A stretch of 64,000 bases of DNA from Salegentibacter agarivorans (lineage in GTDB: Bacteria > Bacteroidota > Bacteroidia > Flavobacteriales > Flavobacteriaceae), in contig NZ_FOOH01000002.1 of assembly GCF_900113135.1 (NCBI RefSeq), forward strand, positions 62,001-126,000, read 5' to 3'. Position numbers and translations under genes: made by a program. The notes beneath the pieces are model-generated. The model searched no databases, was not told the origin of the DNA, and worked only from the letters and a program-made list of their open reading frames with translations. Positions 1 to 64,000 of this stretch are shown one piece after another (the first letter of the stretch is position 1; the number at the start of each line of letters is the position of its first letter).

Positions 1-1318
1 TTTTTGATTCTTCCTCTAACCAGTATGGCGTGGTATAAGATGTTTTTTCCGGAACCTTTAATGCGATCTTATTTTGCCAGTTTTCGTTATTTTTTAGTTC
101 GGTTTCGGGTTGAACTTTAGAGTCATTCGGACTTAATTCTATTGAACTCAAAATTACAGGAAAATCACTTCGGTTAATAGCCTCCAGTTTAATTGTTACG
201 CTATCTTTTGGAGTTGCTGAAGGCTGAGAAGCTACTGCTTCTAAAAATAAGCCTGTGCTGGCGTAAATAATATTTTTAATTTCTTTGGTTTTTAATTCCC
301 GCCAATGTTCATTTGGTAATTTCTGGATCAGCTTATAAGCTTCAAGAAGTTGGGGTAGGCTAGCGGCAGGATTTGTAAAACTGTAGTTTTCTTCAACTTG
401 ATGTAGAATTTTACTAATTTCAGCACCACCTTCTAATTTGTTCCAGGAAGTATCTATACCTTCAAACACATCTTGCGAGCGTATGGTATCTCCTTTAATT
501 GGTTCTAAATACTCCATTTGTTTACCACGGGACCCAGTACTTCCAAAGCCTTGAGATTGGTGTTGGCTTCGGCTTAAAGATGAAATTTCGGGATTTGAAA
601 GTCCCAGTAGCGGAAAATAAACTCCGGTGTCAAAACTTATAAATCTATCTTTACTGGCTTCTTCAAAAGCTTCTTCACCGCCATAAAACCAGGGCGAAGT
701 ATTAAAATATGCACGTTTTGGTTGGTGGGTGTTGGTATAATTTAATTGGTCTGGAAATTTATTGGGATTAGCAGCAGCATCAAAAGCTTCTAAACTTAGA
801 AGGGCAGAAGAAGTGTGATGCCCGTGAGTACTCCCGGGGGTGCGATGATCAAACCGATTTATAATCACATCTGGTTTAAAATTTCTAATTATCCAAACCA
901 CATCGCTTAATACTTTTTCTTTATCCCAAATTTTAAGGGTTTCTTCCGGGGTTTTAGAATAACCAAAATCGTTAGCACGGGTAAAAAACTGCTCTCCACC
1001 GTCTATTTCTCTCGCCGCAAGTAATTCCTGGGTTCTTATTAAGCCCAGTTGTTCTCTTAGTTCTGGGCCAATTAGGTTTTGACCACCATCACCTCGGGTT
1101 AAGGATAAATATGCGGTTCGGGCGTGTTTTTCGTTTGAAAAATAGGAAATTAATCGGGTGTTTTCATCATCGGGGTGTGCGCCAATGTATAAAACCGAAC
1201 CAAGGAAATTCAGCTTTTTTATTTTCTGAAATATTTCAGAAGCATTTAATTTTTCGGGTTCCTGTGCGTGTAAATTCAACAGGAAAAAACAGAAAAGTAA
1301 ACTAAATAGTTTTCGCAT
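1..1318 (-). CDS. PIG-L family deacetylase, 3' part missing (runs off the window)
   Basis: The reading frame is open from an ATG at 1318 to the left edge, about 439 codons, so the C-terminus lies outside the window. The protein begins with a signal peptide (residues 1-18, ending LHAQ) and then shows the PIG-L/LmbE zinc motif AHPDDE at about residues 47-52, with a histidine-rich STHGHH motif further on that would supply the third zinc ligand. PIG-L enzymes remove N-acetyl groups from N-acetylglucosaminyl compounds. Bacteroidota carry long secreted versions of about 800 residues, which fits the size seen here. The substrate cannot be inferred. A TATATTTG sequence matching the -7 box lies upstream at 1346-1353 on the minus strand, but I found no well-placed -33 TTG. 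Confidence 0.9.
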   Translation of the reverse strand, partial: MRKLFSLLFCFFLLNLHAQEPEKLNASEIFQKIKKLNFLGSVLYIGAHPDDENTRLISYFSNEKHARTAYLSLTRGDGGQNLIGPELREQLGLIRTQELLAAREIDGGEQFFTRANDFGYSKTPEETLKIWDKEKVLSDVVWIIRNFKPDVIINRFDHRTPGSTHGHHTSSALLSLEAFDAAANPNKFPDQLNYTNTHQPKRAYFNTSPWFYGGEEAFEEASKDRFISFDTGVYFPLLGLSNPEISSLSRSQHQSQGFGSTGSRGKQMEYLEPIKGDTIRSQDVFEGIDTSWNKLEGGAEISKILHQVEENYSFTNPAASLPQLLEAYKLIQKLPNEHWRELKTKEIKNIIYASTGLFLEAVASQPSATPKDSVTIKLEAINRSDFPVILSSIELSPNDSKVQPETELKNNENWQNKIALKVPEKTSYTTPYWLEEESK

Positions 1319-1484
1319 AAATTTCACGGCGATTAATAAGACATCCAAATATAAAAACTTTAGCCGCCTGAAGATAGAAAATTAACTGCTTTTACCCGGT
1401 AATCGTGATTTAATTATGTAAGGACTATTTATAATTTACAATAATAACAGCAGAAATTTGGAAAGCAAAAGATTTCTAAATGGT

Positions 1485-2024
1485 TTAAAGACTGCTTTTA
1501 TCTCCATCCAGGTAAACATCTTTGGCAACTAAAGAAACCGCTTTTTGAAGAATTAAGTTATTTGGGTAGGTTATTAATTCTCCCTCTAAAGTTCTGAGGT
1601 GTAAATGAAAAGCCTTTATATCTTCAATAATAGCTTCAATAGGTAGATCTTTATCGTGAATCTTTATTTTGTCTCCAATTTTATACGGAAATGAAAAGAA
1701 AAGAATTACACCTGAAGTAATATTGCTAAGAATAGACCAAATAGCAAAAAGCGCAACCCCAAGCACTGCAAAAACCGAAGAAAATATTAAAGAAAGTTCG
1801 GTTAGTCCCATTCCCCAGGCAATGGCTAATAAGAAAACCGCGATAAATAGGATAAGTATATTAATGTATTTAAACATTAACCGGGTTCGGGTGAAGTCTA
1901 TTTCACTTCGTTTTCCAACCCTATGAGCAGCTTTTTTTAACAAAAACTGGACGATTAATAAGGCAAATACAGTAATTATCGTGTAGGTAATTTCAGATCT
2001 GTATTGAGTTAAAACTTCAAACAT
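1485..2024 (-). CDS. Small mechanosensitive ion channel (MscS family)
   Basis: This 179-residue protein has about three transmembrane segments (residues 10-30, 52-72, 78-110) followed by a short beta domain. The third segment is rich in Ala/Gly/Ser and leads into a loop with FSFPYKIGD, typical of the MscS pore and the start of its cytoplasmic beta domain. MscS channels open when membrane tension rises and release solutes during osmotic downshock. The protein is shorter than E. coli MscS (286 residues) and lacks most of the C-terminal vestibule. It is the last gene of the leftward run that begins with the DUF2520 gene, separated from maf by about 150 nt. Confidence 0.85.
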   Translation of the reverse strand: MFEVLTQYRSEITYTIITVFALLIVQFLLKKAAHRVGKRSEIDFTRTRLMFKYINILILFIAVFLLAIAWGMGLTELSLIFSSVFAVLGVALFAIWSILSNITSGVILFFSFPYKIGDKIKIHDKDLPIEAIIEDIKAFHLHLRTLEGELITYPNNLILQKAVSLVAKDVYLDGDKSSL

Positions 2025-2176
2025 TTTAGTGCTAATAATTTTATATAAAGGTAGATTTTAAAAGCTATTTTCAAATAAAAATTATGGACTTATTTAAAAT
2101 TTTTACTTTCAGTTTAAGGTTAACTTAAAGCTTAAGGTTATGTTATTTAATGATTTTATAATCAATTAATTATAAT

Positions 2177-2767
2177 TTAAATAGAAGCAAGGTCAATTAG
2201 TTCGTTATAAACTAAATGGGTTGGAAGCCCTACTACATTAAAATAACTTCCTTCCAGATTGGTAATTCCAATTAAGCCAATCCATTCCTGTATTGCATAG
2301 CCGCCAGCTTTGTCAAAGGTTTTAAAATTTTCAACGTAATAATCAATCTCCCCGCTGGTAAGTTCTTTAAAAGTTACTTTTGTTTCGCAGTTTACGGTAG
2401 ATTGATGATTGTGCGTAGTAAAACATACCGAAGTAAAAACACTATGGGTTTTACCCGATAATGATCTAAGCATCTCTTTAGCTTCAAGCGTAGTTTCAGG
2501 TTTTCCCATAGCTTTGTCTTCGTTGTACACTATGGTATCGCTGGTAATTAAAATCTGATCTTTTTTTAATTCCTTCTGAAAAGCTTCAGCTTTTAGTTGT
2601 GAGAGAAAATCGGTTATTTCTTCTTTTTTAAGGTAATCTGGACATACTTCTTTTACCGGTCTCACATCAATTTTAAAAGGGATATTTAAATCTTTAAAAA
2701 ATTGGTGACGTCTTGGAGAGCCTGATGCGAGAATTATTTCTTTCTTCTTTAAAAGTTCTTTAAGCAT
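2177..2767 (-). CDS. maf: Maf-like nucleoside triphosphate pyrophosphatase
   Basis: The 196-residue product starts with the Maf signature LASGSPRR near residues 13-20 and contains the conserved SDTIV and GKPET segments and the GGYAIQ motif in the second half. Maf/YhdE proteins hydrolyse non-canonical or modified nucleotides (dTTP, UTP, m5UTP and similar) to monophosphates and are thought to act as house-cleaning enzymes. Length is normal. It lies 78 nt downstream of the UbiA-family gene on the same strand, in an order I recall as common in Flavobacteriaceae. Confidence 0.93.
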   Translation of the reverse strand: MLKELLKKKEIILASGSPRRHQFFKDLNIPFKIDVRPVKEVCPDYLKKEEITDFLSQLKAEAFQKELKKDQILITSDTIVYNEDKAMGKPETTLEAKEMLRSLSGKTHSVFTSVCFTTHNHQSTVNCETKVTFKELTSGEIDYYVENFKTFDKAGGYAIQEWIGLIGITNLEGSYFNVVGLPTHLVYNELIDLASI

Positions 2768-2845
2768 AATTATTTTATTAAAATCCCTGTAAGATAAGAT
2801 TATTTGTAAAATTTTTTGTTGAGTGAAGTATACCAGGTGTAAATT

Positions 2846-3763
2846 CTATGAAACAAGAATAAACTGATATAAGCCTATAGAAGTTAGTCCGAAAAACATT
2901 ATTATTTTTAATAATAAGCTTAGGTGTGAAAAATGTTTCTTCTTTTTGGCTTCCCAAATTTTAACCTGGAAATAGAGTAGGGGTGCGAGTATAAAAATAA
3001 GAGTATATATTACCAGGAAAGTATTCTCAAATAAATAATTGTAAATATAATATACAATTGCGGCCACGGGTAAAATGCCTATTGCAAAAATGATCTTATT
3101 GGTGCGGCTATGCCCAAGAATTATAGGTAAGGTTTGTATTCCGGCGTTATAATCTCCTTTCGCATCTTCCTGATCTTTTACTATTTCCCGAAGTAAATTT
3201 ATTAGAAATGCAAAAATTGCATAATCCAGTAAAATTGAAAATAGTAAAGATTGAACCTGTTTATTTTGTGAATTTATTGCAGGAAAAAGATCAAAAACTG
3301 AAGGCAAAAGCACCACAAAGCCAACAAGCAAGCTAATTAAAACATTCCCCAGCACAGGAATTTGCTTTAAATAACTGGCATAAAGGTAGAGTAAAGCTGA
3401 AGAAAAGATGAAAATCGCAACAAACCCGGGTTTGCCCAGTAAATTAGCAAGGTAAAAACCAATTCCTACGCCAATAACATTCAAAATTATAAATAAATTA
3501 TTCGCTTTTTTTTCTGAAATTTTATTGCCTATAATCAGCTTTTCCGGTTTGTTAATTTTATCGGCCTGTACATCATAAATATCATTAATTACGTATCCCG
3601 AAGCGGCAATACAAAGTGTGGCAAGCATAAGGAGCGCATACCCAAAAGTGCTAAGCGTAATTGCAGCGCCAAATTCCTCGAAAAATGAAAATTTAATCAG
3701 GATTAAAGTGAGTGCAATAAAAACCAGGTTGGGCCACCGAATTAGTTTGAGGTATGCTATCAT
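2846..3763 (-). CDS. UbiA-family prenyltransferase (geranylgeranylglycerol-phosphate geranylgeranyltransferase-like)
   Basis: This 305-residue membrane protein has about eight predicted transmembrane helices and both aspartate-rich prenyl-diphosphate motifs: NDIYDVQAD near residue 61 and DQEDAKGD near residue 197. UbiA enzymes transfer prenyl chains to an acceptor inside the membrane. Flavobacterial members of this type are commonly annotated as geranylgeranylglycerol-phosphate geranylgeranyltransferase, by resemblance to archaeal enzymes. The acceptor cannot be proven from sequence, and menaquinone-type chemistry is an alternative. It starts only 6 nt after the stop of the SugE-like gene, so the two are probably co-transcribed. 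Confidence 0.8.
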   Translation of the reverse strand: MIAYLKLIRWPNLVFIALTLILIKFSFFEEFGAAITLSTFGYALLMLATLCIAASGYVINDIYDVQADKINKPEKLIIGNKISEKKANNLFIILNVIGVGIGFYLANLLGKPGFVAIFIFSSALLYLYASYLKQIPVLGNVLISLLVGFVVLLPSVFDLFPAINSQNKQVQSLLFSILLDYAIFAFLINLLREIVKDQEDAKGDYNAGIQTLPIILGHSRTNKIIFAIGILPVAAIVYYIYNYLFENTFLVIYTLIFILAPLLYFQVKIWEAKKKKHFSHLSLLLKIIMFFGLTSIGLYQFILVS

Positions 3764-3769
3764 ATTTAA

Positions 3770-4096
3770 TTATTCAGAAACAAATTTTAGACCTATGAGG
3801 GAAATAATTAAGGTGCTTAAGAAAAAGATACGCCAAAAATGCGCGGGTTCCTTAAAGATAAAAATACCCAGCAAAACGGTGCCCACAGCTCCAATACCTG
3901 TCCAAACCGCGTAAGCAGTGCCTATGGGTAGCGTTTGGGTAGCTTTGTAAAGTAGAACCATACTTAGCGTGAGCGAAAATAAAAAGCCAACAAACCAAAG
4001 GGTACTGGTATTTCCCGAGGTGACTTTCATTTTTCCCAGACAAAAAGCGAAACCTACTTCAAAAAGTCCGGCGAGAATAAGTATAATCCAGTTCAT
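3770..4096 (-). CDS. gdx: SMR-family guanidinium exporter (SugE/Gdx type)
   Basis: At 108 residues with four transmembrane helices this is a complete small multidrug resistance protein. The start MNWIILILAGLFEV has the membrane-embedded glutamate at residue 13, and the segment PIGTAYAVWTGIGAVGT is nearly identical to E. coli SugE/Gdx, which separates it from EmrE-type drug pumps. Gdx works as a dual-topology homodimer and exchanges guanidinium for protons. The gene sits tightly between kdsC (3 nt gap) and the UbiA gene (6 nt gap). I see no guanidine riboswitch, and the crowded position leaves no room for one, so regulation must come from the shared operon. Confidence 0.9.
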   Translation of the reverse strand: MNWIILILAGLFEVGFAFCLGKMKVTSGNTSTLWFVGFLFSLTLSMVLLYKATQTLPIGTAYAVWTGIGAVGTVLLGIFIFKEPAHFWRIFFLSTLIISLIGLKFVSE

Positions 4097-4099
4097 TTA

Positions 4100-4609
4100 T
4101 TATTTATCAATCCATTTACCCTGCACTTTCATCACCTGCTCAATCACATCTCTTACACAACCTTTTCCGCCTTTTTTATGCGAAACATATTTTGAAATTT
4201 CTTTTACTTCGGCTACCGCATCCTGGGGGCAGCAAGGTAAACCAACAAGTTTCATAGGATAATAATCGGGAATATCGTCTCCCATATATAGAACATCTTC
4301 GGCGTTAATTTCATAAATATCGAAGAACTCGTCCATTTGTTCCACTTTATCGTGAATGCCCAGATAAATATCTGTAATTCCAAGGTCTCTAAGACGTTTG
4401 CGAACACCTTCGTTTTTCCCTCCAGAAATTATACAAACCGTAAAACCGGCATTTTTAGCTGCTTTTAAAGCATAACCATCTTTAATATTCATAGTACGAA
4501 GAAGTTCACCCTGAGTACTAATTTGAATGCTCCCATCGGTAAGCACACCGTCTACATCAAAAACAAAAGTGTTGATTTGGTTTAAATATTCTTTATAATT
4601 TTTTTCCAT
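4100..4609 (-). CDS. kdsC: HAD-family phosphatase, KdsC-like (Kdo-8-phosphate phosphatase)
   Basis: This 169-residue protein is a cap-less HAD phosphatase. It has the nucleophile motif DVDGVLTDG at residues 18-26, the SGG motif (IISGGKN) and the final acidic motif YMGDDIPD. Length and motifs match KdsC, which removes phosphate from 3-deoxy-D-manno-octulosonate 8-phosphate to give Kdo for lipopolysaccharide; the enzyme acts as a tetramer. The gene overlaps the end of the upstream DUF2520 gene by 17 nt, so translation is probably coupled. Confidence 0.88.
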   Translation of the reverse strand: MEKNYKEYLNQINTFVFDVDGVLTDGSIQISTQGELLRTMNIKDGYALKAAKNAGFTVCIISGGKNEGVRKRLRDLGITDIYLGIHDKVEQMDEFFDIYEINAEDVLYMGDDIPDYYPMKLVGLPCCPQDAVAEVKEISKYVSHKKGGKGCVRDVIEQVMKVQGKWIDK

Positions 4610-5354
4610 GAAAATCCTGAATAGATTGGGTTAAAATGCTGTAAATGTCTTTATTTTTTTTTGGTAAAAGTCTTAAATGAGCTTCAATCGTTTTTTGGTC
4701 ATTTCTTATGGCCGGGCCGGTTTGAGCATCTTTTGGTGCTAAGCTTTCAATTTTTGAAGCGGTTTCCTTAATAAGTGGTCTTAAAATACTAAAATCTACC
4801 TGGTTTTTTTCGCAAATTTCTGCGCCAAGAGTATATAAATGATTGCTGAAATTGTTTACAAAAACTGCTGCCAGGTGTAAAGCTTTGCGTTGCTCAGAAT
4901 TTACTTCTCTAACGTCTTTGGTGATTTCTAAAGTCAGTTTCTTAATTTTTTCTAAATTTTCAGCTGAATTTGCTTCGATGCAAACCGGGATTTCCCCAAA
5001 ATCTACCAATTTGTTTTTAGAAAAAGTTTGCAACGGATAAAACACTCCGAAATTACTCAAATTTTCCAACGCATTTAAACTTACCGCGCCCGAGGTATGT
5101 AAAACTATCCCTGGAAGGTCTTTTAGATTATGGGCAACATCGGCAATTACATCATCTTTTAAAGCGAGTAAATAGAAATCGGCCGATTTTAAGTCGCTGA
5201 TCCTGTTTGTGGTATTGGTGTAATCTTTAAAATAATTCAGGTTTTCTTCCAGGTGATTATACACCTGGATTACCCTGGTGTTTTCTGCTTCAGAAAATGC
5301 TCTAAATAGATGAAATGCAACATTCCCTGCACCTAAAATTACCACTTCTATCAT
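4593..5354 (-). CDS. Rossmann-like and DUF2520 domain protein
   Basis: The 253-residue product opens with an NAD(P)-binding Rossmann glycine motif, ILGAGNVAFHL (residues 6-16), and continues into an all-helical C-terminal half typical of DUF2520. The arrangement resembles pyrroline-5-carboxylate reductase and 6-phosphogluconate dehydrogenase relatives, but the substrate is unknown. It is the first gene of the leftward cluster DUF2520-kdsC-sugE-UbiA-maf-mscS and diverges from the cytochrome c assembly gene with 122 nt between them. The stable pairing with kdsC suggests a link to cell-envelope metabolism; this is inference. Confidence 0.85.
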   Translation of the reverse strand: MIEVVILGAGNVAFHLFRAFSEAENTRVIQVYNHLEENLNYFKDYTNTTNRISDLKSADFYLLALKDDVIADVAHNLKDLPGIVLHTSGAVSLNALENLSNFGVFYPLQTFSKNKLVDFGEIPVCIEANSAENLEKIKKLTLEITKDVREVNSEQRKALHLAAVFVNNFSNHLYTLGAEICEKNQVDFSILRPLIKETASKIESLAPKDAQTGPAIRNDQKTIEAHLRLLPKKNKDIYSILTQSIQDFHGKKL

Positions 5355-5447
5355 TCGGCTAAATTATTAAAAATATTGAGGCAATAAAATTAACATTCAT
5401 GTAGGAGAATGTCTTGATTTTTACTATTTCAAACCGTTAAAATTCCC

Positions 5448-5455
5448 TAAATTTG
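5448..5455 (+). promoter_or_regulatory. Candidate -7 box (TAAATTTG) for the cytochrome c assembly gene
   Basis: TAAATTTG matches the Bacteroidota TAnnTTTG element and lies 21 nt before the ATG at 5477. No TTG occurs at the usual 17-23 nt upstream spacing, so this is a half-match only. Confidence 0.4.
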
Positions 5456-5476
5456 CGGGCTTAAAAGAGTTACTTC

Positions 5477-8400
5477 ATGCAGAATAAAATAGCCTCTGTC
5501 ATATTTTCTACACGTATAATGGCAGTCTTATTTGTGGTCTATGCAATAGCCCTGGCGTTGGGAACATTTATTGAAAGTTGGTACAGTATAGAAACCGCGA
5601 GAGTGTTAATTTATAACGCCTGGTGGTTTGAAGCCATTATGGTATTTTTTGTGATTAATTTCGCCGGAAATATTAAACGGTATAACCTTCATAAACGCGA
5701 AAAATGGTCTTCACTTTTAATCCATTTATCGTTTGTATTAATTTTAGTTGGTGCCTTTATTACCCGTTATATTAGTTATGAAGGTGTGATGCCTATCACG
5801 GAAGGTGAAACAACAAATATCATGCTTTCAGAAAAAACCTATTTTACCGCATTTATTGACGGGGAAATAGACGGCGAACCTCGCCGAAGGGTTTTGGAAG
5901 AACAGGTGCTTTTTGCCCCTGAAACCGAGAATGACTACGTATTAAATACCGATTATAATGGGCAACCGGTTACTATTGAAGCTACTAATTTTATTTATGG
6001 TGCTAAAGAAGAATTAGTTCCTGCCGAAGATGGAGAGAATCATCTTAAATTGGTAGAAGCCGGTGGTGGTAATCGTCACGACCATTATTTAAAAGAGGGC
6101 GAAGTTCAAAACATACACAATGTCTTATTCGCGTTAAATGAACCTACCGAGGGAGCGATTAATATAACGTATGAGGAAGAAACCGGAAAATACACTATAA
6201 ACTCTCCATTTGAAGGCGATTATATGCGAATGGCCGACCAGGAGAAAGGGAATTTGGTTAAAGATTCTACCCAAAACTTAATGCTGCGCTCTCTTTATAA
6301 TATAGGGGCTATGCAATTTGTAATTCCTGAACCGGTGGTTAAAGGAAAATACGATATTATAAAAACCCCAGAAAAAACCGACGGCCAGAGCGATGCTCTA
6401 ACGGTAAAAGTTACTTCTGAAGGGGAATCTGAAACAGTTACTATTTTGGGTGGCCAGGGAATTCCCAGTGAACCTCATAAAGTAGAACTTGCCGGCCTGG
6501 AACTATTCCTTAACTACGGTAGTAAAGAGATAGAATTGCCTTTTGCATTAAAACTGAACGATTTTATTGCCAATAGATATCCGGGAACTGAAAACAGTTA
6601 TTCTTCATTTAAAAGTAAAGTTGAAATTGTGGAAGAAGGAAAAGAAAATGTTCCCTACGAGATTTATATGAACCACGTTTTAGATCACAAAGGTTTCAGA
6701 TTCTTCCAGGCCAGTTTTATGCCAGATGAAAGCGGTACAGTACTTTCTGTAAATCACGATTTCTGGGGTACCTGGGTAACTTATATAGGTTATTTTCTAC
6801 TTTATTTGGGATTAATGCTCATCTTGTTTGATAAAGGTTCCCGTTTTGGAAACCTTAAGGATATGCTTGAAAAAGTAAAAGACAAAAAGAAAAAATTAAC
6901 TACGGTGCTTATTTTCTTTATGGCTACCGGCTCTATGTTTGCACAAACACCGGGAGACGAGCACGAGCATGCTGAATCGGCCAAAAGAGAAGTAGATTCT
7001 ATTATTAAAAGCAACGCCATAAGCGAAGAGCACGCTGCTGATTTTGGCCGACTTATAATCCAGGATGCCGGCGGAAGGATGAAACCCGCTAATACGTATT
7101 CTTCAGAATTGCTTCGGAAATTAAGCAAATCTGATTCTTACGAAGGCTTAAGTTCAGACCAGGTTTTAGTTTCACTTACTCAAAACCCAATGATTTGGTA
7201 TAATGTACCTATTATTTATGTTGAAAAACATAACGATAGTTTACATAATCTTCTTGGGGTAGAAGAAGGGAAAAAATACCTTACCCTTAGTAGTTTCTTT
7301 GACGAGATGGGGAATTATAAACTTTCTCCGCTGTTAGAAGAAGCCTACCAGGCTGCTGTGCCTAATAAATTTCAGAAAGATTTTATCAATACCGATAAAA
7401 AAGTGAATTTATTATATCGTGCGCTTCAGGGTAAGATTTTAAGAATTTTCCCAATTCCGGAACATGAAAATAATAAATGGGTTTCTTATCCTGAATTAGA
7501 AGATGAAGAAGGTGCTTTTAAAGGAATGGATTCGGTGTACACCAAACAAATTCTTCCACTTTATATGACTTCCCTTTCTGATGCGGTTGAAAGTGGAGAT
7601 TATTCTAAAGCAAACCAGTTTCTGGAAAGTATAAAAGGATTTCAAAAGAAATTCGGGGCCGAAGTATTGCCTTCAGAAGAAAAGGTTAATGCAGAAATTG
7701 CTTATAACAAATACGATATTTTTAGGAATCTTTTTTGGATGTATATGGTAGCCGGTTTATTTATGCTGGTTATTGTAATTGTAAAGATTTTTAAAGAAAA
7801 TAAATTTATTGATTGGCTGGTTAAAATAAGCGCCGTCGTTATAATTGTTCTTTTTGTTTTACATACTTTAGGTTTAATTGCCCGGTGGTATATTTCTGGA
7901 CACGCACCCTGGAGTGATGCTTACGAGTCTATGATTTACGTAGCCTGGGCCACAATGTTCTTTGGTTTGGCTTTTGGAAGAAAAAGTACCTTAACTATTG
8001 CATCTACAGCCTTTGTAACTTCAATGATTTTGATGATTGCGCACTGGAACTGGATGGATCCATCTATAGCAAACCTCCAGCCTGTGTTAGATTCCTATTG
8101 GTTAATGATTCACGTTTCAGTAATTGTGGGAAGTTACGGCCCATTTACCCTGGGAATGATTCTGGGGGCAGTGGCATTGCTTTTAATGATTTTTACTACT
8201 GAAAAGAATAAAAAGAAAATGGATCTCAATATAAAAGAGATCACCATTATTACTGAAATGGCGTTAACTGTAGGTTTGGTAATGCTAACCATTGGAAACT
8301 TCCTTGGAGGACAATGGGCTAATGAAAGCTGGGGACGTTACTGGGGCTGGGACCCTAAAGAAACCTGGGCTTTAATTAGTATTATGGTTTATGCCTTCGT

Positions 8401-8665
8401 AATACATATGCGACTTGTGCCGGGATTACGAAGTAGATGGTTCTTTAATCTTATGGCTGTTGTATCTTTTGCCAGTATTTTAATGACTTATTTTGGAGTA
8501 AACTTCTACTTAGCAGGTTTACACTCTTACGCAAGCGGAGATAAAGTGATAACGCCAACATTTATTTATTACGCCGTGGCTATAGTAGCCTTGCTTGGTG
8601 CAGTTTCTTACTGGAGATTCCAGAAGTTTTATGCTAAAAAGCCCAAGAAGAAGATTGAAAAATAA
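5477..8665 (+). CDS. ccsA: Fused ResB/CcsA cytochrome c assembly protein (system II)
   Basis: The 1062-residue membrane protein joins both parts of the system II haem exporter and ligase. The N-terminal ResB/CcsB-like part has transmembrane helices near residues 12-32, 45-62 and 76-95, then a large periplasmic region and a helix near 430-450. The C-terminal CcsA part begins near residue 745 with several helices and carries the haem-handling WWD motif (WGRYWGWDPKETW) at about 952-964. Such fusions are known in Bacteroidota and epsilonproteobacteria. Residues about 475-492, after a lysine run, look like a signal peptide ending MFAQ, probably marking the old gene junction. The protein attaches haem to c-type cytochromes on the outer face of the inner membrane. 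Confidence 0.95.
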   Translation: MQNKIASVIFSTRIMAVLFVVYAIALALGTFIESWYSIETARVLIYNAWWFEAIMVFFVINFAGNIKRYNLHKREKWSSLLIHLSFVLILVGAFITRYISYEGVMPITEGETTNIMLSEKTYFTAFIDGEIDGEPRRRVLEEQVLFAPETENDYVLNTDYNGQPVTIEATNFIYGAKEELVPAEDGENHLKLVEAGGGNRHDHYLKEGEVQNIHNVLFALNEPTEGAINITYEEETGKYTINSPFEGDYMRMADQEKGNLVKDSTQNLMLRSLYNIGAMQFVIPEPVVKGKYDIIKTPEKTDGQSDALTVKVTSEGESETVTILGGQGIPSEPHKVELAGLELFLNYGSKEIELPFALKLNDFIANRYPGTENSYSSFKSKVEIVEEGKENVPYEIYMNHVLDHKGFRFFQASFMPDESGTVLSVNHDFWGTWVTYIGYFLLYLGLMLILFDKGSRFGNLKDMLEKVKDKKKKLTTVLIFFMATGSMFAQTPGDEHEHAESAKREVDSIIKSNAISEEHAADFGRLIIQDAGGRMKPANTYSSELLRKLSKSDSYEGLSSDQVLVSLTQNPMIWYNVPIIYVEKHNDSLHNLLGVEEGKKYLTLSSFFDEMGNYKLSPLLEEAYQAAVPNKFQKDFINTDKKVNLLYRALQGKILRIFPIPEHENNKWVSYPELEDEEGAFKGMDSVYTKQILPLYMTSLSDAVESGDYSKANQFLESIKGFQKKFGAEVLPSEEKVNAEIAYNKYDIFRNLFWMYMVAGLFMLVIVIVKIFKENKFIDWLVKISAVVIIVLFVLHTLGLIARWYISGHAPWSDAYESMIYVAWATMFFGLAFGRKSTLTIASTAFVTSMILMIAHWNWMDPSIANLQPVLDSYWLMIHVSVIVGSYGPFTLGMILGAVALLLMIFTTEKNKKKMDLNIKEITIITEMALTVGLVMLTIGNFLGGQWANESWGRYWGWDPKETWALISIMVYAFVIHMRLVPGLRSRWFFNLMAVVSFASILMTYFGVNFYLAGLHSYASGDKVITPTFIYYAVAIVALLGAVSYWRFQKFYAKKPKKKIEK

Positions 8666-8715
8666 TTAGAAAATTGCGAACTGAAAAATCTCGTGTTTAA
8701 AGTAAGGTGGTGAGG

Positions 8716-8772
8716 CTTCTAATATGTATAGATTCACAACAACTTAGATCCTGAAACAAGTTCAGGATGACG
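8716..8772. repeat. Dispersed palindromic repeat, family A (right half intact)
   Basis: The palindrome CTGAAACAAGTTCAG flanked by GATC and GATGACG lies at 8746-8772. Upstream, the degenerate CTTCTAATATG matches the middle of fuller copies at 34424-34511 and 60823-60957. It lies between the converging ccsA and fumC genes, directly before a terminator hairpin. Confidence 0.75.
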
Positions 8773-8775
8773 AAT

Positions 8776-8811
8776 AAAAAAGCCTGTCTAAATTTTTTAG
8801 ACAGGCTTTTT
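8776..8811. terminator. Bidirectional intrinsic terminator between ccsA and fumC
   Basis: A-run, then stem AAAAGCCTGTCTAAA paired with TTTAGACAGGCTTTT, then a T-run. The structure works on both strands and would end both converging genes. Confidence 0.85.
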
Positions 8812-8832
8812 GAGTTTATACAAAGGAATCAA

Positions 8833-10230
8833 TTATTTAATATTTCCAACCATATCTTTAGGTTGTACCCATTCATCAAATTGCTCTTCGGTAAGATGAC
8901 CTAATTCAACAGCAGCTTCTTTAAGTGTAGTGCCGTCTTCGTGAGCTTTATTAGCAATTTCAGCGGCTTTATAATATCCAATTTTGGTATTTAAAGCGGT
9001 AACCAGCATTAAAGAATTATTTAAATGTTCTTTGATTCTTGGGGTGTTCGCTTCAATTCCACGAGCACAATTAACATCAAAAGATACACAGGCGTCACCA
9101 ATAAGTTCTGCACTTTGTAATAAGTTAGCAGCCATAACCGGTTTAAATACATTTAATTCAAACTGGCCCTGCATTCCGCCAACCCCAATGACTACGTCGT
9201 TACCCATTACCTGTGCGCAAACCATAGTTAAAGCTTCACATTGCGTAGGGTTCACTTTTCCTGGCATAATGGAAGAGCCGGGCTCGTTTGCAGGAATATT
9301 GATCTCTCCAATTCCACTTCTTGGTCCTGATGAAAGCATTCTAATATCGTTTCCTATTTTATTAAGGGAAACCGCTAATTGCTTTAAAGCACCGTGAGTT
9401 TCTACAAAAGCATCATGTGCGGCAAGAGCTTCAAATTTATTTCCTGCGGAAATAAATGGTAATTCAGTGAATTTTGCGATAAATTCAGAAACGCGCTTTG
9501 AATATCCTTTTGGAGTATTTAATCCCGTCCCAACAGCGGTACCACCAAGTGCTAATTCGGCTAAATGCGGAAGCGTATTTTCCAGCGCATTAATTCCGTG
9601 ATCTAGTTGAGCCACATAACCACTAAATTCCTGGCCCAGGGTTAGGGGAGTGGCATCCATAAAATGCGTACGCCCAATTTTTACAACTTCTTTAAACTCA
9701 TCTGACTTTTTCTTTAAAGTATCACGAAGCTGTCTTACACCCGGAAGGGTAACTTTCGTAATCTTTTGGTAAGCTGCGATATGCATTCCCGTAGGAAAAG
9801 TATCGTTAGAAGATTGCGATTTATTTACATCATCGTTTGGTTGCAGGGTTTTGTCTCCTTCTCCCAAAGTTTTTCCTGCAAGTTGGTGCGCGCGGTTGGC
9901 AATAACTTCATTTACGTTCATATTGCTTTGAGTACCGCTTCCGGTTTGCCATATTACCAAAGGAAATTGGTCATCATGTTTCCCTTCAAGAATTTCGTCA
10001 CAAACCTGGGCAATGTAATCTCTTTTATCTACCGGCAAAACACCTAATTCGCAGTTGGTGTATGCAGCAGCTTTTTTGAGGTAAGCAAAACCATAAACTA
10101 TTTCCAGAGGCATACTGGCGGCAGGACCAATTTTAAAATTATTCCGGGAGCGTTCCGTTTGTGCACCCCAGAGTTTATCGGCCGGAACCTTTACTTCTCC
10201 AATAGTATCTTTTTCTATTCTATAGTCCAT
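8833..10230 (-). CDS. fumC: Class II fumarate hydratase
   Basis: At 465 residues this is a full-length class II fumarase, converting fumarate to L-malate in the TCA cycle without an iron-sulfur cluster. It carries the superfamily signature [11 protein letters not shown] (about residues 316-326), the [14 protein letters not shown] region, and the SSNDTFPT and [10 protein letters not shown] segments that line the active site. The enzyme is a cytoplasmic homotetramer. A TAAATTTG -7-like box lies upstream on the minus strand at 10253-10260. The gene stands alone between a terminator and a divergent small ORF. Confidence 0.97.
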
Positions 10231-10355
10231 AATTAATATATTAGTTGTGACACAAATTTACAAGTTAGCGGCTTTTTTATAGGTATAAAAACAAAGAATT
10301 TAGCCTGTATTTTTTCTGATTTTCGTCAAGTAAGTGTGAATTTCTCACAATTTAA

Positions 10356-10387
10356 TTGTGATAAGCCGGCAAAGCTTACTATCTTTG
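10356..10387 (+). promoter_or_regulatory. Bacteroidota-type promoter of the 58-aa ORF
   Basis: TTG at 10356-10358, a 21-nt spacer and TATCTTTG at 10380-10387 match the consensus TTG-N17-23-TAnnTTTG. The ATG of the small ORF follows 25 nt later, which supports the ORF being real. Confidence 0.7.
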
Positions 10388-10412
10388 ACCAGATCAAAAA
10401 AATTTTGATATT

Positions 10413-10589
10413 ATGTTCGAATTCGATCAATACCTCGGTTTCCTGGCTTTCCTGGTTATTTTAACTATGGGATTCTGGCTTATGATTTTCCTAATGGCTA
10501 TCTTACCCTATTGGATAGGCGGTTCGGTTGCTGAATTGCTTAAAGAAAAGAAAGAAGCTAGAAAAAAAGCTAAAGAAGAAAAAGCATAA
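10413..10589 (+). CDS. Small single-pass membrane protein, 58 aa, function unknown
   Basis: The ORF reads from ATG at 10413 to TAA at 10587-10589. The product has an acidic N-terminus, a hydrophobic stretch (about residues 8-36) that could be one long or two short helices around the PYWIGG turn, and a strongly charged Lys/Glu tail (about residues 41-58) that probably forms a cytoplasmic helix. It is flanked by its own well-spaced promoter and a strong terminator hairpin directly after the stop, so it looks like an independent transcription unit. I do not recognise the family. A regulator or scaffold for a membrane complex is possible but not supported. Confidence 0.7.
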   Translation: MFEFDQYLGFLAFLVILTMGFWLMIFLMAILPYWIGGSVAELLKEKKEARKKAKEEKA

Positions 10590-10618
10590 AAAAAGGGACG
10601 GTTAATGTCCCTTTTTTT
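10588..10618 (+). terminator. Intrinsic terminator of the 58-aa ORF
   Basis: Stem AAAGGGAC paired with GTCCCTTT (loop GGTTAAT), followed by a T-run, begins at the stop codon of the small ORF. Confidence 0.85.
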
Positions 10619-10643
10619 ATGCTTTATTTTTTACAATAAAATA

Positions 10644-10671
10644 AAAACCGGCTTATTTAAGCCGGTTTTAT
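10644..10671 (-). terminator. Intrinsic terminator downstream of the TonB-family receptor
   Basis: Stem AAAACCGGCTTA paired with TAAGCCGGTTTT, 10 nt beyond the stop of the receptor gene. The flanks are A- and T-rich on both sides, so it may also back up the terminator of the 58-aa ORF. Confidence 0.8.
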
Positions 10672-10681
10672 TAGTTCTAAA

Positions 10682-13210
10682 TTATCCTTCAAATCCGGGA
10701 TCATCAAAATCTTCTTCACCACCACGTCGTTGTTCGCGTTTTTGCTGATTGAATCTATAAATTACTGAAAGGTTAATTTGTCTTTGTCTCCATTGGAATT
10801 CACTTTCCCTGTTAAAGAATTCAGTAGAAGTAAATGATTTTCTTTTTCTTGAATTTAATAAATCTCTTACGTTTAAAGAAAGCGTAACATTATCGTTTAG
10901 AATTTCTTTACTAAAAGCAAGATCTATAGAAAAAATCCCTTCGTTTTTAGTTTGTGCATTTTCCTGTGGACCACGATAGAAAGCATTGGTTTGCCAATCT
11001 ATAGCACCGGGAAGTGTTACTTTAGAGCTAAACCTTGCAAACCAGCTTGTATTTTTTGCTCCATAATCTACTCCATTAAATTCACCTTCAGTTTCAAACT
11101 GAAAAAAGTTAAAACTACTATTTAATCTTAACCAGTCTGCCGGGTTGTAAAGAATACCAAGTTCTCCACCGGTTCTTTTATTAGTAGCAAGGTTAATAGG
11201 GATAGTTCTAATAATATCAATACCATCTGTAGTTTCCTGGCCTGTATTTTCTTCAACTCTTTCAAACGAATCTGTTTCGTGTTGATAATAAACAGAAGAA
11301 GTAAAGGTTATTTTATCCCATCGTTTTAAGTATCCAATATCAAAAGCGCTGGCAAAAGCCGGTTGTAAATTAGGATTTCCCTGAAATACGTTAGTACGAC
11401 TTGAACGAGATGGGAACGGATTAATATACCAACCTCTAGGGCGGTTAATCCTTCTATTATAACCTACAGTTATATTTTCTTCTTCGCCACCGTCACTGGA
11501 TAATTCGTAAATTAAATTAACTGTTGGGAACAAGCCTAAATAATTATTGTCAAATTTTGTTTGAATTGGGAATCCAAAAGCTTCAACAAGTTCTTCATCA
11601 CTTAGTCTTGAATTTATATCACCTTTAAGTTGAGTGTTTTCTAATCTTAAACCTAAGAGAAATGAAAATTTACCAAATTTGGTTCCGTATTGAGAATACA
11701 GGGCATTTACGTTTTCTTCGTAATCAAAGATATTGGTAAGCGTATCGTTAGTTACCAGATTTCCGGTAGCTAAATCTTCCTGCTGTAGACGGTAATCTGT
11801 AATTTCGTTTTCAAAATTTCCGCGGTAACCGGCTTCAAATCTAGCGTCTTCCCCAAGCGGTAAAACATAATCTGCCTGGATTAAATATTCTTTTTGATCT
11901 TCTTCGGTATAAACTTCTTCTCGTTGAAAAGCTTCAGGATTTTCCTGATTTGTAGAAATATATTCTTCGTTTATAAAAGTATTTTGAACTTCGGCATCGT
12001 TTTCATATTGAAAATCGGCTGTTAGTTCGTGACCTTCATCATTAAATTTATTCTGGTAATTTATTGAAATCTGGTAGCTATTATCTTCTTCACTTTGTAA
12101 CTCTCTTCTTAAAGTTTCTTCAACTAAACTGCCACCAATATAGCGATCGCTATTATTTAAGGTTTCATCTTCATCCTCACCGTAGCGATAAAAAATACTG
12201 GCTGTAAGCGAAGATTGCTCGGTAAGGAAATATTCAATTCCAAAATTACCGTTGTAGTTTCTATTTAAACGCTCTGTTTCCCGTTCCTCGCGAATTCTAT
12301 CATACTCGGGTCTAACAATTTCCCCATCAGAATTAAATCGTCTTAGATATTCGGTATCACTAAAGTTATTTTGGGGAGCATCAAAATAGCGCCATCCAAT
12401 ATTAGTAAATAGATTGAATTTTTCAGTTCTATAGTTAAGATTGGTGGAAAGTCCGGCATTATCAGGATGACCTAAGTTTAAATTTACTGAACCGTTGAAT
12501 CCAAGGGTTTCTTTTTGTCTAAGAATGATATTTAGGATACCTGCCGTTCCTTCAGCATCATATCTAGCCGAGGGGGAAGTAATAACTTCAACACGTTCAA
12601 TAGCTTCAGCAGGAAGCTGGCTTAAAACATTGCTATCTCCAAACCCGGCCATTGCCGATGGTTTACCGTTAATTAGAATTCTAACATTTTGATTCCCTCT
12701 TAAGCTAATTCCGCCTTCAACATCTACAGAAACCGAAGGAACGTTATTAAGAGCATCACTAACAGTACCTCCTGCGGTGGTAAGGTCTTTTCCTATATTA
12801 TAAATCTTTTTATCAAGTTGGACGCTTACCTGTGTAGTTTCGGCCTGGACTACAACCTCGTCAAGACTATCTGAATCAAGCCCCAGAGAGATAGTACCTA
12901 AATTAATATCTGAATCTACCTTACGATCATTGAATTCTTTAGTTTCATAAGAGATAAATTCAACAATAACATTATAAGTGCCTTCTGGGACTTCTATAGA
13001 GAAATTTCCCTGGGAATTGGTTACAACTCCTGTAACATCTGCAGGTTCGTTGGCATTAACTACAGAAACTGTTGCAAACTCCAGAGGAACATTCATCTCC
13101 TCGTCCATTACTTTTCCGGAAATTTTATGCGGGCCCGATTGGGCGAAGCCGCTAAGGCTGAAAAAAAGAAAAAACGCTACACTGAGCGTACTCAAGATTT
13201 TGGTGGTCAT
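10682..13210 (-). CDS. TonB-dependent receptor-like outer membrane protein (OMP_b-brl_3 type)
   Basis: This 842-residue protein has a signal peptide (residues 1-24, ending GFAQ), a carboxypeptidase-regulatory-like beta-sandwich (about 29-115; KISGKVMDE), a plug domain (about 120-235, with NVPSVSVDVEGGISLRG) and a long beta-barrel. The barrel ends in the aromatic-rich strand INLSVIYRFN followed by a charged tail, as in the outer membrane beta-barrel protein 3 family. These receptors are related to SusC but have no SusD partner next door, and none is present here. The ligand is unknown; metal chelate or peptide uptake are both possible. Confidence 0.9.
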   Translation of the reverse strand: MTTKILSTLSVAFFLFFSLSGFAQSGPHKISGKVMDEEMNVPLEFATVSVVNANEPADVTGVVTNSQGNFSIEVPEGTYNVIVEFISYETKEFNDRKVDSDINLGTISLGLDSDSLDEVVVQAETTQVSVQLDKKIYNIGKDLTTAGGTVSDALNNVPSVSVDVEGGISLRGNQNVRILINGKPSAMAGFGDSNVLSQLPAEAIERVEVITSPSARYDAEGTAGILNIILRQKETLGFNGSVNLNLGHPDNAGLSTNLNYRTEKFNLFTNIGWRYFDAPQNNFSDTEYLRRFNSDGEIVRPEYDRIREERETERLNRNYNGNFGIEYFLTEQSSLTASIFYRYGEDEDETLNNSDRYIGGSLVEETLRRELQSEEDNSYQISINYQNKFNDEGHELTADFQYENDAEVQNTFINEEYISTNQENPEAFQREEVYTEEDQKEYLIQADYVLPLGEDARFEAGYRGNFENEITDYRLQQEDLATGNLVTNDTLTNIFDYEENVNALYSQYGTKFGKFSFLLGLRLENTQLKGDINSRLSDEELVEAFGFPIQTKFDNNYLGLFPTVNLIYELSSDGGEEENITVGYNRRINRPRGWYINPFPSRSSRTNVFQGNPNLQPAFASAFDIGYLKRWDKITFTSSVYYQHETDSFERVEENTGQETTDGIDIIRTIPINLATNKRTGGELGILYNPADWLRLNSSFNFFQFETEGEFNGVDYGAKNTSWFARFSSKVTLPGAIDWQTNAFYRGPQENAQTKNEGIFSIDLAFSKEILNDNVTLSLNVRDLLNSRKRKSFTSTEFFNRESEFQWRQRQINLSVIYRFNQQKREQRRGGEEDFDDPGFEG

Positions 13211-13328
13211 AGAAAAATTTTATTCTTTGACTCCAATTTTTTGAAATGGTTTAATGGAATTTGGGTTAAACTCGCGTTAAATACGACTTTTAAATGTTAA
13301 AAGTACTTTTATCACTGAGCTTCAATAC

Positions 13329-13700
13329 TTAAGATTTACGACTAATTTTCTTATTTAATTCAAGATATTTTTCAAACTGCTTTTGGCTCATTAATTTCTG
13401 CAACTTTCTATGTTCTGCCTTTTGAATTTCCTTGAGTTTAAAGATTATTTCATCTTCATGTAAAGCCGTAGTATTAAGGATTTCATTCTTTTTAAGGGTA
13501 TATTCTATAATAAGATCTTCAAGTTTACCGGTTTGTTCAAAATCCAGTTCTAATTCTCTTTTCCAGGTATAGGCTAATTCCCTTGCAATTTCAAGAAGTT
13601 CTTTTCTGCTTTTTCTATGCAGGTAAAAATGGGAAAAAACAAATCCCGCAACTAGAAATCCGGCGGCTCCAATTATAGCTATTTTATGTTGAGTTTTCAT
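13329..13700 (-). CDS. Membrane-anchored helical protein, unknown function
   Basis: The 123-residue product has one N-terminal hydrophobic segment (residues 7-25) and a charged, almost entirely helical remainder. The pattern KLQKLMSQKQFEKY near the C-terminus resembles the LTxxQ-like repeat of Spy/CpxP-type periplasmic proteins, but the similarity is weak and I do not assign the family. It lies 28 nt downstream of the ArsC-like gene on the same strand and is probably co-transcribed with it. Confidence 0.65.
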   Translation of the reverse strand: MKTQHKIAIIGAAGFLVAGFVFSHFYLHRKSRKELLEIARELAYTWKRELELDFEQTGKLEDLIIEYTLKKNEILNTTALHEDEIIFKLKEIQKAEHRKLQKLMSQKQFEKYLELNKKISRKS

Positions 13701-13728
13701 TTTTTACTGGTTTGAATTACCAAAACTT

Positions 13729-14073
13729 TTATTGTAGTAAATCTTCAATTTTAGAACCCGGGCGACCTACAACCGCAGTATCTTTAGTTTCTACAATAGG
13801 TCTTTCAATTAATTTTGGATTTTTAACCATTACAGTAATTAATTCCCTGTCGCTAAGATCTTTATTTTTATATTCTTCTTTCCAGATCTTTTCGTTGGTT
13901 CTTATTAACTGCATAGGATAAAAACTTAATTTATCCAGAATTTGCTTTAATTCAGTTTCAGAAAGAGGTTCTTTTAAATATTCTCTAACCTCATAATCTT
14001 TTCCTGAGTTTTTAACGATTTCCAATCCTTCCCGGGATTTTTTACATCTGGCGTTATGGTAAACTGTAATCAT
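13729..14073 (-). CDS. Arsenate reductase-like protein (ArsC/Spx thioredoxin fold)
   Basis: This 114-residue protein begins YHNARCKKSRE, with the catalytic cysteine of the glutaredoxin-linked ArsC family at residue 9. The three arginines that bind arsenate in E. coli ArsC have counterparts in LIRTNE, IERPIV and VGRPG. It could therefore reduce arsenate with glutathione or a similar thiol. No ars operon partner (ArsB, ArsR, Acr3) is nearby, so a general redox role is equally possible. The gene is 70 nt downstream of prfB. Confidence 0.82.
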   Translation of the reverse strand: MITVYHNARCKKSREGLEIVKNSGKDYEVREYLKEPLSETELKQILDKLSFYPMQLIRTNEKIWKEEYKNKDLSDRELITVMVKNPKLIERPIVETKDTAVVGRPGSKIEDLLQ

Positions 14074-14143
14074 TATTTTTTGGTTTTGGCTTCTTTAAAA
14101 TAAACAATAAATTCTAATTCTAAAATTTATGAGTATAAACTTA

Positions 14144-15242
14144 TCAATCTTCCTGCCGTTGTCCCATCATCATTAAAAAAGCTTTTAAAAACATATCAAT
14201 ATCACCATTCATCACGGCATCTACATTTCCGGTTTCTTCTGCAGTTCTTACGTCTTTAACCAATTTATAAGGATGCATCACGTAATTTCTAATTTGAGAT
14301 CCCCATTCAATTTTCATCTTAGAATCTTCAATTTCCCTACGTTGGGCCTGTTGTTTCTGAAGTTCTATTTCATACAACTGACTTTTTAAAAGCTGCATTG
14401 CCTTGGTCTTATTTTCCAGCTGCGATCGTGTTTCAGAATTTTCTACAACAATTCCCGTGGGAGCGTGGCGCAATCTAACCGCGGTTTCAACCTTATTTAC
14501 ATTTTGTCCCCCAGCTCCAGAAGAACGCATAGTTTCCCAGGAAATCTCAGAAGGATTAATGTCTATTTCAATTGAATCATCGGCTAATGGATAAACATAA
14601 ACCGAAGCAAAAGAGGTGTGCCTTTTCGCATTACTGTCAAATGGGGAAATTCGTACCAGCCTGTGTACGCCATTTTCTCCTTTTAACCATCCAAAAGCAA
14701 AATCGCCTTCAATTTCAAGCGTTACCGTTTTAATTCCTGCCACATCACCGGCCTGGTAATTCAATTCTTTTATCTTAAACCTGCGTTTTTCGGCCCACAT
14801 CAAGTACATACGCCTAAGCATCTCGGCCCAGTCGCAACTCTCGGTACCACCGGCACCGGCAGTAATTTGTAAAACCGCACTCAATTTATCACCCTCTTCC
14901 GAAAGCATATTTTTAAATTCAAGGTCTTCTATAAGGTCCAAGGCCTGCTTATGTTTTTCTTCCACATCTTTTTGCGTAGCTTCATCTTCCTTATAAAATT
15001 CATACAAAACCTCTAAATCTTCTACCAGGGTTTCTCCTTTTTCAAATTCGTCTACCCATTGCTTTTCAGTATTGAGATCACGCATTAGTGCCTCAGCTTT
15101 TTTAGGATCGTCCCAAAAATCTGAAGCAAAGGTTTTTTCTTCCTGGTTGGAGATTTCTATTTTTTTGGCATCAATGTCAAAGATACCTCCTTAACGCACC
15201 AAGGCGCTCTCTGAGATCTTTGATCTGCTCAGTTGTAATCAT
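14144..15242 (-). CDS. prfB: Peptide chain release factor 2, with programmed +1 frameshift
   Basis: RF2 releases finished proteins at UGA and UAA codons. The gene needs two reading frames. The first 21 codons start at ATG 15242 and end in an in-frame TGA at 15177-15179. A +1 slip on CTT then reads GAC and continues through about 31 codons into the long frame ending at 14144, giving about 365 residues, the normal length. The long frame carries the RF2 recognition region ISPFDSNAKRHTSF and the catalytic GGQ in SSGAGGQNVNKV. An ATG at 15085 inside the long frame is not the true start, because the conserved N-terminal domain lies upstream. High RF2 stops translation at the TGA, so the protein limits its own synthesis. 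Confidence 0.96.
15176..15191 (-). promoter_or_regulatory. prfB programmed +1 frameshift site
   Basis: Read on the minus strand the codons are AGG AGG TAT CTT TGA C. The AGGAGG acts as an internal Shine-Dalgarno, CTT is the slippery codon and TGA is the weak stop. This matches the classical RF2 frameshift signal. Confidence 0.96.
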
Positions 15243-15514
15243 ATCTAAATTTTATAAGGTAAAAATAGAATTTAAGACTGCGACGGGAAAGTATTTAACG
15301 ATATTTTTATAGTTTTAGACTTCCTATAAAAGCACGTAAATGCAGCAATTTTCACTTATTTTGCTGTTAGTCAGTTTCTCACTTTCCAGAATAATATAAT
15401 TTCTTCTGAAAAAGAAATTTTGCATTGGAGGTTTGAAATTGATTTTAGAAATTTAGTTATAATGAATCAAATGGAAATAATTTCTGTTTTTGCTGAAATA
15501 AAAAAGAAATATAT

Positions 15515-16543
15515 ATGAAAGAAATAGATTTAAGAAGTGATACCGTAACCCGCCCAACAAGCGGAATGTTAAAAGCAATAATGGGCGCCGATGTTGGGGA
15601 CGATGTTTATAAGGAAGATCCTAGCGTAAACGCTTTAGAAGAAAAACTGGCAAAGATGTTCGGGAAGGATGAAGCCTTATTTTTTCCTACCGGAAGTATG
15701 GCTAACCAGGCCGCAATAAAATTGCATACACAACCTGCCGAGCAGCTTATTTGTGATAAATGGGCGCACGTTTTTAACTATGAAGGTGGTGGCGCTTCTT
15801 TTAATAGTGGGGTTTCCTGCAAGTTGGTAGATGGTGATCGCGGAATGATTACTGCTACCCAGGTTGAAGAAAATATAAATCCGCCAGACTTTTATCACAG
15901 TCCGTTAACGAGTTTGGTTTGTTTGGAAAATACCACCAATAAAGGTGGTGGCGCTTGTTACGATCTAAAGGAAATCAAAAAAATAAGAAAAGTTTGCAAT
16001 ACGCATAAATTAGGTTTGCATTTAGACGGCGCAAGGCTTTTTAATGCCTTGGTGGCTAAAAATGAAGATCCAAAAGAATACGGAAAATTATTTGATACTA
16101 TTTCGGTTTGTCTTTCTAAAGGGCTGGGAATCCCTATGGGATCGGTGCTTATTGGTGATAAGGAAATTATGAAAAACGCGATTAGAATTCGTAAAGTTTT
16201 AGGTGGTGGTATGCGCCAGGTAGGTTTTATGGCCGCAGCCGGAATTTATGCCTTAGATAACCACGTAGAACGTTTAGCCGAAGACCATAAAAGAGCTGCA
16301 GAAATTGCTGAAACTTTAGATGCTGCAAGCTATGTGGGCGAGGTGGAAACTGTGGAAACAAATATTATTATTTTTTACCTGAAAAATGCTTCAGATGAAA
16401 CTGCTTTTATGAAAAAGCTTCAGCAGGAAAATATTAGAATAAGCAATATGGGACAGGGAAAATTAAGAATTGTTACCCATTTAGATTATTCCGAAGAAAT
16501 GCACCAGAAGTTTTTGAAGGTTCTACGGGAAATTAATTTATAG
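15515..16543 (+). CDS. ltaE: Low-specificity L-threonine aldolase
   Basis: The 342-residue protein is a PLP enzyme of the threonine aldolase family. It has the N-terminal DLRSDTVTRPT signature, the DDVYKEDPSVNALE segment, HLDGARLFNA (the Asp that holds the PLP ring nitrogen) and the PLP lysine in SVCLSKGLGIPMGSVL at about residue 201. It cleaves L-threonine or allo-threonine to glycine and acetaldehyde in the cytoplasm. The length is normal. The gene is preceded by 270 nt of non-coding DNA after prfB, which diverges from it. Confidence 0.95.
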   Translation: MKEIDLRSDTVTRPTSGMLKAIMGADVGDDVYKEDPSVNALEEKLAKMFGKDEALFFPTGSMANQAAIKLHTQPAEQLICDKWAHVFNYEGGGASFNSGVSCKLVDGDRGMITATQVEENINPPDFYHSPLTSLVCLENTTNKGGGACYDLKEIKKIRKVCNTHKLGLHLDGARLFNALVAKNEDPKEYGKLFDTISVCLSKGLGIPMGSVLIGDKEIMKNAIRIRKVLGGGMRQVGFMAAAGIYALDNHVERLAEDHKRAAEIAETLDAASYVGEVETVETNIIIFYLKNASDETAFMKKLQQENIRISNMGQGKLRIVTHLDYSEEMHQKFLKVLREINL

Positions 16544-16632
16544 GTTTTAATAGAGTTTAACCTAATCTTACAATGCTTTTAATATGTTTCGGGAATTGAA
16601 TTTCATAATTTTCAAAAAACCAAAATTAAGTT

Positions 16633-17145
16633 ATGAAAAATGTATTGCCAAGAAAAGAAGTACCAAGATTAAGAGTAGAAACTACCAGCGGAATGCAATG
16701 GGATTTACGCGACCAGAAACCAGAGAATTTTACGATGGTTATTTTTTATCGCGGATTGCATTGCCCGGTTTGTAAATCGTATTTAGAAGAATTAAATAAA
16801 AAAGTTGAGAAATTTCAGGAGAAAGGAGTGAGTGTTATTTGCATTAGCGCGAATAATAAGTCCCTGGCAGAAAAAACGGTGAAGGAATGGGAAGTAGATA
16901 ATCTTACTATAGGTTATAATTTTAATACTGAAGATGCCCGGAAATGGGATTTATATATTTCTGAAGGAATTAACGATGAACCGGAAGTTTTCTTTGAACC
17001 CGGACTGTTTCTTGTTAAACCTGATAATACCCTTTATGCGGCTTCTATTCAAACGATGCCTTTCGCAAGGCCAAAATTTGATGAATTATTAAAGGCTATA
17101 GATTTTGTGGTAGAAAAAGAATATCCAGCAAGGGGAGAAGCATAA
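16633..17145 (+). CDS. Peroxiredoxin-like protein (AhpC/TSA family)
   Basis: This 170-residue protein has a thioredoxin fold with YRGLHCPVCKSYLEEL, giving a CPVC motif at about residues 46-49. The first Cys would be the peroxidatic residue or the nucleophile of a disulfide reductase, since the CxxC spacing suits either role. The middle segment GVSVICISANNK is typical of AhpC/TSA proteins. It probably reduces peroxides or disulfides in the cytoplasm. A terminator hairpin follows directly, so it ends its transcript. Confidence 0.85.
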   Translation: MKNVLPRKEVPRLRVETTSGMQWDLRDQKPENFTMVIFYRGLHCPVCKSYLEELNKKVEKFQEKGVSVICISANNKSLAEKTVKEWEVDNLTIGYNFNTEDARKWDLYISEGINDEPEVFFEPGLFLVKPDNTLYAASIQTMPFARPKFDELLKAIDFVVEKEYPARGEA

Positions 17146-17149
17146 AAAG

Positions 17150-17187
17150 AAAAACCTCACAGTTTTTAGAAAGCTGTGAGGTTTTTT
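17150..17187 (+). terminator. Intrinsic terminator after the peroxiredoxin-like gene
   Basis: Stem AAACCTCACAG paired with CTGTGAGGTTT, loop TTTTTAGAAAG, then a T-run. It may also serve the converging ybaB gene. Confidence 0.88.
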
Positions 17188-17232
17188 TGATTTAAATTCT
17201 GAAATAAATTCAGGATTTAAGATAATTAAATT

Positions 17233-17556
17233 CTATTTGAATTGATCTAAACCGGGAATATCTGGCATCCCGTCTTTTGCTACGGCAGCAAGTTCTGCTT
17301 CGTTAATATCTGAAGCTCTGCTTATCGCTTTATTTAAAGTGAGTACCAAATAATCTTCCAGCTGTTCTTTATCATCCATCAATTCATCAGCAACGCTAAT
17401 ATTCTTAATTTCACGCGTAGCGCTAATAGTTACTTTTAGAAGTCCGTCACTGGATTTTTCTTCAATAGTTACCGTTTTTAGGCGTTCTTTAGTTTCTTCA
17501 ACCTTTTGTTGGGTTTCCTTGATCTTATTCATCATACCCATCATATCTCCAAACAT
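17233..17556 (-). CDS. YbaB/EbfC family nucleoid-associated protein
   Basis: Starting at the ATG at 17556 the product is 107 residues and begins [17 protein letters not shown], as is usual for the family. An upstream ATG at 17583 would add nine residues and is less likely. The protein has a helical N-terminus and the conserved core [19 protein letters not shown]. YbaB/EbfC proteins are small dimeric DNA-binding proteins that coat the nucleoid and may affect gene expression. In many bacteria the gene follows dnaX, which is not the case here. Confidence 0.9.
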
Positions 17557-17652
17557 AGTCTCTTTTTTAAATTTAATAAACACAAATTTACTAATTACAG
17601 GTTTAATCCTGTTAATTTGAACCCACTAATTATGTATTTGGTTGGGAAGCCT

Positions 17653-17660
17653 TACCTTTG
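17653..17660 (+). promoter_or_regulatory. Candidate -7 box for oligopeptidase B
   Basis: TACCTTTG matches TAnnTTTG and places the transcript start near 17666. A TTG start codon at 17658 would lie inside this box, which favours the later TTG at 17685 as the real start. No TTG at the proper -33 distance was found. Confidence 0.5.
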
Positions 17661-17684
17661 CAAGCGCTTAAAAATAATGCAGAT

Positions 17685-19745
17685 TTGAAAAAAGAAATTT
17701 TACCGCCAAAAGCTAAGAAAATACCTAAAAGCCTGGAATTTCACGGAGACGTGAGAATAGATAATTATTACTGGATGAACAATCGCGACAATCCGGAAGT
17801 TATTGATTATCTAAATCAGGAAAATGAATATAACCAGAAAATGACTGCCCATACCAAAGATTTTCAGCAGCGGTTATTTGAGGAAATGAAAGGCCGAATA
17901 AAAGAAGATGATGAATCGGTTCCCTATAAATTGAATAATTACTGGTATTTAACTCGTTTTGAAACCGGAAAAGATTACCCAATTTATTCAAGGAAAAAGC
18001 GGGAACTGGATGCGCCTGAAGAATTGCTTTTTGATGTTAATGAAATGGCCGAAGGTTTTGAATATTACAGTCTTGGCGGATTGAATGTGAGTCCCGATAA
18101 TAAAATGGTGGCTTTTGGGGTAGATACTTTAAGCCGAAGAAAATATACCATTCAAATTAAAGACCTGCAAACAGGAGAAACTTATCCTGATAAAATTGAA
18201 AATGCAACCGGAGGTTCTACCTGGGCCGCCGATAATAAAACGCTTTTCTACACGAAGAAAGACGAACAAACGCTTCGTTCTTATCGAATTTACAAGCACA
18301 TTTTAGGAACTGATTCTGCTGAAGATGAACTGGTTTTTGAAGAGGAGGATGAAACTTTTAACACCTATGTATATAAATCTAAATCCAAAGAATATATCAT
18401 AATAGGAAGTCATAGTACTTTAACTACAGAATACCGTATTTTAAAGGCTGATGATCCATCTGGTGAATTCCAGGTTTTTCAGCCAAGAGAACGAGGTTTA
18501 GAGTATAGCATAGCGCATTACGAAGATAACTTTTATGTAATGACCAATAAAGATGGTGCCACCAACTTTAAACTTATGAAAACCCTGGTTGATAAAACCA
18601 CAAAAGAAAACTGGGTAGACGTTATTCCCCATCGCGAAGATTATTTACTTGAAGATATTGATATCTTTAAAAAGTATCTGGTAGTAAGCGAGCGTAACAA
18701 TGGCTTAAATAAAATAAAAGTGATTCGCTGGGATAATTCAGAAGAATATTATATTCCTTTTGATAATGAAACCTATACCGCTTATACCTCAATAAATCCT
18801 GCTTTTGATACTGATATTTTAAGATTCACTTATAATTCTATGACCACGCCAACTTCGGTTGTAGATTTTAATATGGAAACCCGGGAAAAGACGGTTTTAA
18901 AAGAACAGGAAGTTTTAGATAAAAATTTTAATAAAAATAATTACCTCTCTGAGAGAATTTGGGCTACTGCCAAAGATGGTACTAAAATTCCGGTGAGTTT
19001 GGTTTATAAAAAGGGAACTAAATTAGACGGAAATAGTCCGCTATTACAATACGCTTACGGTTCCTACGGTTCTACCATAGATCCTTATTTTTCTACAGTA
19101 AGACTCAGTTTATTAGATCGTGGTTTCATTTATGCAATCGCACACATTCGTGGTGGGGAATACCTGGGGCGTAACTGGTATGAAGACGGAAAGCTTTTCA
19201 ATAAAATGAACACTTTTACCGATTATATAGATGTTTCAGAATATTTAATTGAGGAAAAATATACTTCCGCAGCACATCTTTACGCAATGGGTGGTTCGGC
19301 AGGAGGTTTGCTTATGGGGGCGGTTATTAATATGGCGCCACAGCTTTATAACGGAGTTATTTCTGCAGTTCCTTTTGTAGATGTGGTAACTACTATGTTA
19401 GATGATAGTATCCCGTTAACCACTGGGGAATACGATGAATGGGGAAATCCGAATAATAAAGATTATTACGAATATATGATGCAATATTCACCTTACGATA
19501 ATGTAGTGGCGCAACATTATCCAAATTTACTGGTAACAACAGGTTTACACGATTCCCAGGTTCAATATTGGGAACCGGCAAAATGGGTAGCGAAATTAAG
19601 AGAATTAAAGACCAATAATAATTTATTATTGTTCCATACTAATATGGATGCCGGTCACGGTGGGGCTTCCGGACGTTTTGAAGCTCTAAAAGAAGTAGCC
19701 GAAGAGTATGCGTTTTTACTGGATTTGGAAGGAATTGACCACTAA
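17685..19745 (+). CDS. ptrB: Oligopeptidase B (S9 family prolyl-oligopeptidase-like serine peptidase)
   Basis: From a TTG start at 17685 the product is 686 residues (LKKEILPPKAKKIPK at the start). An earlier TTG at 17658 overlaps the -7 promoter box and the first in-frame ATG is too far in, removing conserved sequence. The N-terminal half forms the seven-bladed propeller and the C-terminal half the alpha/beta-hydrolase domain. The nucleophile serine sits in GGSAGG at about residue 538, with the charge-relay Asp in the HDSQVQYWEP segment and His in GHGGASGR. Oligopeptidase B cleaves short peptides after basic residues. I see no signal peptide, so it is probably cytoplasmic. Confidence 0.93.
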   Translation: MKKEILPPKAKKIPKSLEFHGDVRIDNYYWMNNRDNPEVIDYLNQENEYNQKMTAHTKDFQQRLFEEMKGRIKEDDESVPYKLNNYWYLTRFETGKDYPIYSRKKRELDAPEELLFDVNEMAEGFEYYSLGGLNVSPDNKMVAFGVDTLSRRKYTIQIKDLQTGETYPDKIENATGGSTWAADNKTLFYTKKDEQTLRSYRIYKHILGTDSAEDELVFEEEDETFNTYVYKSKSKEYIIIGSHSTLTTEYRILKADDPSGEFQVFQPRERGLEYSIAHYEDNFYVMTNKDGATNFKLMKTLVDKTTKENWVDVIPHREDYLLEDIDIFKKYLVVSERNNGLNKIKVIRWDNSEEYYIPFDNETYTAYTSINPAFDTDILRFTYNSMTTPTSVVDFNMETREKTVLKEQEVLDKNFNKNNYLSERIWATAKDGTKIPVSLVYKKGTKLDGNSPLLQYAYGSYGSTIDPYFSTVRLSLLDRGFIYAIAHIRGGEYLGRNWYEDGKLFNKMNTFTDYIDVSEYLIEEKYTSAAHLYAMGGSAGGLLMGAVINMAPQLYNGVISAVPFVDVVTTMLDDSIPLTTGEYDEWGNPNNKDYYEYMMQYSPYDNVVAQHYPNLLVTTGLHDSQVQYWEPAKWVAKLRELKTNNNLLLFHTNMDAGHGGASGRFEALKEVAEEYAFLLDLEGIDH

Positions 19746-19768
19746 TTAAAAAATTTGCCTTAAATTTG
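19735..19768 (+). promoter_or_regulatory. Candidate promoter of the cysteine-synthase-like gene
   Basis: TTG at 19735-19737, a 23-nt spacer and TAAATTTG at 19761-19768, 65 nt before the ATG. A short hairpin (CTCTTAAAAAGAG) at 19781-19793 lies in the untranslated leader. Confidence 0.5.
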
Positions 19769-19832
19769 GGGGATTTTACGCTCTTAAAAAGAGTGAAATT
19801 GTTAACCCAAATTTTGTAAAGAACTTCGATTT

Positions 19833-20873
19833 ATGAAAGAAGATTTGCAAGTATATGATAATGTATTGCAATTAATTGGCAATACACCCTTGATACAACT
19901 GAATAAAATAACCCAGGAATTTAAAGGGGAATTCTTCGCTAAAGTAGAAGCCTTTAATCCGGGACACTCCGCTAAAGACCGTATTGCACTTTATATTATT
20001 GAAGAAGCCGAGAGAAAAGGTATTCTTAAACCGGGAAGCACAATTATAGAAACTACTTCTGGTAATACCGGTTTTAGTATTGCTATGGTAAGTGTTATAA
20101 AAGGTTATGAATGTATTCTTGCGGTAAGCTCCAAAGCTTCTAACGATAAGATTGATATGCTAAAAACAATGGGCGCCAAGGTGTATGTATGCCCGGCGCA
20201 CGTTTCAGCAGACGACCCTAGATCTTATTACCAGGTTGCGAAAAGATTGCATTCAGAAACTAAAGGCTCGGTTTATATTAATCAGTATTTTAATGAGCTG
20301 AATATTGATGCTCATTTTAATTCTACAGGCCCCGAGATTTGGAAACAAACCGAAGGAAAAATAACTCACCTTGTAGCTTGTAGCGGTACCGGTGGAACAA
20401 TTTCTGGAACGGCCAGATATTTAAAGCAGCAAAATCCTGAAATGAAAGTTATTGGTATAGATGCTTACGGTTCAGTTTTAAAGAAATATCACGAAACAAA
20501 AGAATTTGATTCTGGTGAGATTTATCCGTACAGAATAGAAGGACTGGGAAAAAACCTTATTCCATCTGCAACAGATTTTGAAATTATAGATCGTTTTGTT
20601 AAGGTTAGTGACGAAGATAGTGCACATACCGCCAGGGAACTTGCAAAAACCGAAGGTTTATTTGTAGGTTACACCAGTGGTGCAGCTACCCAGGGATTAA
20701 AACAACTTGCTGAAGAAGGAGAATTTGACGAAAACAGTAATGTTGTAGTAATATTTCCCGATCACGGCTCCCGATATATGGGGAAAGTCTTTAGCGACGA
20801 TTGGATGGAAGAACAGGGCTTTTTTGATACTAAAAATGAAATTGAGGCACAGCCTATAGAATTTATAAAATAA
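19833..20873 (+). CDS. PLP-dependent cysteine synthase / cystathionine beta-synthase-like enzyme (possible cysteate synthase)
   Basis: This 346-residue protein is a fold-type II PLP enzyme. The PLP lysine is K48 in HSAKDRI, the TSGNTG phosphate/substrate loop is at 75-80, and the GTGGT PLP-phosphate cup lies near residue 187. Family members add a nucleophile to the aminoacrylate formed from O-acetylserine, O-phosphoserine or serine. The next gene on the same strand is an alpha-oxoamine synthase-type acyltransferase. In Flavobacterium johnsoniae and relatives a cysteate acyltransferase is known to start capnine (sulfonolipid) synthesis, which needs cysteate. I infer that this gene may supply cysteate from phosphoserine and sulfite. 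Plain cysteine or cystathionine synthesis remains possible. Confidence 0.85.
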
Positions 20874-20908
20874 GAGTATTTTGAAATTTATTCAGAAATA
20901 AAGTTTAT

Positions 20909-20937
20909 AAAAGCATCCCGCGTAGGATGCTTTTCTT
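20909..20937 (+). terminator. Intrinsic terminator after the cysteine-synthase-like gene
   Basis: Stem AAAAGCATCC paired with GGATGCTTTT (loop CGCGTA), T-rich afterwards. It separates this gene from the acyltransferase, which has its own promoter. Confidence 0.85.
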
Positions 20938-20964
20938 TTATTTGAATTTGCTGAATAAATAACT

Positions 20965-20996
20965 TTGTGCAATTGAGCCAATTTTAAGTATTTTTG
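20965..20996 (+). promoter_or_regulatory. Promoter of the acyltransferase gene
   Basis: TTG at 20965-20967, a 21-nt spacer and TATTTTTG at 20989-20996 fit the Bacteroidota consensus. The ATG is 22 nt further on. A second TAACTTTG box at 20960-20967 overlaps the -33 element. Confidence 0.65.
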
Positions 20997-21018
20997 CGGC
21001 TCGACTAAAAAAAGATCG

Positions 21019-22284
21019 ATGAGGGATTTATTTGAAAAAATATATAAAGATAAAGGACCATTAGGAAAATGGGCAGAGCAAGCTGAAGGATATTTTGTAT
21101 TTCCTAAGCTGGAAGGGCCAATTTCTAACCGAATGAAATTTAGAGGGAAAGAAGTAATTACCTGGAGTATTAATGACTACCTGGGGCTTGCCAATCATCC
21201 AGAAGTAAGAAAAGTAGATGCTGAAGCTGCTGCTGAATACGGTTCGGCTTACCCAATGGGTGCTAGAATGATGAGCGGCCATACTCAGCTTCACGAAAAA
21301 TTGCAGGACGAATTAGCTTCTTTTGTACACAAACAATCGGCCTACTTGCTTAATTTTGGTTACCAGGGAATGGTTTCTACCATAGACGCTTTAGTTTCTA
21401 AGCAAGATGTAATAGTTTATGATGTAGATGCTCACGCCTGTATTATAGATGGTGTAAGATTACATTTAGGTCAGCGTTTTACTTATAAGCACAACGATCT
21501 TGAAAGTATAGAAAAGAACCTGCAACGTGCCACTAAAATTGCAGAGCAAACCGGAGGAGGAATTCTATTGATTTCTGAAGGCGTTTTTGGTATGCGTGGT
21601 GAACAGGGGAAATTAAAGGAAATCGTTGAGCTGAAGAAAAAATATAATTTCAGACTTTTTGTAGACGATGCCCACGGTTTTGGTACTCTTGGCAAAACAG
21701 GAGCTGGAGCAGGTGAGGAGCAGGGCATTCAGGATGAGATTGATGTGTATTTTGCCACTTTCGCAAAATCATTGGCTAGCACAGGTGCATTTATTGCAGC
21801 CGATAAAGAAATTATTGATTATTTAAAATATAATTTACGTTCGCAAATGTTCGCTAAATCATTGCAAATGCAATTGGTAGTGGGAGCATTAAAACGTTTG
21901 GAAATGCTAAGAACAATGCCAGAGCTTAAAGAAAAGTTGTGGGAAAATGTTAATGCACTTCAAAACGGACTTAAAGAAAACGGATTTGATATTGGAACCA
22001 CGCAAAGTTGTGTGACTCCGGTATATCTAAAAGGAAGCATTCCGGAAGCAATGGCTTTGGTGAAAGATCTTAGGGAAAACCACGGCGTTTTCTGTTCTAT
22101 CGTAGTTTACCCAGTTATTCCTAAAGGACTTATTTTATTAAGAATGATTCCTACCGCTACGCATACCCTTCAGGATATTGAAGAAACCTTAACTGCTTTT
22201 TCAGCAATTAGAGAGCGTTTAGAAAACGGAACTTACAAAAGGTTATCCGCTTCAGTTTCTGCAGCTATGGCAAGCAAGGAGTAG
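21019..22284 (+). CDS. Alpha-oxoamine synthase family acyltransferase (serine palmitoyltransferase-like; possible cysteate acyltransferase)
   Basis: The 421-residue protein belongs to the PLP family of serine palmitoyltransferase, KBL and AONS. It has the NDYLGL motif, the HACIIDG histidine that stacks on PLP, DDAHGFGTLG, and the PLP lysine K250 in FAKSLASTG. These enzymes condense an amino acid with an acyl-thioester, losing CO2. Pairing with the cysteine-synthase-like gene just upstream suggests the substrate may be cysteate, giving 3-ketocapnine for sulfonolipids, as known for the F. johnsoniae enzyme that is also needed for gliding. Serine palmitoyltransferase for sphingolipids is the main alternative. 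Confidence 0.9.
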   Translation: MRDLFEKIYKDKGPLGKWAEQAEGYFVFPKLEGPISNRMKFRGKEVITWSINDYLGLANHPEVRKVDAEAAAEYGSAYPMGARMMSGHTQLHEKLQDELASFVHKQSAYLLNFGYQGMVSTIDALVSKQDVIVYDVDAHACIIDGVRLHLGQRFTYKHNDLESIEKNLQRATKIAEQTGGGILLISEGVFGMRGEQGKLKEIVELKKKYNFRLFVDDAHGFGTLGKTGAGAGEEQGIQDEIDVYFATFAKSLASTGAFIAADKEIIDYLKYNLRSQMFAKSLQMQLVVGALKRLEMLRTMPELKEKLWENVNALQNGLKENGFDIGTTQSCVTPVYLKGSIPEAMALVKDLRENHGVFCSIVVYPVIPKGLILLRMIPTATHTLQDIEETLTAFSAIRERLENGTYKRLSASVSAAMASKE

Positions 22285-22310
22285 GAAATATTTAGTTCTT
22301 AAAAATTAAT

Positions 22311-22433
22311 AAAAGCCGTTTAAAATTCCACTTTTCGTCACCCTGAACTTGTTTCAGGGTCTAGTTTAAAACAAACGTCATTCTGAAACAAGTTCAGAAT
22401 GACGTTTGAAAGAAGAAATTTTAAATGGCTTTT
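22311..22433. terminator. Bidirectional terminator-like hairpin carrying palindromic repeats in its loop
   Basis: Outer arms AAAAGCCGTTTAAAATT (22311-22327) and AATTTTAAATGGCTTTT (22417-22433) pair with two mismatched positions. The space between them holds a family A repeat copy. The converging genes on both sides make a two-way terminator likely. Confidence 0.65.
22336..22404. repeat. Dispersed palindromic repeat, family A (both halves)
   Basis: Two palindromes occur in tandem: CCCTGAACTTGTTTCAGGG and TTCTGAAACAAGTTCAGAA. The whole unit is bounded by CGTCA at 22336 and TGACG at 22404, giving inverted ends. Confidence 0.85.
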
Positions 22434-22468
22434 CTATGTTTAAATTTTAGAAAAAATTAGGTTCAGGA

Positions 22469-23443
22469 TTAATCTTTAGAACCATTAACATCTTCATTTT
22501 CTTTATAAAATCCGGTTTCTTCCAATTCTTCACCACGTTGGTTTCGGTCGCCTTCATAAGTGTCTTCAATATATTCATCATCGTCGTGAAAATCGAATCT
22601 ATAAGAAACTCCCGCAGCTACCTGCCATCTCGAAGGAGTGTCTTTAAAATTAAAAAGACCAGAAATATCTACCTGAAAATCTTTTCCAAATAAATAAGCT
22701 GCGCCACCTCTTACCAAATCATCGGCATATAGATCACTTATATAAGTTTGGAATTCCCCAAAAACGGCAAATTTTGGAGTAATAGCGTGGGTTAAGGTAA
22801 AGATTCCGCCGTAAGAAGGATATTCTTCTGTAAATTTATCGGCTATAAAATTCATAACCAAAACCCACCGGCCCCAGTTATGTTGCGTTATTAAAGCAGC
22901 TTTAGGGCTAATTTTAGATTCGCCTTCAAACATATAGGGATTTTCCCACCAGCTAAAATTAGCGCCGGCATACACCGAGACAGCGGGAATTAAACTACGT
23001 AGATTTAAACGTTGATTCGCTTTCCAGCTATATAAATTTACTTTTCTTTCTTTTACACTAACCCCTGGATCAAAAACCAGGAATTTAGCGCCAAGAGTAT
23101 TTGATTTAAAGTTGCTAAATCTAAACTCATCACTGCTATTTCCCACGGGAATTGAGGTAACCTGATCCTGAAAAGAACCAAAGAAATTGAGTTCCAGGAT
23201 TTCAGTTAAAAATCCATATCGTAAACCATAACTGGCACCTAAAATATCAGTGTCGCTATTAAATAAGGTATGATTATCATTACCGAAATAACCACCGGCT
23301 TCAAGTTGTAAAACGTTTTTGCCCACGGCATACGCGCCTTGCGATTCTCCCGGGCGATTGGAGTTTATGGTTTCAGTATATTGCGCATTTGCGCTAAATA
23401 TTCCGAGGAAAATAAAAGCGATACCTACTTTTAAATAGTGCAT
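22469..23443 (-). CDS. Putative outer membrane beta-barrel protein, unknown function
   Basis: I place the start at the ATG at 23443, because it gives a clean signal peptide (MHYLKVGIAFIFLGIFSANA, about residues 1-20); an upstream ATG at 23467 adds eight residues. The 324-residue product alternates hydrophobic and polar residues with many aromatic strand ends (for example GGAAYLFGKDFQVDI and WQVAAGVSYRFDF), as in outer membrane barrels. It resembles transporter proteins of the phenol-degradation MetA type, but I am not sure. The last about 45 residues are very acidic and probably disordered. Confidence 0.75.
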   Translation of the reverse strand: MHYLKVGIAFIFLGIFSANAQYTETINSNRPGESQGAYAVGKNVLQLEAGGYFGNDNHTLFNSDTDILGASYGLRYGFLTEILELNFFGSFQDQVTSIPVGNSSDEFRFSNFKSNTLGAKFLVFDPGVSVKERKVNLYSWKANQRLNLRSLIPAVSVYAGANFSWWENPYMFEGESKISPKAALITQHNWGRWVLVMNFIADKFTEEYPSYGGIFTLTHAITPKFAVFGEFQTYISDLYADDLVRGGAAYLFGKDFQVDISGLFNFKDTPSRWQVAAGVSYRFDFHDDDEYIEDTYEGDRNQRGEELEETGFYKENEDVNGSKD

Positions 23444-23526
23444 ATTAGATTGGTTTGTTACTTTCAAAGATAGCAGATTTATTATTTTTTTAGGAGCTCA
23501 AAGCTTCTATTCTCAAGGCTTATTTT

Positions 23527-23534
23527 TATTTTTG
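23527..23534 (+). promoter_or_regulatory. Candidate -7 box for the DUF4834-like gene
   Basis: TATTTTTG matches TAnnTTTG and lies 16 nt before the ATG at 23550. No suitable -33 TTG is visible. Confidence 0.45.
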
Positions 23535-23549
23535 CATAAATTCCTGAAA

Positions 23550-23825
23550 ATGTTAGAAGCTTCTTTTTCCAATTTATTACAAACGATTCTAATCATTCTA
23601 TTAGTATATTTTGCTTTTAAAATGCTAATTAAATGGTTTGGGCCGCTTATTCTTAAATATTTCCTTCGGAAAATGGGAAAACGTTTTGAAGAACAATTCA
23701 GGCAACAACAAGGTCCTGCTTCACAGAAAAAAGAAGGAAAAGTTAGCATTGACAAGAAGCCGAAAGGAAAAAGGAATTCTAATAAAAACGTTGGGGAATA
23801 TATAGATTACGAGGAAATTGATTAA
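23550..23825 (+). CDS. DUF4834-like small membrane protein
   Basis: From the ATG at 23550 the product is 91 residues. A longer frame starting with TTG at 23532 is rejected, since that TTG is the end of the -7 promoter box. Residues about 8-28 form one hydrophobic helix followed by an amphipathic segment with many Lys/Arg, then a charged tail ending in VGEYIDYEEID. This pattern fits the uncharacterised DUF4834 family of Bacteroidota. The YfhO gene follows on the same strand 79 nt later. Confidence 0.75.
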   Translation: MLEASFSNLLQTILIILLVYFAFKMLIKWFGPLILKYFLRKMGKRFEEQFRQQQGPASQKKEGKVSIDKKPKGKRNSNKNVGEYIDYEEID

Positions 23826-23904
23826 TTTCGGGATCAATTTTTTATATTGAAAAGGGAAGAAGCTGCCCGTTCAATTTAACAGAAAGTGATCTAAAAAATT
23901 TCAG

Positions 23905-26322
23905 ATGGCCAATCTTAAAAAGTTTCTACCGCATCTTCTCGTTTTGGTAGGCTTCGTAATAGTTTCTTTATTTTATTTTAGTCCGGTTCTAGAAGGGAAA
24001 AAGATTTTTCAAAGCGATATAGTTCAATATATCGGGATGGCCAAAGAGCAAAACGATTTTCGCGATCAAACCGGCCAGGAACCTTACTGGACCGATTCTG
24101 CTTTTGGAGGAATGCCTACATTTCAATTAGGTGCTTATTATCCGCATAACTACGTTAAAAAACTGGATTCAGTTTTAAGATTTTTACCCAGACCTGCCGA
24201 TTATCTATTTCTTTATTTTATCGGCTTTTATATTCTTTTACTCTGCTTAAAACTCGATTTTAGGCTCGCATTTTTAGGTGCGTTGGCCTTCGGTTTTTCT
24301 ACCTATCTTATTATTATCCTTGGAGTTGGGCATAATGCCAAGGCTCACGCGATAGCTTATATGCCGATGGTCTTAGGCGGAATTATTCTCACTTTCAGGC
24401 AAAAATATTTATGGGGGTTTTTAGTATTGGCTATTGGAATGGCGCTGCAAATTGGCGCAAACCATTTCCAGATGACGTATTATTTGCTTCTCCTGGTAAT
24501 TGTTTTGGGAATTGCCTATTTAATTGATGCCTACCGAAAAAATATACTTCCAAAATTCTTTAAAGCTTTAGGAGTAATGGTTGTGGCGGTTATACTGGCT
24601 ATAGGCGCCAATGCTACCAATCTACTTGCCACCCAGGAATATACCGCACACAGTACCCGAGGTGATACCGGTTTAACCATTGCCCCCGACGGTTCAGATA
24701 AACCGGCAGCCGGCTTAACTTATGATTATATCACCGAGTATAGCTACGGGGTAATGGAATCTTTTAATCTTTTTGCTCCCCGGTTTATGGGCGGCTCCAA
24801 TGCAGAAGATATTGGAAAAGATTCAGAAATTTATGATTCCTTACTCAAACTTGGGGCATCCCCGGCACAGGCGGCTAATTTTACTGAAAATGCACCTACT
24901 TACTGGGGCGATCAGCCTTATGTAGGCGCGCCGGCGTATATTGGTGCCACAGTATTATTTCTCTTTATTTTTGCCCTTTACCTTGTGAGAGGCCGTTTAA
25001 AATGGTGGATTGTTGGAGGGAGTGTTTTAGCCTTGATTCTTTCCTGGGGTAAAAATTTTGAATTTTTTACCGAGTTCTTTATAAATTACGTTCCCCTGTA
25101 CAGTAAATTTAGAGCCGTTTCTTCCATACAGGTAATTATAGAATTATGCGTTCCTGTTTTAGCCGTTTTCGGCCTTTATAAATTATTTGATCCTAAACTT
25201 CAAAAAGAAGTAAAAGTTCACGCGCTTAAATGGTCTGGGATAATTGTGGGTGGAATTGGAATTGCTTTGTTGCTTTTCCGTTCTGTACTATTTGATTTCA
25301 GTGGTGCGGGAGATTCAGCTTTAATTCAACAAATGGGCGCCGATTTTGTAAGATCTCTAAAGGCAGACAGGCAGGCAATTTATACCGAAGATCTTATTAG
25401 GTCACTTATTTTTTCCGCATTAACCGCAGCAGCCCTTTGGTTATATATTGAAAAGAAAATCACGCAAAACTGGTTAGTACCGGCTTTAGCACTTCTAATT
25501 TTAATCGATTTGATTCCTGTAGATAAACGCTATGTTAATGATGATGATTTTGTAAGCGCTAGACAGATGGATCGTCCATTCCAACCTAATGCTGCCGATC
25601 AACAAATTTTACAGGACGATGCACATTACCGTGTTTTTGACGTTTCCGGAAGCCCTTTTAATACCGGAAGAACTTCTTATTTTCACAATGCCATAGGTGG
25701 TTATCATGCAGCCAAGCCGGGCAGAATGCAGGATTTATACGATTTCTATATTTCTCAAAATAATATGGAAATTCTAAATATGCTGAATGCTAAATACTTT
25801 ATTGTTCCTTCTGAAGGTGGTCAGCCGCAAGCACAACAAAATCCGAATGCTTTTGGAAATGCCTGGTTTGTGAAGGATATTATATGGGTTGAATCTACTA
25901 ACGCAGAAATACTGAATTTAAACGAAGTTGACCTTCAAAATACGGCGGTTATAAATTCAGAATTTAAAAATGAAGTTTCTGAAGATTTTAAAGCCACCGA
26001 AAATGCAGAAATTCAATTGCAAAGCTATCAGCCTAATGAATTGGTCTATGAAACTAATGCCTCATCGCCTCAGTTTGCAGTTTTTTCTGAAATGTACTAC
26101 CAACCGGGTTGGCAGGCATATTTAGATGGGGAAGAAGTAGATCACGTGAGGGCAAATTATGTGTTGCGAGCTATGAATATTCCTGCAGGCGAGCATACTG
26201 TGACTTTTAGATTTGAACCTGAAGTAGTAAATACAGGGAGCAGCATTGCCCTGGCAAGTTCCATTATTTTGGTTTTAATTATTTTAGGCGGATTTTACTA
26301 TAAATCCCGAAAGAGGGAATAA
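23905..26322 (+). CDS. YfhO-family multispanning membrane protein
   Basis: The 805-residue protein has a dozen or more transmembrane helices across residues 8-530 and one at the C-terminus (about 777-797), with a soluble extracytoplasmic domain between. The segment MYYQPGWQAYLDGEE in the C-terminal domain is a hallmark of bacterial YfhO proteins. YfhO is related in topology to GT-C glycosyltransferases; in Gram-positive bacteria it glycosylates teichoic acids, but the substrate here is unknown. It forms a likely operon with the glycosyltransferase (8 nt gap) and flippase (4 nt gap), which points to surface polysaccharide or glycolipid assembly. Confidence 0.9.
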   Translation: MANLKKFLPHLLVLVGFVIVSLFYFSPVLEGKKIFQSDIVQYIGMAKEQNDFRDQTGQEPYWTDSAFGGMPTFQLGAYYPHNYVKKLDSVLRFLPRPADYLFLYFIGFYILLLCLKLDFRLAFLGALAFGFSTYLIIILGVGHNAKAHAIAYMPMVLGGIILTFRQKYLWGFLVLAIGMALQIGANHFQMTYYLLLLVIVLGIAYLIDAYRKNILPKFFKALGVMVVAVILAIGANATNLLATQEYTAHSTRGDTGLTIAPDGSDKPAAGLTYDYITEYSYGVMESFNLFAPRFMGGSNAEDIGKDSEIYDSLLKLGASPAQAANFTENAPTYWGDQPYVGAPAYIGATVLFLFIFALYLVRGRLKWWIVGGSVLALILSWGKNFEFFTEFFINYVPLYSKFRAVSSIQVIIELCVPVLAVFGLYKLFDPKLQKEVKVHALKWSGIIVGGIGIALLLFRSVLFDFSGAGDSALIQQMGADFVRSLKADRQAIYTEDLIRSLIFSALTAAALWLYIEKKITQNWLVPALALLILIDLIPVDKRYVNDDDFVSARQMDRPFQPNAADQQILQDDAHYRVFDVSGSPFNTGRTSYFHNAIGGYHAAKPGRMQDLYDFYISQNNMEILNMLNAKYFIVPSEGGQPQAQQNPNAFGNAWFVKDIIWVESTNAEILNLNEVDLQNTAVINSEFKNEVSEDFKATENAEIQLQSYQPNELVYETNASSPQFAVFSEMYYQPGWQAYLDGEEVDHVRANYVLRAMNIPAGEHTVTFRFEPEVVNTGSSIALASSIILVLIILGGFYYKSRKRE

Positions 26323-26330
26323 GTTCTTAA

Positions 26331-27620
26331 ATGGAAAAGGTACTCATTATAACTTATTATTGGCCACCGGCCGGCGGTCCCGGCGTGCAGCGCTGGCTTA
26401 AGTTTGTGAAGTATTTAAGGGATTTTAATATTGAACCTGTGGTTTATATTCCTGAAAATCCTAATTACCCTATGTTGGATAATTCTTTAGAAAATGAAAT
26501 TCCGGAGGGAATAACTATTCTTAAGAAGCCTATTTTTGAACCTTACCAATTAGCCGGTTTTTTTGCGAAAAACCAAACCAAAACCATTAGCAAAGGAATT
26601 ATTGCTGCAGAGAAAAATCAGTCCTTTTTACAGAAAAGCCTACTTTTTATTCGTGGGAATTTATTTATCCCTGATGCACGGAAGTTTTGGATAAAGCCAT
26701 CGGTGAAATTCCTGAAAACCTATTTGAAAGAAGAAGGTATTAAAAAAATAATTACAACCGGTCCGCCGCATAGCTTGCATCTAATTGGTTTACAATTGAA
26801 GCAAGAACTCGATTTAAAATGGATAGCCGATTTTAGGGATCCCTGGACACAAATTGGGTATCATAAAAAATTGAACCTTACCAAAAGCAGTGAACAAAAG
26901 CACAAAGACCTGGAACGGGAGGTATTAAATTCTGCCGACCAAATTATCACCACTAGTTTTACCACAAAAGCTGAGTTTGCTAAAAAAACCAGTAAACCAA
27001 TAAGCGTAATTACTAACGGATTTGATGCTGAAGAAAATGAAGCAACAACCACCGACTTAGATACTAAATTCAGTATTTCTCATATCGGTTCTTTACTTTC
27101 AGAAAGAAATCCCGAAAATTTTTGGAAAGCCATAGCAGATCTTGTTCATGAAAATTCAGCTTTTTCAGAAGATCTGGAATTAATATTAGCGGGTACGGTA
27201 AGTGAAGAAGTAATTGCTTCAATTAAATCTGTGGGATTAGGGGAGAAGCTTCAGTTATTGGGTTATGTAAGTCATAGGCAAGCAATCGCACTTCAACAAA
27301 AAAGCAGGTTATTAGTATTAATTGAAATTGACAGTGAAGAAACTCGCGGAATTATTCCGGGGAAGTTATTTGAATATTTAAGTTCAAAAAGGCCCATATT
27401 AGCTATTGGACCCGAAAAATGGGATGTTCAGAAAATATTGCAGCAAACCAGATCTGGAGAATATTTTCAATATTCAGAAAAAGACCGACTTAAAAGTCTA
27501 ATTTTAAAACATTACGATGCTTATAAAAAAGGCAACGGTAATTTTATAAAAGGAGTTATTCAGCAATATCACAGAAGAAATCTTACGCAAAATCTGGCCA
27601 GTTTAATAAAGAGCCTATAG
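26331..27620 (+). CDS. Glycosyltransferase, family 4-like
   Basis: This 429-residue protein has a GT-B fold. It begins MEKVLIITYYWPPAGGPGVQR, a start typical of GT4-like enzymes with the glycine-rich N-terminal loop. A second-domain segment around residues 240-345 includes HIGSLLSERNPE and LLVLIEIDSEETRGIIPGKLFEYL, where the final glutamate of the E-x7-E-like motif is in LFEYL. It would transfer a sugar from a nucleotide-sugar donor in the cytoplasm. Its position between YfhO and a flippase supports a role in extracellular glycan synthesis; donor and acceptor are unknown. Confidence 0.88.
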   Translation: MEKVLIITYYWPPAGGPGVQRWLKFVKYLRDFNIEPVVYIPENPNYPMLDNSLENEIPEGITILKKPIFEPYQLAGFFAKNQTKTISKGIIAAEKNQSFLQKSLLFIRGNLFIPDARKFWIKPSVKFLKTYLKEEGIKKIITTGPPHSLHLIGLQLKQELDLKWIADFRDPWTQIGYHKKLNLTKSSEQKHKDLEREVLNSADQIITTSFTTKAEFAKKTSKPISVITNGFDAEENEATTTDLDTKFSISHIGSLLSERNPENFWKAIADLVHENSAFSEDLELILAGTVSEEVIASIKSVGLGEKLQLLGYVSHRQAIALQQKSRLLVLIEIDSEETRGIIPGKLFEYLSSKRPILAIGPEKWDVQKILQQTRSGEYFQYSEKDRLKSLILKHYDAYKKGNGNFIKGVIQQYHRRNLTQNLASLIKSL

Positions 27621-27624
27621 AATT

Positions 27625-29088
27625 ATGGGAATAATAATCAAGCAATCTTTTAAAAACCTAATTACCACCTATTTTGGTTTTGCGATTGGCGCGATTAATA
27701 CTTTGTTTCTATTCACCTACTTCCTGGAGCCCGAATATTATGGGTTGGTGACCTTTTTACTTTCAGCGGCAAGTTTGCTTTGGCCTTTTATGGGATTTGG
27801 AGTTCACAGTACATTAATAAAATTCTTTACTTTTTATAAAACCAGGGAAGAAAAAGATAGGCTGCTAAATTTAGTGCTGTTTTTACCGCTAATCGTTTCA
27901 CTCTTGCTGGGATTAATAGTGGCTTCTGGTTATTCATTTTTAATCAATTATTTTACCCAGGGTAACGGATTGGTGCGACCGTATATTTGGCTAATTTTTT
28001 TAATAGGTTTTGCCACCGCCTATTTTGAAATCTTTTTCGCCTGGTCTAAGCTTTTTTATAAAAGTGTATTCGGAAACTTTATGAAGGAGGTTTTTCATAG
28101 GTTCTGCATCAGTTTATTGCTTTTAGGAGTTTATTTTAACTGGATTACAGTGCATCAATTTATCTACTGTATTGCAGGGGTTTTTATTCTGCGACTTATT
28201 GCAATGAAGATCTATGCGTTTTCGCTCTATTTGCCGCGTTTAAATTTTAAGTTCCCAAAAAACTTATCACCGGTTTTAAAATATACCTCGCTAATTCTTA
28301 TTGCGGGTTCAGTCGCTACCGCTTTATTAGATTTAGATAAAGTGATGATAGAATATTTTATGCCGATAGAAAACGTGGCTATCTACGGAATTGCAATTTA
28401 TATCGCTACGGTAATTTCGGTGCCGCAAAAAGCTATGCACCAAATTACAAACCCCATGACGGCTGAATTTCTTAATACCAAAAATAAAAAAAGCCTTGAA
28501 GAGCTTTATAAAAAGAGTTCTTTAAACTTATTGATTGTAAGCTTACTCATTTTTATCCTAATAATCACTAACGTAAAACAGCTTTACGAACTTATTCCCG
28601 ATGAATATGAGTTGAGTATATTGGTAGTTTTATTAATCTCCCTGGTAAAGCTTTATGATAATCTTCTTGGGAATAATAACAGTATTCTTTTTAATTCAGA
28701 TTATTACCGAATTGTACTGTTTATAGGTGTTCTTCTTGTTTTTGTAGCCTTTGTTTTAAATTTGATATTTATTCCCAGCTTTGGGATAGAAGGAGCGGCA
28801 ATTGCAAGTTTTATAGCTTTTTTTATATATAATTCTTCTAAAATCTGGTTGGTGCATAAAAAGTTTAATTTCCTTCCGTTTACTTCAAAAACCTGGTTGG
28901 TACTTTTTACCGGAATAACCCTTTCAATTGGGTTTTATTTCTGGGATTTCGGTTTTCATCCAATTTTAAATATCGCACTTAAATCTATTTTAATAGGAAT
29001 AAGCTATGTGGGACTAGCTTATTTTCTGAATTTTTCTTCAGAAGTGAATTCTATAATTAATAAGGTTTTGGGTATAAAAATCTCTTAA
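27625..29088 (+). CDS. Polysaccharide flippase (MOP superfamily, Wzx-like)
   Basis: The 487-residue protein has 12-14 transmembrane helices spread evenly along its length and a short loop pattern like that of Wzx/MurJ-type lipid-linked oligosaccharide flippases. The first helix starts KQSFKNLITTYFGFAIGAIN, which matches the usual Wzx beginning. It would move lipid-linked glycan units across the inner membrane. It starts 4 nt after the glycosyltransferase stop codon and ends at a strong terminator, closing the three-gene unit. Confidence 0.88.
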   Translation: MGIIIKQSFKNLITTYFGFAIGAINTLFLFTYFLEPEYYGLVTFLLSAASLLWPFMGFGVHSTLIKFFTFYKTREEKDRLLNLVLFLPLIVSLLLGLIVASGYSFLINYFTQGNGLVRPYIWLIFLIGFATAYFEIFFAWSKLFYKSVFGNFMKEVFHRFCISLLLLGVYFNWITVHQFIYCIAGVFILRLIAMKIYAFSLYLPRLNFKFPKNLSPVLKYTSLILIAGSVATALLDLDKVMIEYFMPIENVAIYGIAIYIATVISVPQKAMHQITNPMTAEFLNTKNKKSLEELYKKSSLNLLIVSLLIFILIITNVKQLYELIPDEYELSILVVLLISLVKLYDNLLGNNNSILFNSDYYRIVLFIGVLLVFVAFVLNLIFIPSFGIEGAAIASFIAFFIYNSSKIWLVHKKFNFLPFTSKTWLVLFTGITLSIGFYFWDFGFHPILNIALKSILIGISYVGLAYFLNFSSEVNSIINKVLGIKIS

Positions 29089-29093
29089 AAACG

Positions 29094-29131
29094 GGAAACC
29101 CCCGAAGCTTTTGAGGCTTCAAGGGGTTTCC
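29094..29131. terminator. Intrinsic terminator after the flippase gene
   Basis: A long stem, GGAAACCCC with GAAGC paired with GCTTC and GGGGTTTCC around the short loop TTTTGAG. The right side lacks a long T-run, so efficiency is uncertain, but it also sits at the end of the converging gene. Confidence 0.7.
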
Positions 29132-29168
29132 AACTAACCAACCAAAAAATTAAATTATGAATTCTTTA

Positions 29169-30374
29169 TTATCTGTTATTCACATTTCGTGCCGAACTTC
29201 TTCCTCGAGAAGAAGAATTTGAAGTTCTAGCCGAAGATCGTGTATTCGTACTGCTTTTTGCCGCTTGTGTGTTATTACTTCTATTACTACTTCTGGTGGT
29301 AGTCTGCGTTCTTCTTGGGCTGGGAGCGGTAGTGGCTCTACTTGTTTGTCTCGTAGGAGTACTTTTTACAGTTCTACTATTCCTTGCAGAGGAGTTTACA
29401 TTTGTATTAGAAGATCTACTGGTATTTACTGCAGCTCGTCTTGTATTCACACTTGAATTTGCATCAACTCTTGTACGGTTATTTCTGCTTTTCACAACAT
29501 CGCTAGTATTAGTACTTCTGGATGATCTTACAGCATTTCCTCGAGAATTGGTGCTACTATTTTTTTCTGATCTAATCGTTCTGCTTCTGTTAGCGGTGTT
29601 ATTAGATCTTTCAGAATAAGCGTTGCTTCTTACATTTCTTGTATTTAAAGCTACACGAGATTCGTCACCTCTAATATCTTTTATATCACGTCTTTCAGAA
29701 GTTCTTCTTCCTTTATTATAAGAAACCGCTTGTTGATTTGGCCTGTAAAAATTTTGATGCACATTACTAGAATAATGATTATTATAATAATTTACGTGTT
29801 GCACGTAAGTAACGCGGTTTGGCTGATAGTAAGCCCTATAAGGCTGTCCAAATACTATGCTCACACTACTGCGAGGTCTTGAATAATACTGGTGCCACGG
29901 CCTGTAAACATAAGTGTTATTATAATGATTTATAAATCCTGTATAGTTGGTGATTCGGTTAAAACGGTTGTAATGGATATGTAAACCACCAACTCTTGCA
30001 ATACGGCCACGACGGTTATAATCTATAAAAACATCACCGGCACGAATAATTCTTCCGTAGTAATCATAAAAAACCGGAACACTTTCAATTTGAATTACAG
30101 CTCCATAATCGTCATACTGCACATACGCATCATAATTATGCCCTGCGTTATAACTGATATTCATATTTGGAGTAGAAATATTTACTATACTGGTTCTTCT
30201 GAATTCCGGATTATAATAGAAATCAAATTCCCCGTTGGGATAAACGGCAAACTCAACGCCGTTTTCAACGAAAATAAAGGCATTATTATAGGCATTACGA
30301 GGCATAGCTTCTGAAGCAGCCTTTGCCGAAATACCAATAAATAAAAAGCTGAATAAAATGGCGATATTTTTCAT
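29169..30374 (-). CDS. Secreted protein with a long Arg/Ser/Asn/Thr-rich disordered tail
   Basis: The 401-residue product has a signal peptide (residues 1-19, ending AKAA). Residues about 20-165 form a Tyr/Asn-rich region with repeating short strands such as DYYGRII and FIDYNRRGRIARVGG, which may be a beta-sheet domain. From about residue 205 to the end the sequence is almost only R, S, N, T and A, with no hydrophobic core, strongly basic and probably unfolded. I do not recognise a named family, though similar proteins occur in flavobacteria. The tail could bind polyanions such as LPS, DNA or exopolysaccharide; this is speculation. It is its own transcription unit. Confidence 0.8.
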   Translation of the reverse strand: MKNIAILFSFLFIGISAKAASEAMPRNAYNNAFIFVENGVEFAVYPNGEFDFYYNPEFRRTSIVNISTPNMNISYNAGHNYDAYVQYDDYGAVIQIESVPVFYDYYGRIIRAGDVFIDYNRRGRIARVGGLHIHYNRFNRITNYTGFINHYNNTYVYRPWHQYYSRPRSSVSIVFGQPYRAYYQPNRVTYVQHVNYYNNHYSSNVHQNFYRPNQQAVSYNKGRRTSERRDIKDIRGDESRVALNTRNVRSNAYSERSNNTANRSRTIRSEKNSSTNSRGNAVRSSRSTNTSDVVKSRNNRTRVDANSSVNTRRAAVNTSRSSNTNVNSSARNSRTVKSTPTRQTSRATTAPSPRRTQTTTRSSNRSNNTQAAKSSTNTRSSARTSNSSSRGRSSARNVNNR

Positions 30375-30450
30375 GGTTTGCGTTTTATGTTGTTAAAGAG
30401 ATTCTCATTTAGAATCAATATATAAAATACAAACCGCGTGCCAAAAAAAG

Positions 30451-30484
30451 AAAACCTCTAAAAAAGCTTGTTTTTAGAGGTTTT
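30451..30484 (-). terminator. Intrinsic terminator after uvrA
   Basis: Stem AAAACCTCTAAAAA paired with TTTTTAGAGGTTTT, loop AGCTTG, in the 190-nt gap between uvrA and the next gene on the same strand. Confidence 0.82.
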
Positions 30485-30564
30485 ATATAGAAAATCGAAT
30501 AATTCAGTAGAAAATCTTCAATAGAAATGAAATTTAGCGTGTATTTATTCAGAAATAATAATCG

Positions 30565-33351
30565 CTATAATTTTTCTTTGAGATACTTGGCGGTAAAAGA
30601 TTTTTTCGATTTAATAATTTCTTCCGGAGTGCCGTTTGCCACAATATTTCCGCCGTTTACTCCTCCACCAGGGCCAATATCAATAATATGATCGGCACAT
30701 TTCACCAGGTCCATATTGTGTTCTATCACCACCACGCTATGTCCTTTTTCGATAAGTGCATTAAATGATTTCAATAGCTTTTTAATATCGTGAAAGTGAA
30801 GTCCTGTGGTAGGTTCATCAAAAATGAACAATGCTTTTTCTTTGGTAGCTCCTTTTACTAAGAATGAAGCCAGTTTTATTCTTTGCGCTTCACCACCTGA
30901 TAGGGTAGAAGAGCTTTGCCCCAATTGCACATAACCTAAACCAACGTCTTGTAATGGTTTAAGTTTTCTAACAATTTTATCGAGTTTGTTTTCGGCAAAA
31001 AAGCTAGTGGCGTCATCGATGGTCATATTCAGTACATCGTCAATATTTTTTCCTTCAAACTGAACTTCCAGCACATCTGTTTGAAAACGTTTCCCATTAC
31101 AGGCTTCACATTCTAAATGAACATCGGCCATAAACTGCATTTCTATGGTAACTTCGCCTTCGCCTTTGCAAACTTCGCAACGCCCACCTTCTACATTAAA
31201 AGAAAAATGTTTGGGTTTAAAACTTCGAATATTAGATAATTTTTGATCAGAAAAAAGGTTTCGAATATCGTCGTAAGCTTTAATATAGGTTACGGGATTG
31301 GAGCGGGAAGATCTACCAATTGGATTTTGGTCTATATATTCTACGCTCCCCAGGTTTTTAAAATCTCCTTCAATATCGGTATACTGGCCAGCTTTTTCTC
31401 CATAACCTCCAATTTTCTTTTGAACTGCCGGATAAAGAATTTTCTTTACCAGCGTACTTTTTCCACTCCCTGAAACCCCGGTTATGGCAGTAAAGGTTTT
31501 AAGAGGAATTGTTACATCTATATTCTGAAGGTTATTTTCTCTTGCTCCCAAAATCCTGATTTCCCCTGAAGCTTCTCTGCGCTCTTTAGGTACGGGAATT
31601 TCCTCTTTTCCATTAAGATATTGAGCGGTGAGCGAATTTGATTTTAAAATTTGCTTTAGCGTTCCCGTCGCTACAACTTCACCTCCGTGGGTTCCTGCTT
31701 CGGGGCCAATATCAATAATTTCATCGGCAGCATTCATAATATCCTCATCGTGTTCTACCACAATTACGGTGTTGCCAAGATCACGCAAGTTATGAAGCAC
31801 CCCAATTAAGCGTTCCGTATCGCGCGGATGCAAACCAATAGAAGGTTCGTCTAAGATATACATAGAACCCACTAAACTACTTCCCAGGGAAGTTGCCAGG
31901 TTAATTCGTTGTGATTCACCACCAGACAGCGTGTTTGACTTTCTGTTTAAAGTGAGATAATCTAAACCAACTTCCGATAAAAATTTGAGTCGGTTATTGA
32001 TTTCTGTTAAAAGCCTTTTTGCTATTTGTTGGTCGTATTCGTTTAATTTTAAATCGTCAAAAAATTCCCGCACTTTATCTAATGGTTTTTCAACGAGATT
32101 GGTAATGCTATGCCCGGCAATTTTTACATATTCGGCCTCAGGGCGTAATCTTTTCCCTTTACAGGTGCTACAGCGGGTTTTTCCGCGATAGCGGGAAAGC
32201 ATCACTCTATTCTGAATTTTATAAGCTTTGCTTTCTAAAAACTGGAAGAAATCGTTTAGACCTTCAAAATGTTTATTTCCATTCCAAACCAAATCTTTTT
32301 GTTCCTGCGTAAGCTGAAACCAGGGTTTATGAATTGGAAAATCGAATTTATGCGAATTATTTACTAATTGATCCCGGTACCAGCTCATACTATCGCCACG
32401 CCAGGGAAAAATTGCATTTTCGTAAATTGAAAGTCCTGTATTTGGAATCACAAGATCTTCATCAATTCCAATTACATCGCCATAACCTTCGCATTTAGGG
32501 CAGGCACCATAAGGATTATTAAAGCTGAATAAATGAACGTTAGGTTCAAGGAAACTAATCCCATCTAACTCAAATTTATTGCTGAAATGTCGTTTTTTTC
32601 CTGATTTTAAGTTTTCAATATAAAGTTCGCCTTTTCCTTCAAAAAAGGCAGCATCGGTAGCATCTGCTAATCTATTGTAAAAGTCTTCTTCATCTTTGGT
32701 GATAATTCGGTCTACGACTAATAAAGTATCTTTAGCTTTAATTTTTTCAAGATCTGCCTCATCTATTCTAAGAACATCGTCTTTTACTTTAATACGGCTA
32801 TAACCTTGCTGCGCGAGAACCTTAATTTTTTCAGCAAGAGTTCTTCCTTCTTCTATATGAATTGGAGCCAGCAAGAGTAATTTTTCACGCTCTTCAAAAG
32901 ATTTTACGTGATCTATTACATCGGCCACGCGGTCTCGTTTTACCTCGTTGCCTGAAATAGGAGAGTAGGTTCGCCCAATTCTCGCATAAAGTAATTTAAG
33001 GTAATCGTAAATCTCCGTAGATGTACCCACGGTAGAACGTGGATTGGTGGAATTTACTTTTTGCTCAATAGCTATGGCGGGAGCGATTCCTTTTATATAG
33101 TCAACTTTGGGCTTATTTAATCGGCCTAAAAACTGGCGTGCATAAGAAGATAGACTTTCAACATAGCGGCGTTGGCCTTCAGCATACAGCGTATCGAAGG
33201 CTAAACTGGATTTTCCCGAACCCGAAAGTCCGGTAATTACCACCAATTTATTCCTCGGGATAACTACATTTATATTCTTAAGATTGTGCAGTTTTGCACC
33301 TTTTATGATGATATTTTCTTTAGGATTTACCTCGGCAACGTCAATATTCAT
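30565..33351 (-). CDS. uvrA: Excinuclease ABC subunit A
   Basis: The 928-residue protein is a full UvrA, the damage sensor of nucleotide excision repair. It has two ABC ATPase modules: Walker A GLSGSGKS at residues 41-48 and GVSGSGKST in the second half, plus two ABC signatures ([14 protein letters not shown] and [14 protein letters not shown]). Zinc-binding pairs are seen in [25 protein letters not shown] and CEACNGKRF. UvrA dimers load UvrB on damaged DNA. A TACCTTTG box lies upstream on the minus strand (33376-33383). The gene is a single unit with its own terminator. Confidence 0.98.
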
Positions 33352-33449
33352 GCTTATTTTTCTAGTTCAGAAATGCAAAGGTACTTAATAAGAAGCAGTG
33401 TAAAAAGCCATAAAAATCCTATTGTAATGTTAAAAATTTAAACTTTTGT

Positions 33450-33481
33450 TTGCTTTTGTTAAATATATCTTGCTATATTTG
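33450..33481 (+). promoter_or_regulatory. Promoter of the sigma factor gene
   Basis: TTG at 33450-33452, a 21-nt spacer and TATATTTG at 33474-33481 fit the Bacteroidota consensus. The leader to the ATG is about 100 nt. Confidence 0.6.
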
Positions 33482-33589
33482 GTCATTCAAAAATCATAAA
33501 ACTACACCTGCCTATAGCATAAAGTTACTTTTAGAAACTAAATAACCTAACCTCAGGAGCCCCAACCGTCCTGAACAAAAGTAACTGAT

Positions 33590-34174
33590 ATGAATAACGT
33601 TGAAATCACTGACGCTGTTCTTGTGCGTGAATACATGCAAGGAAATGAAATCGCCCTAAGCAAACTTATAAACAGGCACCAACACCGAATTTATAGTTTT
33701 ATTTTTTCTAAAGTTTTTGACAGGGATGTTGCTGAAGATATTTTTCAGGACACCTTCATCAAAGTCATTAATACCCTTAAACGTGGAAAATATAATGAAG
33801 AAGGTAAATTTCTTCCCTGGGTAATGCGAATTGCGCATAACCTGGTTATTGACCATTTTAGAAGAAATAAACGTATGCCTAAATTTGATAATAGTGGCGA
33901 CTTTAATATTTTTTCGGTTTTAAGTGATTCTGAATTGAATATTGAAACTCAAATTATTAAAGACCAGATTGAAAATGATGTAAAAGAGCTCATTAAAGAA
34001 TTGCCTGAAGATCAATTAGAGGTTCTTACTATGAGAATTTACAAGGATATGAGTTTTAAAGAAATTTCTGAGCGTACCGGTGTAAGTATTAATACGGCTT
34101 TGGGAAGAATGCGCTACGCTTTAATCAATCTTAGGAAGATTATTGAAAAACATAATTTGGTTTTAACAAACTAA
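33590..34174 (+). CDS. RNA polymerase sigma-70 factor, ECF-type
   Basis: This 194-residue sigma factor has region 2 at about residues 22-92 (DVAEDIFQDTFIKV and the WVMRIAHNLVIDHFRR segment) and region 4 at about 135-185 (LPEDQLEVLTMRIYKDMSFKEISERTG), a helix-turn-helix for the -35/-33 element. The two-domain form without region 3 marks it as ECF-type. No membrane anti-sigma factor or SusCD pair is nearby, so it is not a classical iron- or glycan-sensing unit. A 50-codon ORF follows directly and could be a partner. The start ATG follows a promoter with a leader of about 100 nt. Confidence 0.92.
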   Translation: MNNVEITDAVLVREYMQGNEIALSKLINRHQHRIYSFIFSKVFDRDVAEDIFQDTFIKVINTLKRGKYNEEGKFLPWVMRIAHNLVIDHFRRNKRMPKFDNSGDFNIFSVLSDSELNIETQIIKDQIENDVKELIKELPEDQLEVLTMRIYKDMSFKEISERTGVSINTALGRMRYALINLRKIIEKHNLVLTN

Positions 34175-34233
34175 TCTATAATATTCCTCAAAAGATTGCG
34201 TTAGAATAAGAAACCAACGCAAAATATTATCTA

Positions 34234-34386
34234 ATGAGGAAACTTTACACTAAAAAAATATCAAAAAAAGATCAGTTTAAGGACTTGAATCCCAAAAAAG
34301 AAACGGTAGAGTTTCTTTTAAATTATTCAAAAGCATTAAGAGTGGTGGAAACCCGAGGAATTAAATTCGGTACAATTCTTAATTAG
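34234..34386 (+). CDS. Small basic protein, 50 aa, next to the sigma factor
   Basis: ATG at 34234, TAG at 34384-34386. The product is basic at the N-terminus (KKISKKDQFKDLNPKKE) and then forms a likely amphipathic helix (VEFLLNYSKALRVVE) and a short C-terminal strand. It starts 59 nt after the sigma factor stop, with no terminator between, so the two are probably co-transcribed. I recall similar short proteins behind ECF genes in flavobacteria but cannot confirm that here. A regulator of the sigma factor is a possibility only. Confidence 0.65.
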   Translation: MRKLYTKKISKKDQFKDLNPKKETVEFLLNYSKALRVVETRGIKFGTILN

Positions 34387-34394
34387 TATTTAGA

Positions 34395-34543
34395 AAAGTG
34401 GCTGTTTGAAAATCTCTGTTTTTCGTCAAGCTGTCCGGAAGTTTCGGGTTTCAGCTTCTAACATGTTTTTCACTTTAACATCTTATATCCTGAAATAAAT
34501 TCAGGATGACGTTCTTAAGAGATTTTCAGTCAGCCACTTTATT
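34395..34543. terminator. Large hairpin terminator with palindromic repeat inside
   Basis: Outer arms AAAGTGGCTG..TTGAAAATCTCT (34395-34417) pair with AGAGATTTTCAGTCAGCCACTTT (34519-34541), followed by a T-rich tract. A family A repeat fills the loop. The hairpin lies between the converging sigma factor unit and nth. Confidence 0.65.
34424..34511. repeat. Dispersed palindromic repeat, family A (full-length copy)
   Basis: Ends CGTCA and TGACG, with the right palindrome TCCTGAAATAAATTCAGGA intact and the left one (AAGCTGTCCGGAAGTTTCGGG..CAGCTT) expanded. The middle CTTCTAACATG is shared with copies at 8716, 45804 and 60823. Confidence 0.85.
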
Positions 34544-34550
34544 TTTAAAT

Positions 34551-35207
34551 CTATTTTTTCTTTTTATAATATTCGCTAATCACAGTTTTTCTCCCTATTT
34601 CTTTGGTAATAATATCTTTATCAAGATCCCAACCTCTTGCCGGTGAATATTGGCGACCGTACCAAATAATTTGTAAATGAAGTTTATTCCAAAGATCTTT
34701 TGGAAATAGGCGTTTTGCGTCCTTTTCGGTTTGAGTCACGTTTTTTCCGTTGCTTAAATTCCAGCGATACATTAATCTATGAATATGGGTGTCTACCGGA
34801 AACGCAGGAACGTTAAAAGCCTGAGCCATAACCACACTTGCTGTTTTATGGCCCACTGCCGGTAAAGCTTCAAGGGCTTCAAAATTTGGGGGAACCTCAC
34901 CATTGTATTTATCCAGTAAAATTTCAGATAAACCGTGAATTCCTTTAGATTTCATAGGAGAAAGACCCACTGGTTTAATAATTTCCCGAATTTCTTCTAC
35001 TGAAAGTTTTACCATAGCCTTTGGGTTATCGGCAATTTCAAATAGTTTTGGCGTGATCTGGTTTACCTTTACATCGGTACTTTGTGCTGAAAGTAGTACT
35101 GCAATCAATAAAGTATAAGGATCTTTATGGTCTAAAGGAATTGGAATTTCAGGATAAATATCGTTTAAGGTATCAATTACGAACTGTACCTTTTCTTGTT
35201 TGGTCAT
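34551..35207 (-). CDS. nth: Endonuclease III-like DNA glycosylase lacking the iron-sulfur cluster cysteines
   Basis: The 218-residue protein is an HhH-GPD glycosylase. The helix-hairpin-helix LPAVGHKTA holds the catalytic lysine (around residue 121), and PVDTHIHR has the catalytic aspartate. Both match E. coli Nth, which removes oxidised pyrimidines and nicks the abasic site. The C-terminal [4Fe-4S] loop (C-x6-C-x2-C-x5-C in E. coli) is absent: the sequence reads SPARGWDLDKD and there is not one cysteine in the whole protein. The remaining fold looks complete, so it is probably active. I recall Bacteroidota Nth proteins often ending this way. Confidence 0.92.
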   Translation of the reverse strand: MTKQEKVQFVIDTLNDIYPEIPIPLDHKDPYTLLIAVLLSAQSTDVKVNQITPKLFEIADNPKAMVKLSVEEIREIIKPVGLSPMKSKGIHGLSEILLDKYNGEVPPNFEALEALPAVGHKTASVVMAQAFNVPAFPVDTHIHRLMYRWNLSNGKNVTQTEKDAKRLFPKDLWNKLHLQIIWYGRQYSPARGWDLDKDIITKEIGRKTVISEYYKKKK

Positions 35208-35325
35208 ATTGTTTAAATTTACTCGATAAGTGAGATTATAACTTCGACCTTTATGTCGAAATTTTAAAAATTAAATCTAATCCTTTGGTTAGGCCGAAGG
35301 ATAAATTATTGCAAAAATAAGAATT

Positions 35326-35781
35326 ATGACAACATTAGAAGCGGGTGACAAAGCCCCTGAATTTTCAGTAAAGGATCAGGATGGAAATACAGTAAAATTA
35401 TCAGATTTTAAAGGTAAAAAGTTAGTATTGTTTTTCTATCCCAAAGCGAGTACTCCGGGTTGCACAGCAGAGGCCTGTAACCTAAGAGATAACTGGGAGC
35501 GTTTTCAGGAAAAAGGTTATGCGATTCTGGGCGTGAGTGCCGATACACAGAAAAGACAAAGCAATTTTAAAAATAAATACGAATTTCCTTTTCCATTGTT
35601 AGCCGATGAAGACAGGGAAGTTATCCAGGCTTACGGTGTTTGGGGACCAAAGAAATTTATGGGAAAGGAATATGACGGAATTCACCGAACCACCTTTATT
35701 ATTGATGAAGATGGTAAAATTGAAGAGGTAATTAAAAAGGTAAAAACCAAAGAGCATACAGCTCAAATTCTCTCTGAATAA
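35326..35781 (+). CDS. bcp: Thioredoxin-dependent thiol peroxidase (Bcp/PrxQ family)
   Basis: This 151-residue peroxiredoxin has the peroxidatic cysteine in STPGCTAEAC (about residue 46), with a second, resolving cysteine five residues later, the classical Bcp/PrxQ arrangement. The segments GDKAPEFSVKDQDG and FYPKASTPGC are family signatures. It reduces hydrogen peroxide and lipid hydroperoxides with thioredoxin in the cytoplasm. It is transcribed toward a converging gene, with a repeat between them. Confidence 0.95.
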   Translation: MTTLEAGDKAPEFSVKDQDGNTVKLSDFKGKKLVLFFYPKASTPGCTAEACNLRDNWERFQEKGYAILGVSADTQKRQSNFKNKYEFPFPLLADEDREVIQAYGVWGPKKFMGKEYDGIHRTTFIIDEDGKIEEVIKKVKTKEHTAQILSE

Positions 35782-35792
35782 ATTTAAGTAAA

Positions 35793-35850
35793 TGTCACTC
35801 TGGGTGCAGTTGAAATGTTTAAAAACTCTCTGACTGCGCTCTGGCTGACA
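35793..35850. repeat. Dispersed inverted repeat, family B
   Basis: Inverted ends TGTCA..TGACA; the inner arms CTGGGTGCAGTTGAA and CTCTGACTGCGCTCTGG are partly complementary. Similar TGTCA/TGACA elements with GCGCAGTCGA-like cores are common in flavobacterial genomes (recalled). It is the only copy in this window. Confidence 0.6.
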
Positions 35851-35863
35851 ATTCTTTTTAGAA

Positions 35864-36238
35864 TTAATCTTTTAAAATTGCCTTTTGAATAGTGGCCGTG
35901 CTATCGCAATTTTCAATTTGAAGCTCCAGGATTGCTGAATCGACTTTGTTGGTAATTAGATAAATATTACAAGGTTCGGTATCGGTATTGCTTCGGCTAA
36001 AGTCTACATCGCCATTTTCTAAACTTTGAGAAACCAGGGCGGTATCTAATTTATTATTCTCAAAATAGCTAAAAGCCTCTTCAGTAAAAATACGCTCTTT
36101 AATCCTTATATTCTTCAAAACACGGGCATCGGGAGAATAATCGCAAGAAGTTTTCTTTCCGCTTAAAAAGAAAAGTAAAATCACAATCCCGAAGAACAAG
36201 CCCACCGAGAAATATCCAATTCTATGAATAAGTTTCAT
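35864..36238 (-). CDS. Membrane-anchored small protein, DUF4258-like
   Basis: The 124-residue protein has an N-terminal hydrophobic helix (about residues 9-26) and a soluble extracytoplasmic domain with a Cys pair (residue 32 and about 90) that could form a disulfide, plus a later Cys near 110. The region VLKNIRIKERIFTEEAF resembles the DUF4258 pattern, but the call is tentative. It lies 42 nt downstream of the alanine dehydrogenase gene and is probably co-transcribed with it. Confidence 0.7.
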   Translation of the reverse strand: MKLIHRIGYFSVGLFFGIVILLFFLSGKKTSCDYSPDARVLKNIRIKERIFTEEAFSYFENNKLDTALVSQSLENGDVDFSRSNTDTEPCNIYLITNKVDSAILELQIENCDSTATIQKAILKD

Positions 36239-36280
36239 CTATTTATAAATTTGAGAAAGTAAACCTGATTAGAAACTGAT

Positions 36281-37480
36281 CTAAAAAATGAGCAAATTAA
36301 TGTCCCTGTAAGAAAGATCAAACCAATCGGCTATAGATTTGTTGGTTAAAATTCCATGGTAAAAGTACAAACCATTTCTCAAACCTTTATTAAATCTCAA
36401 GGTGTTTTCGAGTCCGCCTTCTTCAGCAATATGTAAAAGATATGGCGTAAATATATTACTAATTGAAAGTGAGGAAGTTCTAGCGTACCTGGAAGGAATA
36501 TTTGGAACACAATAATGCAAAATATTGTGTTTAGTAAATATTGGTTTATCGTGCGTGGTAATTTCGCTGGTTTCAATACAACCTCCCATATCTATGCTAA
36601 CATCTATAATTACAGCGCCACGTTTCATACTGGTTACCATATCTTCGGTAATTAGCACCGGAGAACGGTTTTTACCGCGAACTGCGCCAATTAGAACATC
36701 ACAACGCTTAATCGCTTTACTCAAATTTTTAGGTTGAATGGTAGAGGTGTAAAATGTTTGATTAAGATTGGTTTGAATATCTCTTAGCCGGGTAAGCGAA
36801 CTGTCAAAAACTTTAATACCTGCACCCAGTCCCAAAGCCGAACGGGCAGCAAATTCACCAACTGTACCCGCGCCAAGAATTACCACTTCTACCGGTGGAA
36901 CTCCACTTATATTTCCAAACATTAAACCATTTCCGTTTACATTATTGCTCATAATTTCTGAAGCAATTAATACAGAAGCGGTACCTGCAATTTCACTTAA
37001 TGCCCTAACAATGGGATAACTCCCGTCGTCATCCCGAATAAATTCAAAGCCCAAAGCGGTAATTCGTTTAGAAGCTAATTTCTGAAAATATTCTTTGCAC
37101 TGGGTTTTAAGCTGAAGCGCAGAAATTAAAATGGTTTGCGGATTAATTAAATCTAGCTCTTCTAAAGAAGGTGGTTCTATTTTAAGAATAGTAGGGCAGG
37201 AGAAAACTTTACTGGTGTCTTTGGTGATTTCGGCACCGGCGTTAGAGTAATCTTTATCGCTAAATCGAGCCCATTTTCCGGCTCCAGATTCTATCATAAC
37301 CCTATGGCCGTGAGCAGTGATTGCAGCAACAGCATCGGGACTTAAACAAATACGTTTTTCCTGGTAAGAGGTTTCTTTAGGAACGCCAATAAATAACTGT
37401 CCCTTGTTTTTGTAGATTTCCAGGGTTTCTTCCTGCGGAATTAATTGCTCTTTGGTAAAAGGCGAAACCTGTTTGCCCAT
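36281..37480 (-). CDS. ald: Alanine dehydrogenase-like NAD-dependent enzyme
   Basis: The 399-residue protein is of the alanine dehydrogenase/PNT family. It has an N-terminal GVPKETSYQEKRICLSPDAV segment, a TILKIEPPS region holding the substrate-binding lysine, and the Rossmann glycine motif VVILGAGTVGEFAARSALGLG. The family converts alanine to pyruvate and ammonia. The active-site loop reads VPNIPSRYARTSS, where typical enzymes read VPNMPGAVPRTST, and the protein has an N-terminal extension of about 25 residues. Both traits set it apart from canonical Ald, so the substrate is not certain. Confidence 0.85.
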   Translation of the reverse strand: MGKQVSPFTKEQLIPQEETLEIYKNKGQLFIGVPKETSYQEKRICLSPDAVAAITAHGHRVMIESGAGKWARFSDKDYSNAGAEITKDTSKVFSCPTILKIEPPSLEELDLINPQTILISALQLKTQCKEYFQKLASKRITALGFEFIRDDDGSYPIVRALSEIAGTASVLIASEIMSNNVNGNGLMFGNISGVPPVEVVILGAGTVGEFAARSALGLGAGIKVFDSSLTRLRDIQTNLNQTFYTSTIQPKNLSKAIKRCDVLIGAVRGKNRSPVLITEDMVTSMKRGAVIIDVSIDMGGCIETSEITTHDKPIFTKHNILHYCVPNIPSRYARTSSLSISNIFTPYLLHIAEEGGLENTLRFNKGLRNGLYFYHGILTNKSIADWFDLSYRDINLLIF

Positions 37481-37539
37481 AGTTAAATGCTAAAACTTTA
37501 GAAAAGGGAAATTACAACTATTTTTAAAAACACCGAGAA

Positions 37540-38136
37540 TTAAAGTCGGGTATAGTATTCTTCCTGAGTTGGTTCCCAATATTCCTCTTCTTCCTGAAAA
37601 GATTTAACCTCCCTGCGGTCTAATTCTGAAATAGGGGAAAAGACAGAAACATCGGTTTCATCAATTTCGCTAAGGTCTATACCGTAAATTCTATCGAAAA
37701 TTTTGATTCTAATTAGATAAACTAGTGAAAGAATAATTATAAAGAAAGGTGCAAGATATAGTAAGCCGTCAGTATCCAGTGCAAGATTAGTATCTAAATA
37801 AACATCTTCGTAAAAAGCTACTACTAATTGAAAACCGTACATTATTATAGGAACCAAAATTGCATGATACCACCAATGTTTACATGTAAAGAACCAAATA
37901 AGAAGAAGAAATAGCGGGGTGATTTTACCTAAATATGTCCAGGCAGCTGTCATTACATCTTCATAGTAAAGACTTTTGTAAGTAAATAAGGAATTTTCCC
38001 AAACGGGGCCGCTTGGGAAAATTTCATATAAATAAAATAAATAAGGTGAAAATGCGATACTAAGTGCAATAATACTACCCAGCAGCAGGAATTTTGATCT
38101 TTGTTCTGTCGACAGCTTGTTCTTTGATTTGGTCAT
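37540..38136 (-). CDS. Membrane protein with about four helices, unknown function
   Basis: This 198-residue protein has hydrophobic segments at about residues 17-38, 63-83, 88-108 and 127-148, with a long charged C-terminal tail (DLSEIDETDVSVFSP and a Glu/Tyr-rich end). The family is not recognised. Its first 20 or so codons overlap, in another frame, the end of a 48-codon ORF that begins upstream (38075-38221). It is followed, after 59 nt, by the alanine dehydrogenase gene on the same strand, and may share its transcript. Confidence 0.75.
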   Translation of the reverse strand: MTKSKNKLSTEQRSKFLLLGSIIALSIAFSPYLFYLYEIFPSGPVWENSLFTYKSLYYEDVMTAAWTYLGKITPLFLLLIWFFTCKHWWYHAILVPIIMYGFQLVVAFYEDVYLDTNLALDTDGLLYLAPFFIIILSLVYLIRIKIFDRIYGIDLSEIDETDVSVFSPISELDRREVKSFQEEEEYWEPTQEEYYTRL

Positions 38137-38221
38137 TATTAGTATCGTTATCTGTAGTTGAAGTTACAAAAAAACTTGCTCCAAAAATTGCTGCTGCGAA
38201 AAGTACTGCTTTAAGTTTCAT
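38075..38221 (-). CDS. Small secreted or membrane peptide, 48 aa
   Basis: ATG at 38219-38221, TAG at 38075-38077. The product has a hydrophobic N-terminus (about residues 4-19) like a signal peptide or short helix, then a polar tail ending VDRTKIKIPAAG. The last 62 nt overlap the start of the 198-aa gene in a different frame, which may couple translation. A TAGGTTTG -7-like box lies upstream (38264-38271 on the minus strand), without a -33 element. I have a memory of short flavobacterial peptides with such Val-Asp-Lys...Pro tails but cannot verify it. Confidence 0.5.
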   Translation of the reverse strand: MKLKAVLFAAAIFGASFFVTSTTDNDTNNDQIKEQAVDRTKIKIPAAG

Positions 38222-38502
38222 AATAATATAGTTTAGATTGTTGTTTCGTTTTGTTTACTGAAGCAAACCTATAAAATTATAAAACGCTATAAATTAATAC
38301 ATTAATCGTACTTTTGCGCCTTTTTTTAAGCAAAAAAATGGCTATTTTCTAGCGGTTTTTAATTTACACTGCTAAAAATTTAATAGCCAAAAATATAAAA
38401 ATTTTCTGTTTATTATGTTTTTTTGTTTAATACTGTCTACCAAAACACCCAAAAATACTAACACTGGATTTTTTAAGCACTTAGAGTTTTATTAACTTTT
38501 CA
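38222..38502. other. AT-rich non-coding stretch
   Basis: About 280 bases without a convincing ORF, repeat or hairpin. It holds the possible -7 box of the 48-aa ORF (38264-38271, minus strand) and the end region of tsaE. Nothing else was recognised. Confidence 0.6.
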
Positions 38503-38907
38503 TTAACATAAATTTAACGTTCTTGTATTTTCATCCTGAATTGAAATTTCAATTTTCTGAAAGTTTTCTTCCAGGAAATCCTGTATTTTTTGTGGCCATT
38601 CTATTAAAATCCATCCAGGTGAATTTAAATATTCTTCTAAACCTATATCCAGGGCTTCATTGGGGTCTTCAAGTCTGTAAAAATCAAAATGATAAATTGG
38701 TTCCTGGGGAGTATGGTACTCATTCACTAATGAGAATGTGGGGCTTGATACTTTGTCTTCACTCCCTAAAGCTTTTACTAAAGCTTTGATAAGGGTGGTT
38801 TTTCCGGCACCCATTTCACCATAAAATAACAGAACATTATTTTTAGCGTTCTTTATTATGTATTGTACAGCCTCATCAATTTGGGCTAAATTGTAGGTAA
38901 CCGGCAT
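38503..38907 (-). CDS. tsaE: tRNA threonylcarbamoyladenosine biosynthesis ATPase TsaE
   Basis: I use the ATG at 38907 (134 residues), as a longer frame starting with TTG at 38931 would begin just inside a promoter box. The P-loop GEMGAGKTTLIKAL (about residues 32-45), the SSPTFSLVNEY switch region and the YHFDFYRL motif identify TsaE, the ATPase that works with TsaB and TsaD to make t6A on tRNAs reading ANN codons. Length is close to normal. It lies downstream of porX on the same strand with a 60-nt gap that contains a -7 box (TATCTTTG, 38934-38941), so it may have its own promoter. Confidence 0.93.
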   Translation of the reverse strand: MPVTYNLAQIDEAVQYIIKNAKNNVLLFYGEMGAGKTTLIKALVKALGSEDKVSSPTFSLVNEYHTPQEPIYHFDFYRLEDPNEALDIGLEEYLNSPGWILIEWPQKIQDFLEENFQKIEISIQDENTRTLNLC

Positions 38908-38933
38908 ATTAAATATATAAATTTTGGGCAATA

Positions 38934-38941
38934 CAAAGATA
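38934..38941 (-). promoter_or_regulatory. Candidate -7 box for tsaE
   Basis: TATCTTTG on the minus strand matches TAnnTTTG, about 27 nt before the ATG. No -33 TTG at the expected spacing. Confidence 0.45.
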
Positions 38942-38992
38942 GGGAATAATTTAATATACCCTATATTCTGCTAGAAATCAGGGATTAATCCC

Positions 38993-40543
38993 CTATTTTG
39001 GCTCCATTACTACAAATGGTATAATCATTTCCTCCAGGGACACACCACCGTGTTGATAGGTGTTTCTGTAGTAGCTTACATAATGATTGTAATTATTAGG
39101 ATAAGCAAAGAAAAGATCTCCCTTTGCGAAAATAAAAGAACTGCTCATATTAATACTGGGTAGATGTATGCTCTTTGGGTTTGTAGCCGCCAATACATCT
39201 TTTTCTTCATAAGTTAGACTTTTACCCGTTTTATACCTAAGGTTTAAACTGGTGTTCTTATCTCCAATTACTTTTGAAGGATTTTTAGCATTAATAGTTC
39301 CGTGGTCTGTGGTAAGAATTAATTTAAAACCAAGTTGTCGCGCTTGCTGAATAATATCTAATAACGGGGAATTCTTAAACCAGCTATAAGTTAAAGATCT
39401 ATAAGATTTATCGTTAGAAGCCAATTCTTTAATCACTTCCATCTCTGTTTTTGAGTGAGAAAGCATATCTACAAAATTGTAAACTACAACAGTAAGATCG
39501 TTATCTTTTTGAGTTTTAAAGTTTTCTGCAAGTTTCTTACCTGCTTTTAAACTCGTAATTTTATGATATTCACTTTTAAAGCTTTTGCCCAGTCTTTTTA
39601 ATTGTTCATTTAAAAACTCAGCTTCGTGATTATTTTTCCCGCCTTCTTCAGTGTCGTTTTTCCAGTATTGTGGGAATAACTTTTCCATTTCACTGGGCAT
39701 TAAGCCAGAGAACATTGCATTACGAGCATATTGGGTAGCGGTGGGTAAAATACTGTAATAAGGTTCTTCCTTTTCTTTTTTGTAATAATTAGAAATCACC
39801 GGTTCTAAAGCTTTCCATTGGTCGTATCTTAAATTATCTACAACAACCAAGAGGGTAGGCTGTTTGTTGTTAATTTCTGGAACAACTTTTTCTTTAAAAA
39901 TGGTATGCGACATAATTGGAGCCTCTACACCTTTTTCAAACCATGAAGGATAATTTTTGTCTATAAATTTGCAAAACTGTGTATTGGCTTCATTTTTCTG
40001 CGATTCCAGAATTTCGAACATTCCACTGTCTTCCAGGCCTTCGAGTTGAAGTTCCCAGTAAATTAGTTTCTGATAAAGTTCTGCCCATTCTTCAAAAGTA
40101 TTTACCTGGCTTAAATCCATCGCGATCTTCCTAAATTCCTGCTGGTAATTTGAAGTGGTTTTTTCAGAAATAAGTCGGGAGTGATCCAGGTTCTTTTTTA
40201 TACTAAGCAGAATCTGGTTGGGATTTACCGGTTTTATAAGATAATCGGCTATTTTAGAGCCTATAGCTTCCTCCATAATATATTCTTCCTCACTTTTGGT
40301 AATCATTACAATAGGAAGATTTTCTCTTTTCTCTTTAATTTCAGCAAGAGTTTCCAGGCCGGTAAGTCCGGGCATATTTTCATCAAGAAAAACTATATCA
40401 AAACTTTCTTCTTCAATTTGTTCTAGTGCTTCAGTTCCACTTTGGCTGGTAACCACTTCATAATCTTTAGATTCAAGAAACAAAATATGCGGTTTCAGTA
40501 AATCTATTTCATCATCTACCCAAAGTATTTTTATCTTATTCAT
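38993..40543 (-). CDS. porX: PorX-type response regulator with PglZ domain
   Basis: The 516-residue protein joins an N-terminal receiver domain (residues 1-120, with D54 in VFLDENMPG as the phosphate acceptor and KP at the end of the fifth strand) to a PglZ/alkaline phosphatase-like domain (about 200-516). Metal-binding candidates are in VVVDNLRYDQW, PTATQYAR, NFVDMLSH, TTDHGT and QHGG. PorX, with histidine kinase PorY, controls type IX secretion and gliding genes in Bacteroidota; the structure of the family shows a zinc-dependent phosphodiesterase acting on oligonucleotides. No PorY is in the window, which is normal for these genomes. Confidence 0.93.
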   Translation of the reverse strand: MNKIKILWVDDEIDLLKPHILFLESKDYEVVTSQSGTEALEQIEEESFDIVFLDENMPGLTGLETLAEIKEKRENLPIVMITKSEEEYIMEEAIGSKIADYLIKPVNPNQILLSIKKNLDHSRLISEKTTSNYQQEFRKIAMDLSQVNTFEEWAELYQKLIYWELQLEGLEDSGMFEILESQKNEANTQFCKFIDKNYPSWFEKGVEAPIMSHTIFKEKVVPEINNKQPTLLVVVDNLRYDQWKALEPVISNYYKKEKEEPYYSILPTATQYARNAMFSGLMPSEMEKLFPQYWKNDTEEGGKNNHEAEFLNEQLKRLGKSFKSEYHKITSLKAGKKLAENFKTQKDNDLTVVVYNFVDMLSHSKTEMEVIKELASNDKSYRSLTYSWFKNSPLLDIIQQARQLGFKLILTTDHGTINAKNPSKVIGDKNTSLNLRYKTGKSLTYEEKDVLAATNPKSIHLPSINMSSSFIFAKGDLFFAYPNNYNHYVSYYRNTYQHGGVSLEEMIIPFVVMEPK

Positions 40544-40697
40544 ATCTTATATTTTTTACTCATTTAATGAGATTTTCTTCTTCTATGTATTTTTGACTTT
40601 AAGTCGTTTTTCAATTACTTGTTCTAATTAGTTTATTGAAAATTGAGGTTTTTTATAACTTAATAATTGGTTTTTCAACTTCCAAAGTCTATCTATG

Positions 40698-40705
40698 TAT
40701 CTTTG
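40698..40705 (+). promoter_or_regulatory. Candidate -7 box for the HD-domain gene
   Basis: TATCTTTG matches TAnnTTTG and lies 24 nt before the TTG start at 40730; the nearest upstream TTG (40667) is spaced 28 nt, too far for the consensus. Confidence 0.4.
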
Positions 40706-40729
40706 TTTTAAATTAATACGTTACAAAGC

Positions 40730-41959
40730 TTGACTTCAACTAATAAACTTAAAATATTAAACGATCCAATTTACGGATTTATTACCATCCCGAGTGAGCG
40801 AATCTTCAGTATTATTGAGCATCCTTACTTTCAGCGCTTACGCAGAATTTCACAAATGGGAATGTCTTATTTGGTTTATCCCGGTGCGCATCATACCCGT
40901 TTTCATCATGCTATTGGCTGTGTGCATTTAATGCAAAAAGCAGTGCAGATACTTCGGCATAAAGGAGTTATAATTTCTGAAGCCGAAGAAGAAGCTCTGC
41001 AAATTGCCATTTTACTGCACGATATTGGCCACGGCCCGTTCTCTCACGCAATGGAACATAGCATTGTAGAAGGCGTAGATCACGAAAGTATTTCTTTGCT
41101 TTTTATGGAAGAAATGAACCGTGACTTTAACCAAAGTTTAACGCTGGCACTTCAAATTTTCCGCGGAACATATAACCGAAGATTTTTAAACCAGTTAATT
41201 TCAAGTCAGTTGGATATGGATAGGCTTGATTATTTAAAGCGTGATAGTTTTTATACCGGAGCCGCAGAGGGAAACATAAATAGCGAACGTTTAATAACCA
41301 TGTTAAATGTGGTAAATGACGATTTGGTGATTGAGGAAAAAGGAATTTATTCAGTAGAAAAATTTCTTGTTGCAAGAAGACTAATGTACTGGCAGGTTTA
41401 TCTGCATAAAACCAGTTTGGTAGCAGAGCAACTTTTAATAAGAGTTTTAAAACGTGCTAAAGAGCTGGTTGAAAAAGGTGAAAAACTTAATGCCAGTAAA
41501 GCGCTTTCGTATTTTCTTTATAATAAGATAGGTCCAGAGAATTTTTCTTCTGAAACCCTATCGGTTTTTGCTCGTTTAGACGATTACGATATTATTTCTG
41601 CAATGAAAGAATGGCAATATCACAACGATTTTGTGCTGAGTAATTTATGTAATATGATTATAAACCGGGATCTTCTAAAAGTAAAGATTAAGAAGAAAAA
41701 ACCATCGGTAGAAAAGCTTGAAAAACGTCGCATAGCACTGCAGGAAAAAGAGAGTATTTCAGCAGAAGAAGCAGATTATTTTGTGTTTAGCGGCGAAGTG
41801 ACAAACACCGCTTATAAAAGTGAAAATAATAATATTAATATTTTACATAAAAATGGGAAGATTAGCGATGTAGCTAAAGCATCAGACCAATTAAACCTGA
41901 AAGCCCTTTCAAAAACTGTGGTTAAGTATTATATATGCTACCCGAAGGCCAAACATTAA
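40730..41959 (+). CDS. HD-domain phosphohydrolase (dNTPase-like)
   Basis: The 409-residue product begins at a TTG codon (MTSTNKLKILNDPIYGFI); no in-frame ATG precedes the conserved DPIYGFI block. It carries the HD metal site: H in RFHHAIGCVHLM, HD in LLHDIGHGPFSHAMEH, and an Asp in SSQLDMDRLDYLKRD. The order of these motifs matches SAMHD1/dGTPase-like proteins, which remove triphosphate from dNTPs. Substrate and effectors are not predictable. In flavobacteria such genes often precede lpxD, which follows here after 24 nt, so it may be the first gene of the lipid A block. Confidence 0.88.
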   Translation: MTSTNKLKILNDPIYGFITIPSERIFSIIEHPYFQRLRRISQMGMSYLVYPGAHHTRFHHAIGCVHLMQKAVQILRHKGVIISEAEEEALQIAILLHDIGHGPFSHAMEHSIVEGVDHESISLLFMEEMNRDFNQSLTLALQIFRGTYNRRFLNQLISSQLDMDRLDYLKRDSFYTGAAEGNINSERLITMLNVVNDDLVIEEKGIYSVEKFLVARRLMYWQVYLHKTSLVAEQLLIRVLKRAKELVEKGEKLNASKALSYFLYNKIGPENFSSETLSVFARLDDYDIISAMKEWQYHNDFVLSNLCNMIINRDLLKVKIKKKKPSVEKLEKRRIALQEKESISAEEADYFVFSGEVTNTAYKSENNNINILHKNGKISDVAKASDQLNLKALSKTVVKYYICYPKAKH

Positions 41960-41983
41960 CGCTTTTTTTTTACTTTTGCCAGA

Positions 41984-43012
41984 ATGAAATTTACAGCAGC
42001 ACAAATAGCAGAGATTCTCGACGGAAAAATTGAGGGCAATCCTGAGGTCGAAGTATCTGAATTAGCTAAAATTGAAGAAGGCGGGGAAGGTTCCCTTACC
42101 TTTTTGAGTAATCCTAAATATACTTCTTATATATATTCTACCCAGGCGTCTATAACCATTGTAAATAGTGATTTTGTAGCCGAAGAACCAATTACAACCA
42201 CTTTAATAAAGGTAAAAGATGCTTACAAAGCATTCTCTAAATTACTTGAATATTACAACCAGATAAAATTAAACAAGCAAGGAATTGAACAGCCCAGCTT
42301 TGTTTCAGATTCAGCTGAGTTTGGAGAAAATCTTTATTTGGGTGCTTTCGCATATATTGGTGACAATGTGAAAATTGGTAAAAACGTAAAAATTTATCCT
42401 AATGTTTATATTGGGGATAATGTTAAGATAGCAGATGATGTTATTATCTTTCCCGGTGTAAAAGTTTATTCAGAAACAATTATAGGTAATAATTGTGTAT
42501 TACACAGCGGCGTGATAGTAGGAGCAGATGGTTTTGGATTTAGCCCTGGAGAAGATGGGATATATTCAAAAGTTCCTCAAATTGGAAATGTAATTATAGA
42601 AGATAATGTAGATATTGGGGCTGGTACTACAATAGACCGTGCCACATTAGGTTCTACTATTATAAGAAAAGGTGTAAAACTGGATAATCAAATTCAAATT
42701 GCACATAATGTTGAAATTGGCTCTAACACAGCTATCGCTGCACAAGCGGGAATTGCAGGTTCTACTAAAATTGGTAAAAACTGCCTAATTGGAGGACAGG
42801 CCGGCATCGCAGGACATTTGCAAATTGGAGACAGGGTGAAAATTCAGGCGCAATCTGGGATTGGTCGAAATGTGAAAGATGATGAAATGCTACAGGGTTC
42901 TCCCGCTTTTGGCTATGGAGATTTTGCCAAATCTTATGTTCATTTTAAAAACTTACCTAAAACCATAGATACACTTAACCAATTAGAAAAAAAGATTAAA
43001 AATGGCTTATAA
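41984..43012 (+). CDS. lpxD: UDP-3-O-(3-hydroxyacyl)glucosamine N-acyltransferase
   Basis: LpxD adds the second 3-hydroxyacyl chain to UDP-3-O-acyl-glucosamine in lipid A synthesis. The 342-residue protein has the N-terminal uridine-binding domain (about 1-100, with [16 protein letters not shown]) and a left-handed beta-helix of hexapeptide repeats (about 105-320) containing IAHNVEIG with the catalytic histidine. The stop overlaps the start of lpxC-fabZ by 11 nt, so translation is probably coupled. A TACTTTTG -7-like box is just upstream (41971-41978). Confidence 0.95.
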
Positions 43013-44402
43013 ACAGGCGAAACAACATACCATAGATAAAGAGATTTCTCTTCAAGGGGTTGGGCTGCATACCGGGCAGAAAGTGAAAATGACATTTAAA
43101 CCTGCTGCAGAAAATACCGGTTATGTTTTTAAAAGAATGGATCTTGAAGGAGAACCCGAGATTGAAGCAGATGTAAGTTATGTTGTAAATACCCAAAGAG
43201 GTACCAACCTGGAGAAGAAAGGGGTGAAAATCCAAACTTCAGAACACGTGCTGGCCGCTTGTGTAGGTATGGATATAGATAATATTGTAATTGAATTAGA
43301 TGCATCTGAACCTCCAATAATGGATGGCTCTTCAAAGTTCTTTGTTGAAGCTTTAGAAAAAGCCGGGGTAGTTGCACAGGAAGCAGAGCGTGAAGAATTT
43401 GTAGTAGAAGAAGTAATTACTTATCACGACGATGAAAGTGGAAGCGAAATAATTGTAATGCCCGCCGATGAATACCAGGTAACCACCATGGTTGATTTTG
43501 AAACAAAAGTTTTGGGCACGCAAAACGCTACAATTTCACACCTTTCTGAGTTTAAGAATGAAATTGCAAATGCGCGAACTTTTAGCTTTTTACACGAGCT
43601 TGAAGCTTTGTTAGATCACGGATTAATTAAAGGAGGCGATCTAAACAATGCTATTGTTTATGTAGACAAAGAAATAAACGAAGAAACCTTTAAAAAACTT
43701 CGCATTGCTTTTAATCGTGATAATATTTCGGTTAAACCAAATGGAATTCTGGATAATTTAACCTTACATTATCCTAATGAAGCTGCAAGACATAAACTTT
43801 TAGATGTGGTGGGAGATCTTGCTTTAATAGGAACCAGAATTCGTGGAAAAGTTATTGCCAACAAGCCTGGGCATTATGTAAATACCCAATTTGCTAAAAA
43901 ACTGGCTAAAATAATTAAAGCCGAAAAACGCAATAATGTTCCAAAAATAGATTTTGATCAAAAACCATTAATGGATGTTACCGATATCATGGATATATTG
44001 CCACATCGCTCTCCATTTCTCCTGGTAGATAAAATTTATAGCTGTACAGATAGCTGTGTGATTGGTTTAAAGAATGTAACCATGAACGAGCCTTTTTTTG
44101 TAGGCCATTTTCCGGGAAAACCGGTGATGCCCGGCGTACTCCAGGTAGAAGCTATGGCTCAAACCGGGGGTATTCTTGCTTTAAAATCGGTGCCAGATCC
44201 AGAAAATTATCTTACTTATTTTATGAAAATAGATAATGTAAGATTTAAACAACAGGTAGTACCTGGCGATACTTTAATATTCAAATTAGAATTACTTGCG
44301 CCTATACGCCGCGGAATTTGCCAAATGCAGGGCTATGCCTATGTGAATGGAAAATTAGCTACCGAGGCTGTACTAATGGCGCAAATTGTAAAATCAAAAT
44401 AA
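43002..44402 (+). CDS. lpxC-fabZ: Bifunctional UDP-3-O-acyl-GlcNAc deacetylase / 3-hydroxyacyl-ACP dehydratase
   Basis: This 466-residue fusion joins two enzymes. LpxC (about 1-305) deacetylates UDP-3-O-acyl-GlcNAc, the committed step of lipid A synthesis, using zinc ligands in SEHVLAA and HKLLDVVGD plus a conserved [16 protein letters not shown] region. FabZ (about 320-466) dehydrates 3-hydroxyacyl-ACP in fatty acid synthesis, with the active-site His in [20 protein letters not shown]. Fusion of LpxC and FabZ is characteristic of Bacteroidota and balances lipid A against phospholipid synthesis. It overlaps lpxD by 11 nt and precedes lpxA by 5 nt. Confidence 0.97.
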
Positions 44403-44407
44403 AAAAT

Positions 44408-45193
44408 ATGAACCAGCCTTTAGCTTACGTACATCCGGGAGCCAAAATTGCTAAAAATGTAGTGATAGAACCTTTTACCACTATTCATAATAATGTGGTA
44501 ATTGGCGAAGGAACCTGGATAGGATCTAACGTAACTATAATGGAAGGTGCCCGCATTGGAAAGAATTGCAGTATTTTTCCGGGAGCCGTTATTTCTGCTA
44601 TTCCGCAGGATAAAAAATTTGACGACGAAGATACCATTACGGTTATTGGAGATAACACAACCATTAGGGAATGTGTAACTATTAATCGTGGTACTACAGA
44701 CCGAATGAAAACGGTAATTGGGAAAAATTGCTGGATTATGGCTTATTGCCATATTGCACACGATTGTATTGTAGGAGATAATTGTATTTTCTCTAATAAC
44801 AGTACCCTTGCCGGCCACATAAATGTTGGAGATTACGTGATTCTTGCAGGAATGGCAGCAATTCAGCAGTTTTGTAGTATTGGGAGGCACGCCTTTGTAA
44901 CGGGTGGATCTTTGGTTAGAAAAGATGTGCCACCGTTTGTAAAAGCGGGAAGAGAACCACTTTCTTATGTTGGTATTAATTCTATTGGCTTACGCCGAAG
45001 AGGATATACTACCGAAAAAATTCGTGAAATACAGGATATTTATAGAATTTTATATCAGAAAAACTATAACAACTCCCAGGCTGTTGCTATAATTGAAGCT
45101 GAAATGCAAGCAACTGCAGAAAGAGACGAAATTTTAGAATTCATTAAAAACTCACAGCGAGGTATCATGAAAGGATACTTTAGCTCTAATTAA
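44408..45193 (+). CDS. lpxA: UDP-N-acetylglucosamine O-acyltransferase
   Basis: The ATG at 44408, six nt after the lpxC-fabZ stop, gives 261 residues, the usual LpxA length. An in-frame extension upstream would lie inside lpxC-fabZ and is not used. Hexapeptide repeats run from about residue 8 to 185, with the catalytic histidine in MAYCHIAHDC and a C-terminal helical domain. LpxA transfers a 3-hydroxyacyl chain from ACP to UDP-GlcNAc, the first step of lipid A synthesis, as a trimer in the cytoplasm. Efp follows after 8 nt. Confidence 0.96.
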   Translation: MNQPLAYVHPGAKIAKNVVIEPFTTIHNNVVIGEGTWIGSNVTIMEGARIGKNCSIFPGAVISAIPQDKKFDDEDTITVIGDNTTIRECVTINRGTTDRMKTVIGKNCWIMAYCHIAHDCIVGDNCIFSNNSTLAGHINVGDYVILAGMAAIQQFCSIGRHAFVTGGSLVRKDVPPFVKAGREPLSYVGINSIGLRRRGYTTEKIREIQDIYRILYQKNYNNSQAVAIIEAEMQATAERDEILEFIKNSQRGIMKGYFSSN

Positions 45194-45201
45194 ATTAAAA
45201 A

Positions 45202-45768
45202 ATGGCTAGTACAAGCGATATTAGAAACGGATTGTGTATTCGTTACAACCACGATATTTATAAGATAACTGAATTTTTACACGTAAAACCTGGAAAAGGA
45301 CCTGCTTTTGTAAGAACTAAACTTAAAAGCGTAACTACAGGGAAAGTTATAGAAAACACATTTTCTGCCGGTCATAAAATTGAAGATGTTCGTGTAGAGA
45401 CCCATAAGTTTCAGTATTTATATAATGATGGTGAATTTTATCATTTTATGAATGTTGAAGATTATACCCAAATTCGTCTTGTAGAGCAAGCTTTAGATCA
45501 GCCAAAACTTTTAAAGGAAGGCGAAGTGGTTACAGTTATAATCAATACCGAAGATAACGCTCCTCTTTCAGTAGAAATGCCTGCCAGCGTTGTGTTAGAA
45601 GTATCACACACTGAGCCTGGAGTTAAAGGTAATACAGCTACAAATGCTACAAAACCGGCAACTGTTGAAACCGGCGCTGAAGTAAACGTTCCTTTGTTTA
45701 TTAATGAAGGCGACAAAATTAAAATTGAAACCGAAAAGGGTACTTACAAAGAAAGAATTAAAGAGTAG
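45202..45768 (+). CDS. efp: Translation elongation factor P
   Basis: The 188-residue protein has the three beta-barrel domains of EF-P. The N-terminal domain I has the loop KPGKGPAFVR with a lysine at the position modified in many bacteria, and the C-terminal domain contains GDKIKIETEKGTYKERI. EF-P helps ribosomes past polyproline stretches. The gene is embedded in the lipid A block, which seems to be usual for flavobacteria. No modification gene (epmA/epmB or earP) was seen in the window. Confidence 0.97.
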   Translation: MASTSDIRNGLCIRYNHDIYKITEFLHVKPGKGPAFVRTKLKSVTTGKVIENTFSAGHKIEDVRVETHKFQYLYNDGEFYHFMNVEDYTQIRLVEQALDQPKLLKEGEVVTVIINTEDNAPLSVEMPASVVLEVSHTEPGVKGNTATNATKPATVETGAEVNVPLFINEGDKIKIETEKGTYKERIKE

Positions 45769-45803
45769 TTCTTTCAGAATTAAGGATTGAAAATTTACAA
45801 GAT

Positions 45804-45894
45804 CGTTATCCTGTCCCTAAGTTTCGGGATATTTCAGGATCTAAGAATAAAAATTAATATTCATGTTAGAAGCTGAAATAAGTTCAGCTTGACG
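45804..45894. repeat. Dispersed palindromic repeat, family A (full-length copy)
   Basis: Left unit TATCCTG..CAGGATC has an enlarged loop containing CCCTAAGTTTCGGGA; right unit AAGCTGAAATAAGTTCAGCTT is a clean palindrome ending GACG. It lies between efp and the second lpxD-like gene, both on the plus strand. Confidence 0.85.
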
Positions 45895-45937
45895 TTACAG
45901 GATTTTTAATCTTTTTCTATAGTTAACATTAATCAAT

Positions 45938-46867
45938 ATGAAATTTCCACAAGAACATACGCTGCAACAAATTGCCACTATTATTGATGCTCAATACATT
46001 GGGGATGCCAATTTTCCGGTTTTGGGTATGAATGAAATTCACGTGGTAACACCCGGCGATATTGTTTTTGTAGATCATCCAAAATATTACGATAAAGCTT
46101 TAAATTCGGCAGCGACCGTAATTTTAATCAATAAAAAAGTCGATTGTCCTGAAGGTAAAGCTTTGCTTATTTCAGAAGATCCTTTTTCAGATTTTAATAA
46201 GCTTACCCAATATTTTAAACCTTTTCAGAAATCTGAAAAATCTATTTCAGATTCGGCTCAAATAGGGGAGGGTACGCATATTCAACCAAATACTTTTATT
46301 GGGAATAATGTGAAAATAGGTAGTAATTGCTTAATTCATTCCAACGTAAGTATATATGATAATGCGGTTATCGGGAATAACGTGATTATACATTCCGGTA
46401 CTGTTTTGGGTGGTGATGCTTTCTATTACAAAACCCGGCCAGAAGGTTTTGATAAATTAAGATCTGGCGGACGTGTGGTTATAGAAGATGATGTAGAAAT
46501 TGGCGCAAATTGCACTATAGATAAAGGAGTTACGGGAGATACTACGATTAAAGAAGGAACCAAACTGGATAATTTAATCCAGGTTGGTCACGATACCGTT
46601 ATTGGTAGAAAATGCCTTATCGCCAGCCAGGTAGGCATAGCCGGTGCTGTAACTATTGAAGACGAAGTTACTGTTTGGGGCCAGGTTGGGATGCGCAGCG
46701 GGATAACCGTAGAAAAAGGCGGAATTCTTATGGGCCAGGCCGGCATCACGAAATCTACAAAGGCTAATAAAATTTATACAGGAAACCCGGCAATGGAATC
46801 CCGGGCCAAATTAAAAGAGTTGGCGCTCTTAAGGCAATTACCTAAATTGCTGGAAAAATTAAAGTAA
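45938..46867 (+). CDS. LpxD-like N-acyltransferase paralogue
   Basis: The 309-residue protein has a uridine-binding N-terminal domain (about 1-95) and a long left-handed beta-helix (about 98-275) with hexapeptide repeats such as IGNNVKIGSN and IEDDVEIGAN; the likely catalytic histidine is in IQVGHDTVIG. It is clearly related to LpxD but is shorter and more diverged than the upstream lpxD. It may acylate a different sugar nucleotide, or act as a second LpxD with other chain preference. It lies 6 nt before the NTF2-like gene. Confidence 0.88.
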   Translation: MKFPQEHTLQQIATIIDAQYIGDANFPVLGMNEIHVVTPGDIVFVDHPKYYDKALNSAATVILINKKVDCPEGKALLISEDPFSDFNKLTQYFKPFQKSEKSISDSAQIGEGTHIQPNTFIGNNVKIGSNCLIHSNVSIYDNAVIGNNVIIHSGTVLGGDAFYYKTRPEGFDKLRSGGRVVIEDDVEIGANCTIDKGVTGDTTIKEGTKLDNLIQVGHDTVIGRKCLIASQVGIAGAVTIEDEVTVWGQVGMRSGITVEKGGILMGQAGITKSTKANKIYTGNPAMESRAKLKELALLRQLPKLLEKLK

Positions 46868-46873
46868 AAGACT

Positions 46874-47269
46874 ATGGGCTTAAAAAGTAAAGAGATTGTT
46901 GAGAATTTTTATACCTCCTTATTTAAGGATGAAAAAGGAACATTAGACAATTATTTGCATCCCAATGTAAATCTCACCTGGTATGGTACTACCGGACTTA
47001 AAAAGCTGAATTTTGATGAGATTCTTTCCATTAGAAATGATATGTCTAAAAACTACGAATCGCTTAAAGCTGAAGTTGAAAAGACAGTAGAAGAAGATCA
47101 TCAAATCGCTATTCAGTTTACTTATCACGTAAAAACCATAGAAAATCCCGATGAAGAAATGCCGCTTGCGCATTTTATGGCCATTTGGGAATTAAAAGAC
47201 AATAAACTTTTTAAAGGGGTACAAATCTCGCAACTTGGAGAAGAGATAGATGAAAGTCCCTGGTCTTAA
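46874..47269 (+). CDS. NTF2-like / SnoaL-like protein
   Basis: This 131-residue protein shows the cone-shaped NTF2 fold pattern: an N-terminal helix (KSKEIVENFYTSLF), a short helix, then four or more strands ending in LFKGVQISQL. Members bind small molecules or act as enzymes or scaffolds; no catalytic residues identify a reaction. It begins 6 nt after the LpxD-like gene and is likely in the same transcript. Alternative assignment: a DUF4440-like protein. Confidence 0.75.
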   Translation: MGLKSKEIVENFYTSLFKDEKGTLDNYLHPNVNLTWYGTTGLKKLNFDEILSIRNDMSKNYESLKAEVEKTVEEDHQIAIQFTYHVKTIENPDEEMPLAHFMAIWELKDNKLFKGVQISQLGEEIDESPWS

Positions 47270-47410
47270 ATTTTAAAGATTCGCATTAATTCAAGATTTT
47301 GAGTTAAAACTTTAATTCAATTTTAAGAGTACAAGCCCAATAAACCACCAAAAAACTTTAGGTTTTATATTTAAAAACCTACTTTTGTAATCGCAAAAAT
47401 CAAAAAATTT

Positions 47411-48286
47411 ATGAGCGTTTTAGTCAATAAAAATTCAAAAATAATAGTGCAGGGATTTACCGGTAGCGAAGGTACTTTTCACGCTGAACAAATGATAGAA
47501 TACGGAACCAATGTTGTTGGAGGTGTAACTCCCGGTAAAGGAGGTCAAAAACACCTTAATAAACCGGTTTTTAATACAGTATCTGAGGCTGTTGAAAAAA
47601 CAGAGGCAGATGTTTCAATAATCTTTGTACCACCGGCTTTTGCTGCAGATGCAATTATGGAAGCTGCAGATGCAGGTATTAAAGTAATTATTACAATTAC
47701 AGAAGGTATTCCTGTTGCCGATATGGTAAAAGCATACGATTATATTCAGGATAAAGATTGCCGTTTGGTAGGTCCTAACTGTCCGGGTGTAATTACTCCG
47801 GGAGAAGCAAAAGTTGGGATTATGCCAGGTTTTGTTTTCAAAAAAGGAAAAGTAGGAATTGTATCTAAATCGGGTACTTTAACTTACGAAGCAGCAGATC
47901 AGGTTGTAAAACAAGGTCTTGGAATTACCACTGCAATTGGTATTGGTGGAGATCCAATTATTGGAACCACTACTAAAGAAGCCGTAGAATTATTGATGAA
48001 CGACGAAGAAACCGAATGCATCGTAATGATTGGTGAAATTGGAGGTCAATTAGAAGCAGATGCGGCTAAGTGGATTAAAGAAAATGGAAACAGAAAACCG
48101 GTTGTAGGTTTTATCGCCGGAGAAACTGCACCAGCAGGCCGTACAATGGGGCACGCAGGAGCAATTGTAGGCGGCAGCGAAGATACCGCCCAAGCCAAAA
48201 AAGCTATTCTAAAAGAAAATGGAATTCACGTTGTTGATTCTCCAGCTGAAATTGGAAAAAAAGTAGCCGAAGTTATGAAAGGATAA
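47411..48286 (+). CDS. sucD: Succinate-CoA ligase, alpha subunit
   Basis: The 291-residue protein binds CoA through the N-terminal Rossmann motif [14 protein letters not shown] (about residues 15-28) and carries the phosphohistidine loop [10 protein letters not shown] (about 246-255). It matches SucD in length and motif order. With SucC (not in the window) it makes succinate and ATP or GTP from succinyl-CoA in the TCA cycle. A TACTTTTG -7-like box lies at 47380-47387. It is followed by a clear terminator. Confidence 0.97.
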
Positions 48287-48309
48287 TATCTGGCTTAAAA
48301 CTATATTAA

Positions 48310-48356
48310 AATCCTCCTTATTTGGCATAATGGCTAAATACAGGAGGATTTTTTAT
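48310..48356 (+). terminator. Intrinsic terminator after sucD
   Basis: Stem AATCCTCCT..TATTTGGC paired with GCTAAATA..AGGAGGATT, loop about ATAATG, followed by a T-run. Confidence 0.85.
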
Positions 48357-48418
48357 TTCTTGCCTTCAGCTTTTGCTATATTTGAAACTATTAAATAAAC
48401 ACCAATCTTTTTATAAAT

Positions 48419-49165
48419 ATGAAATTATTAGAAGGAAAAAATGCCATAATAACCGGTGGTAGTCGCGGAATAGGGAAAGGTATTGCAGAAGTGTTTGCAC
48501 AACACGGGGCAAATGTAGCTTTTACCTATAACTCTTCGGCCGAATCTGCAAATGCACTAGCCGATGAATTAAGTAAACTTGGAGTAAAAGCTAAAGCTTA
48601 CCAGTCTAATGCGGCAAGTTTTAAGGAAGCAGAGCAATTGGTAAAGGATGTAGCTGCCGATTTTGGAGATATAGATATTGTGGTTAATAATGCCGGAATC
48701 ACCAAAGACAACTTGCTAATGCGAATGAGCGAAGAAGATTTTGATAAGGTGATTGAAGTTAATCTGAAATCTATCTTTAATATGACCAAAGCTGTACAGC
48801 GCACTATGCTGAAGCAACGCAAAGGAAGTATTATTAATATGAGTTCGGTAGTTGGAGTTACCGGAAACGCCGGCCAGGCAAATTACGCAGCCTCAAAAGC
48901 CGGGATTATTGGTTTTTCTAAATCTATGGCACAGGAACTTGGTTCCAGGAATATTAGAACCAACGTGATTGCTCCAGGATTCATAGAAACCGAAATGACA
49001 GAAAAGCTTGATGAAAAAGTTGTGGATGGATGGAGACAGGCTATCCCGTTAAAACGAGGTGGAGCTCCAGAAGATATTGCAAACGCCTGTGTCTTTCTTG
49101 GCAGCGACCTTAGTTCTTATATTACCGGCCAGGTACTTCACGTAGACGGCGGAATGCACACCTAG
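48419..49165 (+). CDS. fabG: 3-oxoacyl-ACP reductase
   Basis: The 248-residue protein is a short-chain dehydrogenase. It has the NADPH glycine motif TGGSRGIGKG (about residues 12-21), NNAG (about 90), catalytic Ser in SSVVGV, and Tyr/Lys in YAASKAG. The C-terminal end IAPGFIETEMTEKL and LHVDGGMHT are typical of FabG, which reduces 3-oxoacyl-ACP in fatty acid elongation as a tetramer. A TATATTTG -7-like box at 48377-48384 has a TTG only 14 nt upstream. Confidence 0.94.
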   Translation: MKLLEGKNAIITGGSRGIGKGIAEVFAQHGANVAFTYNSSAESANALADELSKLGVKAKAYQSNAASFKEAEQLVKDVAADFGDIDIVVNNAGITKDNLLMRMSEEDFDKVIEVNLKSIFNMTKAVQRTMLKQRKGSIINMSSVVGVTGNAGQANYAASKAGIIGFSKSMAQELGSRNIRTNVIAPGFIETEMTEKLDEKVVDGWRQAIPLKRGGAPEDIANACVFLGSDLSSYITGQVLHVDGGMHT

Positions 49166-49231
49166 TCAGATAAAAGTGAATAGTTATTAGTTAAAAGATT
49201 TACCATTAACTTTTAACTCTATTTCCCATAA

Positions 49232-51262
49232 ATGAATATAAGCAACATCATACTCATAGCCCTGGCCATAATTACTGCGCTGGGGTTTGCTTTTTTTCAG
49301 TATCTCTTTAAGAATAAAAATAAAAGAAGGGAAATTTACATTCTTTTTGCTCTACGATTTTTCTCAGTCTTTATACTTCTTTTGCTACTTATTAATCCTA
49401 AAATTTCTTCAACAACTTACGAACTCGAAAAACCGAATTTAATTTTGGCTGTAGATGATTCTGAATCTATCGCGCATTTAGAGCAGGAAGATACAGTGCG
49501 GGATATTTTAGAAGACTTAAAGTCGAATAAAGCGCTTCAGGAGCGTTTTGAGTTGGTGCAATATAACTTTGAGAATGAACTGATAAACTCTAACACACCC
49601 GAATTTAAAGCTTCCCAAACCAATATTTACGCTGCGCTGGAATCATTAAAAGAATTATTTCGAAAAAAAGCTACGGCCGTAATTCTTATTTCTGACGGTA
49701 ATCAAAGCACGGGTAGGGATTTTCGTTACTTTAAACCCGGAAATAACCAGGAAATTTATCCCTTAGTGGTAGGTGATACCACGCAATATTCAGATTTAGA
49801 ATTAGCTCAACTTAATGTAAATACCTACGCTTTTTTAGATAATCGCTTTCCCGTTGAAGCTTTTATTTCCTATTCTGGCGAAGAACAAATAAATTCAGAA
49901 TTCGTAATTAAATCTGAGGAGAATATAATTTTTTCAGAAAAAATTTCTCTTAATTCAGATAACAATTCGGCTGTAATTCGTACTGAGCTTCCGGCTTCAA
50001 AGCTTGGTGTTCTTTCTTATAAAGCCGAAATTATTCCGTTAGAAAATGAAAAAAACAAAGCAAATAATTCTAAAAAGTTTGCCGTTGAAGTCATTGACGA
50101 ACGCAGTAAAATTCTGTTAATAAGTGCTGCGCCACATCCCGATATAGGAACTTTTAAAAAGTCTATTGAAACCAATAAACAACGACAACTTGATATAAAA
50201 TATCTTCAGGATAATTTATCAAATTTAGAAGATTATCAGCTAGTTATATTGTACCAGCCAACTTCAGGTTTTGCCACTATCTTTGAAGATTTAAAAGAGA
50301 ATAATCAAAATTACCTACTGGTTACTGGAACTCAAACCGATTGGAATTTTATTAATAGAATTCAGGATTTTGTGGCAAAAGATTTTACTAATCAGTCACA
50401 GGAAATTTTTGCTGTAAAAAATTCCAATTTTATTCAATTTCAGTTTGAAGAAACCGGGTTTTCAGAATTTCCTCCGTTGGAAGATAAGTTTGGAAATATC
50501 AATATTCAAAATAATAGTTTTGAAAGCATTTATTTTCAGAAAATTGAAAATGTAGAAACTTCACAGCCTTTAATCGCTATTGCCGGAAAAGGCCAAAATA
50601 AAAATGCCTTTATTTTTGGAGAAAATCTCTGGAGATGGCGTTCTAATACCTTTTTAGAGCATAAATCTTTTGAAAAATTTGATAATTTTATTGGTAAGCT
50701 GGTTCAGAATATTGCTTCAACACAACAACGAGAACGATTAACAGTAGATTATAATTCATTTTATTACGAAAATGAAGCTGTAAAAATAACCGCTAATTTC
50801 TTCGATCAAAATTATCAGTTTGATCCTAACGCGAACCTGGTGATTTCCGCAGAAAATGCTGTAGAGAATCTAGAGTCTCAATTAGTTCTAAGAAACAACG
50901 GTTATGAAGTAGATTTAGGCAATTTACCTGCCGGAAATTATGATTTTACTATTACCGAAACAACATCTCAAATATCCCGTTCAGGTAGCTTTGAAGTAAT
51001 TGCCTACAATATTGAGCAGCAGTTTATTTCAGCTAATAAAAATGCGATGGAGGCGCTTGCAGAAAATTCTGGAACCAGGGTTTATTACAAAGATGAACTT
51101 CAGGAAATAAGCAATGCACTTTTAAGCAACGATAAATACAAACCTGTTCAGAAAAGCCGTCAAAAAATTGTACCTTTGGTAGACTGGTATTACCTTCTAT
51201 TTCTGCTTGTTTTGATACTCACCGCAGAATGGTTTTTCAGAAAATACAAAGGATTAATTTAA
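49232..51262 (+). CDS. VWA-like domain membrane protein, function unknown
   Basis: The 676-residue product has two N-terminal transmembrane helices (about 5-24 and 35-55), a VWA-like domain (about 65-185) with a DDSES metal-site motif at about 75-79 and LISDGNQSTGRD, a long extracytoplasmic region, and a C-terminal helix (about 650-668) just before the basic end. The architecture resembles BatA/BatB-type and other membrane VWA proteins, but no Bat partner is near. It starts 66 nt after fabG, and the prohibitin-family gene follows 14 nt after its stop. Confidence 0.8.
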   Translation: MNISNIILIALAIITALGFAFFQYLFKNKNKRREIYILFALRFFSVFILLLLLINPKISSTTYELEKPNLILAVDDSESIAHLEQEDTVRDILEDLKSNKALQERFELVQYNFENELINSNTPEFKASQTNIYAALESLKELFRKKATAVILISDGNQSTGRDFRYFKPGNNQEIYPLVVGDTTQYSDLELAQLNVNTYAFLDNRFPVEAFISYSGEEQINSEFVIKSEENIIFSEKISLNSDNNSAVIRTELPASKLGVLSYKAEIIPLENEKNKANNSKKFAVEVIDERSKILLISAAPHPDIGTFKKSIETNKQRQLDIKYLQDNLSNLEDYQLVILYQPTSGFATIFEDLKENNQNYLLVTGTQTDWNFINRIQDFVAKDFTNQSQEIFAVKNSNFIQFQFEETGFSEFPPLEDKFGNINIQNNSFESIYFQKIENVETSQPLIAIAGKGQNKNAFIFGENLWRWRSNTFLEHKSFEKFDNFIGKLVQNIASTQQRERLTVDYNSFYYENEAVKITANFFDQNYQFDPNANLVISAENAVENLESQLVLRNNGYEVDLGNLPAGNYDFTITETTSQISRSGSFEVIAYNIEQQFISANKNAMEALAENSGTRVYYKDELQEISNALLSNDKYKPVQKSRQKIVPLVDWYYLLFLLVLILTAEWFFRKYKGLI

Positions 51263-51276
51263 ATACAATTATATAG

Positions 51277-52095
51277 ATGGAAAGATTACCTAAACTCGGA
51301 ATTCCTATTATTATAGGAATCGTACTTTTAATAATATTTGTTGCAAAATCTACTGTTACCATAGGTTCTGGTGAAGCCGGTGTGCTTTATAAAACTTTTG
51401 GTGGCGGTGTAGTTACAGATGAGCCACCGTTAAATGAAGGTTTTCACCTGGTAGCTCCCTGGAACAGGGTTTTTGTTTATGAAGTAAGACAACAGTCGCT
51501 GGAAGAACAAATGCAAGTGCTAAGTTCTAACGGACTTCAAATTGATATTGATGCTTCTACCTGGTTTCAACCTTCTTATGCAAACCTGGGAAGCCTACAC
51601 AGGGAAAAAGGTGAAGAATATATTAGGCGTTTACTTCAACCCGCAGTAAGATCAGCTGCAAGATCTGTTGTAGGAAGATATAACCCAGAGCAACTTTATG
51701 CCAGTAAGAGAGAAGCTATTCAGAAAGAGATCTTAGAAGAAACTCAAATTTTGCTACAGGACCAATATGTACAGGTAAACGAGGTTTTGGTACGTGATGT
51801 ATCCCTTCCGCCAAATATTAAAGATGCGATTGAGCGTAAATTACGCCAGGAGCAGGAATCTTTAGAATATGAATTTCGCTTGACCAAAGCTGAACAAGAA
51901 GCCGAACGTCAACGAATTGATGCTGAAGGTAAAGCTCGTGCTAACGAAATCTTAAACGCCTCTTTAACACCCAATATTCTAAAGGAAAAAGGAATTCAGG
52001 CAACATTAGAACTTGCGAAATCGGGTAACTCTAAAACCGTTATTATAGGTTCAGGTGAAGATGGTATGCCTTTAATTTTAGGTGGTTCAAATTAA
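51277..52095 (+). CDS. Prohibitin-family (SPFH/band 7) membrane protein
   Basis: This 272-residue protein has one N-terminal transmembrane helix (about 8-28) and an SPFH domain (about 30-190; GSGEAGVLYKTFGG, LREKGEEYIRR-type stretches) followed by a long charged coiled coil (about 195-240, rich in Glu, Arg and Lys). Prohibitin-like proteins assemble into large ring or cage structures at membranes and hold proteases or organise membrane domains. It lies between the VWA-like gene and the serine hydrolase. The functional partner is not shown. Confidence 0.9.
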   Translation: MERLPKLGIPIIIGIVLLIIFVAKSTVTIGSGEAGVLYKTFGGGVVTDEPPLNEGFHLVAPWNRVFVYEVRQQSLEEQMQVLSSNGLQIDIDASTWFQPSYANLGSLHREKGEEYIRRLLQPAVRSAARSVVGRYNPEQLYASKREAIQKEILEETQILLQDQYVQVNEVLVRDVSLPPNIKDAIERKLRQEQESLEYEFRLTKAEQEAERQRIDAEGKARANEILNASLTPNILKEKGIQATLELAKSGNSKTVIIGSGEDGMPLILGGSN

Positions 52096-52105
52096 ACTAT
52101 TAAAG

Positions 52106-53404
52106 ATGAGATCTATTTTATTAAATATCGCAAGGCTTTCTATTTTTATAGGAAGCCTTGCTCTTTCTGCACAAACCAGTTCTTTAAATAATTCGGGAAC
52201 ACTTGAAACAGCTGCTCCCGAAGAAGTTGGAATGTCTTCAGAAAGGATACAGAAGATTGAAGCAATGCTAAAATCGGCAATTGAAGATAACCAAATTCCC
52301 GGAGCGGTAGCTTTAATAGCTCGCGACGGCAAAATTGTTTTTCACGAAGCATTTGGAGATGCAAATGCTTCAGGTAAAGAGCTTGAAAAGGACGCTATTT
52401 TTAGGTTGGCTTCTCAAACAAAAGCGATTACTGCAACTGCCGTGATGATGCTTTGGGAAGAAGGGAAGTTCCGTTTAGACGATCCTATTTCAAAGTATAT
52501 CCCTGAATTTAAAGATCCCAAAATTCTAAAGAATTTTAATGAAGTTGATAGTAGTTTTACTTCTACGCCAGCTGAGAATGAAATAACTATTCGGCATTTG
52601 CTAACACATACTTCCGGACTTGGTTATGGAGCAATAGACAGTGACGAGCGTATTAAAAAGATTTATGCAAAGGCTGGAATTACCGAATTGTTCACTGAAG
52701 AAGAAGTAAGGATTGGAGAAAATGTAAAAAAATTGGCTGTTTTACCTTTACATCACGAACCCGGTGAAAAATTCACTTATAGTTTAGGTTTAGATGTACT
52801 GGGTTATTTTATAGAAGTAATTTCAGGACAGGGTTTTGATGAATTTCTGAAAGAAAGAATTTTCGATCCTCTGCAAATGGATGACACCAGGTTCTATCAA
52901 CCTTCATCGAAAAAAGATCGGTTAGTGACTGTACAGCATAAAAAAGATGGAAAATGGGAAAACTTTCCGAATACATTTTATAATACCAATTATCCGCTAA
53001 CAGAAGATGGGACATTTTTTTCAGGAGGAGCCGGGCTATCGGGTACCGCAGAAGATTATGCTAAATTCCTTCAAATGTATCTAAATGGAGGTGAATATAA
53101 TGGTACTCGCTTATTAAGTCGAAAAACGGTAGATATCATAATGGGAAATCAAACAGGAGAAAAATTTAATTTTCCAAATCAGTACTATGGTATTGCCTTT
53201 GGCGTAGTTAGCAAAAAAGGAGAAATTGCAGGAGGGCAGGGTAGTGCCGGTACTTTTGATTGGGGTGGTTATTTCAATACCCAGTATTTCGCCGATCCCG
53301 AAGAGCAAATAATTGGTGTTTTGTTGAAGCAAACTCAAGGAAATACCGGTGATGAAACCGGCTGGAAATTCCGGCAAATGATTTTTAGTGCCATAGATGA
53401 TTAG
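52106..53404 (+). CDS. Secreted serine hydrolase of the beta-lactamase class C family
   Basis: I use the ATG at 52106 (432 residues), since it begins a clear signal peptide (MRSILLNIARLSIFIGSLALSAQ); an earlier in-frame start at 52082 only adds residues before it. The SxxK motif is SQTK (about residue 112), the second motif is in TYSLGLDVLG and the third is a HGG-like VSKKGEIAGGQGSAG region. Proteins of this fold act as esterases, D-amino-acid peptidases or beta-lactamases; the substrate is unknown. It overlaps the prohibitin stop region by none, with a 10-nt gap, and is the last gene of the cluster. Confidence 0.9.
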   Translation: MRSILLNIARLSIFIGSLALSAQTSSLNNSGTLETAAPEEVGMSSERIQKIEAMLKSAIEDNQIPGAVALIARDGKIVFHEAFGDANASGKELEKDAIFRLASQTKAITATAVMMLWEEGKFRLDDPISKYIPEFKDPKILKNFNEVDSSFTSTPAENEITIRHLLTHTSGLGYGAIDSDERIKKIYAKAGITELFTEEEVRIGENVKKLAVLPLHHEPGEKFTYSLGLDVLGYFIEVISGQGFDEFLKERIFDPLQMDDTRFYQPSSKKDRLVTVQHKKDGKWENFPNTFYNTNYPLTEDGTFFSGGAGLSGTAEDYAKFLQMYLNGGEYNGTRLLSRKTVDIIMGNQTGEKFNFPNQYYGIAFGVVSKKGEIAGGQGSAGTFDWGGYFNTQYFADPEEQIIGVLLKQTQGNTGDETGWKFRQMIFSAIDD

Positions 53405-53518
53405 TATATAGAATCAATTGAATTTTACTGCAAATGCAAACTTCAACAGATTTTCAGAAAATTATCTCAAGTATTATTCCGAAATAGTAAAATGAGTAAT
53501 TTAGATCTAACAGGCCTC

Positions 53519-53550
53519 GGAGCATTTAAATATAGATTATCGAGTAAAAC
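53519..53550. repeat. Element shared with 63573-63606
   Basis: GGAGCATTT followed by GATTATCGAGTAAA recurs at 63573-63606 and, inverted and partial (GTTTTACTCGGTAAT), at 63666-63680. Nature unknown; it lies just upstream of the his promoter. Confidence 0.5.
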
Positions 53551-53577
53551 AATTCATAAAAAAACAAGAAAGCTGTT

Positions 53578-53606
53578 TTGCAGTTTAAAATTTATATTTA
53601 GATTTG
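53578..53606 (+). promoter_or_regulatory. Promoter of the histidine operon
   Basis: TTG at 53578-53580, an 18-nt spacer and TAGATTTG at 53599-53606 match the Bacteroidota consensus. Transcription would start near 53612, a few nt before the leader peptide ATG. Confidence 0.75.
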
Positions 53607-53614
53607 TAATCACA

Positions 53615-53671
53615 ATGAAGAATTTTCAATTAGATCACCATCATATTTACTACTGCGCTCAGGCGAGGTAA
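53615..53671 (+). CDS. Histidine operon leader peptide (18 aa, three tandem His)
   Basis: ATG at 53615, TAA at 53669-53671; the peptide is MKNFQLDHHHIYYCAQAR. The three His codons occupy 53636-53644. A terminator hairpin follows 30 nt after the stop and hisG 107 nt after it. The run of His codons in a short ORF directly upstream of hisG marks a translation-coupled attenuator. An in-frame ATG at 53492 would extend it to 59 codons, but the promoter at 53578-53606 lies inside that extension, so the short form is preferred. Confidence 0.85.
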   Translation: MKNFQLDHHHIYYCAQAR

Positions 53672-53715
53672 ATTTGGTGTGTTGTGATTTCAGCATATTT
53701 AAAACCCGTTTGAGC
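53657..53715 (+). promoter_or_regulatory. Antiterminator pair of the his attenuator
   Basis: GCTCAGGCG at 53657-53665 can pair with CGTTTGAGC at 53707-53715 (two G-U pairs), which takes over the left arm of the terminator. A ribosome stalled on the His codons (to 53644) would leave 53657 on free, while a ribosome at the stop codon (53669) would cover it. A second pairing joins the His-codon region to 53668-53688 (GTAAAT..GTGTTGTGAT). Confidence 0.65.
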
Positions 53716-53735
53716 TATTCAAACGGGTTTTTTTA
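53701..53735 (+). terminator. his operon attenuator terminator
   Basis: Stem AAAACCCGTTTGA paired with TCAAACGGGTTTT, loop GCTAT, followed by a T-run, between the leader peptide and hisG. Confidence 0.9.
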
Positions 53736-53778
53736 TTTTATAAACACCAACCAAAAATTAAAAAGAAAAATTAAAAAA

Positions 53779-54642
53779 ATGAGCCAGGAAAAATTAAGAA
53801 TAGCTATTCAAAAATCAGGGAGATTAAACGAAGATTCCCTTAAAATTTTAAAGGATGCAGGCATTTCTATAGATAATGGAAAAGAACAACTCAAAGCTTC
53901 GTCTCGTAACTTTCCTTTGGAAGTAATGTATCTTAGAAACGGTGATATTCCTCAATATTTAAGAGATGGTGTTGTAGATGCAGCAATTATTGGGGAGAAT
54001 GTTTTAATTGAAAAGGGTAAAGATATTATCCAGGGCGAAAAACTTGGCTTTTCAAAATGTCGTGTTTCTCTCGCTGTACCAAAATCTATGAAATATGCCG
54101 GAATAGAAGACCTTGATGGTAAAAAAATAGCCACTTCTTATCCTAATACCGTAAACGAATTTCTGGAGAAAAAAGGAATTACAGCCGAATTGCATATTAT
54201 TAATGGTTCAGTAGAAATAGCTCCAAATATTGGGCTTGCAGATGGTATTTGTGATATTGTTTCCAGTGGAAGCACGCTTTTCAAAAACGGACTAAAAGAA
54301 GTAGAAGTAATGCTGAAGAGTGAAGCTGTGCTCGCTATTTCACCTAAAATTTCGGAAGTTCGTCAACAGATTTTAGAGAAATTACAATTCAGGTTGAAAT
54401 CGGTTTTAAATGCGCGTACTTCTAAATATATTCTTTTAAATGCTCCAAATGAGAATTTAGAGAACATAATCAAATTACTACCTGGAATGCGCAGCCCAAC
54501 TGTTTTACCACTTGCTGAAGAAGGTTGGAGTTCTATACATACCGTAATTAATGAAGAGCGTTTCTGGGAAGTTATAGATGAATTAAAACAAAATGGTGCC
54601 GAAGGTATTTTAGTAGCGCCAATCGAAAAAATGGTACTTTAA
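53779..54642 (+). CDS. hisG: ATP phosphoribosyltransferase, long form
   Basis: The ATG at 53779 begins MSQEKLRIAIQKSGRL, the usual start, and gives 287 residues; an upstream in-frame extension crosses the attenuator and is rejected. HisG joins PRPP and ATP in the first step of histidine synthesis. The catalytic domain (about 1-210) has ADGICDIVSSGSTL, the PRPP loop. A C-terminal ACT-like regulatory domain (about 215-287) makes this the long form, which is inhibited by histidine and needs no HisZ. No hisZ was seen. hisD follows after 1 nt. Confidence 0.97.
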   Translation: MSQEKLRIAIQKSGRLNEDSLKILKDAGISIDNGKEQLKASSRNFPLEVMYLRNGDIPQYLRDGVVDAAIIGENVLIEKGKDIIQGEKLGFSKCRVSLAVPKSMKYAGIEDLDGKKIATSYPNTVNEFLEKKGITAELHIINGSVEIAPNIGLADGICDIVSSGSTLFKNGLKEVEVMLKSEAVLAISPKISEVRQQILEKLQFRLKSVLNARTSKYILLNAPNENLENIIKLLPGMRSPTVLPLAEEGWSSIHTVINEERFWEVIDELKQNGAEGILVAPIEKMVL

Positions 54643-54643
54643 A

Positions 54644-55927
54644 ATGAAAAAGTTTTTTAATCCTACTAAAGCCGAATGGCCTGAAATTTTAAAAAGACCC
54701 ACCCAAACCGTAGAAGATATTGAAGAAACGGTAAATCAGGTTTTTGCTGAAGTTAAAACCAAAGGGGACGCGGCAGTTTCAAAATATACCGAACTTTTTG
54801 ATGGCATAAACCTAACAAATACTCAGGTTACCGAAAAAGAAGTAAGTGCTGCTGCAAATGAGGTTTCCGAGGAATTGAAAGAAGCCATTAAATTGGCTAA
54901 AAATAACATCGAAAGATTTCACACCGCCCAGAAAACCGATAGGATTGAAATTGAAACTACCAAAGGCGTAAAATGTTGGCAGGAAAAGAGGGCGATTCAA
55001 AAAGTTGGGTTGTATATTCCTGGCGGCAGCGCTCCTTTATTTTCTACTATTTTAATGTTAGCCGCACCCGCAAATATTGCTGGTTGTAAGGAAATTGTGC
55101 TTTGTACTCCGCCAGATAAGAACGGAAATGTGCATCCAGCCATTTTATACACCGCCGAACTGTGTGGCGTTACCAAAATATATAAAGTTGGGGGAATCCA
55201 GGCGATTGCGGCTATGACCTTTGGGACAGAAAGTATTCCTAAAGTTTACAAGATCTTTGGTCCCGGAAATCAATTTGTTACCGTGGCTAAACAACTGGCA
55301 ACCCGCCATAATGTAGCGATAGATATGCCTGCCGGGCCATCAGAATTATTAGTTTTTGCAGATGATTCTTCCAATGCTGCTTTTGTGGCTTCAGATCTTC
55401 TAAGCCAGGCAGAGCACGGTGCAGATAGCCAGGTGATTTTGGTTTCTACTTCTAAAGATCTAATTGAAAAGGTGGAGAAAGAGGTAGAAAGTCAGTTAGA
55501 GGTTTTACCCAGGAAAAGTATTGCTGAAAAGGCTATAGCTCATTCGAGACTAATTTACATTGAAAAGAAAGAAGACGCGCTGGAGTTAATCGACGAATAT
55601 GGGCCAGAGCACTTTATTATTTGTGCCGATGATGAGGCCTTTTTTGCTGCAGGAATTCAGAATGCAGGTTCGGTTTTTATAGGAAACTATACCCCAGAAA
55701 GTGCGGGCGATTATGCTTCAGGAACAAACCATACTTTGCCAACAAATGGCTACGCCAAGCAATATAGCGGTGTAAATCTTGATAGTTTTATGAAGAGTAT
55801 GACTTTTCAAAAAATAACAGAAGAAGGAATTAAGGAAATTGGGCCTGCCATAGAATTAATGGCTGAAGCCGAAGGTTTGGAAGCGCATAAAAATGCGGTG
55901 ACATTACGATTAAAGGAATTGAAATAA
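54644..55927 (+). CDS. hisD: Histidinol dehydrogenase
   Basis: The 427-residue zinc enzyme oxidises histidinol to histidine in two NAD-dependent steps, the last step of the pathway. Family motifs include GLYIPGGSAPLFST, the IGPG-type KIFGPGNQFV region, DMPAGPSE, SQAEHGADSQ with the catalytic His, and PEHFI, GNYTPESAGDYASGTNHTLPT near the C-terminus. The length is normal. It follows hisG directly; the gap to hisC holds a repeat of family C. Confidence 0.97.
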   Translation: MKKFFNPTKAEWPEILKRPTQTVEDIEETVNQVFAEVKTKGDAAVSKYTELFDGINLTNTQVTEKEVSAAANEVSEELKEAIKLAKNNIERFHTAQKTDRIEIETTKGVKCWQEKRAIQKVGLYIPGGSAPLFSTILMLAAPANIAGCKEIVLCTPPDKNGNVHPAILYTAELCGVTKIYKVGGIQAIAAMTFGTESIPKVYKIFGPGNQFVTVAKQLATRHNVAIDMPAGPSELLVFADDSSNAAFVASDLLSQAEHGADSQVILVSTSKDLIEKVEKEVESQLEVLPRKSIAEKAIAHSRLIYIEKKEDALELIDEYGPEHFIICADDEAFFAAGIQNAGSVFIGNYTPESAGDYASGTNHTLPTNGYAKQYSGVNLDSFMKSMTFQKITEEGIKEIGPAIELMAEAEGLEAHKNAVTLRLKELK

Positions 55928-55950
55928 TTGTTCAAGTGACTTTTGGACCT

Positions 55951-56025
55951 CATTGCGAGGCACGAAGCAATCTTTAAATTGTGGTAACTAAATGTTGAGA
56001 TTGCTTCACTTTGTTCGCAATGACG
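55951..56025. repeat. Dispersed inverted repeat, family C
   Basis: CATTGCGAGGCACGAAGCAATCT and its near-inverse GAGATTGCTTCACTTTGTTCGCAATGACG face each other across a short spacer. It fills the hisD-hisC gap. Confidence 0.75.
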
Positions 56026-56049
56026 ATTTAATCCAATTTAATATTATAA

Positions 56050-57096
56050 ATGAAAAAATTCAATATACATAACCTGGTAAGGCCAAACGTGGCCGGTTTA
56101 AAACCTTATTCTTCCGCAAGGGACGAATACCAGTCTACGGGCTCAGAAATGGTTTTTCTGGATGCTAATGAAAATCCGTTTCAAACCGATGTAAACCGTT
56201 ATCCAGATCCGCAACAACGCAACCTAAAGGCTGAATTGGCAAAAATCAAAAATGTTTCGACAGAGCATATTTTATTGGGAAATGGGAGCGATGAAGTGCT
56301 GGATCTATTGTTTAGGGCATTTTGTGAGCCTGGAACTGATAATGTGATTACTTTGCCGCCAACTTATGGGATGTATAAAGTACTGGGCAATATCAATAAT
56401 ATTGAGAATAGGGAAGTTTTGCTGAGTTCAGATTTTGAACCAAATGTTGAAGAAATCCTGAATTCGGTAGACCAAAACACAAAAATGATCTTTTTGTGTT
56501 CGCCGAATAATCCCACCGGAAACTCATTTTCCGAACAAAAGATCATTCATATTCTTGAGAATTTTAAGGGATTAGTAATTATCGATGAAGCTTATATTGA
56601 TTTTTCGACTGAAGAAAGCTGGCTAAATAAATTGGAAAAATACCCAAATTTGGTGATCACCCAAACGCTTTCAAAAGCATATGGAATGGCGGGAATTAGA
56701 TTGGGAATTTGCTATGCTTCCGAAGAAATTATTCAGATTTTAAATAAGATAAAACCACCTTATAATGTAAACGAATTAACTCAGCTAAGAGCTTTAGAGC
56801 GTGTACTGAATAAGGAAAAAGTGGATTCGGAAATATCTGATTTACTGAAGGAAAGAGCTCTTTTAAGTAAAGCATTAGTTCAAGTGAATTTTATTGAAAA
56901 AATATATCCTTCAGATGCTAATTTTATATTGGTAAAAGTAGATGACGCCAATAAACGTTATGACCAACTATTAGAAAAAGGCATAGTAATCAGAAACCGA
57001 ACCACACAACCGCTTTGTGAAAATACCTTACGGTTTACGGTGGGGACTGGAGAGGAGAATTATAAATTACTTGAGGCATTGAAACATATAGATTAA
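56050..57096 (+). CDS. hisC: Histidinol-phosphate aminotransferase
   Basis: This 348-residue PLP aminotransferase of fold type I converts imidazole-acetol phosphate to histidinol phosphate. It shows LDANENPFQTDVNRYPDP at the start, NNPTGN, IDEAYIDF, and the PLP lysine in TLSKAYGMAGIRLG (about residue 212), then RNRTTQPLCENTLRFTVGT. Length is normal. A repeat of family A separates it from hisB. Confidence 0.96.
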   Translation: MKKFNIHNLVRPNVAGLKPYSSARDEYQSTGSEMVFLDANENPFQTDVNRYPDPQQRNLKAELAKIKNVSTEHILLGNGSDEVLDLLFRAFCEPGTDNVITLPPTYGMYKVLGNINNIENREVLLSSDFEPNVEEILNSVDQNTKMIFLCSPNNPTGNSFSEQKIIHILENFKGLVIIDEAYIDFSTEESWLNKLEKYPNLVITQTLSKAYGMAGIRLGICYASEEIIQILNKIKPPYNVNELTQLRALERVLNKEKVDSEISDLLKERALLSKALVQVNFIEKIYPSDANFILVKVDDANKRYDQLLEKGIVIRNRTTQPLCENTLRFTVGTGEENYKLLEALKHID

Positions 57097-57103
57097 ACGT
57101 AAG

Positions 57104-57183
57104 CGTCATCCTGAACTGGTTTCAGGATCTAAGTTGTTAGCATAAAAACATATTATAAGCTGAAACAAGTTCAGCTTGAATTG
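57104..57183. repeat. Dispersed palindromic repeat, family A
   Basis: CGTCATCCTGAACTGGTTTCAGGATC on the left and AAGCTGAAACAAGTTCAGCTT on the right, with a spacer of about 30 nt. It occupies the hisC-hisB gap. Confidence 0.85.
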
Positions 57184-57213
57184 GTGGTTAGACCATCGAA
57201 GAAAAAATAGATT

Positions 57214-58356
57214 ATGAAAAAAGTATTATTTATAGATCGTGATGGGACTTTAATTCACGAACCGGAAGATTACCAGGTAGACCGTATTGAAAAGCTGGAG
57301 TTTTATCCGGAGGCTTTGTATTATTTAAAGAAAATTGCCGCAGAACTTGATTTCGAATTGGTAATGGTGACTAATCAGGATGGCCTGGGAACAGATGCTT
57401 ATCCTGAAGAAGACTTTTGGCCTATTCAAAATTTTATTCTTCAAACCTTTAAAAATGAAGGAGTGGAATTTACAGAGGTTTTGATGGACCGTACTTTTGC
57501 AAAAGATAATTCTCCCACCCGGAAACCTAACACCGGCCTTTTAGAGGAGAAGTATCTAAATAACGAAGAAAACTACGATCTAAAGAATTCTTTTATGGTC
57601 GGTGACCGACTTACAGATATTGAATTTGCATATAATTTTGGTGGGAAAGGTATATTTATAGATACCCACGAAGACCTTGCATCTGATGAGGTTAAAAATG
57701 ATCAGGATAAGGTTAAAGAAACTATTGTTTTAAAAACCGATAGTTGGAAAGAAATATATGAATTTTTAAAGCTGAACGATAGAACGGCTGAAATTTCAAG
57801 GAAAACCAAAGAAACCGATATCTTTATTCAACTAAATTTAGATGGTACCGGAAAATCTGATATTAGTACCGGCATTGCATTTTTTGATCATATGTTAGAT
57901 CAGATAGCACGCCACGGCCAAATGGATCTTACGGTTCAGGTAAAGGGCGATTTAGAGGTTGATGAGCACCACACCATAGAAGATACGGCAATTGCTCTTG
58001 GAGAGGTTTTCAGTAAAGCTTTGGGTAATAAACTTGGAATAGAAAGATACGGTTTTTGCCTGCCTATGGACGATTGCCTGGCACAAGTAGCTATAGATTT
58101 TGGAGGTAGAAACTGGATAGTTTGGGAAACCGAATTTAAACGAGAAATGGTTGGAAAAATGCCTACAGAAATGTTCTATCATTTCTTTAAATCATTTACC
58201 GATGGTGCTAAGGCCAACCTCAATGTAAAAGCTGAAGGGCAAAACGAGCATCATAAAATTGAAGCGATATTTAAGGCCTTTGCCAAAGCAATTAAAGTAG
58301 CGGTAAAACGCGATGCTGAAAAAATGATACTTCCATCAACTAAAGGAATGCTTTAA
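57214..58356 (+). CDS. hisB: Bifunctional histidinol-phosphatase / imidazoleglycerol-phosphate dehydratase
   Basis: The 380-residue fusion has an N-terminal HAD phosphatase (about 1-165; FIDRDGTLI at residues 6-14 and [10 protein letters not shown]) and a C-terminal IGPD (about 185-380; [14 protein letters not shown] and [15 protein letters not shown]). It catalyses steps 6 and 8 of the pathway. In E. coli the phosphatase half binds zinc through a C-x-H..C-x-C loop; here the loop reads [15 protein letters not shown] and has no cysteine or histidine there, so the phosphatase must be stable without zinc. The gap to hisH contains an inverted repeat. Confidence 0.95.
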
Positions 58357-58367
58357 AAGATTTTAGA

Positions 58368-58431
58368 TATGAGTATTGAGTAATTAGATATTTTAAGGAA
58401 ACTCAAAACTCAATGCTTAATACTCAATAAT
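58368..58431. repeat. Dispersed inverted repeat, family D
   Basis: GAGTATTGAGTAATTAG and the near-inverse CTTAATACTCAATAA face each other, with ACTCAAAACTCAATG between. It fills most of the hisB-hisH gap. Such GAGTATTGAGT elements also occur as tandem arrays in related genomes (recalled). Confidence 0.6.
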
Positions 58432-58436
58432 AGAAT

Positions 58437-59039
58437 ATGAAGATTGTAATAATAGATTACGGAGCCGGTAATATTCAAAGTATCAAATTTGCCATAAAAC
58501 GACTTGGATATGAGGCTATTTTAAGTAGTGATGCCGAAGAAATAAAGTCAGCAGATAAAGTAATTTTCCCCGGTGTGGGCGAGGCCAGCAGTGCAATGAA
58601 AATGCTAAAGTCTACCGGTTTAGATAAAGTGATTCCTACTTTGAAACAGCCGGTTTTAGGGATTTGCCTGGGAATGCAGTTAATGTGTACTTATTGCGAG
58701 GAAGGAGATACAGACGGACTTGGAATTTTTCATGCTGATGTGGTGAAATTCGATAACCAATTAAAAGTTCCGCAAATTGGGTGGAATAAAATTTATGATT
58801 TAAGGTCCGAGTTGTTTACCGGAATTTCAGAAGGAGAATTCGTGTATTTGGTACATAGTTTTTATGTAAAGGAATGCGCAGAAACCATAGCTTCAACCGA
58901 GTATGGAGTGGAATACACTTCGGCTATTCAAAAAGATAATTTCTATGGTGTACAATTTCACCCAGAGAAAAGCAGTGATGCGGGTGAGAAAATTCTTGAG
59001 AATTTTTTGAAAGTCACCCAATCCAACACGGTAAAGTAG
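58437..59039 (+). CDS. hisH: Imidazole glycerol phosphate synthase, glutaminase subunit
   Basis: The 200-residue protein is a class I glutamine amidotransferase. The nucleophile Cys is in GICLGMQLM (about residue 80) and the His-Glu pair in VQFHPEKS. HisH releases ammonia from glutamine and passes it through a tunnel to HisF, with which it forms a heterodimer. Length is normal. It is followed by a family C repeat. Confidence 0.97.
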   Translation: MKIVIIDYGAGNIQSIKFAIKRLGYEAILSSDAEEIKSADKVIFPGVGEASSAMKMLKSTGLDKVIPTLKQPVLGICLGMQLMCTYCEEGDTDGLGIFHADVVKFDNQLKVPQIGWNKIYDLRSELFTGISEGEFVYLVHSFYVKECAETIASTEYGVEYTSAIQKDNFYGVQFHPEKSSDAGEKILENFLKVTQSNTVK

Positions 59040-59051
59040 ATTTAAAGACGA

Positions 59052-59144
59052 CGTCATTGCGATGGAGGCACGACTGAAGCAATCTGTTCAACCAGAAAAT
59101 TTCTAGCAAAAGATTATCACGCTCCTTTGTCGCTCGTAATGACA
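59052..59144. repeat. Dispersed inverted repeat, family C (degenerate)
   Basis: CGTCATTGCGATGGAGGCACGACTGAAGCAATCTG on the left and the diverged inverse with CGCTCGTAATGACA on the right. It fills most of the hisH-hisA gap; compare the copy at 55951-56025. Confidence 0.7.
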
Positions 59145-59214
59145 TAGAGAAGCAAAATTGATAATAAAACAAAACATTAGTGCATTCGTGGCAAAACAAT
59201 AAGTAAAAACAAAA

Positions 59215-59952
59215 ATGAGAATAATTCCAGCTATAGATATTATTGAAGGTAAATGTGTTCGCCTTTCTAAAGGTGATTATAACACCAAGAAAATTTATAA
59301 TGAAAATCCGCTAGAAGTAGCTAAAAATTTTGAAGCACATGGAATTCAATATTTGCATTTGGTAGATTTGGATGGTGCCAAATCAAAAAATATCGTAAAC
59401 CATAAAGTTCTGGAAGAGATCGTTTCAAAAACCAGCTTAAAAGTTGATTTTGGCGGCGGATTAAAAACCGATAAAGATTTACAAATTGCTTTTGAATGCG
59501 GTGCGCATCAAATTACCGGTGGAAGTATTGCTGTTAAAGATCCAGATATTTTTAAATCCTGGATTCAGAAATTTGGTTCAGATAAAATAATCCTGGGAGC
59601 TGATGCCAACAATGAAAAAATTGCAGTTAGTGGGTGGCAGGAAGAATCTAATAAAGAACTAATCCCTTTTATTCAGGAATACCAGGAAGAGGGAATAAAC
59701 TATGTAATTTGCACCGATATCTCTAAAGATGGAATGTTAGAAGGTCCTTCCTTTGAACTGTATCGCAGAATTCTGGAAGAGACTTCATCAGAAGATAAAA
59801 AACTAAAACTTATCGCTTCGGGTGGAATTTCTACCTTTAGCGAGTTACCGGAACTGGCTGAACTTGGATGCGAAGGCACTATAATAGGAAAAGCGATTTA
59901 CGAAGGCCGTATTCAGATGAAAGAATTAGAGAAATTTATAATAGCCCCCTAG
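59215..59952 (+). CDS. hisA: Phosphoribosylformimino-5-aminoimidazole carboxamide ribotide isomerase
   Basis: The 245-residue TIM-barrel enzyme opens the ring of ProFAR to PRFAR. It starts with [17 protein letters not shown], the two-fold related half has [12 protein letters not shown], and ends with LIASGGIST and [13 protein letters not shown]. These are HisA signatures and set it apart from HisF. Length is normal, and hisF follows after about 50 nt. Confidence 0.96.
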
Positions 59953-60001
59953 CCTCCAAAAGGGAAATCAAAAAGTATTTATTTAATACAAAACTTTTAA
60001 A

Positions 60002-60757
60002 ATGCTTACAAAACGAATTATACCCTGCCTGGATATTAAAGACGGAAGAACCGTTAAGGGCGTAAATTTTATAGATTTACGCGATGCCGGTGATCCTGTA
60101 GAATTGGCTGAGATCTATGCAAAATCTGGTGCAGATGAATTGGTTTTCCTTGATATCTCGGCTACTGAAGAGAAGCGAAAAACCCTGGCCAATTTGGTTA
60201 GACGGGTTGCCGAAAAAGTAAACATTCCGTTTACCGTTGGCGGTGGAATTTCATCAGTAGAAGATGTAGATATTTTGCTTAAAAATGGCGCCGATAAAGT
60301 TTCTATAAATTCTTCTGCGGTTAAAAATCCTGATTTGATTAATGAACTTGCAGCTAAATTCGGGAGTCAGTGTATAACTGTGGCGATAGATGCCAAGCAG
60401 GTAAACGGCGAATGGTTGGTACATTTGGTTGGTGGAAAAGTGCCTACCGATATCAATTTATTTCAATGGGCGAAAGAAGTTGAAGAACGTGGTGCCGGAG
60501 AAATTTTATTTACTTCTATGAATAATGATGGAACTAAAGAAGGCTTTGCTAATGAAGCCCTGGCAGTTTTATCTTCAGAATTAAATATTCCGATCATCGC
60601 CTCAGGTGGTGCCGGAAATATGCAGCATTTTTGCGATACTTTTATTGAAGGAAAAGCTGATGCAGCACTTGCAGCCAGTGTTTTTCACTTTAAAGAAATT
60701 GAAATTAAAGATTTAAAAGAGGAACTTCGTAGAAATGGAGTGGAAGTTAGGCTTTAA
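60002..60757 (+). CDS. hisF: Imidazole glycerol phosphate synthase, cyclase subunit
   Basis: The 251-residue TIM barrel starts [20 protein letters not shown] and has [13 protein letters not shown], the catalytic Asp in PCLDI (about residue 11) and Asp in [11 protein letters not shown] (about 175). HisF makes imidazole glycerol phosphate and AICAR from PRFAR with ammonia from HisH. The start lies inside the hisA-hisF gap, which has no repeat but is short. Confidence 0.97.
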
Positions 60758-60822
60758 ATAATAGCATGAAAAAAGAGAAGAGAAGATAGAATAGAGAAAC
60801 AAGCTTGATTGGTGGTATATTT

Positions 60823-60957
60823 CGTCAAGCTGAACTTGTTTCAGCTTCTAACCCGTTTGAAATAATCCTGAAGTTTTGGGTTAGCATGAGGGTTTCAAAG
60901 CTTATAAAACTGTTTCTATTAATACAAATATACATCCTAAAATAAATTAGGATGACG
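60823..60957. repeat. Dispersed palindromic repeat, family A (long, disrupted copy)
   Basis: Left end CGTCAAGCTGAACTTGTTTCAGCTTCTAAC, then about 70 nt of unrelated or decayed sequence (including AAATAATCCTGAAGTTTTGGGTTAGCATGAGG), and right unit TCCTAAAATAAATTAGGATGACG. The right end overlaps a possible upstream ATG of hisIE at 60952. Confidence 0.75.
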
Positions 60958-60972
60958 TATAAAAATATAATG

Positions 60973-61590
60973 ATGAATATAGATTTTAATAAAAATAACG
61001 ACGGACTTATTCCTGCGATAATTCAGGATGCTTCGACCAAAAATGTGTTGATGCTAGGATATATGAACGAGGAAGCATTTTTGAAAACCAATGAAACCAA
61101 GAAAGTCACTTTTTTCAGCAGGACTAAAAATCGTTTATGGACCAAAGGCGAAGAAAGCGGTAATTACCTTCATTTAGTCAATATTAAAAATGATTGCGAT
61201 AATGATACCTTGCTAATTTCGGTTAAACCTGAAGGTCCAACCTGCCATAAAGGAACAGATACTTGCTGGGCAGAGGATAATGAGCCTAATTTCGGTTTTC
61301 TTTCTCATTTGGAAGGAATTATCGCTAAACGAAAAAGGATGAGCGAGGTGGAGCCTGAGTTACGAGAAGATAAAAATTCTTATGTGGTTTCACTTTTTGA
61401 GGCGGGAATGAATAAAATTGCCCAAAAAGTAGGTGAGGAAGCTGTAGAAACGGTTATTGAAGCCAAAGATGATAATGAAGAGTTATTCTTAAACGAAAGC
61501 GCCGATTTACTTTTTCATTACTTGATTCTGCTAAGAGCAAAAGGTTATTCCCTAAAAGATATCGCTGAAGTTTTGGAAAACAGACATTAA
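60973..61590 (+). CDS. hisIE: Bifunctional phosphoribosyl-AMP cyclohydrolase / phosphoribosyl-ATP pyrophosphatase
   Basis: I choose the ATG at 60973 (205 residues; MNIDFNKNNDG). The ATG at 60952 is inside the repeat and would add seven residues. HisI (about 1-105) has the zinc-site cysteines in NDCDNDT and PTCHKGTDTC; HisE (about 115-205) has the acidic MutT-like helix VGEEAVETVIEAKDDN. It catalyses steps 2 and 3 of the pathway. It is the last gene of the operon, and no terminator was recognised after it. Confidence 0.95.
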   Translation: MNIDFNKNNDGLIPAIIQDASTKNVLMLGYMNEEAFLKTNETKKVTFFSRTKNRLWTKGEESGNYLHLVNIKNDCDNDTLLISVKPEGPTCHKGTDTCWAEDNEPNFGFLSHLEGIIAKRKRMSEVEPELREDKNSYVVSLFEAGMNKIAQKVGEEAVETVIEAKDDNEELFLNESADLLFHYLILLRAKGYSLKDIAEVLENRH

Positions 61591-61648
61591 AAAAGAGACT
61601 TAGCCAATATGTTTTGAAGGAACTGTTATTAGTTTGCTAAATGCAGCG

Positions 61649-62107
61649 TTATTTCTTTGCATCATTTATTTCTAACCAGTTTCCGTCAGGGTCGGTGATA
61701 TAAATTTGTTTTACTCCGTCAACACGATTGGTAACCGTTTGTTTTTCTCCAAGCCAGTTTTCATAAGGTATTTTATTTTTTTCCAAAACCTTAATAAAAT
61801 CAGGAACAGATGGAACAGACAGGGAAAGATGGCTGTTTTTATCGGGTTCAATAATGGTAGATGCTCCTTTAATTAAATGCAGTTGAACATTTGACCCCAA
61901 AGTAAACCAGGTATGTTTACCATCCTTAAAAGGTTCGGGTATTTTTTCTAACCCAATGATGTTTTCATAGAAATTGGTGCTTTTTTCAAGATCAACTACA
62001 TAAACTGCGATATGATCGATAGTGATTTTAGAATTAAGATCCTGAGCTTTTGTAGAAAGCGTAATAAATATGAAGAATAAGGAAATTAAAATCAATGATT
62101 TTTTCAT
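61649..62107 (-). CDS. VOC-superfamily protein with signal peptide (glyoxalase-like)
   Basis: This 152-residue protein has a signal peptide (about residues 1-21, ending TKAQ) and a single VOC domain, with metal-ligand candidates His in KITIDHIAVYV, His in VQLHLIKG, and Glu in GNWLEIND. VOC proteins isomerise or cleave small molecules or act as binding proteins; the reaction is not shown. It converges with hisIE. Secreted VOC proteins are less usual than cytoplasmic ones. Confidence 0.82.
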   Translation of the reverse strand: MKKSLILISLFFIFITLSTKAQDLNSKITIDHIAVYVVDLEKSTNFYENIIGLEKIPEPFKDGKHTWFTLGSNVQLHLIKGASTIIEPDKNSHLSLSVPSVPDFIKVLEKNKIPYENWLGEKQTVTNRVDGVKQIYITDPDGNWLEINDAKK

Positions 62108-62266
62108 ATAGTTTTGTTGTTTAATGAAACCAATATTTAGCTGTAGTAATAATATTAATCTTTGACGGTTAGCTCAATTTTAAATTCTCTAAACAAATAT
62201 ATAAGTAAGATGTAATGGAAGCCGAAAATAGGACTTCCATTACATAATAGTTTCCATTTTAATACT

Positions 62267-62665
62267 CTAAATACTTTCTGCAGCAAAATTTGCAACTGCG
62301 TGATCGTTTTCTACAGAACTTCCAGAAACTCCTACTGCTCCAATAATTTCACCGCTTTTGTTTTTTAAAGGCACGCCACCAGGAAACGTTATAAGTCCGT
62401 TGTTGGAATGCTCAATATTGAAAAGTGCTTCACCGGGTTGTGACAATTTTCCAATTTCGCCAGTATTCATATCAAAAAACCTGGCAGTCTTAGCCTTTTT
62501 AATGGCAATATCTACCGAGCCCAGCCAGGCGCCGTCCATCCTGGCAAAAGCGGTTAGGTTTGCGCCAGAGTCTACTACCGCAATATCCATTTTCACATCT
62601 AATTCTTTCGATTTCTTTTCGGCGGCAGCAATTACTTTTTGTGCTTGTGCTAAAGTGATATTCAT
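62267..62665 (-). CDS. GlcG/HbpS-family haem-binding-like protein
   Basis: The 132-residue protein matches the GlcG/HbpS (DUF336) family, with [19 protein letters not shown] and the C-terminal [18 protein letters not shown]. Family members bind haem or cobalamin-like ligands or assist degradation pathways, and their role is mostly unclear. It has no signal peptide. The gap to the VOC gene is about 160 nt and is AT-rich. Confidence 0.88.
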
Positions 62666-62744
62666 AGTTTAAGGTTTTTAATTTGTCCTAAATTATATAA
62701 TCAAAAACGGAATATATTGATTTTAAGAGGAATATAACGAATAT

Positions 62745-63485
62745 TTAATCTTTGTTCCTCACGTAAATTAATTTGAATTTACTGCTTTGGTTGGTTCGGG
62801 ATTCAATTTCAAATTTATCTATAGAATGAATCATAGGGGTAAGTTTCTGAAAGCCATAGTTACGCGAATCAAAATTAGGTTGTTTTTTCTGAAGTAAACT
62901 TCCTACATCTCCAAGAAACGCCCAACCGTCTTCATCGGCAACATCTGAAATTGTTTGAGAAATAAGCCTTACCACTTTTGGAGTAATTTTATCTACGTTT
63001 TTCTTTTTGGAAGTTTTTCCGCCTTTTTCGCTTTCTTGCTCATTATCCTTATCAGAACTCTTTAAAATTTCAATATAAATAAAGCGGTCGCAAGCTACAA
63101 TAAATGGTTCCGGGGTTTTCTTTTCTCCAATTCCAATTACATTTTTTCCTGCTTCACGCAGTCTTGTAGCTAATCTTGTGAAATCACTATCGCTGGAAAC
63201 CAGGCAAAAACCATCTACTTTATCTGAATACAAAATATCCATGGCGTCTATGATCATTGCAGAATCTGTCGCGTTTTTCCCCTGGGTGTAACCATATTGC
63301 TGAATAGGATTTATTGCGTTTTCCAACAAAACATTTTTCCATTTTACCAAATGGGGTTTTGTCCAGTCACCGTAAATCCTTTTAATAGTGGGATTACCGT
63401 ACTTGGCAATCTCTTCCATCATTTCTTTTATATATGCTGATGGTATATTATCACCATCAATTAGTACCGCTAGGTTGGTTTCCAT
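62745..63485 (-). CDS. NYN-domain protein with OST-HTH/LOTUS domain (LabA-like)
   Basis: This 246-residue protein has an N-terminal NYN (PIN-like nuclease) domain (about 1-150; LIDGDNIPSAYI, with Asp pairs, and SSDSDFTRLATRLREAGKN) and a C-terminal OST-HTH domain (about 165-240; PKVVRLISQTISDVADEDGWAFLGDVGSLLQ). The conserved acidic residues suggest RNase activity, and OST-HTH suggests RNA binding. Target RNA is unknown. It is a single-gene unit with no toxin-like partner. Confidence 0.9.
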   Translation of the reverse strand: METNLAVLIDGDNIPSAYIKEMMEEIAKYGNPTIKRIYGDWTKPHLVKWKNVLLENAINPIQQYGYTQGKNATDSAMIIDAMDILYSDKVDGFCLVSSDSDFTRLATRLREAGKNVIGIGEKKTPEPFIVACDRFIYIEILKSSDKDNEQESEKGGKTSKKKNVDKITPKVVRLISQTISDVADEDGWAFLGDVGSLLQKKQPNFDSRNYGFQKLTPMIHSIDKFEIESRTNQSSKFKLIYVRNKD

Positions 63486-63572
63486 AGAATCTATTATTTA
63501 AAGTATACTACTCCGGAGCAAGCTCACGAAGCATTATTATTGGAAAATATAATTTGATCTCGAGTTAAGTTT

Positions 63573-63606
63573 GGGAGCATTTAATCTCGATTATCGAGTA
63601 AAGATA
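63573..63606. repeat. Element shared with 53519-53550
   Basis: GGGAGCATTTAATCTCGATTATCGAGTAAAGAT is about four-fifths identical to 53519-53550. A partial inverted copy (GTTTTACTCGGTAAT) lies at 63666-63680, with a terminator between. Confidence 0.5.
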
Positions 63607-63617
63607 CTTTTTTTGCA

Positions 63618-63648
63618 TAAAAAAGACGGCTGTACGCCGTCTTTTCCT
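63618..63648 (-). terminator. Intrinsic terminator of the baeRF-like gene
   Basis: Stem AAAAGACGGC paired with GCCGTCTTTT, loop TGTAC, with a T-run on the correct side for leftward transcription. Confidence 0.85.
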
Positions 63649-63709
63649 TATTCGATAACTTAATAGTTTTACTCGGTAATAAAGATATAAAACCTATAAA
63701 AGGTAATTA

Positions 63710-64000
63710 CTAATTAAAACGATAAAGTGCATTCATTTTTGAATTTTTATCTGGCATTTGGGCGTCAGGAATTAGAAAAACATTTCCTCCCTGTCTTAAA
63801 ACTTCTTTGGCAGCCCAGTTCATTAATGAATAGTTGTTACTCGTTTGCTCATTATTTATACTCACATTCATATTATCATTATTGTAAGTGCCCCAGATTT
63901 CATTTCTATTTTCCAGGAATAAAGTATCAACTTTTCCTTGTTGTATTGCCGGGAGAATATCGGTTACTGATGTACCGGTACTTTCGGTATTATTCAGTTC
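63710..64000 (-). CDS. baeRF-like protein (C-terminal part only)
   Basis: The frame is open from the right edge to TAG at 63710-63712, about 96 residues. The segment QQGKVDTLFLENRNEIWGTY, the WAAKEVLRQGGNVFLIPDAQMPD region and the ending ALYRFN match the C-terminal domain of bacterial archaeo-eukaryotic release factor-like (baeRF) proteins. That domain resembles the last domain of eRF1. The role of this family is not established. The N-terminal part lies outside the window. Confidence 0.7.
   Translation of the reverse strand, partial: ELNNTESTGTSVTDILPAIQQGKVDTLFLENRNEIWGTYNNDNMNVSINNEQTSNNYSLMNWAAKEVLRQGGNVFLIPDAQMPDKNSKMNALYRFN

Follow-up and report, generated by a model that had tools for sequence, protein, structure and literature searches.

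A predicted ribosome-mediated attenuator with a His-rich leader ORF upstream of the histidine operon of Salegentibacter agarivorans and its relatives in class Bacteroidia

The stretch of DNA analysed here (the window, 64,000 nucleotides of the 4.3 Mb genome of Salegentibacter agarivorans) contains a complete histidine operon at 53779-61590 on the forward strand, in the order hisG-hisD-hisC-hisB-hisH-hisA-hisF-hisIE by NCBIfam assignment. The first gene, hisG (53779-54642, TIGR00070), encodes a product 98% identical to HisG of Salegentibacter salarius, and identities to the HisG proteins of the 14 same-genus genomes searched range from 91 to 98%. The remaining genes, hisD, hisC, hisB (bifunctional), hisH, hisA, hisF and hisIE, occupy 54644-61590 on the same strand, each scoring above its NCBIfam cut-off. 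Directly 5' of the hisG operon is a leader region (53599-53735, forward strand) with a promoter box, a leader ORF, an antiterminator arm and a terminator. The coordinates that the initial annotation gave for this region were correct overall, with the small correction that hisG starts at 53779.

A Bacteroidota-type −7 box, TAGATTTG, lies at 53599-53606 and the TTTG of a −33-like element (53577-53580) ends 18 nt 5' of it. The consensus TTTG/TANNTTTG, whose −33 element is much less evident, is taken from part of PMC6847099, as is the spacing in Flavobacterium johnsoniae, where the G of the −7 box is at −5. By this spacing the transcript is predicted to start near 53611, 4 nt 5' of the leader ATG. 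With its G at −10, the box in the window does not fit the F. johnsoniae consensus TAHHTTTG given in the same source (PMC6847099). A sigma-70 consensus scan of 48000-64000 returned 54 sites, compared with 52.2 in shuffled sequence and none of them at the leader, and the Bacteroidota box was preferred.

The leader ORF (53615-53671) comprises 18 codons, MKNFQLDHHHIYYCAQAR, from the ATG at 53615 up to 53668, followed by a TAA stop at 53669-53671. Three adjacent His codons, CAC CAT CAT, are found at 53636-53644; they recur in relatives and are the candidate regulatory codons. Both the length of this peptide and the position of its His codons had been annotated correctly. Same-genus relatives have a run of 4-5 His codons, as compared to three in the window strain, where positions 53633-53635 are GAT (Asp) at the place of the first His codon of these relatives. 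The identical His to Asp (GAT) change is found at two other loci (L016 and L076).

Folding, a terminator scan and alignment identified an intrinsic terminator at 53701-53735, in which a stem of 53701-53713 with 53719-53731 is followed by a T tract. The arm GCTCAGGCG (53657-53665) pairs at 9 of 9 positions, two of them G-U, with 53707-53715, as the initial annotation had proposed, and folding adds 53667-53669 paired with 53704-53706. The antiterminator arm thus extends over 53657-53669 with A53666 bulged, and 53704-53715 is the part of the terminator shared with the antiterminator. The folding energy of 53612-53735 is 4.7 sd below that of dinucleotide shuffles, and the arm-terminator duplex of the window copy (−18.8 kcal/mol) was reached by 0 of 100 shuffles. 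An inner hairpin between arm and terminator (53676-53699) belongs to the antiterminator fold. It is the alternative to a protector or pause hairpin seen in the minimum free energy structure (53632-53690), in which 53632-53651 pairs with 53667-53690 and encloses the arm. Among 194 regions tested for pairing of this protector type, 115 score better than 95% of shuffles; the window copy (L001), at the 17th percentile, does not.

We simulated folding of the transcript that carries only the 5' half of the terminator (53611-53718), with a ribosome assumed to cover the 18 nt that precede the first base of the A-site codon and the 13 nt that follow it. Whichever of the three His codons the ribosome occupied, the full antiterminator formed (−25.7 kcal/mol), and with the ribosome at the stop codon there was no antiterminator (−3.5 kcal/mol). 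These modelled folds are consistent with the proposal of the initial annotation that the arm would be free during a His stall and covered during a stop at the TAA. The same partial RNA without a ribosome likewise prefers the antiterminator (−26.2 kcal/mol), and for this reason an untranslated leader may read through, while the protector hairpin at 53632-53690 can form first (−18.8 kcal/mol for 53611-53700). A complete terminator has a lower energy than the antiterminator in all states simulated. The switch must therefore be kinetic, decided during transcription.

These features point to a ribosome-mediated transcription attenuator of the his operon with a predicted histidine response, a reading that we hold with high confidence on the sequence evidence. 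RNA polymerase would start near 53611 and a ribosome would load at once on the AUG at 53615. When charged His-tRNA is scarce, the ribosome is expected to stall with a His codon in its A site and its 3' edge near 53649-53655. This would leave the arm at 53657-53669 free to capture 53704-53715 once transcribed, the terminator would come too late, and the operon would be transcribed. When histidine is plentiful, the ribosome would reach the stop codon (53669) and cover the arm, the terminator at 53701-53731 would form, and transcription would end before hisG. The tiny His-rich ORF very probably works as an on/off switch coupled to translation, and most relatives examined have a switch of this kind before their his genes.

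The first group of relatives, nearly all Flavobacteriaceae (set 1), was drawn from 110 hisG loci (the best 30 of 45 matches and the best 80 of 172 relatives) that yielded 99 distinct upstream regions. All 99 contain a counterpart of the leader, an ORF 15-20 codons long that opens with ATG and carries a His cluster, together with a terminator-like hairpin. The longest His run is 2 in 4 regions, 3 in 39 and at least 4 in 56. Conservation of the His codons in relatives, one of the checks proposed in the initial annotation, was thus borne out, and the antiterminator pairing is kept as well and co-varies between families (see below). An alignment (A1) was built of 63 sequences from 90 references; the 27 left out were near-duplicates and L022, which has a differing terminator, and L068 is also absent, having been dropped for length. 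RNAalifold returned only the terminator from this alignment, and pairs were counted on named structures instead. The terminator is paired in 95.2% of 819 cells and has three pairs changed on both sides, although sliding it by one column likewise yields three. The antiterminator is paired in 92.2% of 756 cells, as compared to at most 48.5% when slid, and its number of paired cells and its covariation score were equalled or exceeded by only 2 and 6 of 500 shuffles, respectively. This helix hardly varies inside Flavobacteriaceae, where a single pair has both of its bases changed, no more than the shuffle mean of 1.0, and Salinimicrobium-type arms contain mismatches. Since the helix is nearly invariant, its covariation within the family is weak evidence, and the antiterminator was therefore tested between families.

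For this comparison (set 2) we searched 257 genomes across class Bacteroidia, of which 111 have HisG; the loci of 108 of these and 13 loci remaining from the 45 matches used for set 1 gave 121 loci spanning 47 families (labelled by number) and 70 genera. Two partial matches of G052 were left out, as were G231 and two further contig-end fragments. A leader, defined as a short ORF in which some stretch of 6 codons includes at least 3 His, was found in 107 of 121 loci, as compared to 45 of 2420 mononucleotide-shuffled upstream regions, and 41 of the 47 families with HisG have at least one. The finder picks the best His cluster among frames, and a few set-2 leaders may be chance (L193, L208 and L189 among them), as judged from non-ATG starts or odd positions. 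A terminator-like hairpin accompanies the leader in 100 of the 121 loci (100 of the 107 with a leader), and in 199 of 206 leader-bearing regions when both sets are combined; AT-rich hairpins are sometimes overlooked or wrongly assigned by the terminator finder.

Compared with 100 shuffles each, the arm-terminator duplex ranks ahead of at least 95 in 154 of the 199 regions, 96/99 in set 1 and 58/100 in set 2, so that 42 of 100 set-2 loci miss the 5% criterion. Set-2 terminators are of several sequence types, including CCCGTTTGAG, GGCTTACC and AGCCACGC, and the arms follow the type. When terminator 5' halves were permuted among the 100 set-2 loci, the mean pairing energy rose from −12.2 kcal/mol for own partners to −9.1 (sd 0.25), a mean cost of 3.1 kcal/mol, and 0 of 2000 permutations was as good. 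The result held with one locus per family (n = 41; −12.6 against −9.5 kcal/mol, sd 0.38; 0/2000) and with one locus per genus (n = 61), where 0 of 2000 permutations reached the real mean. This permutation of means was done after a swap test in which the own partner had a median percentile of 0.17 among foreign-family partners and ranked in the best tenth in 40 of 100 loci, a less striking outcome in which many families share GGCTTACC-type terminators. In 184 of the 199 regions of the two sets the arm starts 16-32 nt past the first His codon (88/100 in set 2, compared with 1170/3000 shuffles); it starts between 18 nt before and 13 nt after the stop codon in 94/99 set-1 and 80/100 set-2 regions.

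Several families depart from this arrangement. Fourteen of the 121 set-2 loci have no leader by our criterion, including all 5 of family f57 (L197, L212, L218, L224 and L227), whose genomes are about 2.0-2.3 Mb and may have lost the attenuator or never had one. No terminator was found despite a leader in 4 of 8 f54 loci and 3 of 6 f30 loci, and no f54 pairing passes the duplex test. The f54 loci (L183, L187, L190, L192, L194, L203, L220 and L222) have His leaders that lack a strong terminator and show a hairpin spanning the ORF end; they may represent a variant that works through Rho or at the level of translation. Three of them (L183, L187, L203) have short AT-rich hairpins of the form GTTT..AAAC together with a T tract. 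At six loci of families f30, f17 and f63 (L129, L159, L160, L157, L134, L189) the leader ends in HHSS and a hairpin ATTCCTC../..GAGGAA is found at the stop codon; L129, L159 and L160 share a conserved block GGTGA..TTCACC, and no intrinsic terminator was found there. Family f29 (L213, L214, L230) has very short leaders, MHHHHYFCA and MHHHHFCA, in which the His codons begin at codon 2, so that a stall would fall on the first elongation step.

Three other explanations of the leader region were weighed. The hairpin might merely terminate upstream transcription, with the short ORF a chance frame and hisG served by its own downstream promoter. An upstream ORF on the same strand does end at 53404, and the count of terminator-like sites in 48000-64000 (12) does not exceed the shuffle mean (12.0); but a chance frame does not account for the co-occurrence of His-rich ORF, arm and terminator in 99/99 set-1 regions, the co-variation of arm and terminator between families, or the Bacteroidota −7 box directly before the ORF, and we regard this explanation as very improbable. 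That the leader gives rise to a small His-rich protein with a function of its own, such as metal binding, and that its conservation reflects the peptide, is in our estimate extremely improbable. It would fit the QAR or LAR ending of 82/99 set-1 peptides (typical DNA spelling GCTCARGCGAGG), of which AQAR forms the last four residues throughout the same genus. However, the end of the leader is broken in 5/99 set-1 relatives by stops (L061, L062, L025, L028) or a frameshift (L064), and an arm-like sequence is kept in all five, in degenerate form in L028; in these five the selected thing looks like the RNA and not the peptide. Peptides also vary widely between set-2 loci (for example MKTTSHTHHHVCTPIR, MNLTIHHHHHNNTCQ and MHHHHFCA), and across families they share little beyond the His cluster.

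A regulator other than the ribosome, such as a T-box RNA, a riboswitch or an RNA-binding protein, might act on the same terminator, given that the terminator has an alternative fold and that T-boxes control his genes in other phyla according to part of PMC9413887. Such a regulator would leave the His codons and the fixed distance from His codons to arm without a role, and the Rfam 15 scan of the window found no family at its gathering score and no T-box riboswitch match; none of the 17 sub-threshold matches in 53560-53800 is a T-box. We consider control by another regulator to be highly implausible. L10_leader (E 0.008) was rejected at 27.3 bits, with a gathering score of 44 bits.

We compared the ribosome-mediated attenuator with known leader systems. 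The enterobacterial his attenuator has a His-run leader peptide, an intrinsic terminator, an exclusive antiterminator and the his operon downstream. The leader described here shares with this class (RF00514; also PMC9413887, in part) an ORF with a run of His codons, a terminator between the ORF and hisG, the his operon and a mutually exclusive antiterminator, which co-varies between families, and its arm is free or covered in the simulated geometry. It differs in a simpler fold of one arm and one terminator, and in a predicted transcript start that lies about 4 nt 5' of the start codon, which leaves no room for a Shine-Dalgarno sequence. The RF00514 model (His_leader, cut-off 49 bits) found the E. 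coli control and exceeded its cut-off in 0 of 31 genomes; sub-threshold matches occurred in 8 of the 31 (best 40.5 bits), none at his loci, and the host genome had no match. Within the phylum, the Bacteroid-trp element (RF01692) is also a leader-peptide element, with Trp codons and a trp operon; it has no match in the window (L001, cut-off 49 bits), while the trp leader of the same genome (L238) matches at 69.6 bits. His-rich leaders are predicted in Firmicutes, another phylum, before his operons, with three to five His in a row (PMC9413887, in part), and before hisS/hisZ paralogs (PMC2965389, in part), and the string "Bacteroid-" is not mentioned in the main text of either.

Our own covariance model of the his leader (R1) found matches in 42 of 60 genomes, 40 of them just before hisG, among 44 genomes with a HisG match. 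The matches in G019 and G058, genomes without a HisG match, are weak (35.4 and 33.7 bits), and additional matches in some genomes do not exceed about 40 bits. In the host genome the only match is at this his leader.

The attenuator reading of the initial annotation is thus supported, and its description of such attenuation as much less studied in flavobacteria was overstated: RF01692, the Bacteroidete tryptophan peptide leader, appears in Table 1 of PMC2864571, PMC9723704 speaks of "strong clues" for leader-peptide attenuation before amino-acid operons in F. psychrophilum, and short ORFs reminiscent of attenuation leader peptides are noted in part of PMC7366714 for B. thetaiotaomicron. Among the top-ranked titles and abstracts, a partial coverage of the literature, we found no his leader in Bacteroidota. 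The comparative survey that Lopatovskaya, Seliverstov and Lyubetsky published in 2010, cited in PMC4833913, may include Bacteroidetes. Attenuators of this kind are already known in the phylum; neither a his member nor its wide spread turned up in the literature looked at, and priority for predicting it may lie with the 2010 survey.

The near-leaderless start noted in the initial annotation was borne out by the comparison of relatives. In 84 of 99 set-1 loci the leader ATG is preceded, at a distance of 6-9 nt, by the end of a TAnnTTT box with G or A as its next base (G in 64). This predicts a 5' UTR of about 2-5 nt in these, and TAGnTTTG occurs within 20 nt of the ATG in 42 of the 99 regions. 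Among 48 window ORFs of at least 150 aa, only one has TAnnTTTG at 4-10 nt and the other eight boxes end 21-34 nt away. The exact box was found in 74 set-2 loci, within 10 nt in 19 of them, and a distance of 17-20 nt is commoner (25/74). Mycobacterial poly-cysteine short-ORF attenuators are leaderless, with an ORF that starts at or near the transcript 5' end; they have this position in common with the his leader and differ in the amino acid, the phylum (Actinobacteria) and the promoters. Leaderless mRNAs make up 5.5% in F. psychrophilum (PMC9723704, in part).

Of the nine same-genus trp loci, seven have a −7 box whose end is 5 nt from a leader ATG and one has it at 6 nt; the ninth has no box. 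A Trp leader with WWW (for example MKNRIANTWWWKNLRQTS) precedes trpE in 9/9 of these loci (L232-L240), and RF01692 matches both trp leaders tested. The ATG closest to the box in L238 begins a longer trp leader in the same frame, with an 11-codon N-terminal extension. The trp antiterminator fails the duplex test in L232-L240 (ranks 56 to 79 of 100); by eye, GTCGTGA may pair with the terminator loop and 3' half. Screening for leaders before the ilvD and homoserine dehydrogenase genes (loci from 13 genomes each) yielded nothing convincing. We give about even chances to the joint proposal that in the Salegentibacter-Gillisia-Maribacter part of Flavobacteriaceae the amino-acid attenuators (his, and trp in Salegentibacter) are near-leaderless mRNAs with the sensing ORF at the transcript 5' end, in which ribosome loading would be tied to promoter escape, the ribosomes of this phylum not using Shine-Dalgarno sites.

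Ribosome-mediated attenuation works only if the ribosome follows RNA polymerase closely. The presence of the his leader in 41 of 47 families, with its helix rebuilt from other sequence between families, argues that transcription-translation coupling is general in class Bacteroidia, and class-wide presence, if true, would mean that this coupling is close in Bacteroidota. The alignment (A1) and covariance model (R1) are supplied for this element, which has no Rfam 15 match in the window. The leader would offer a native reporter for coupling and for initiation without Shine-Dalgarno sites on nearly leaderless RNA.
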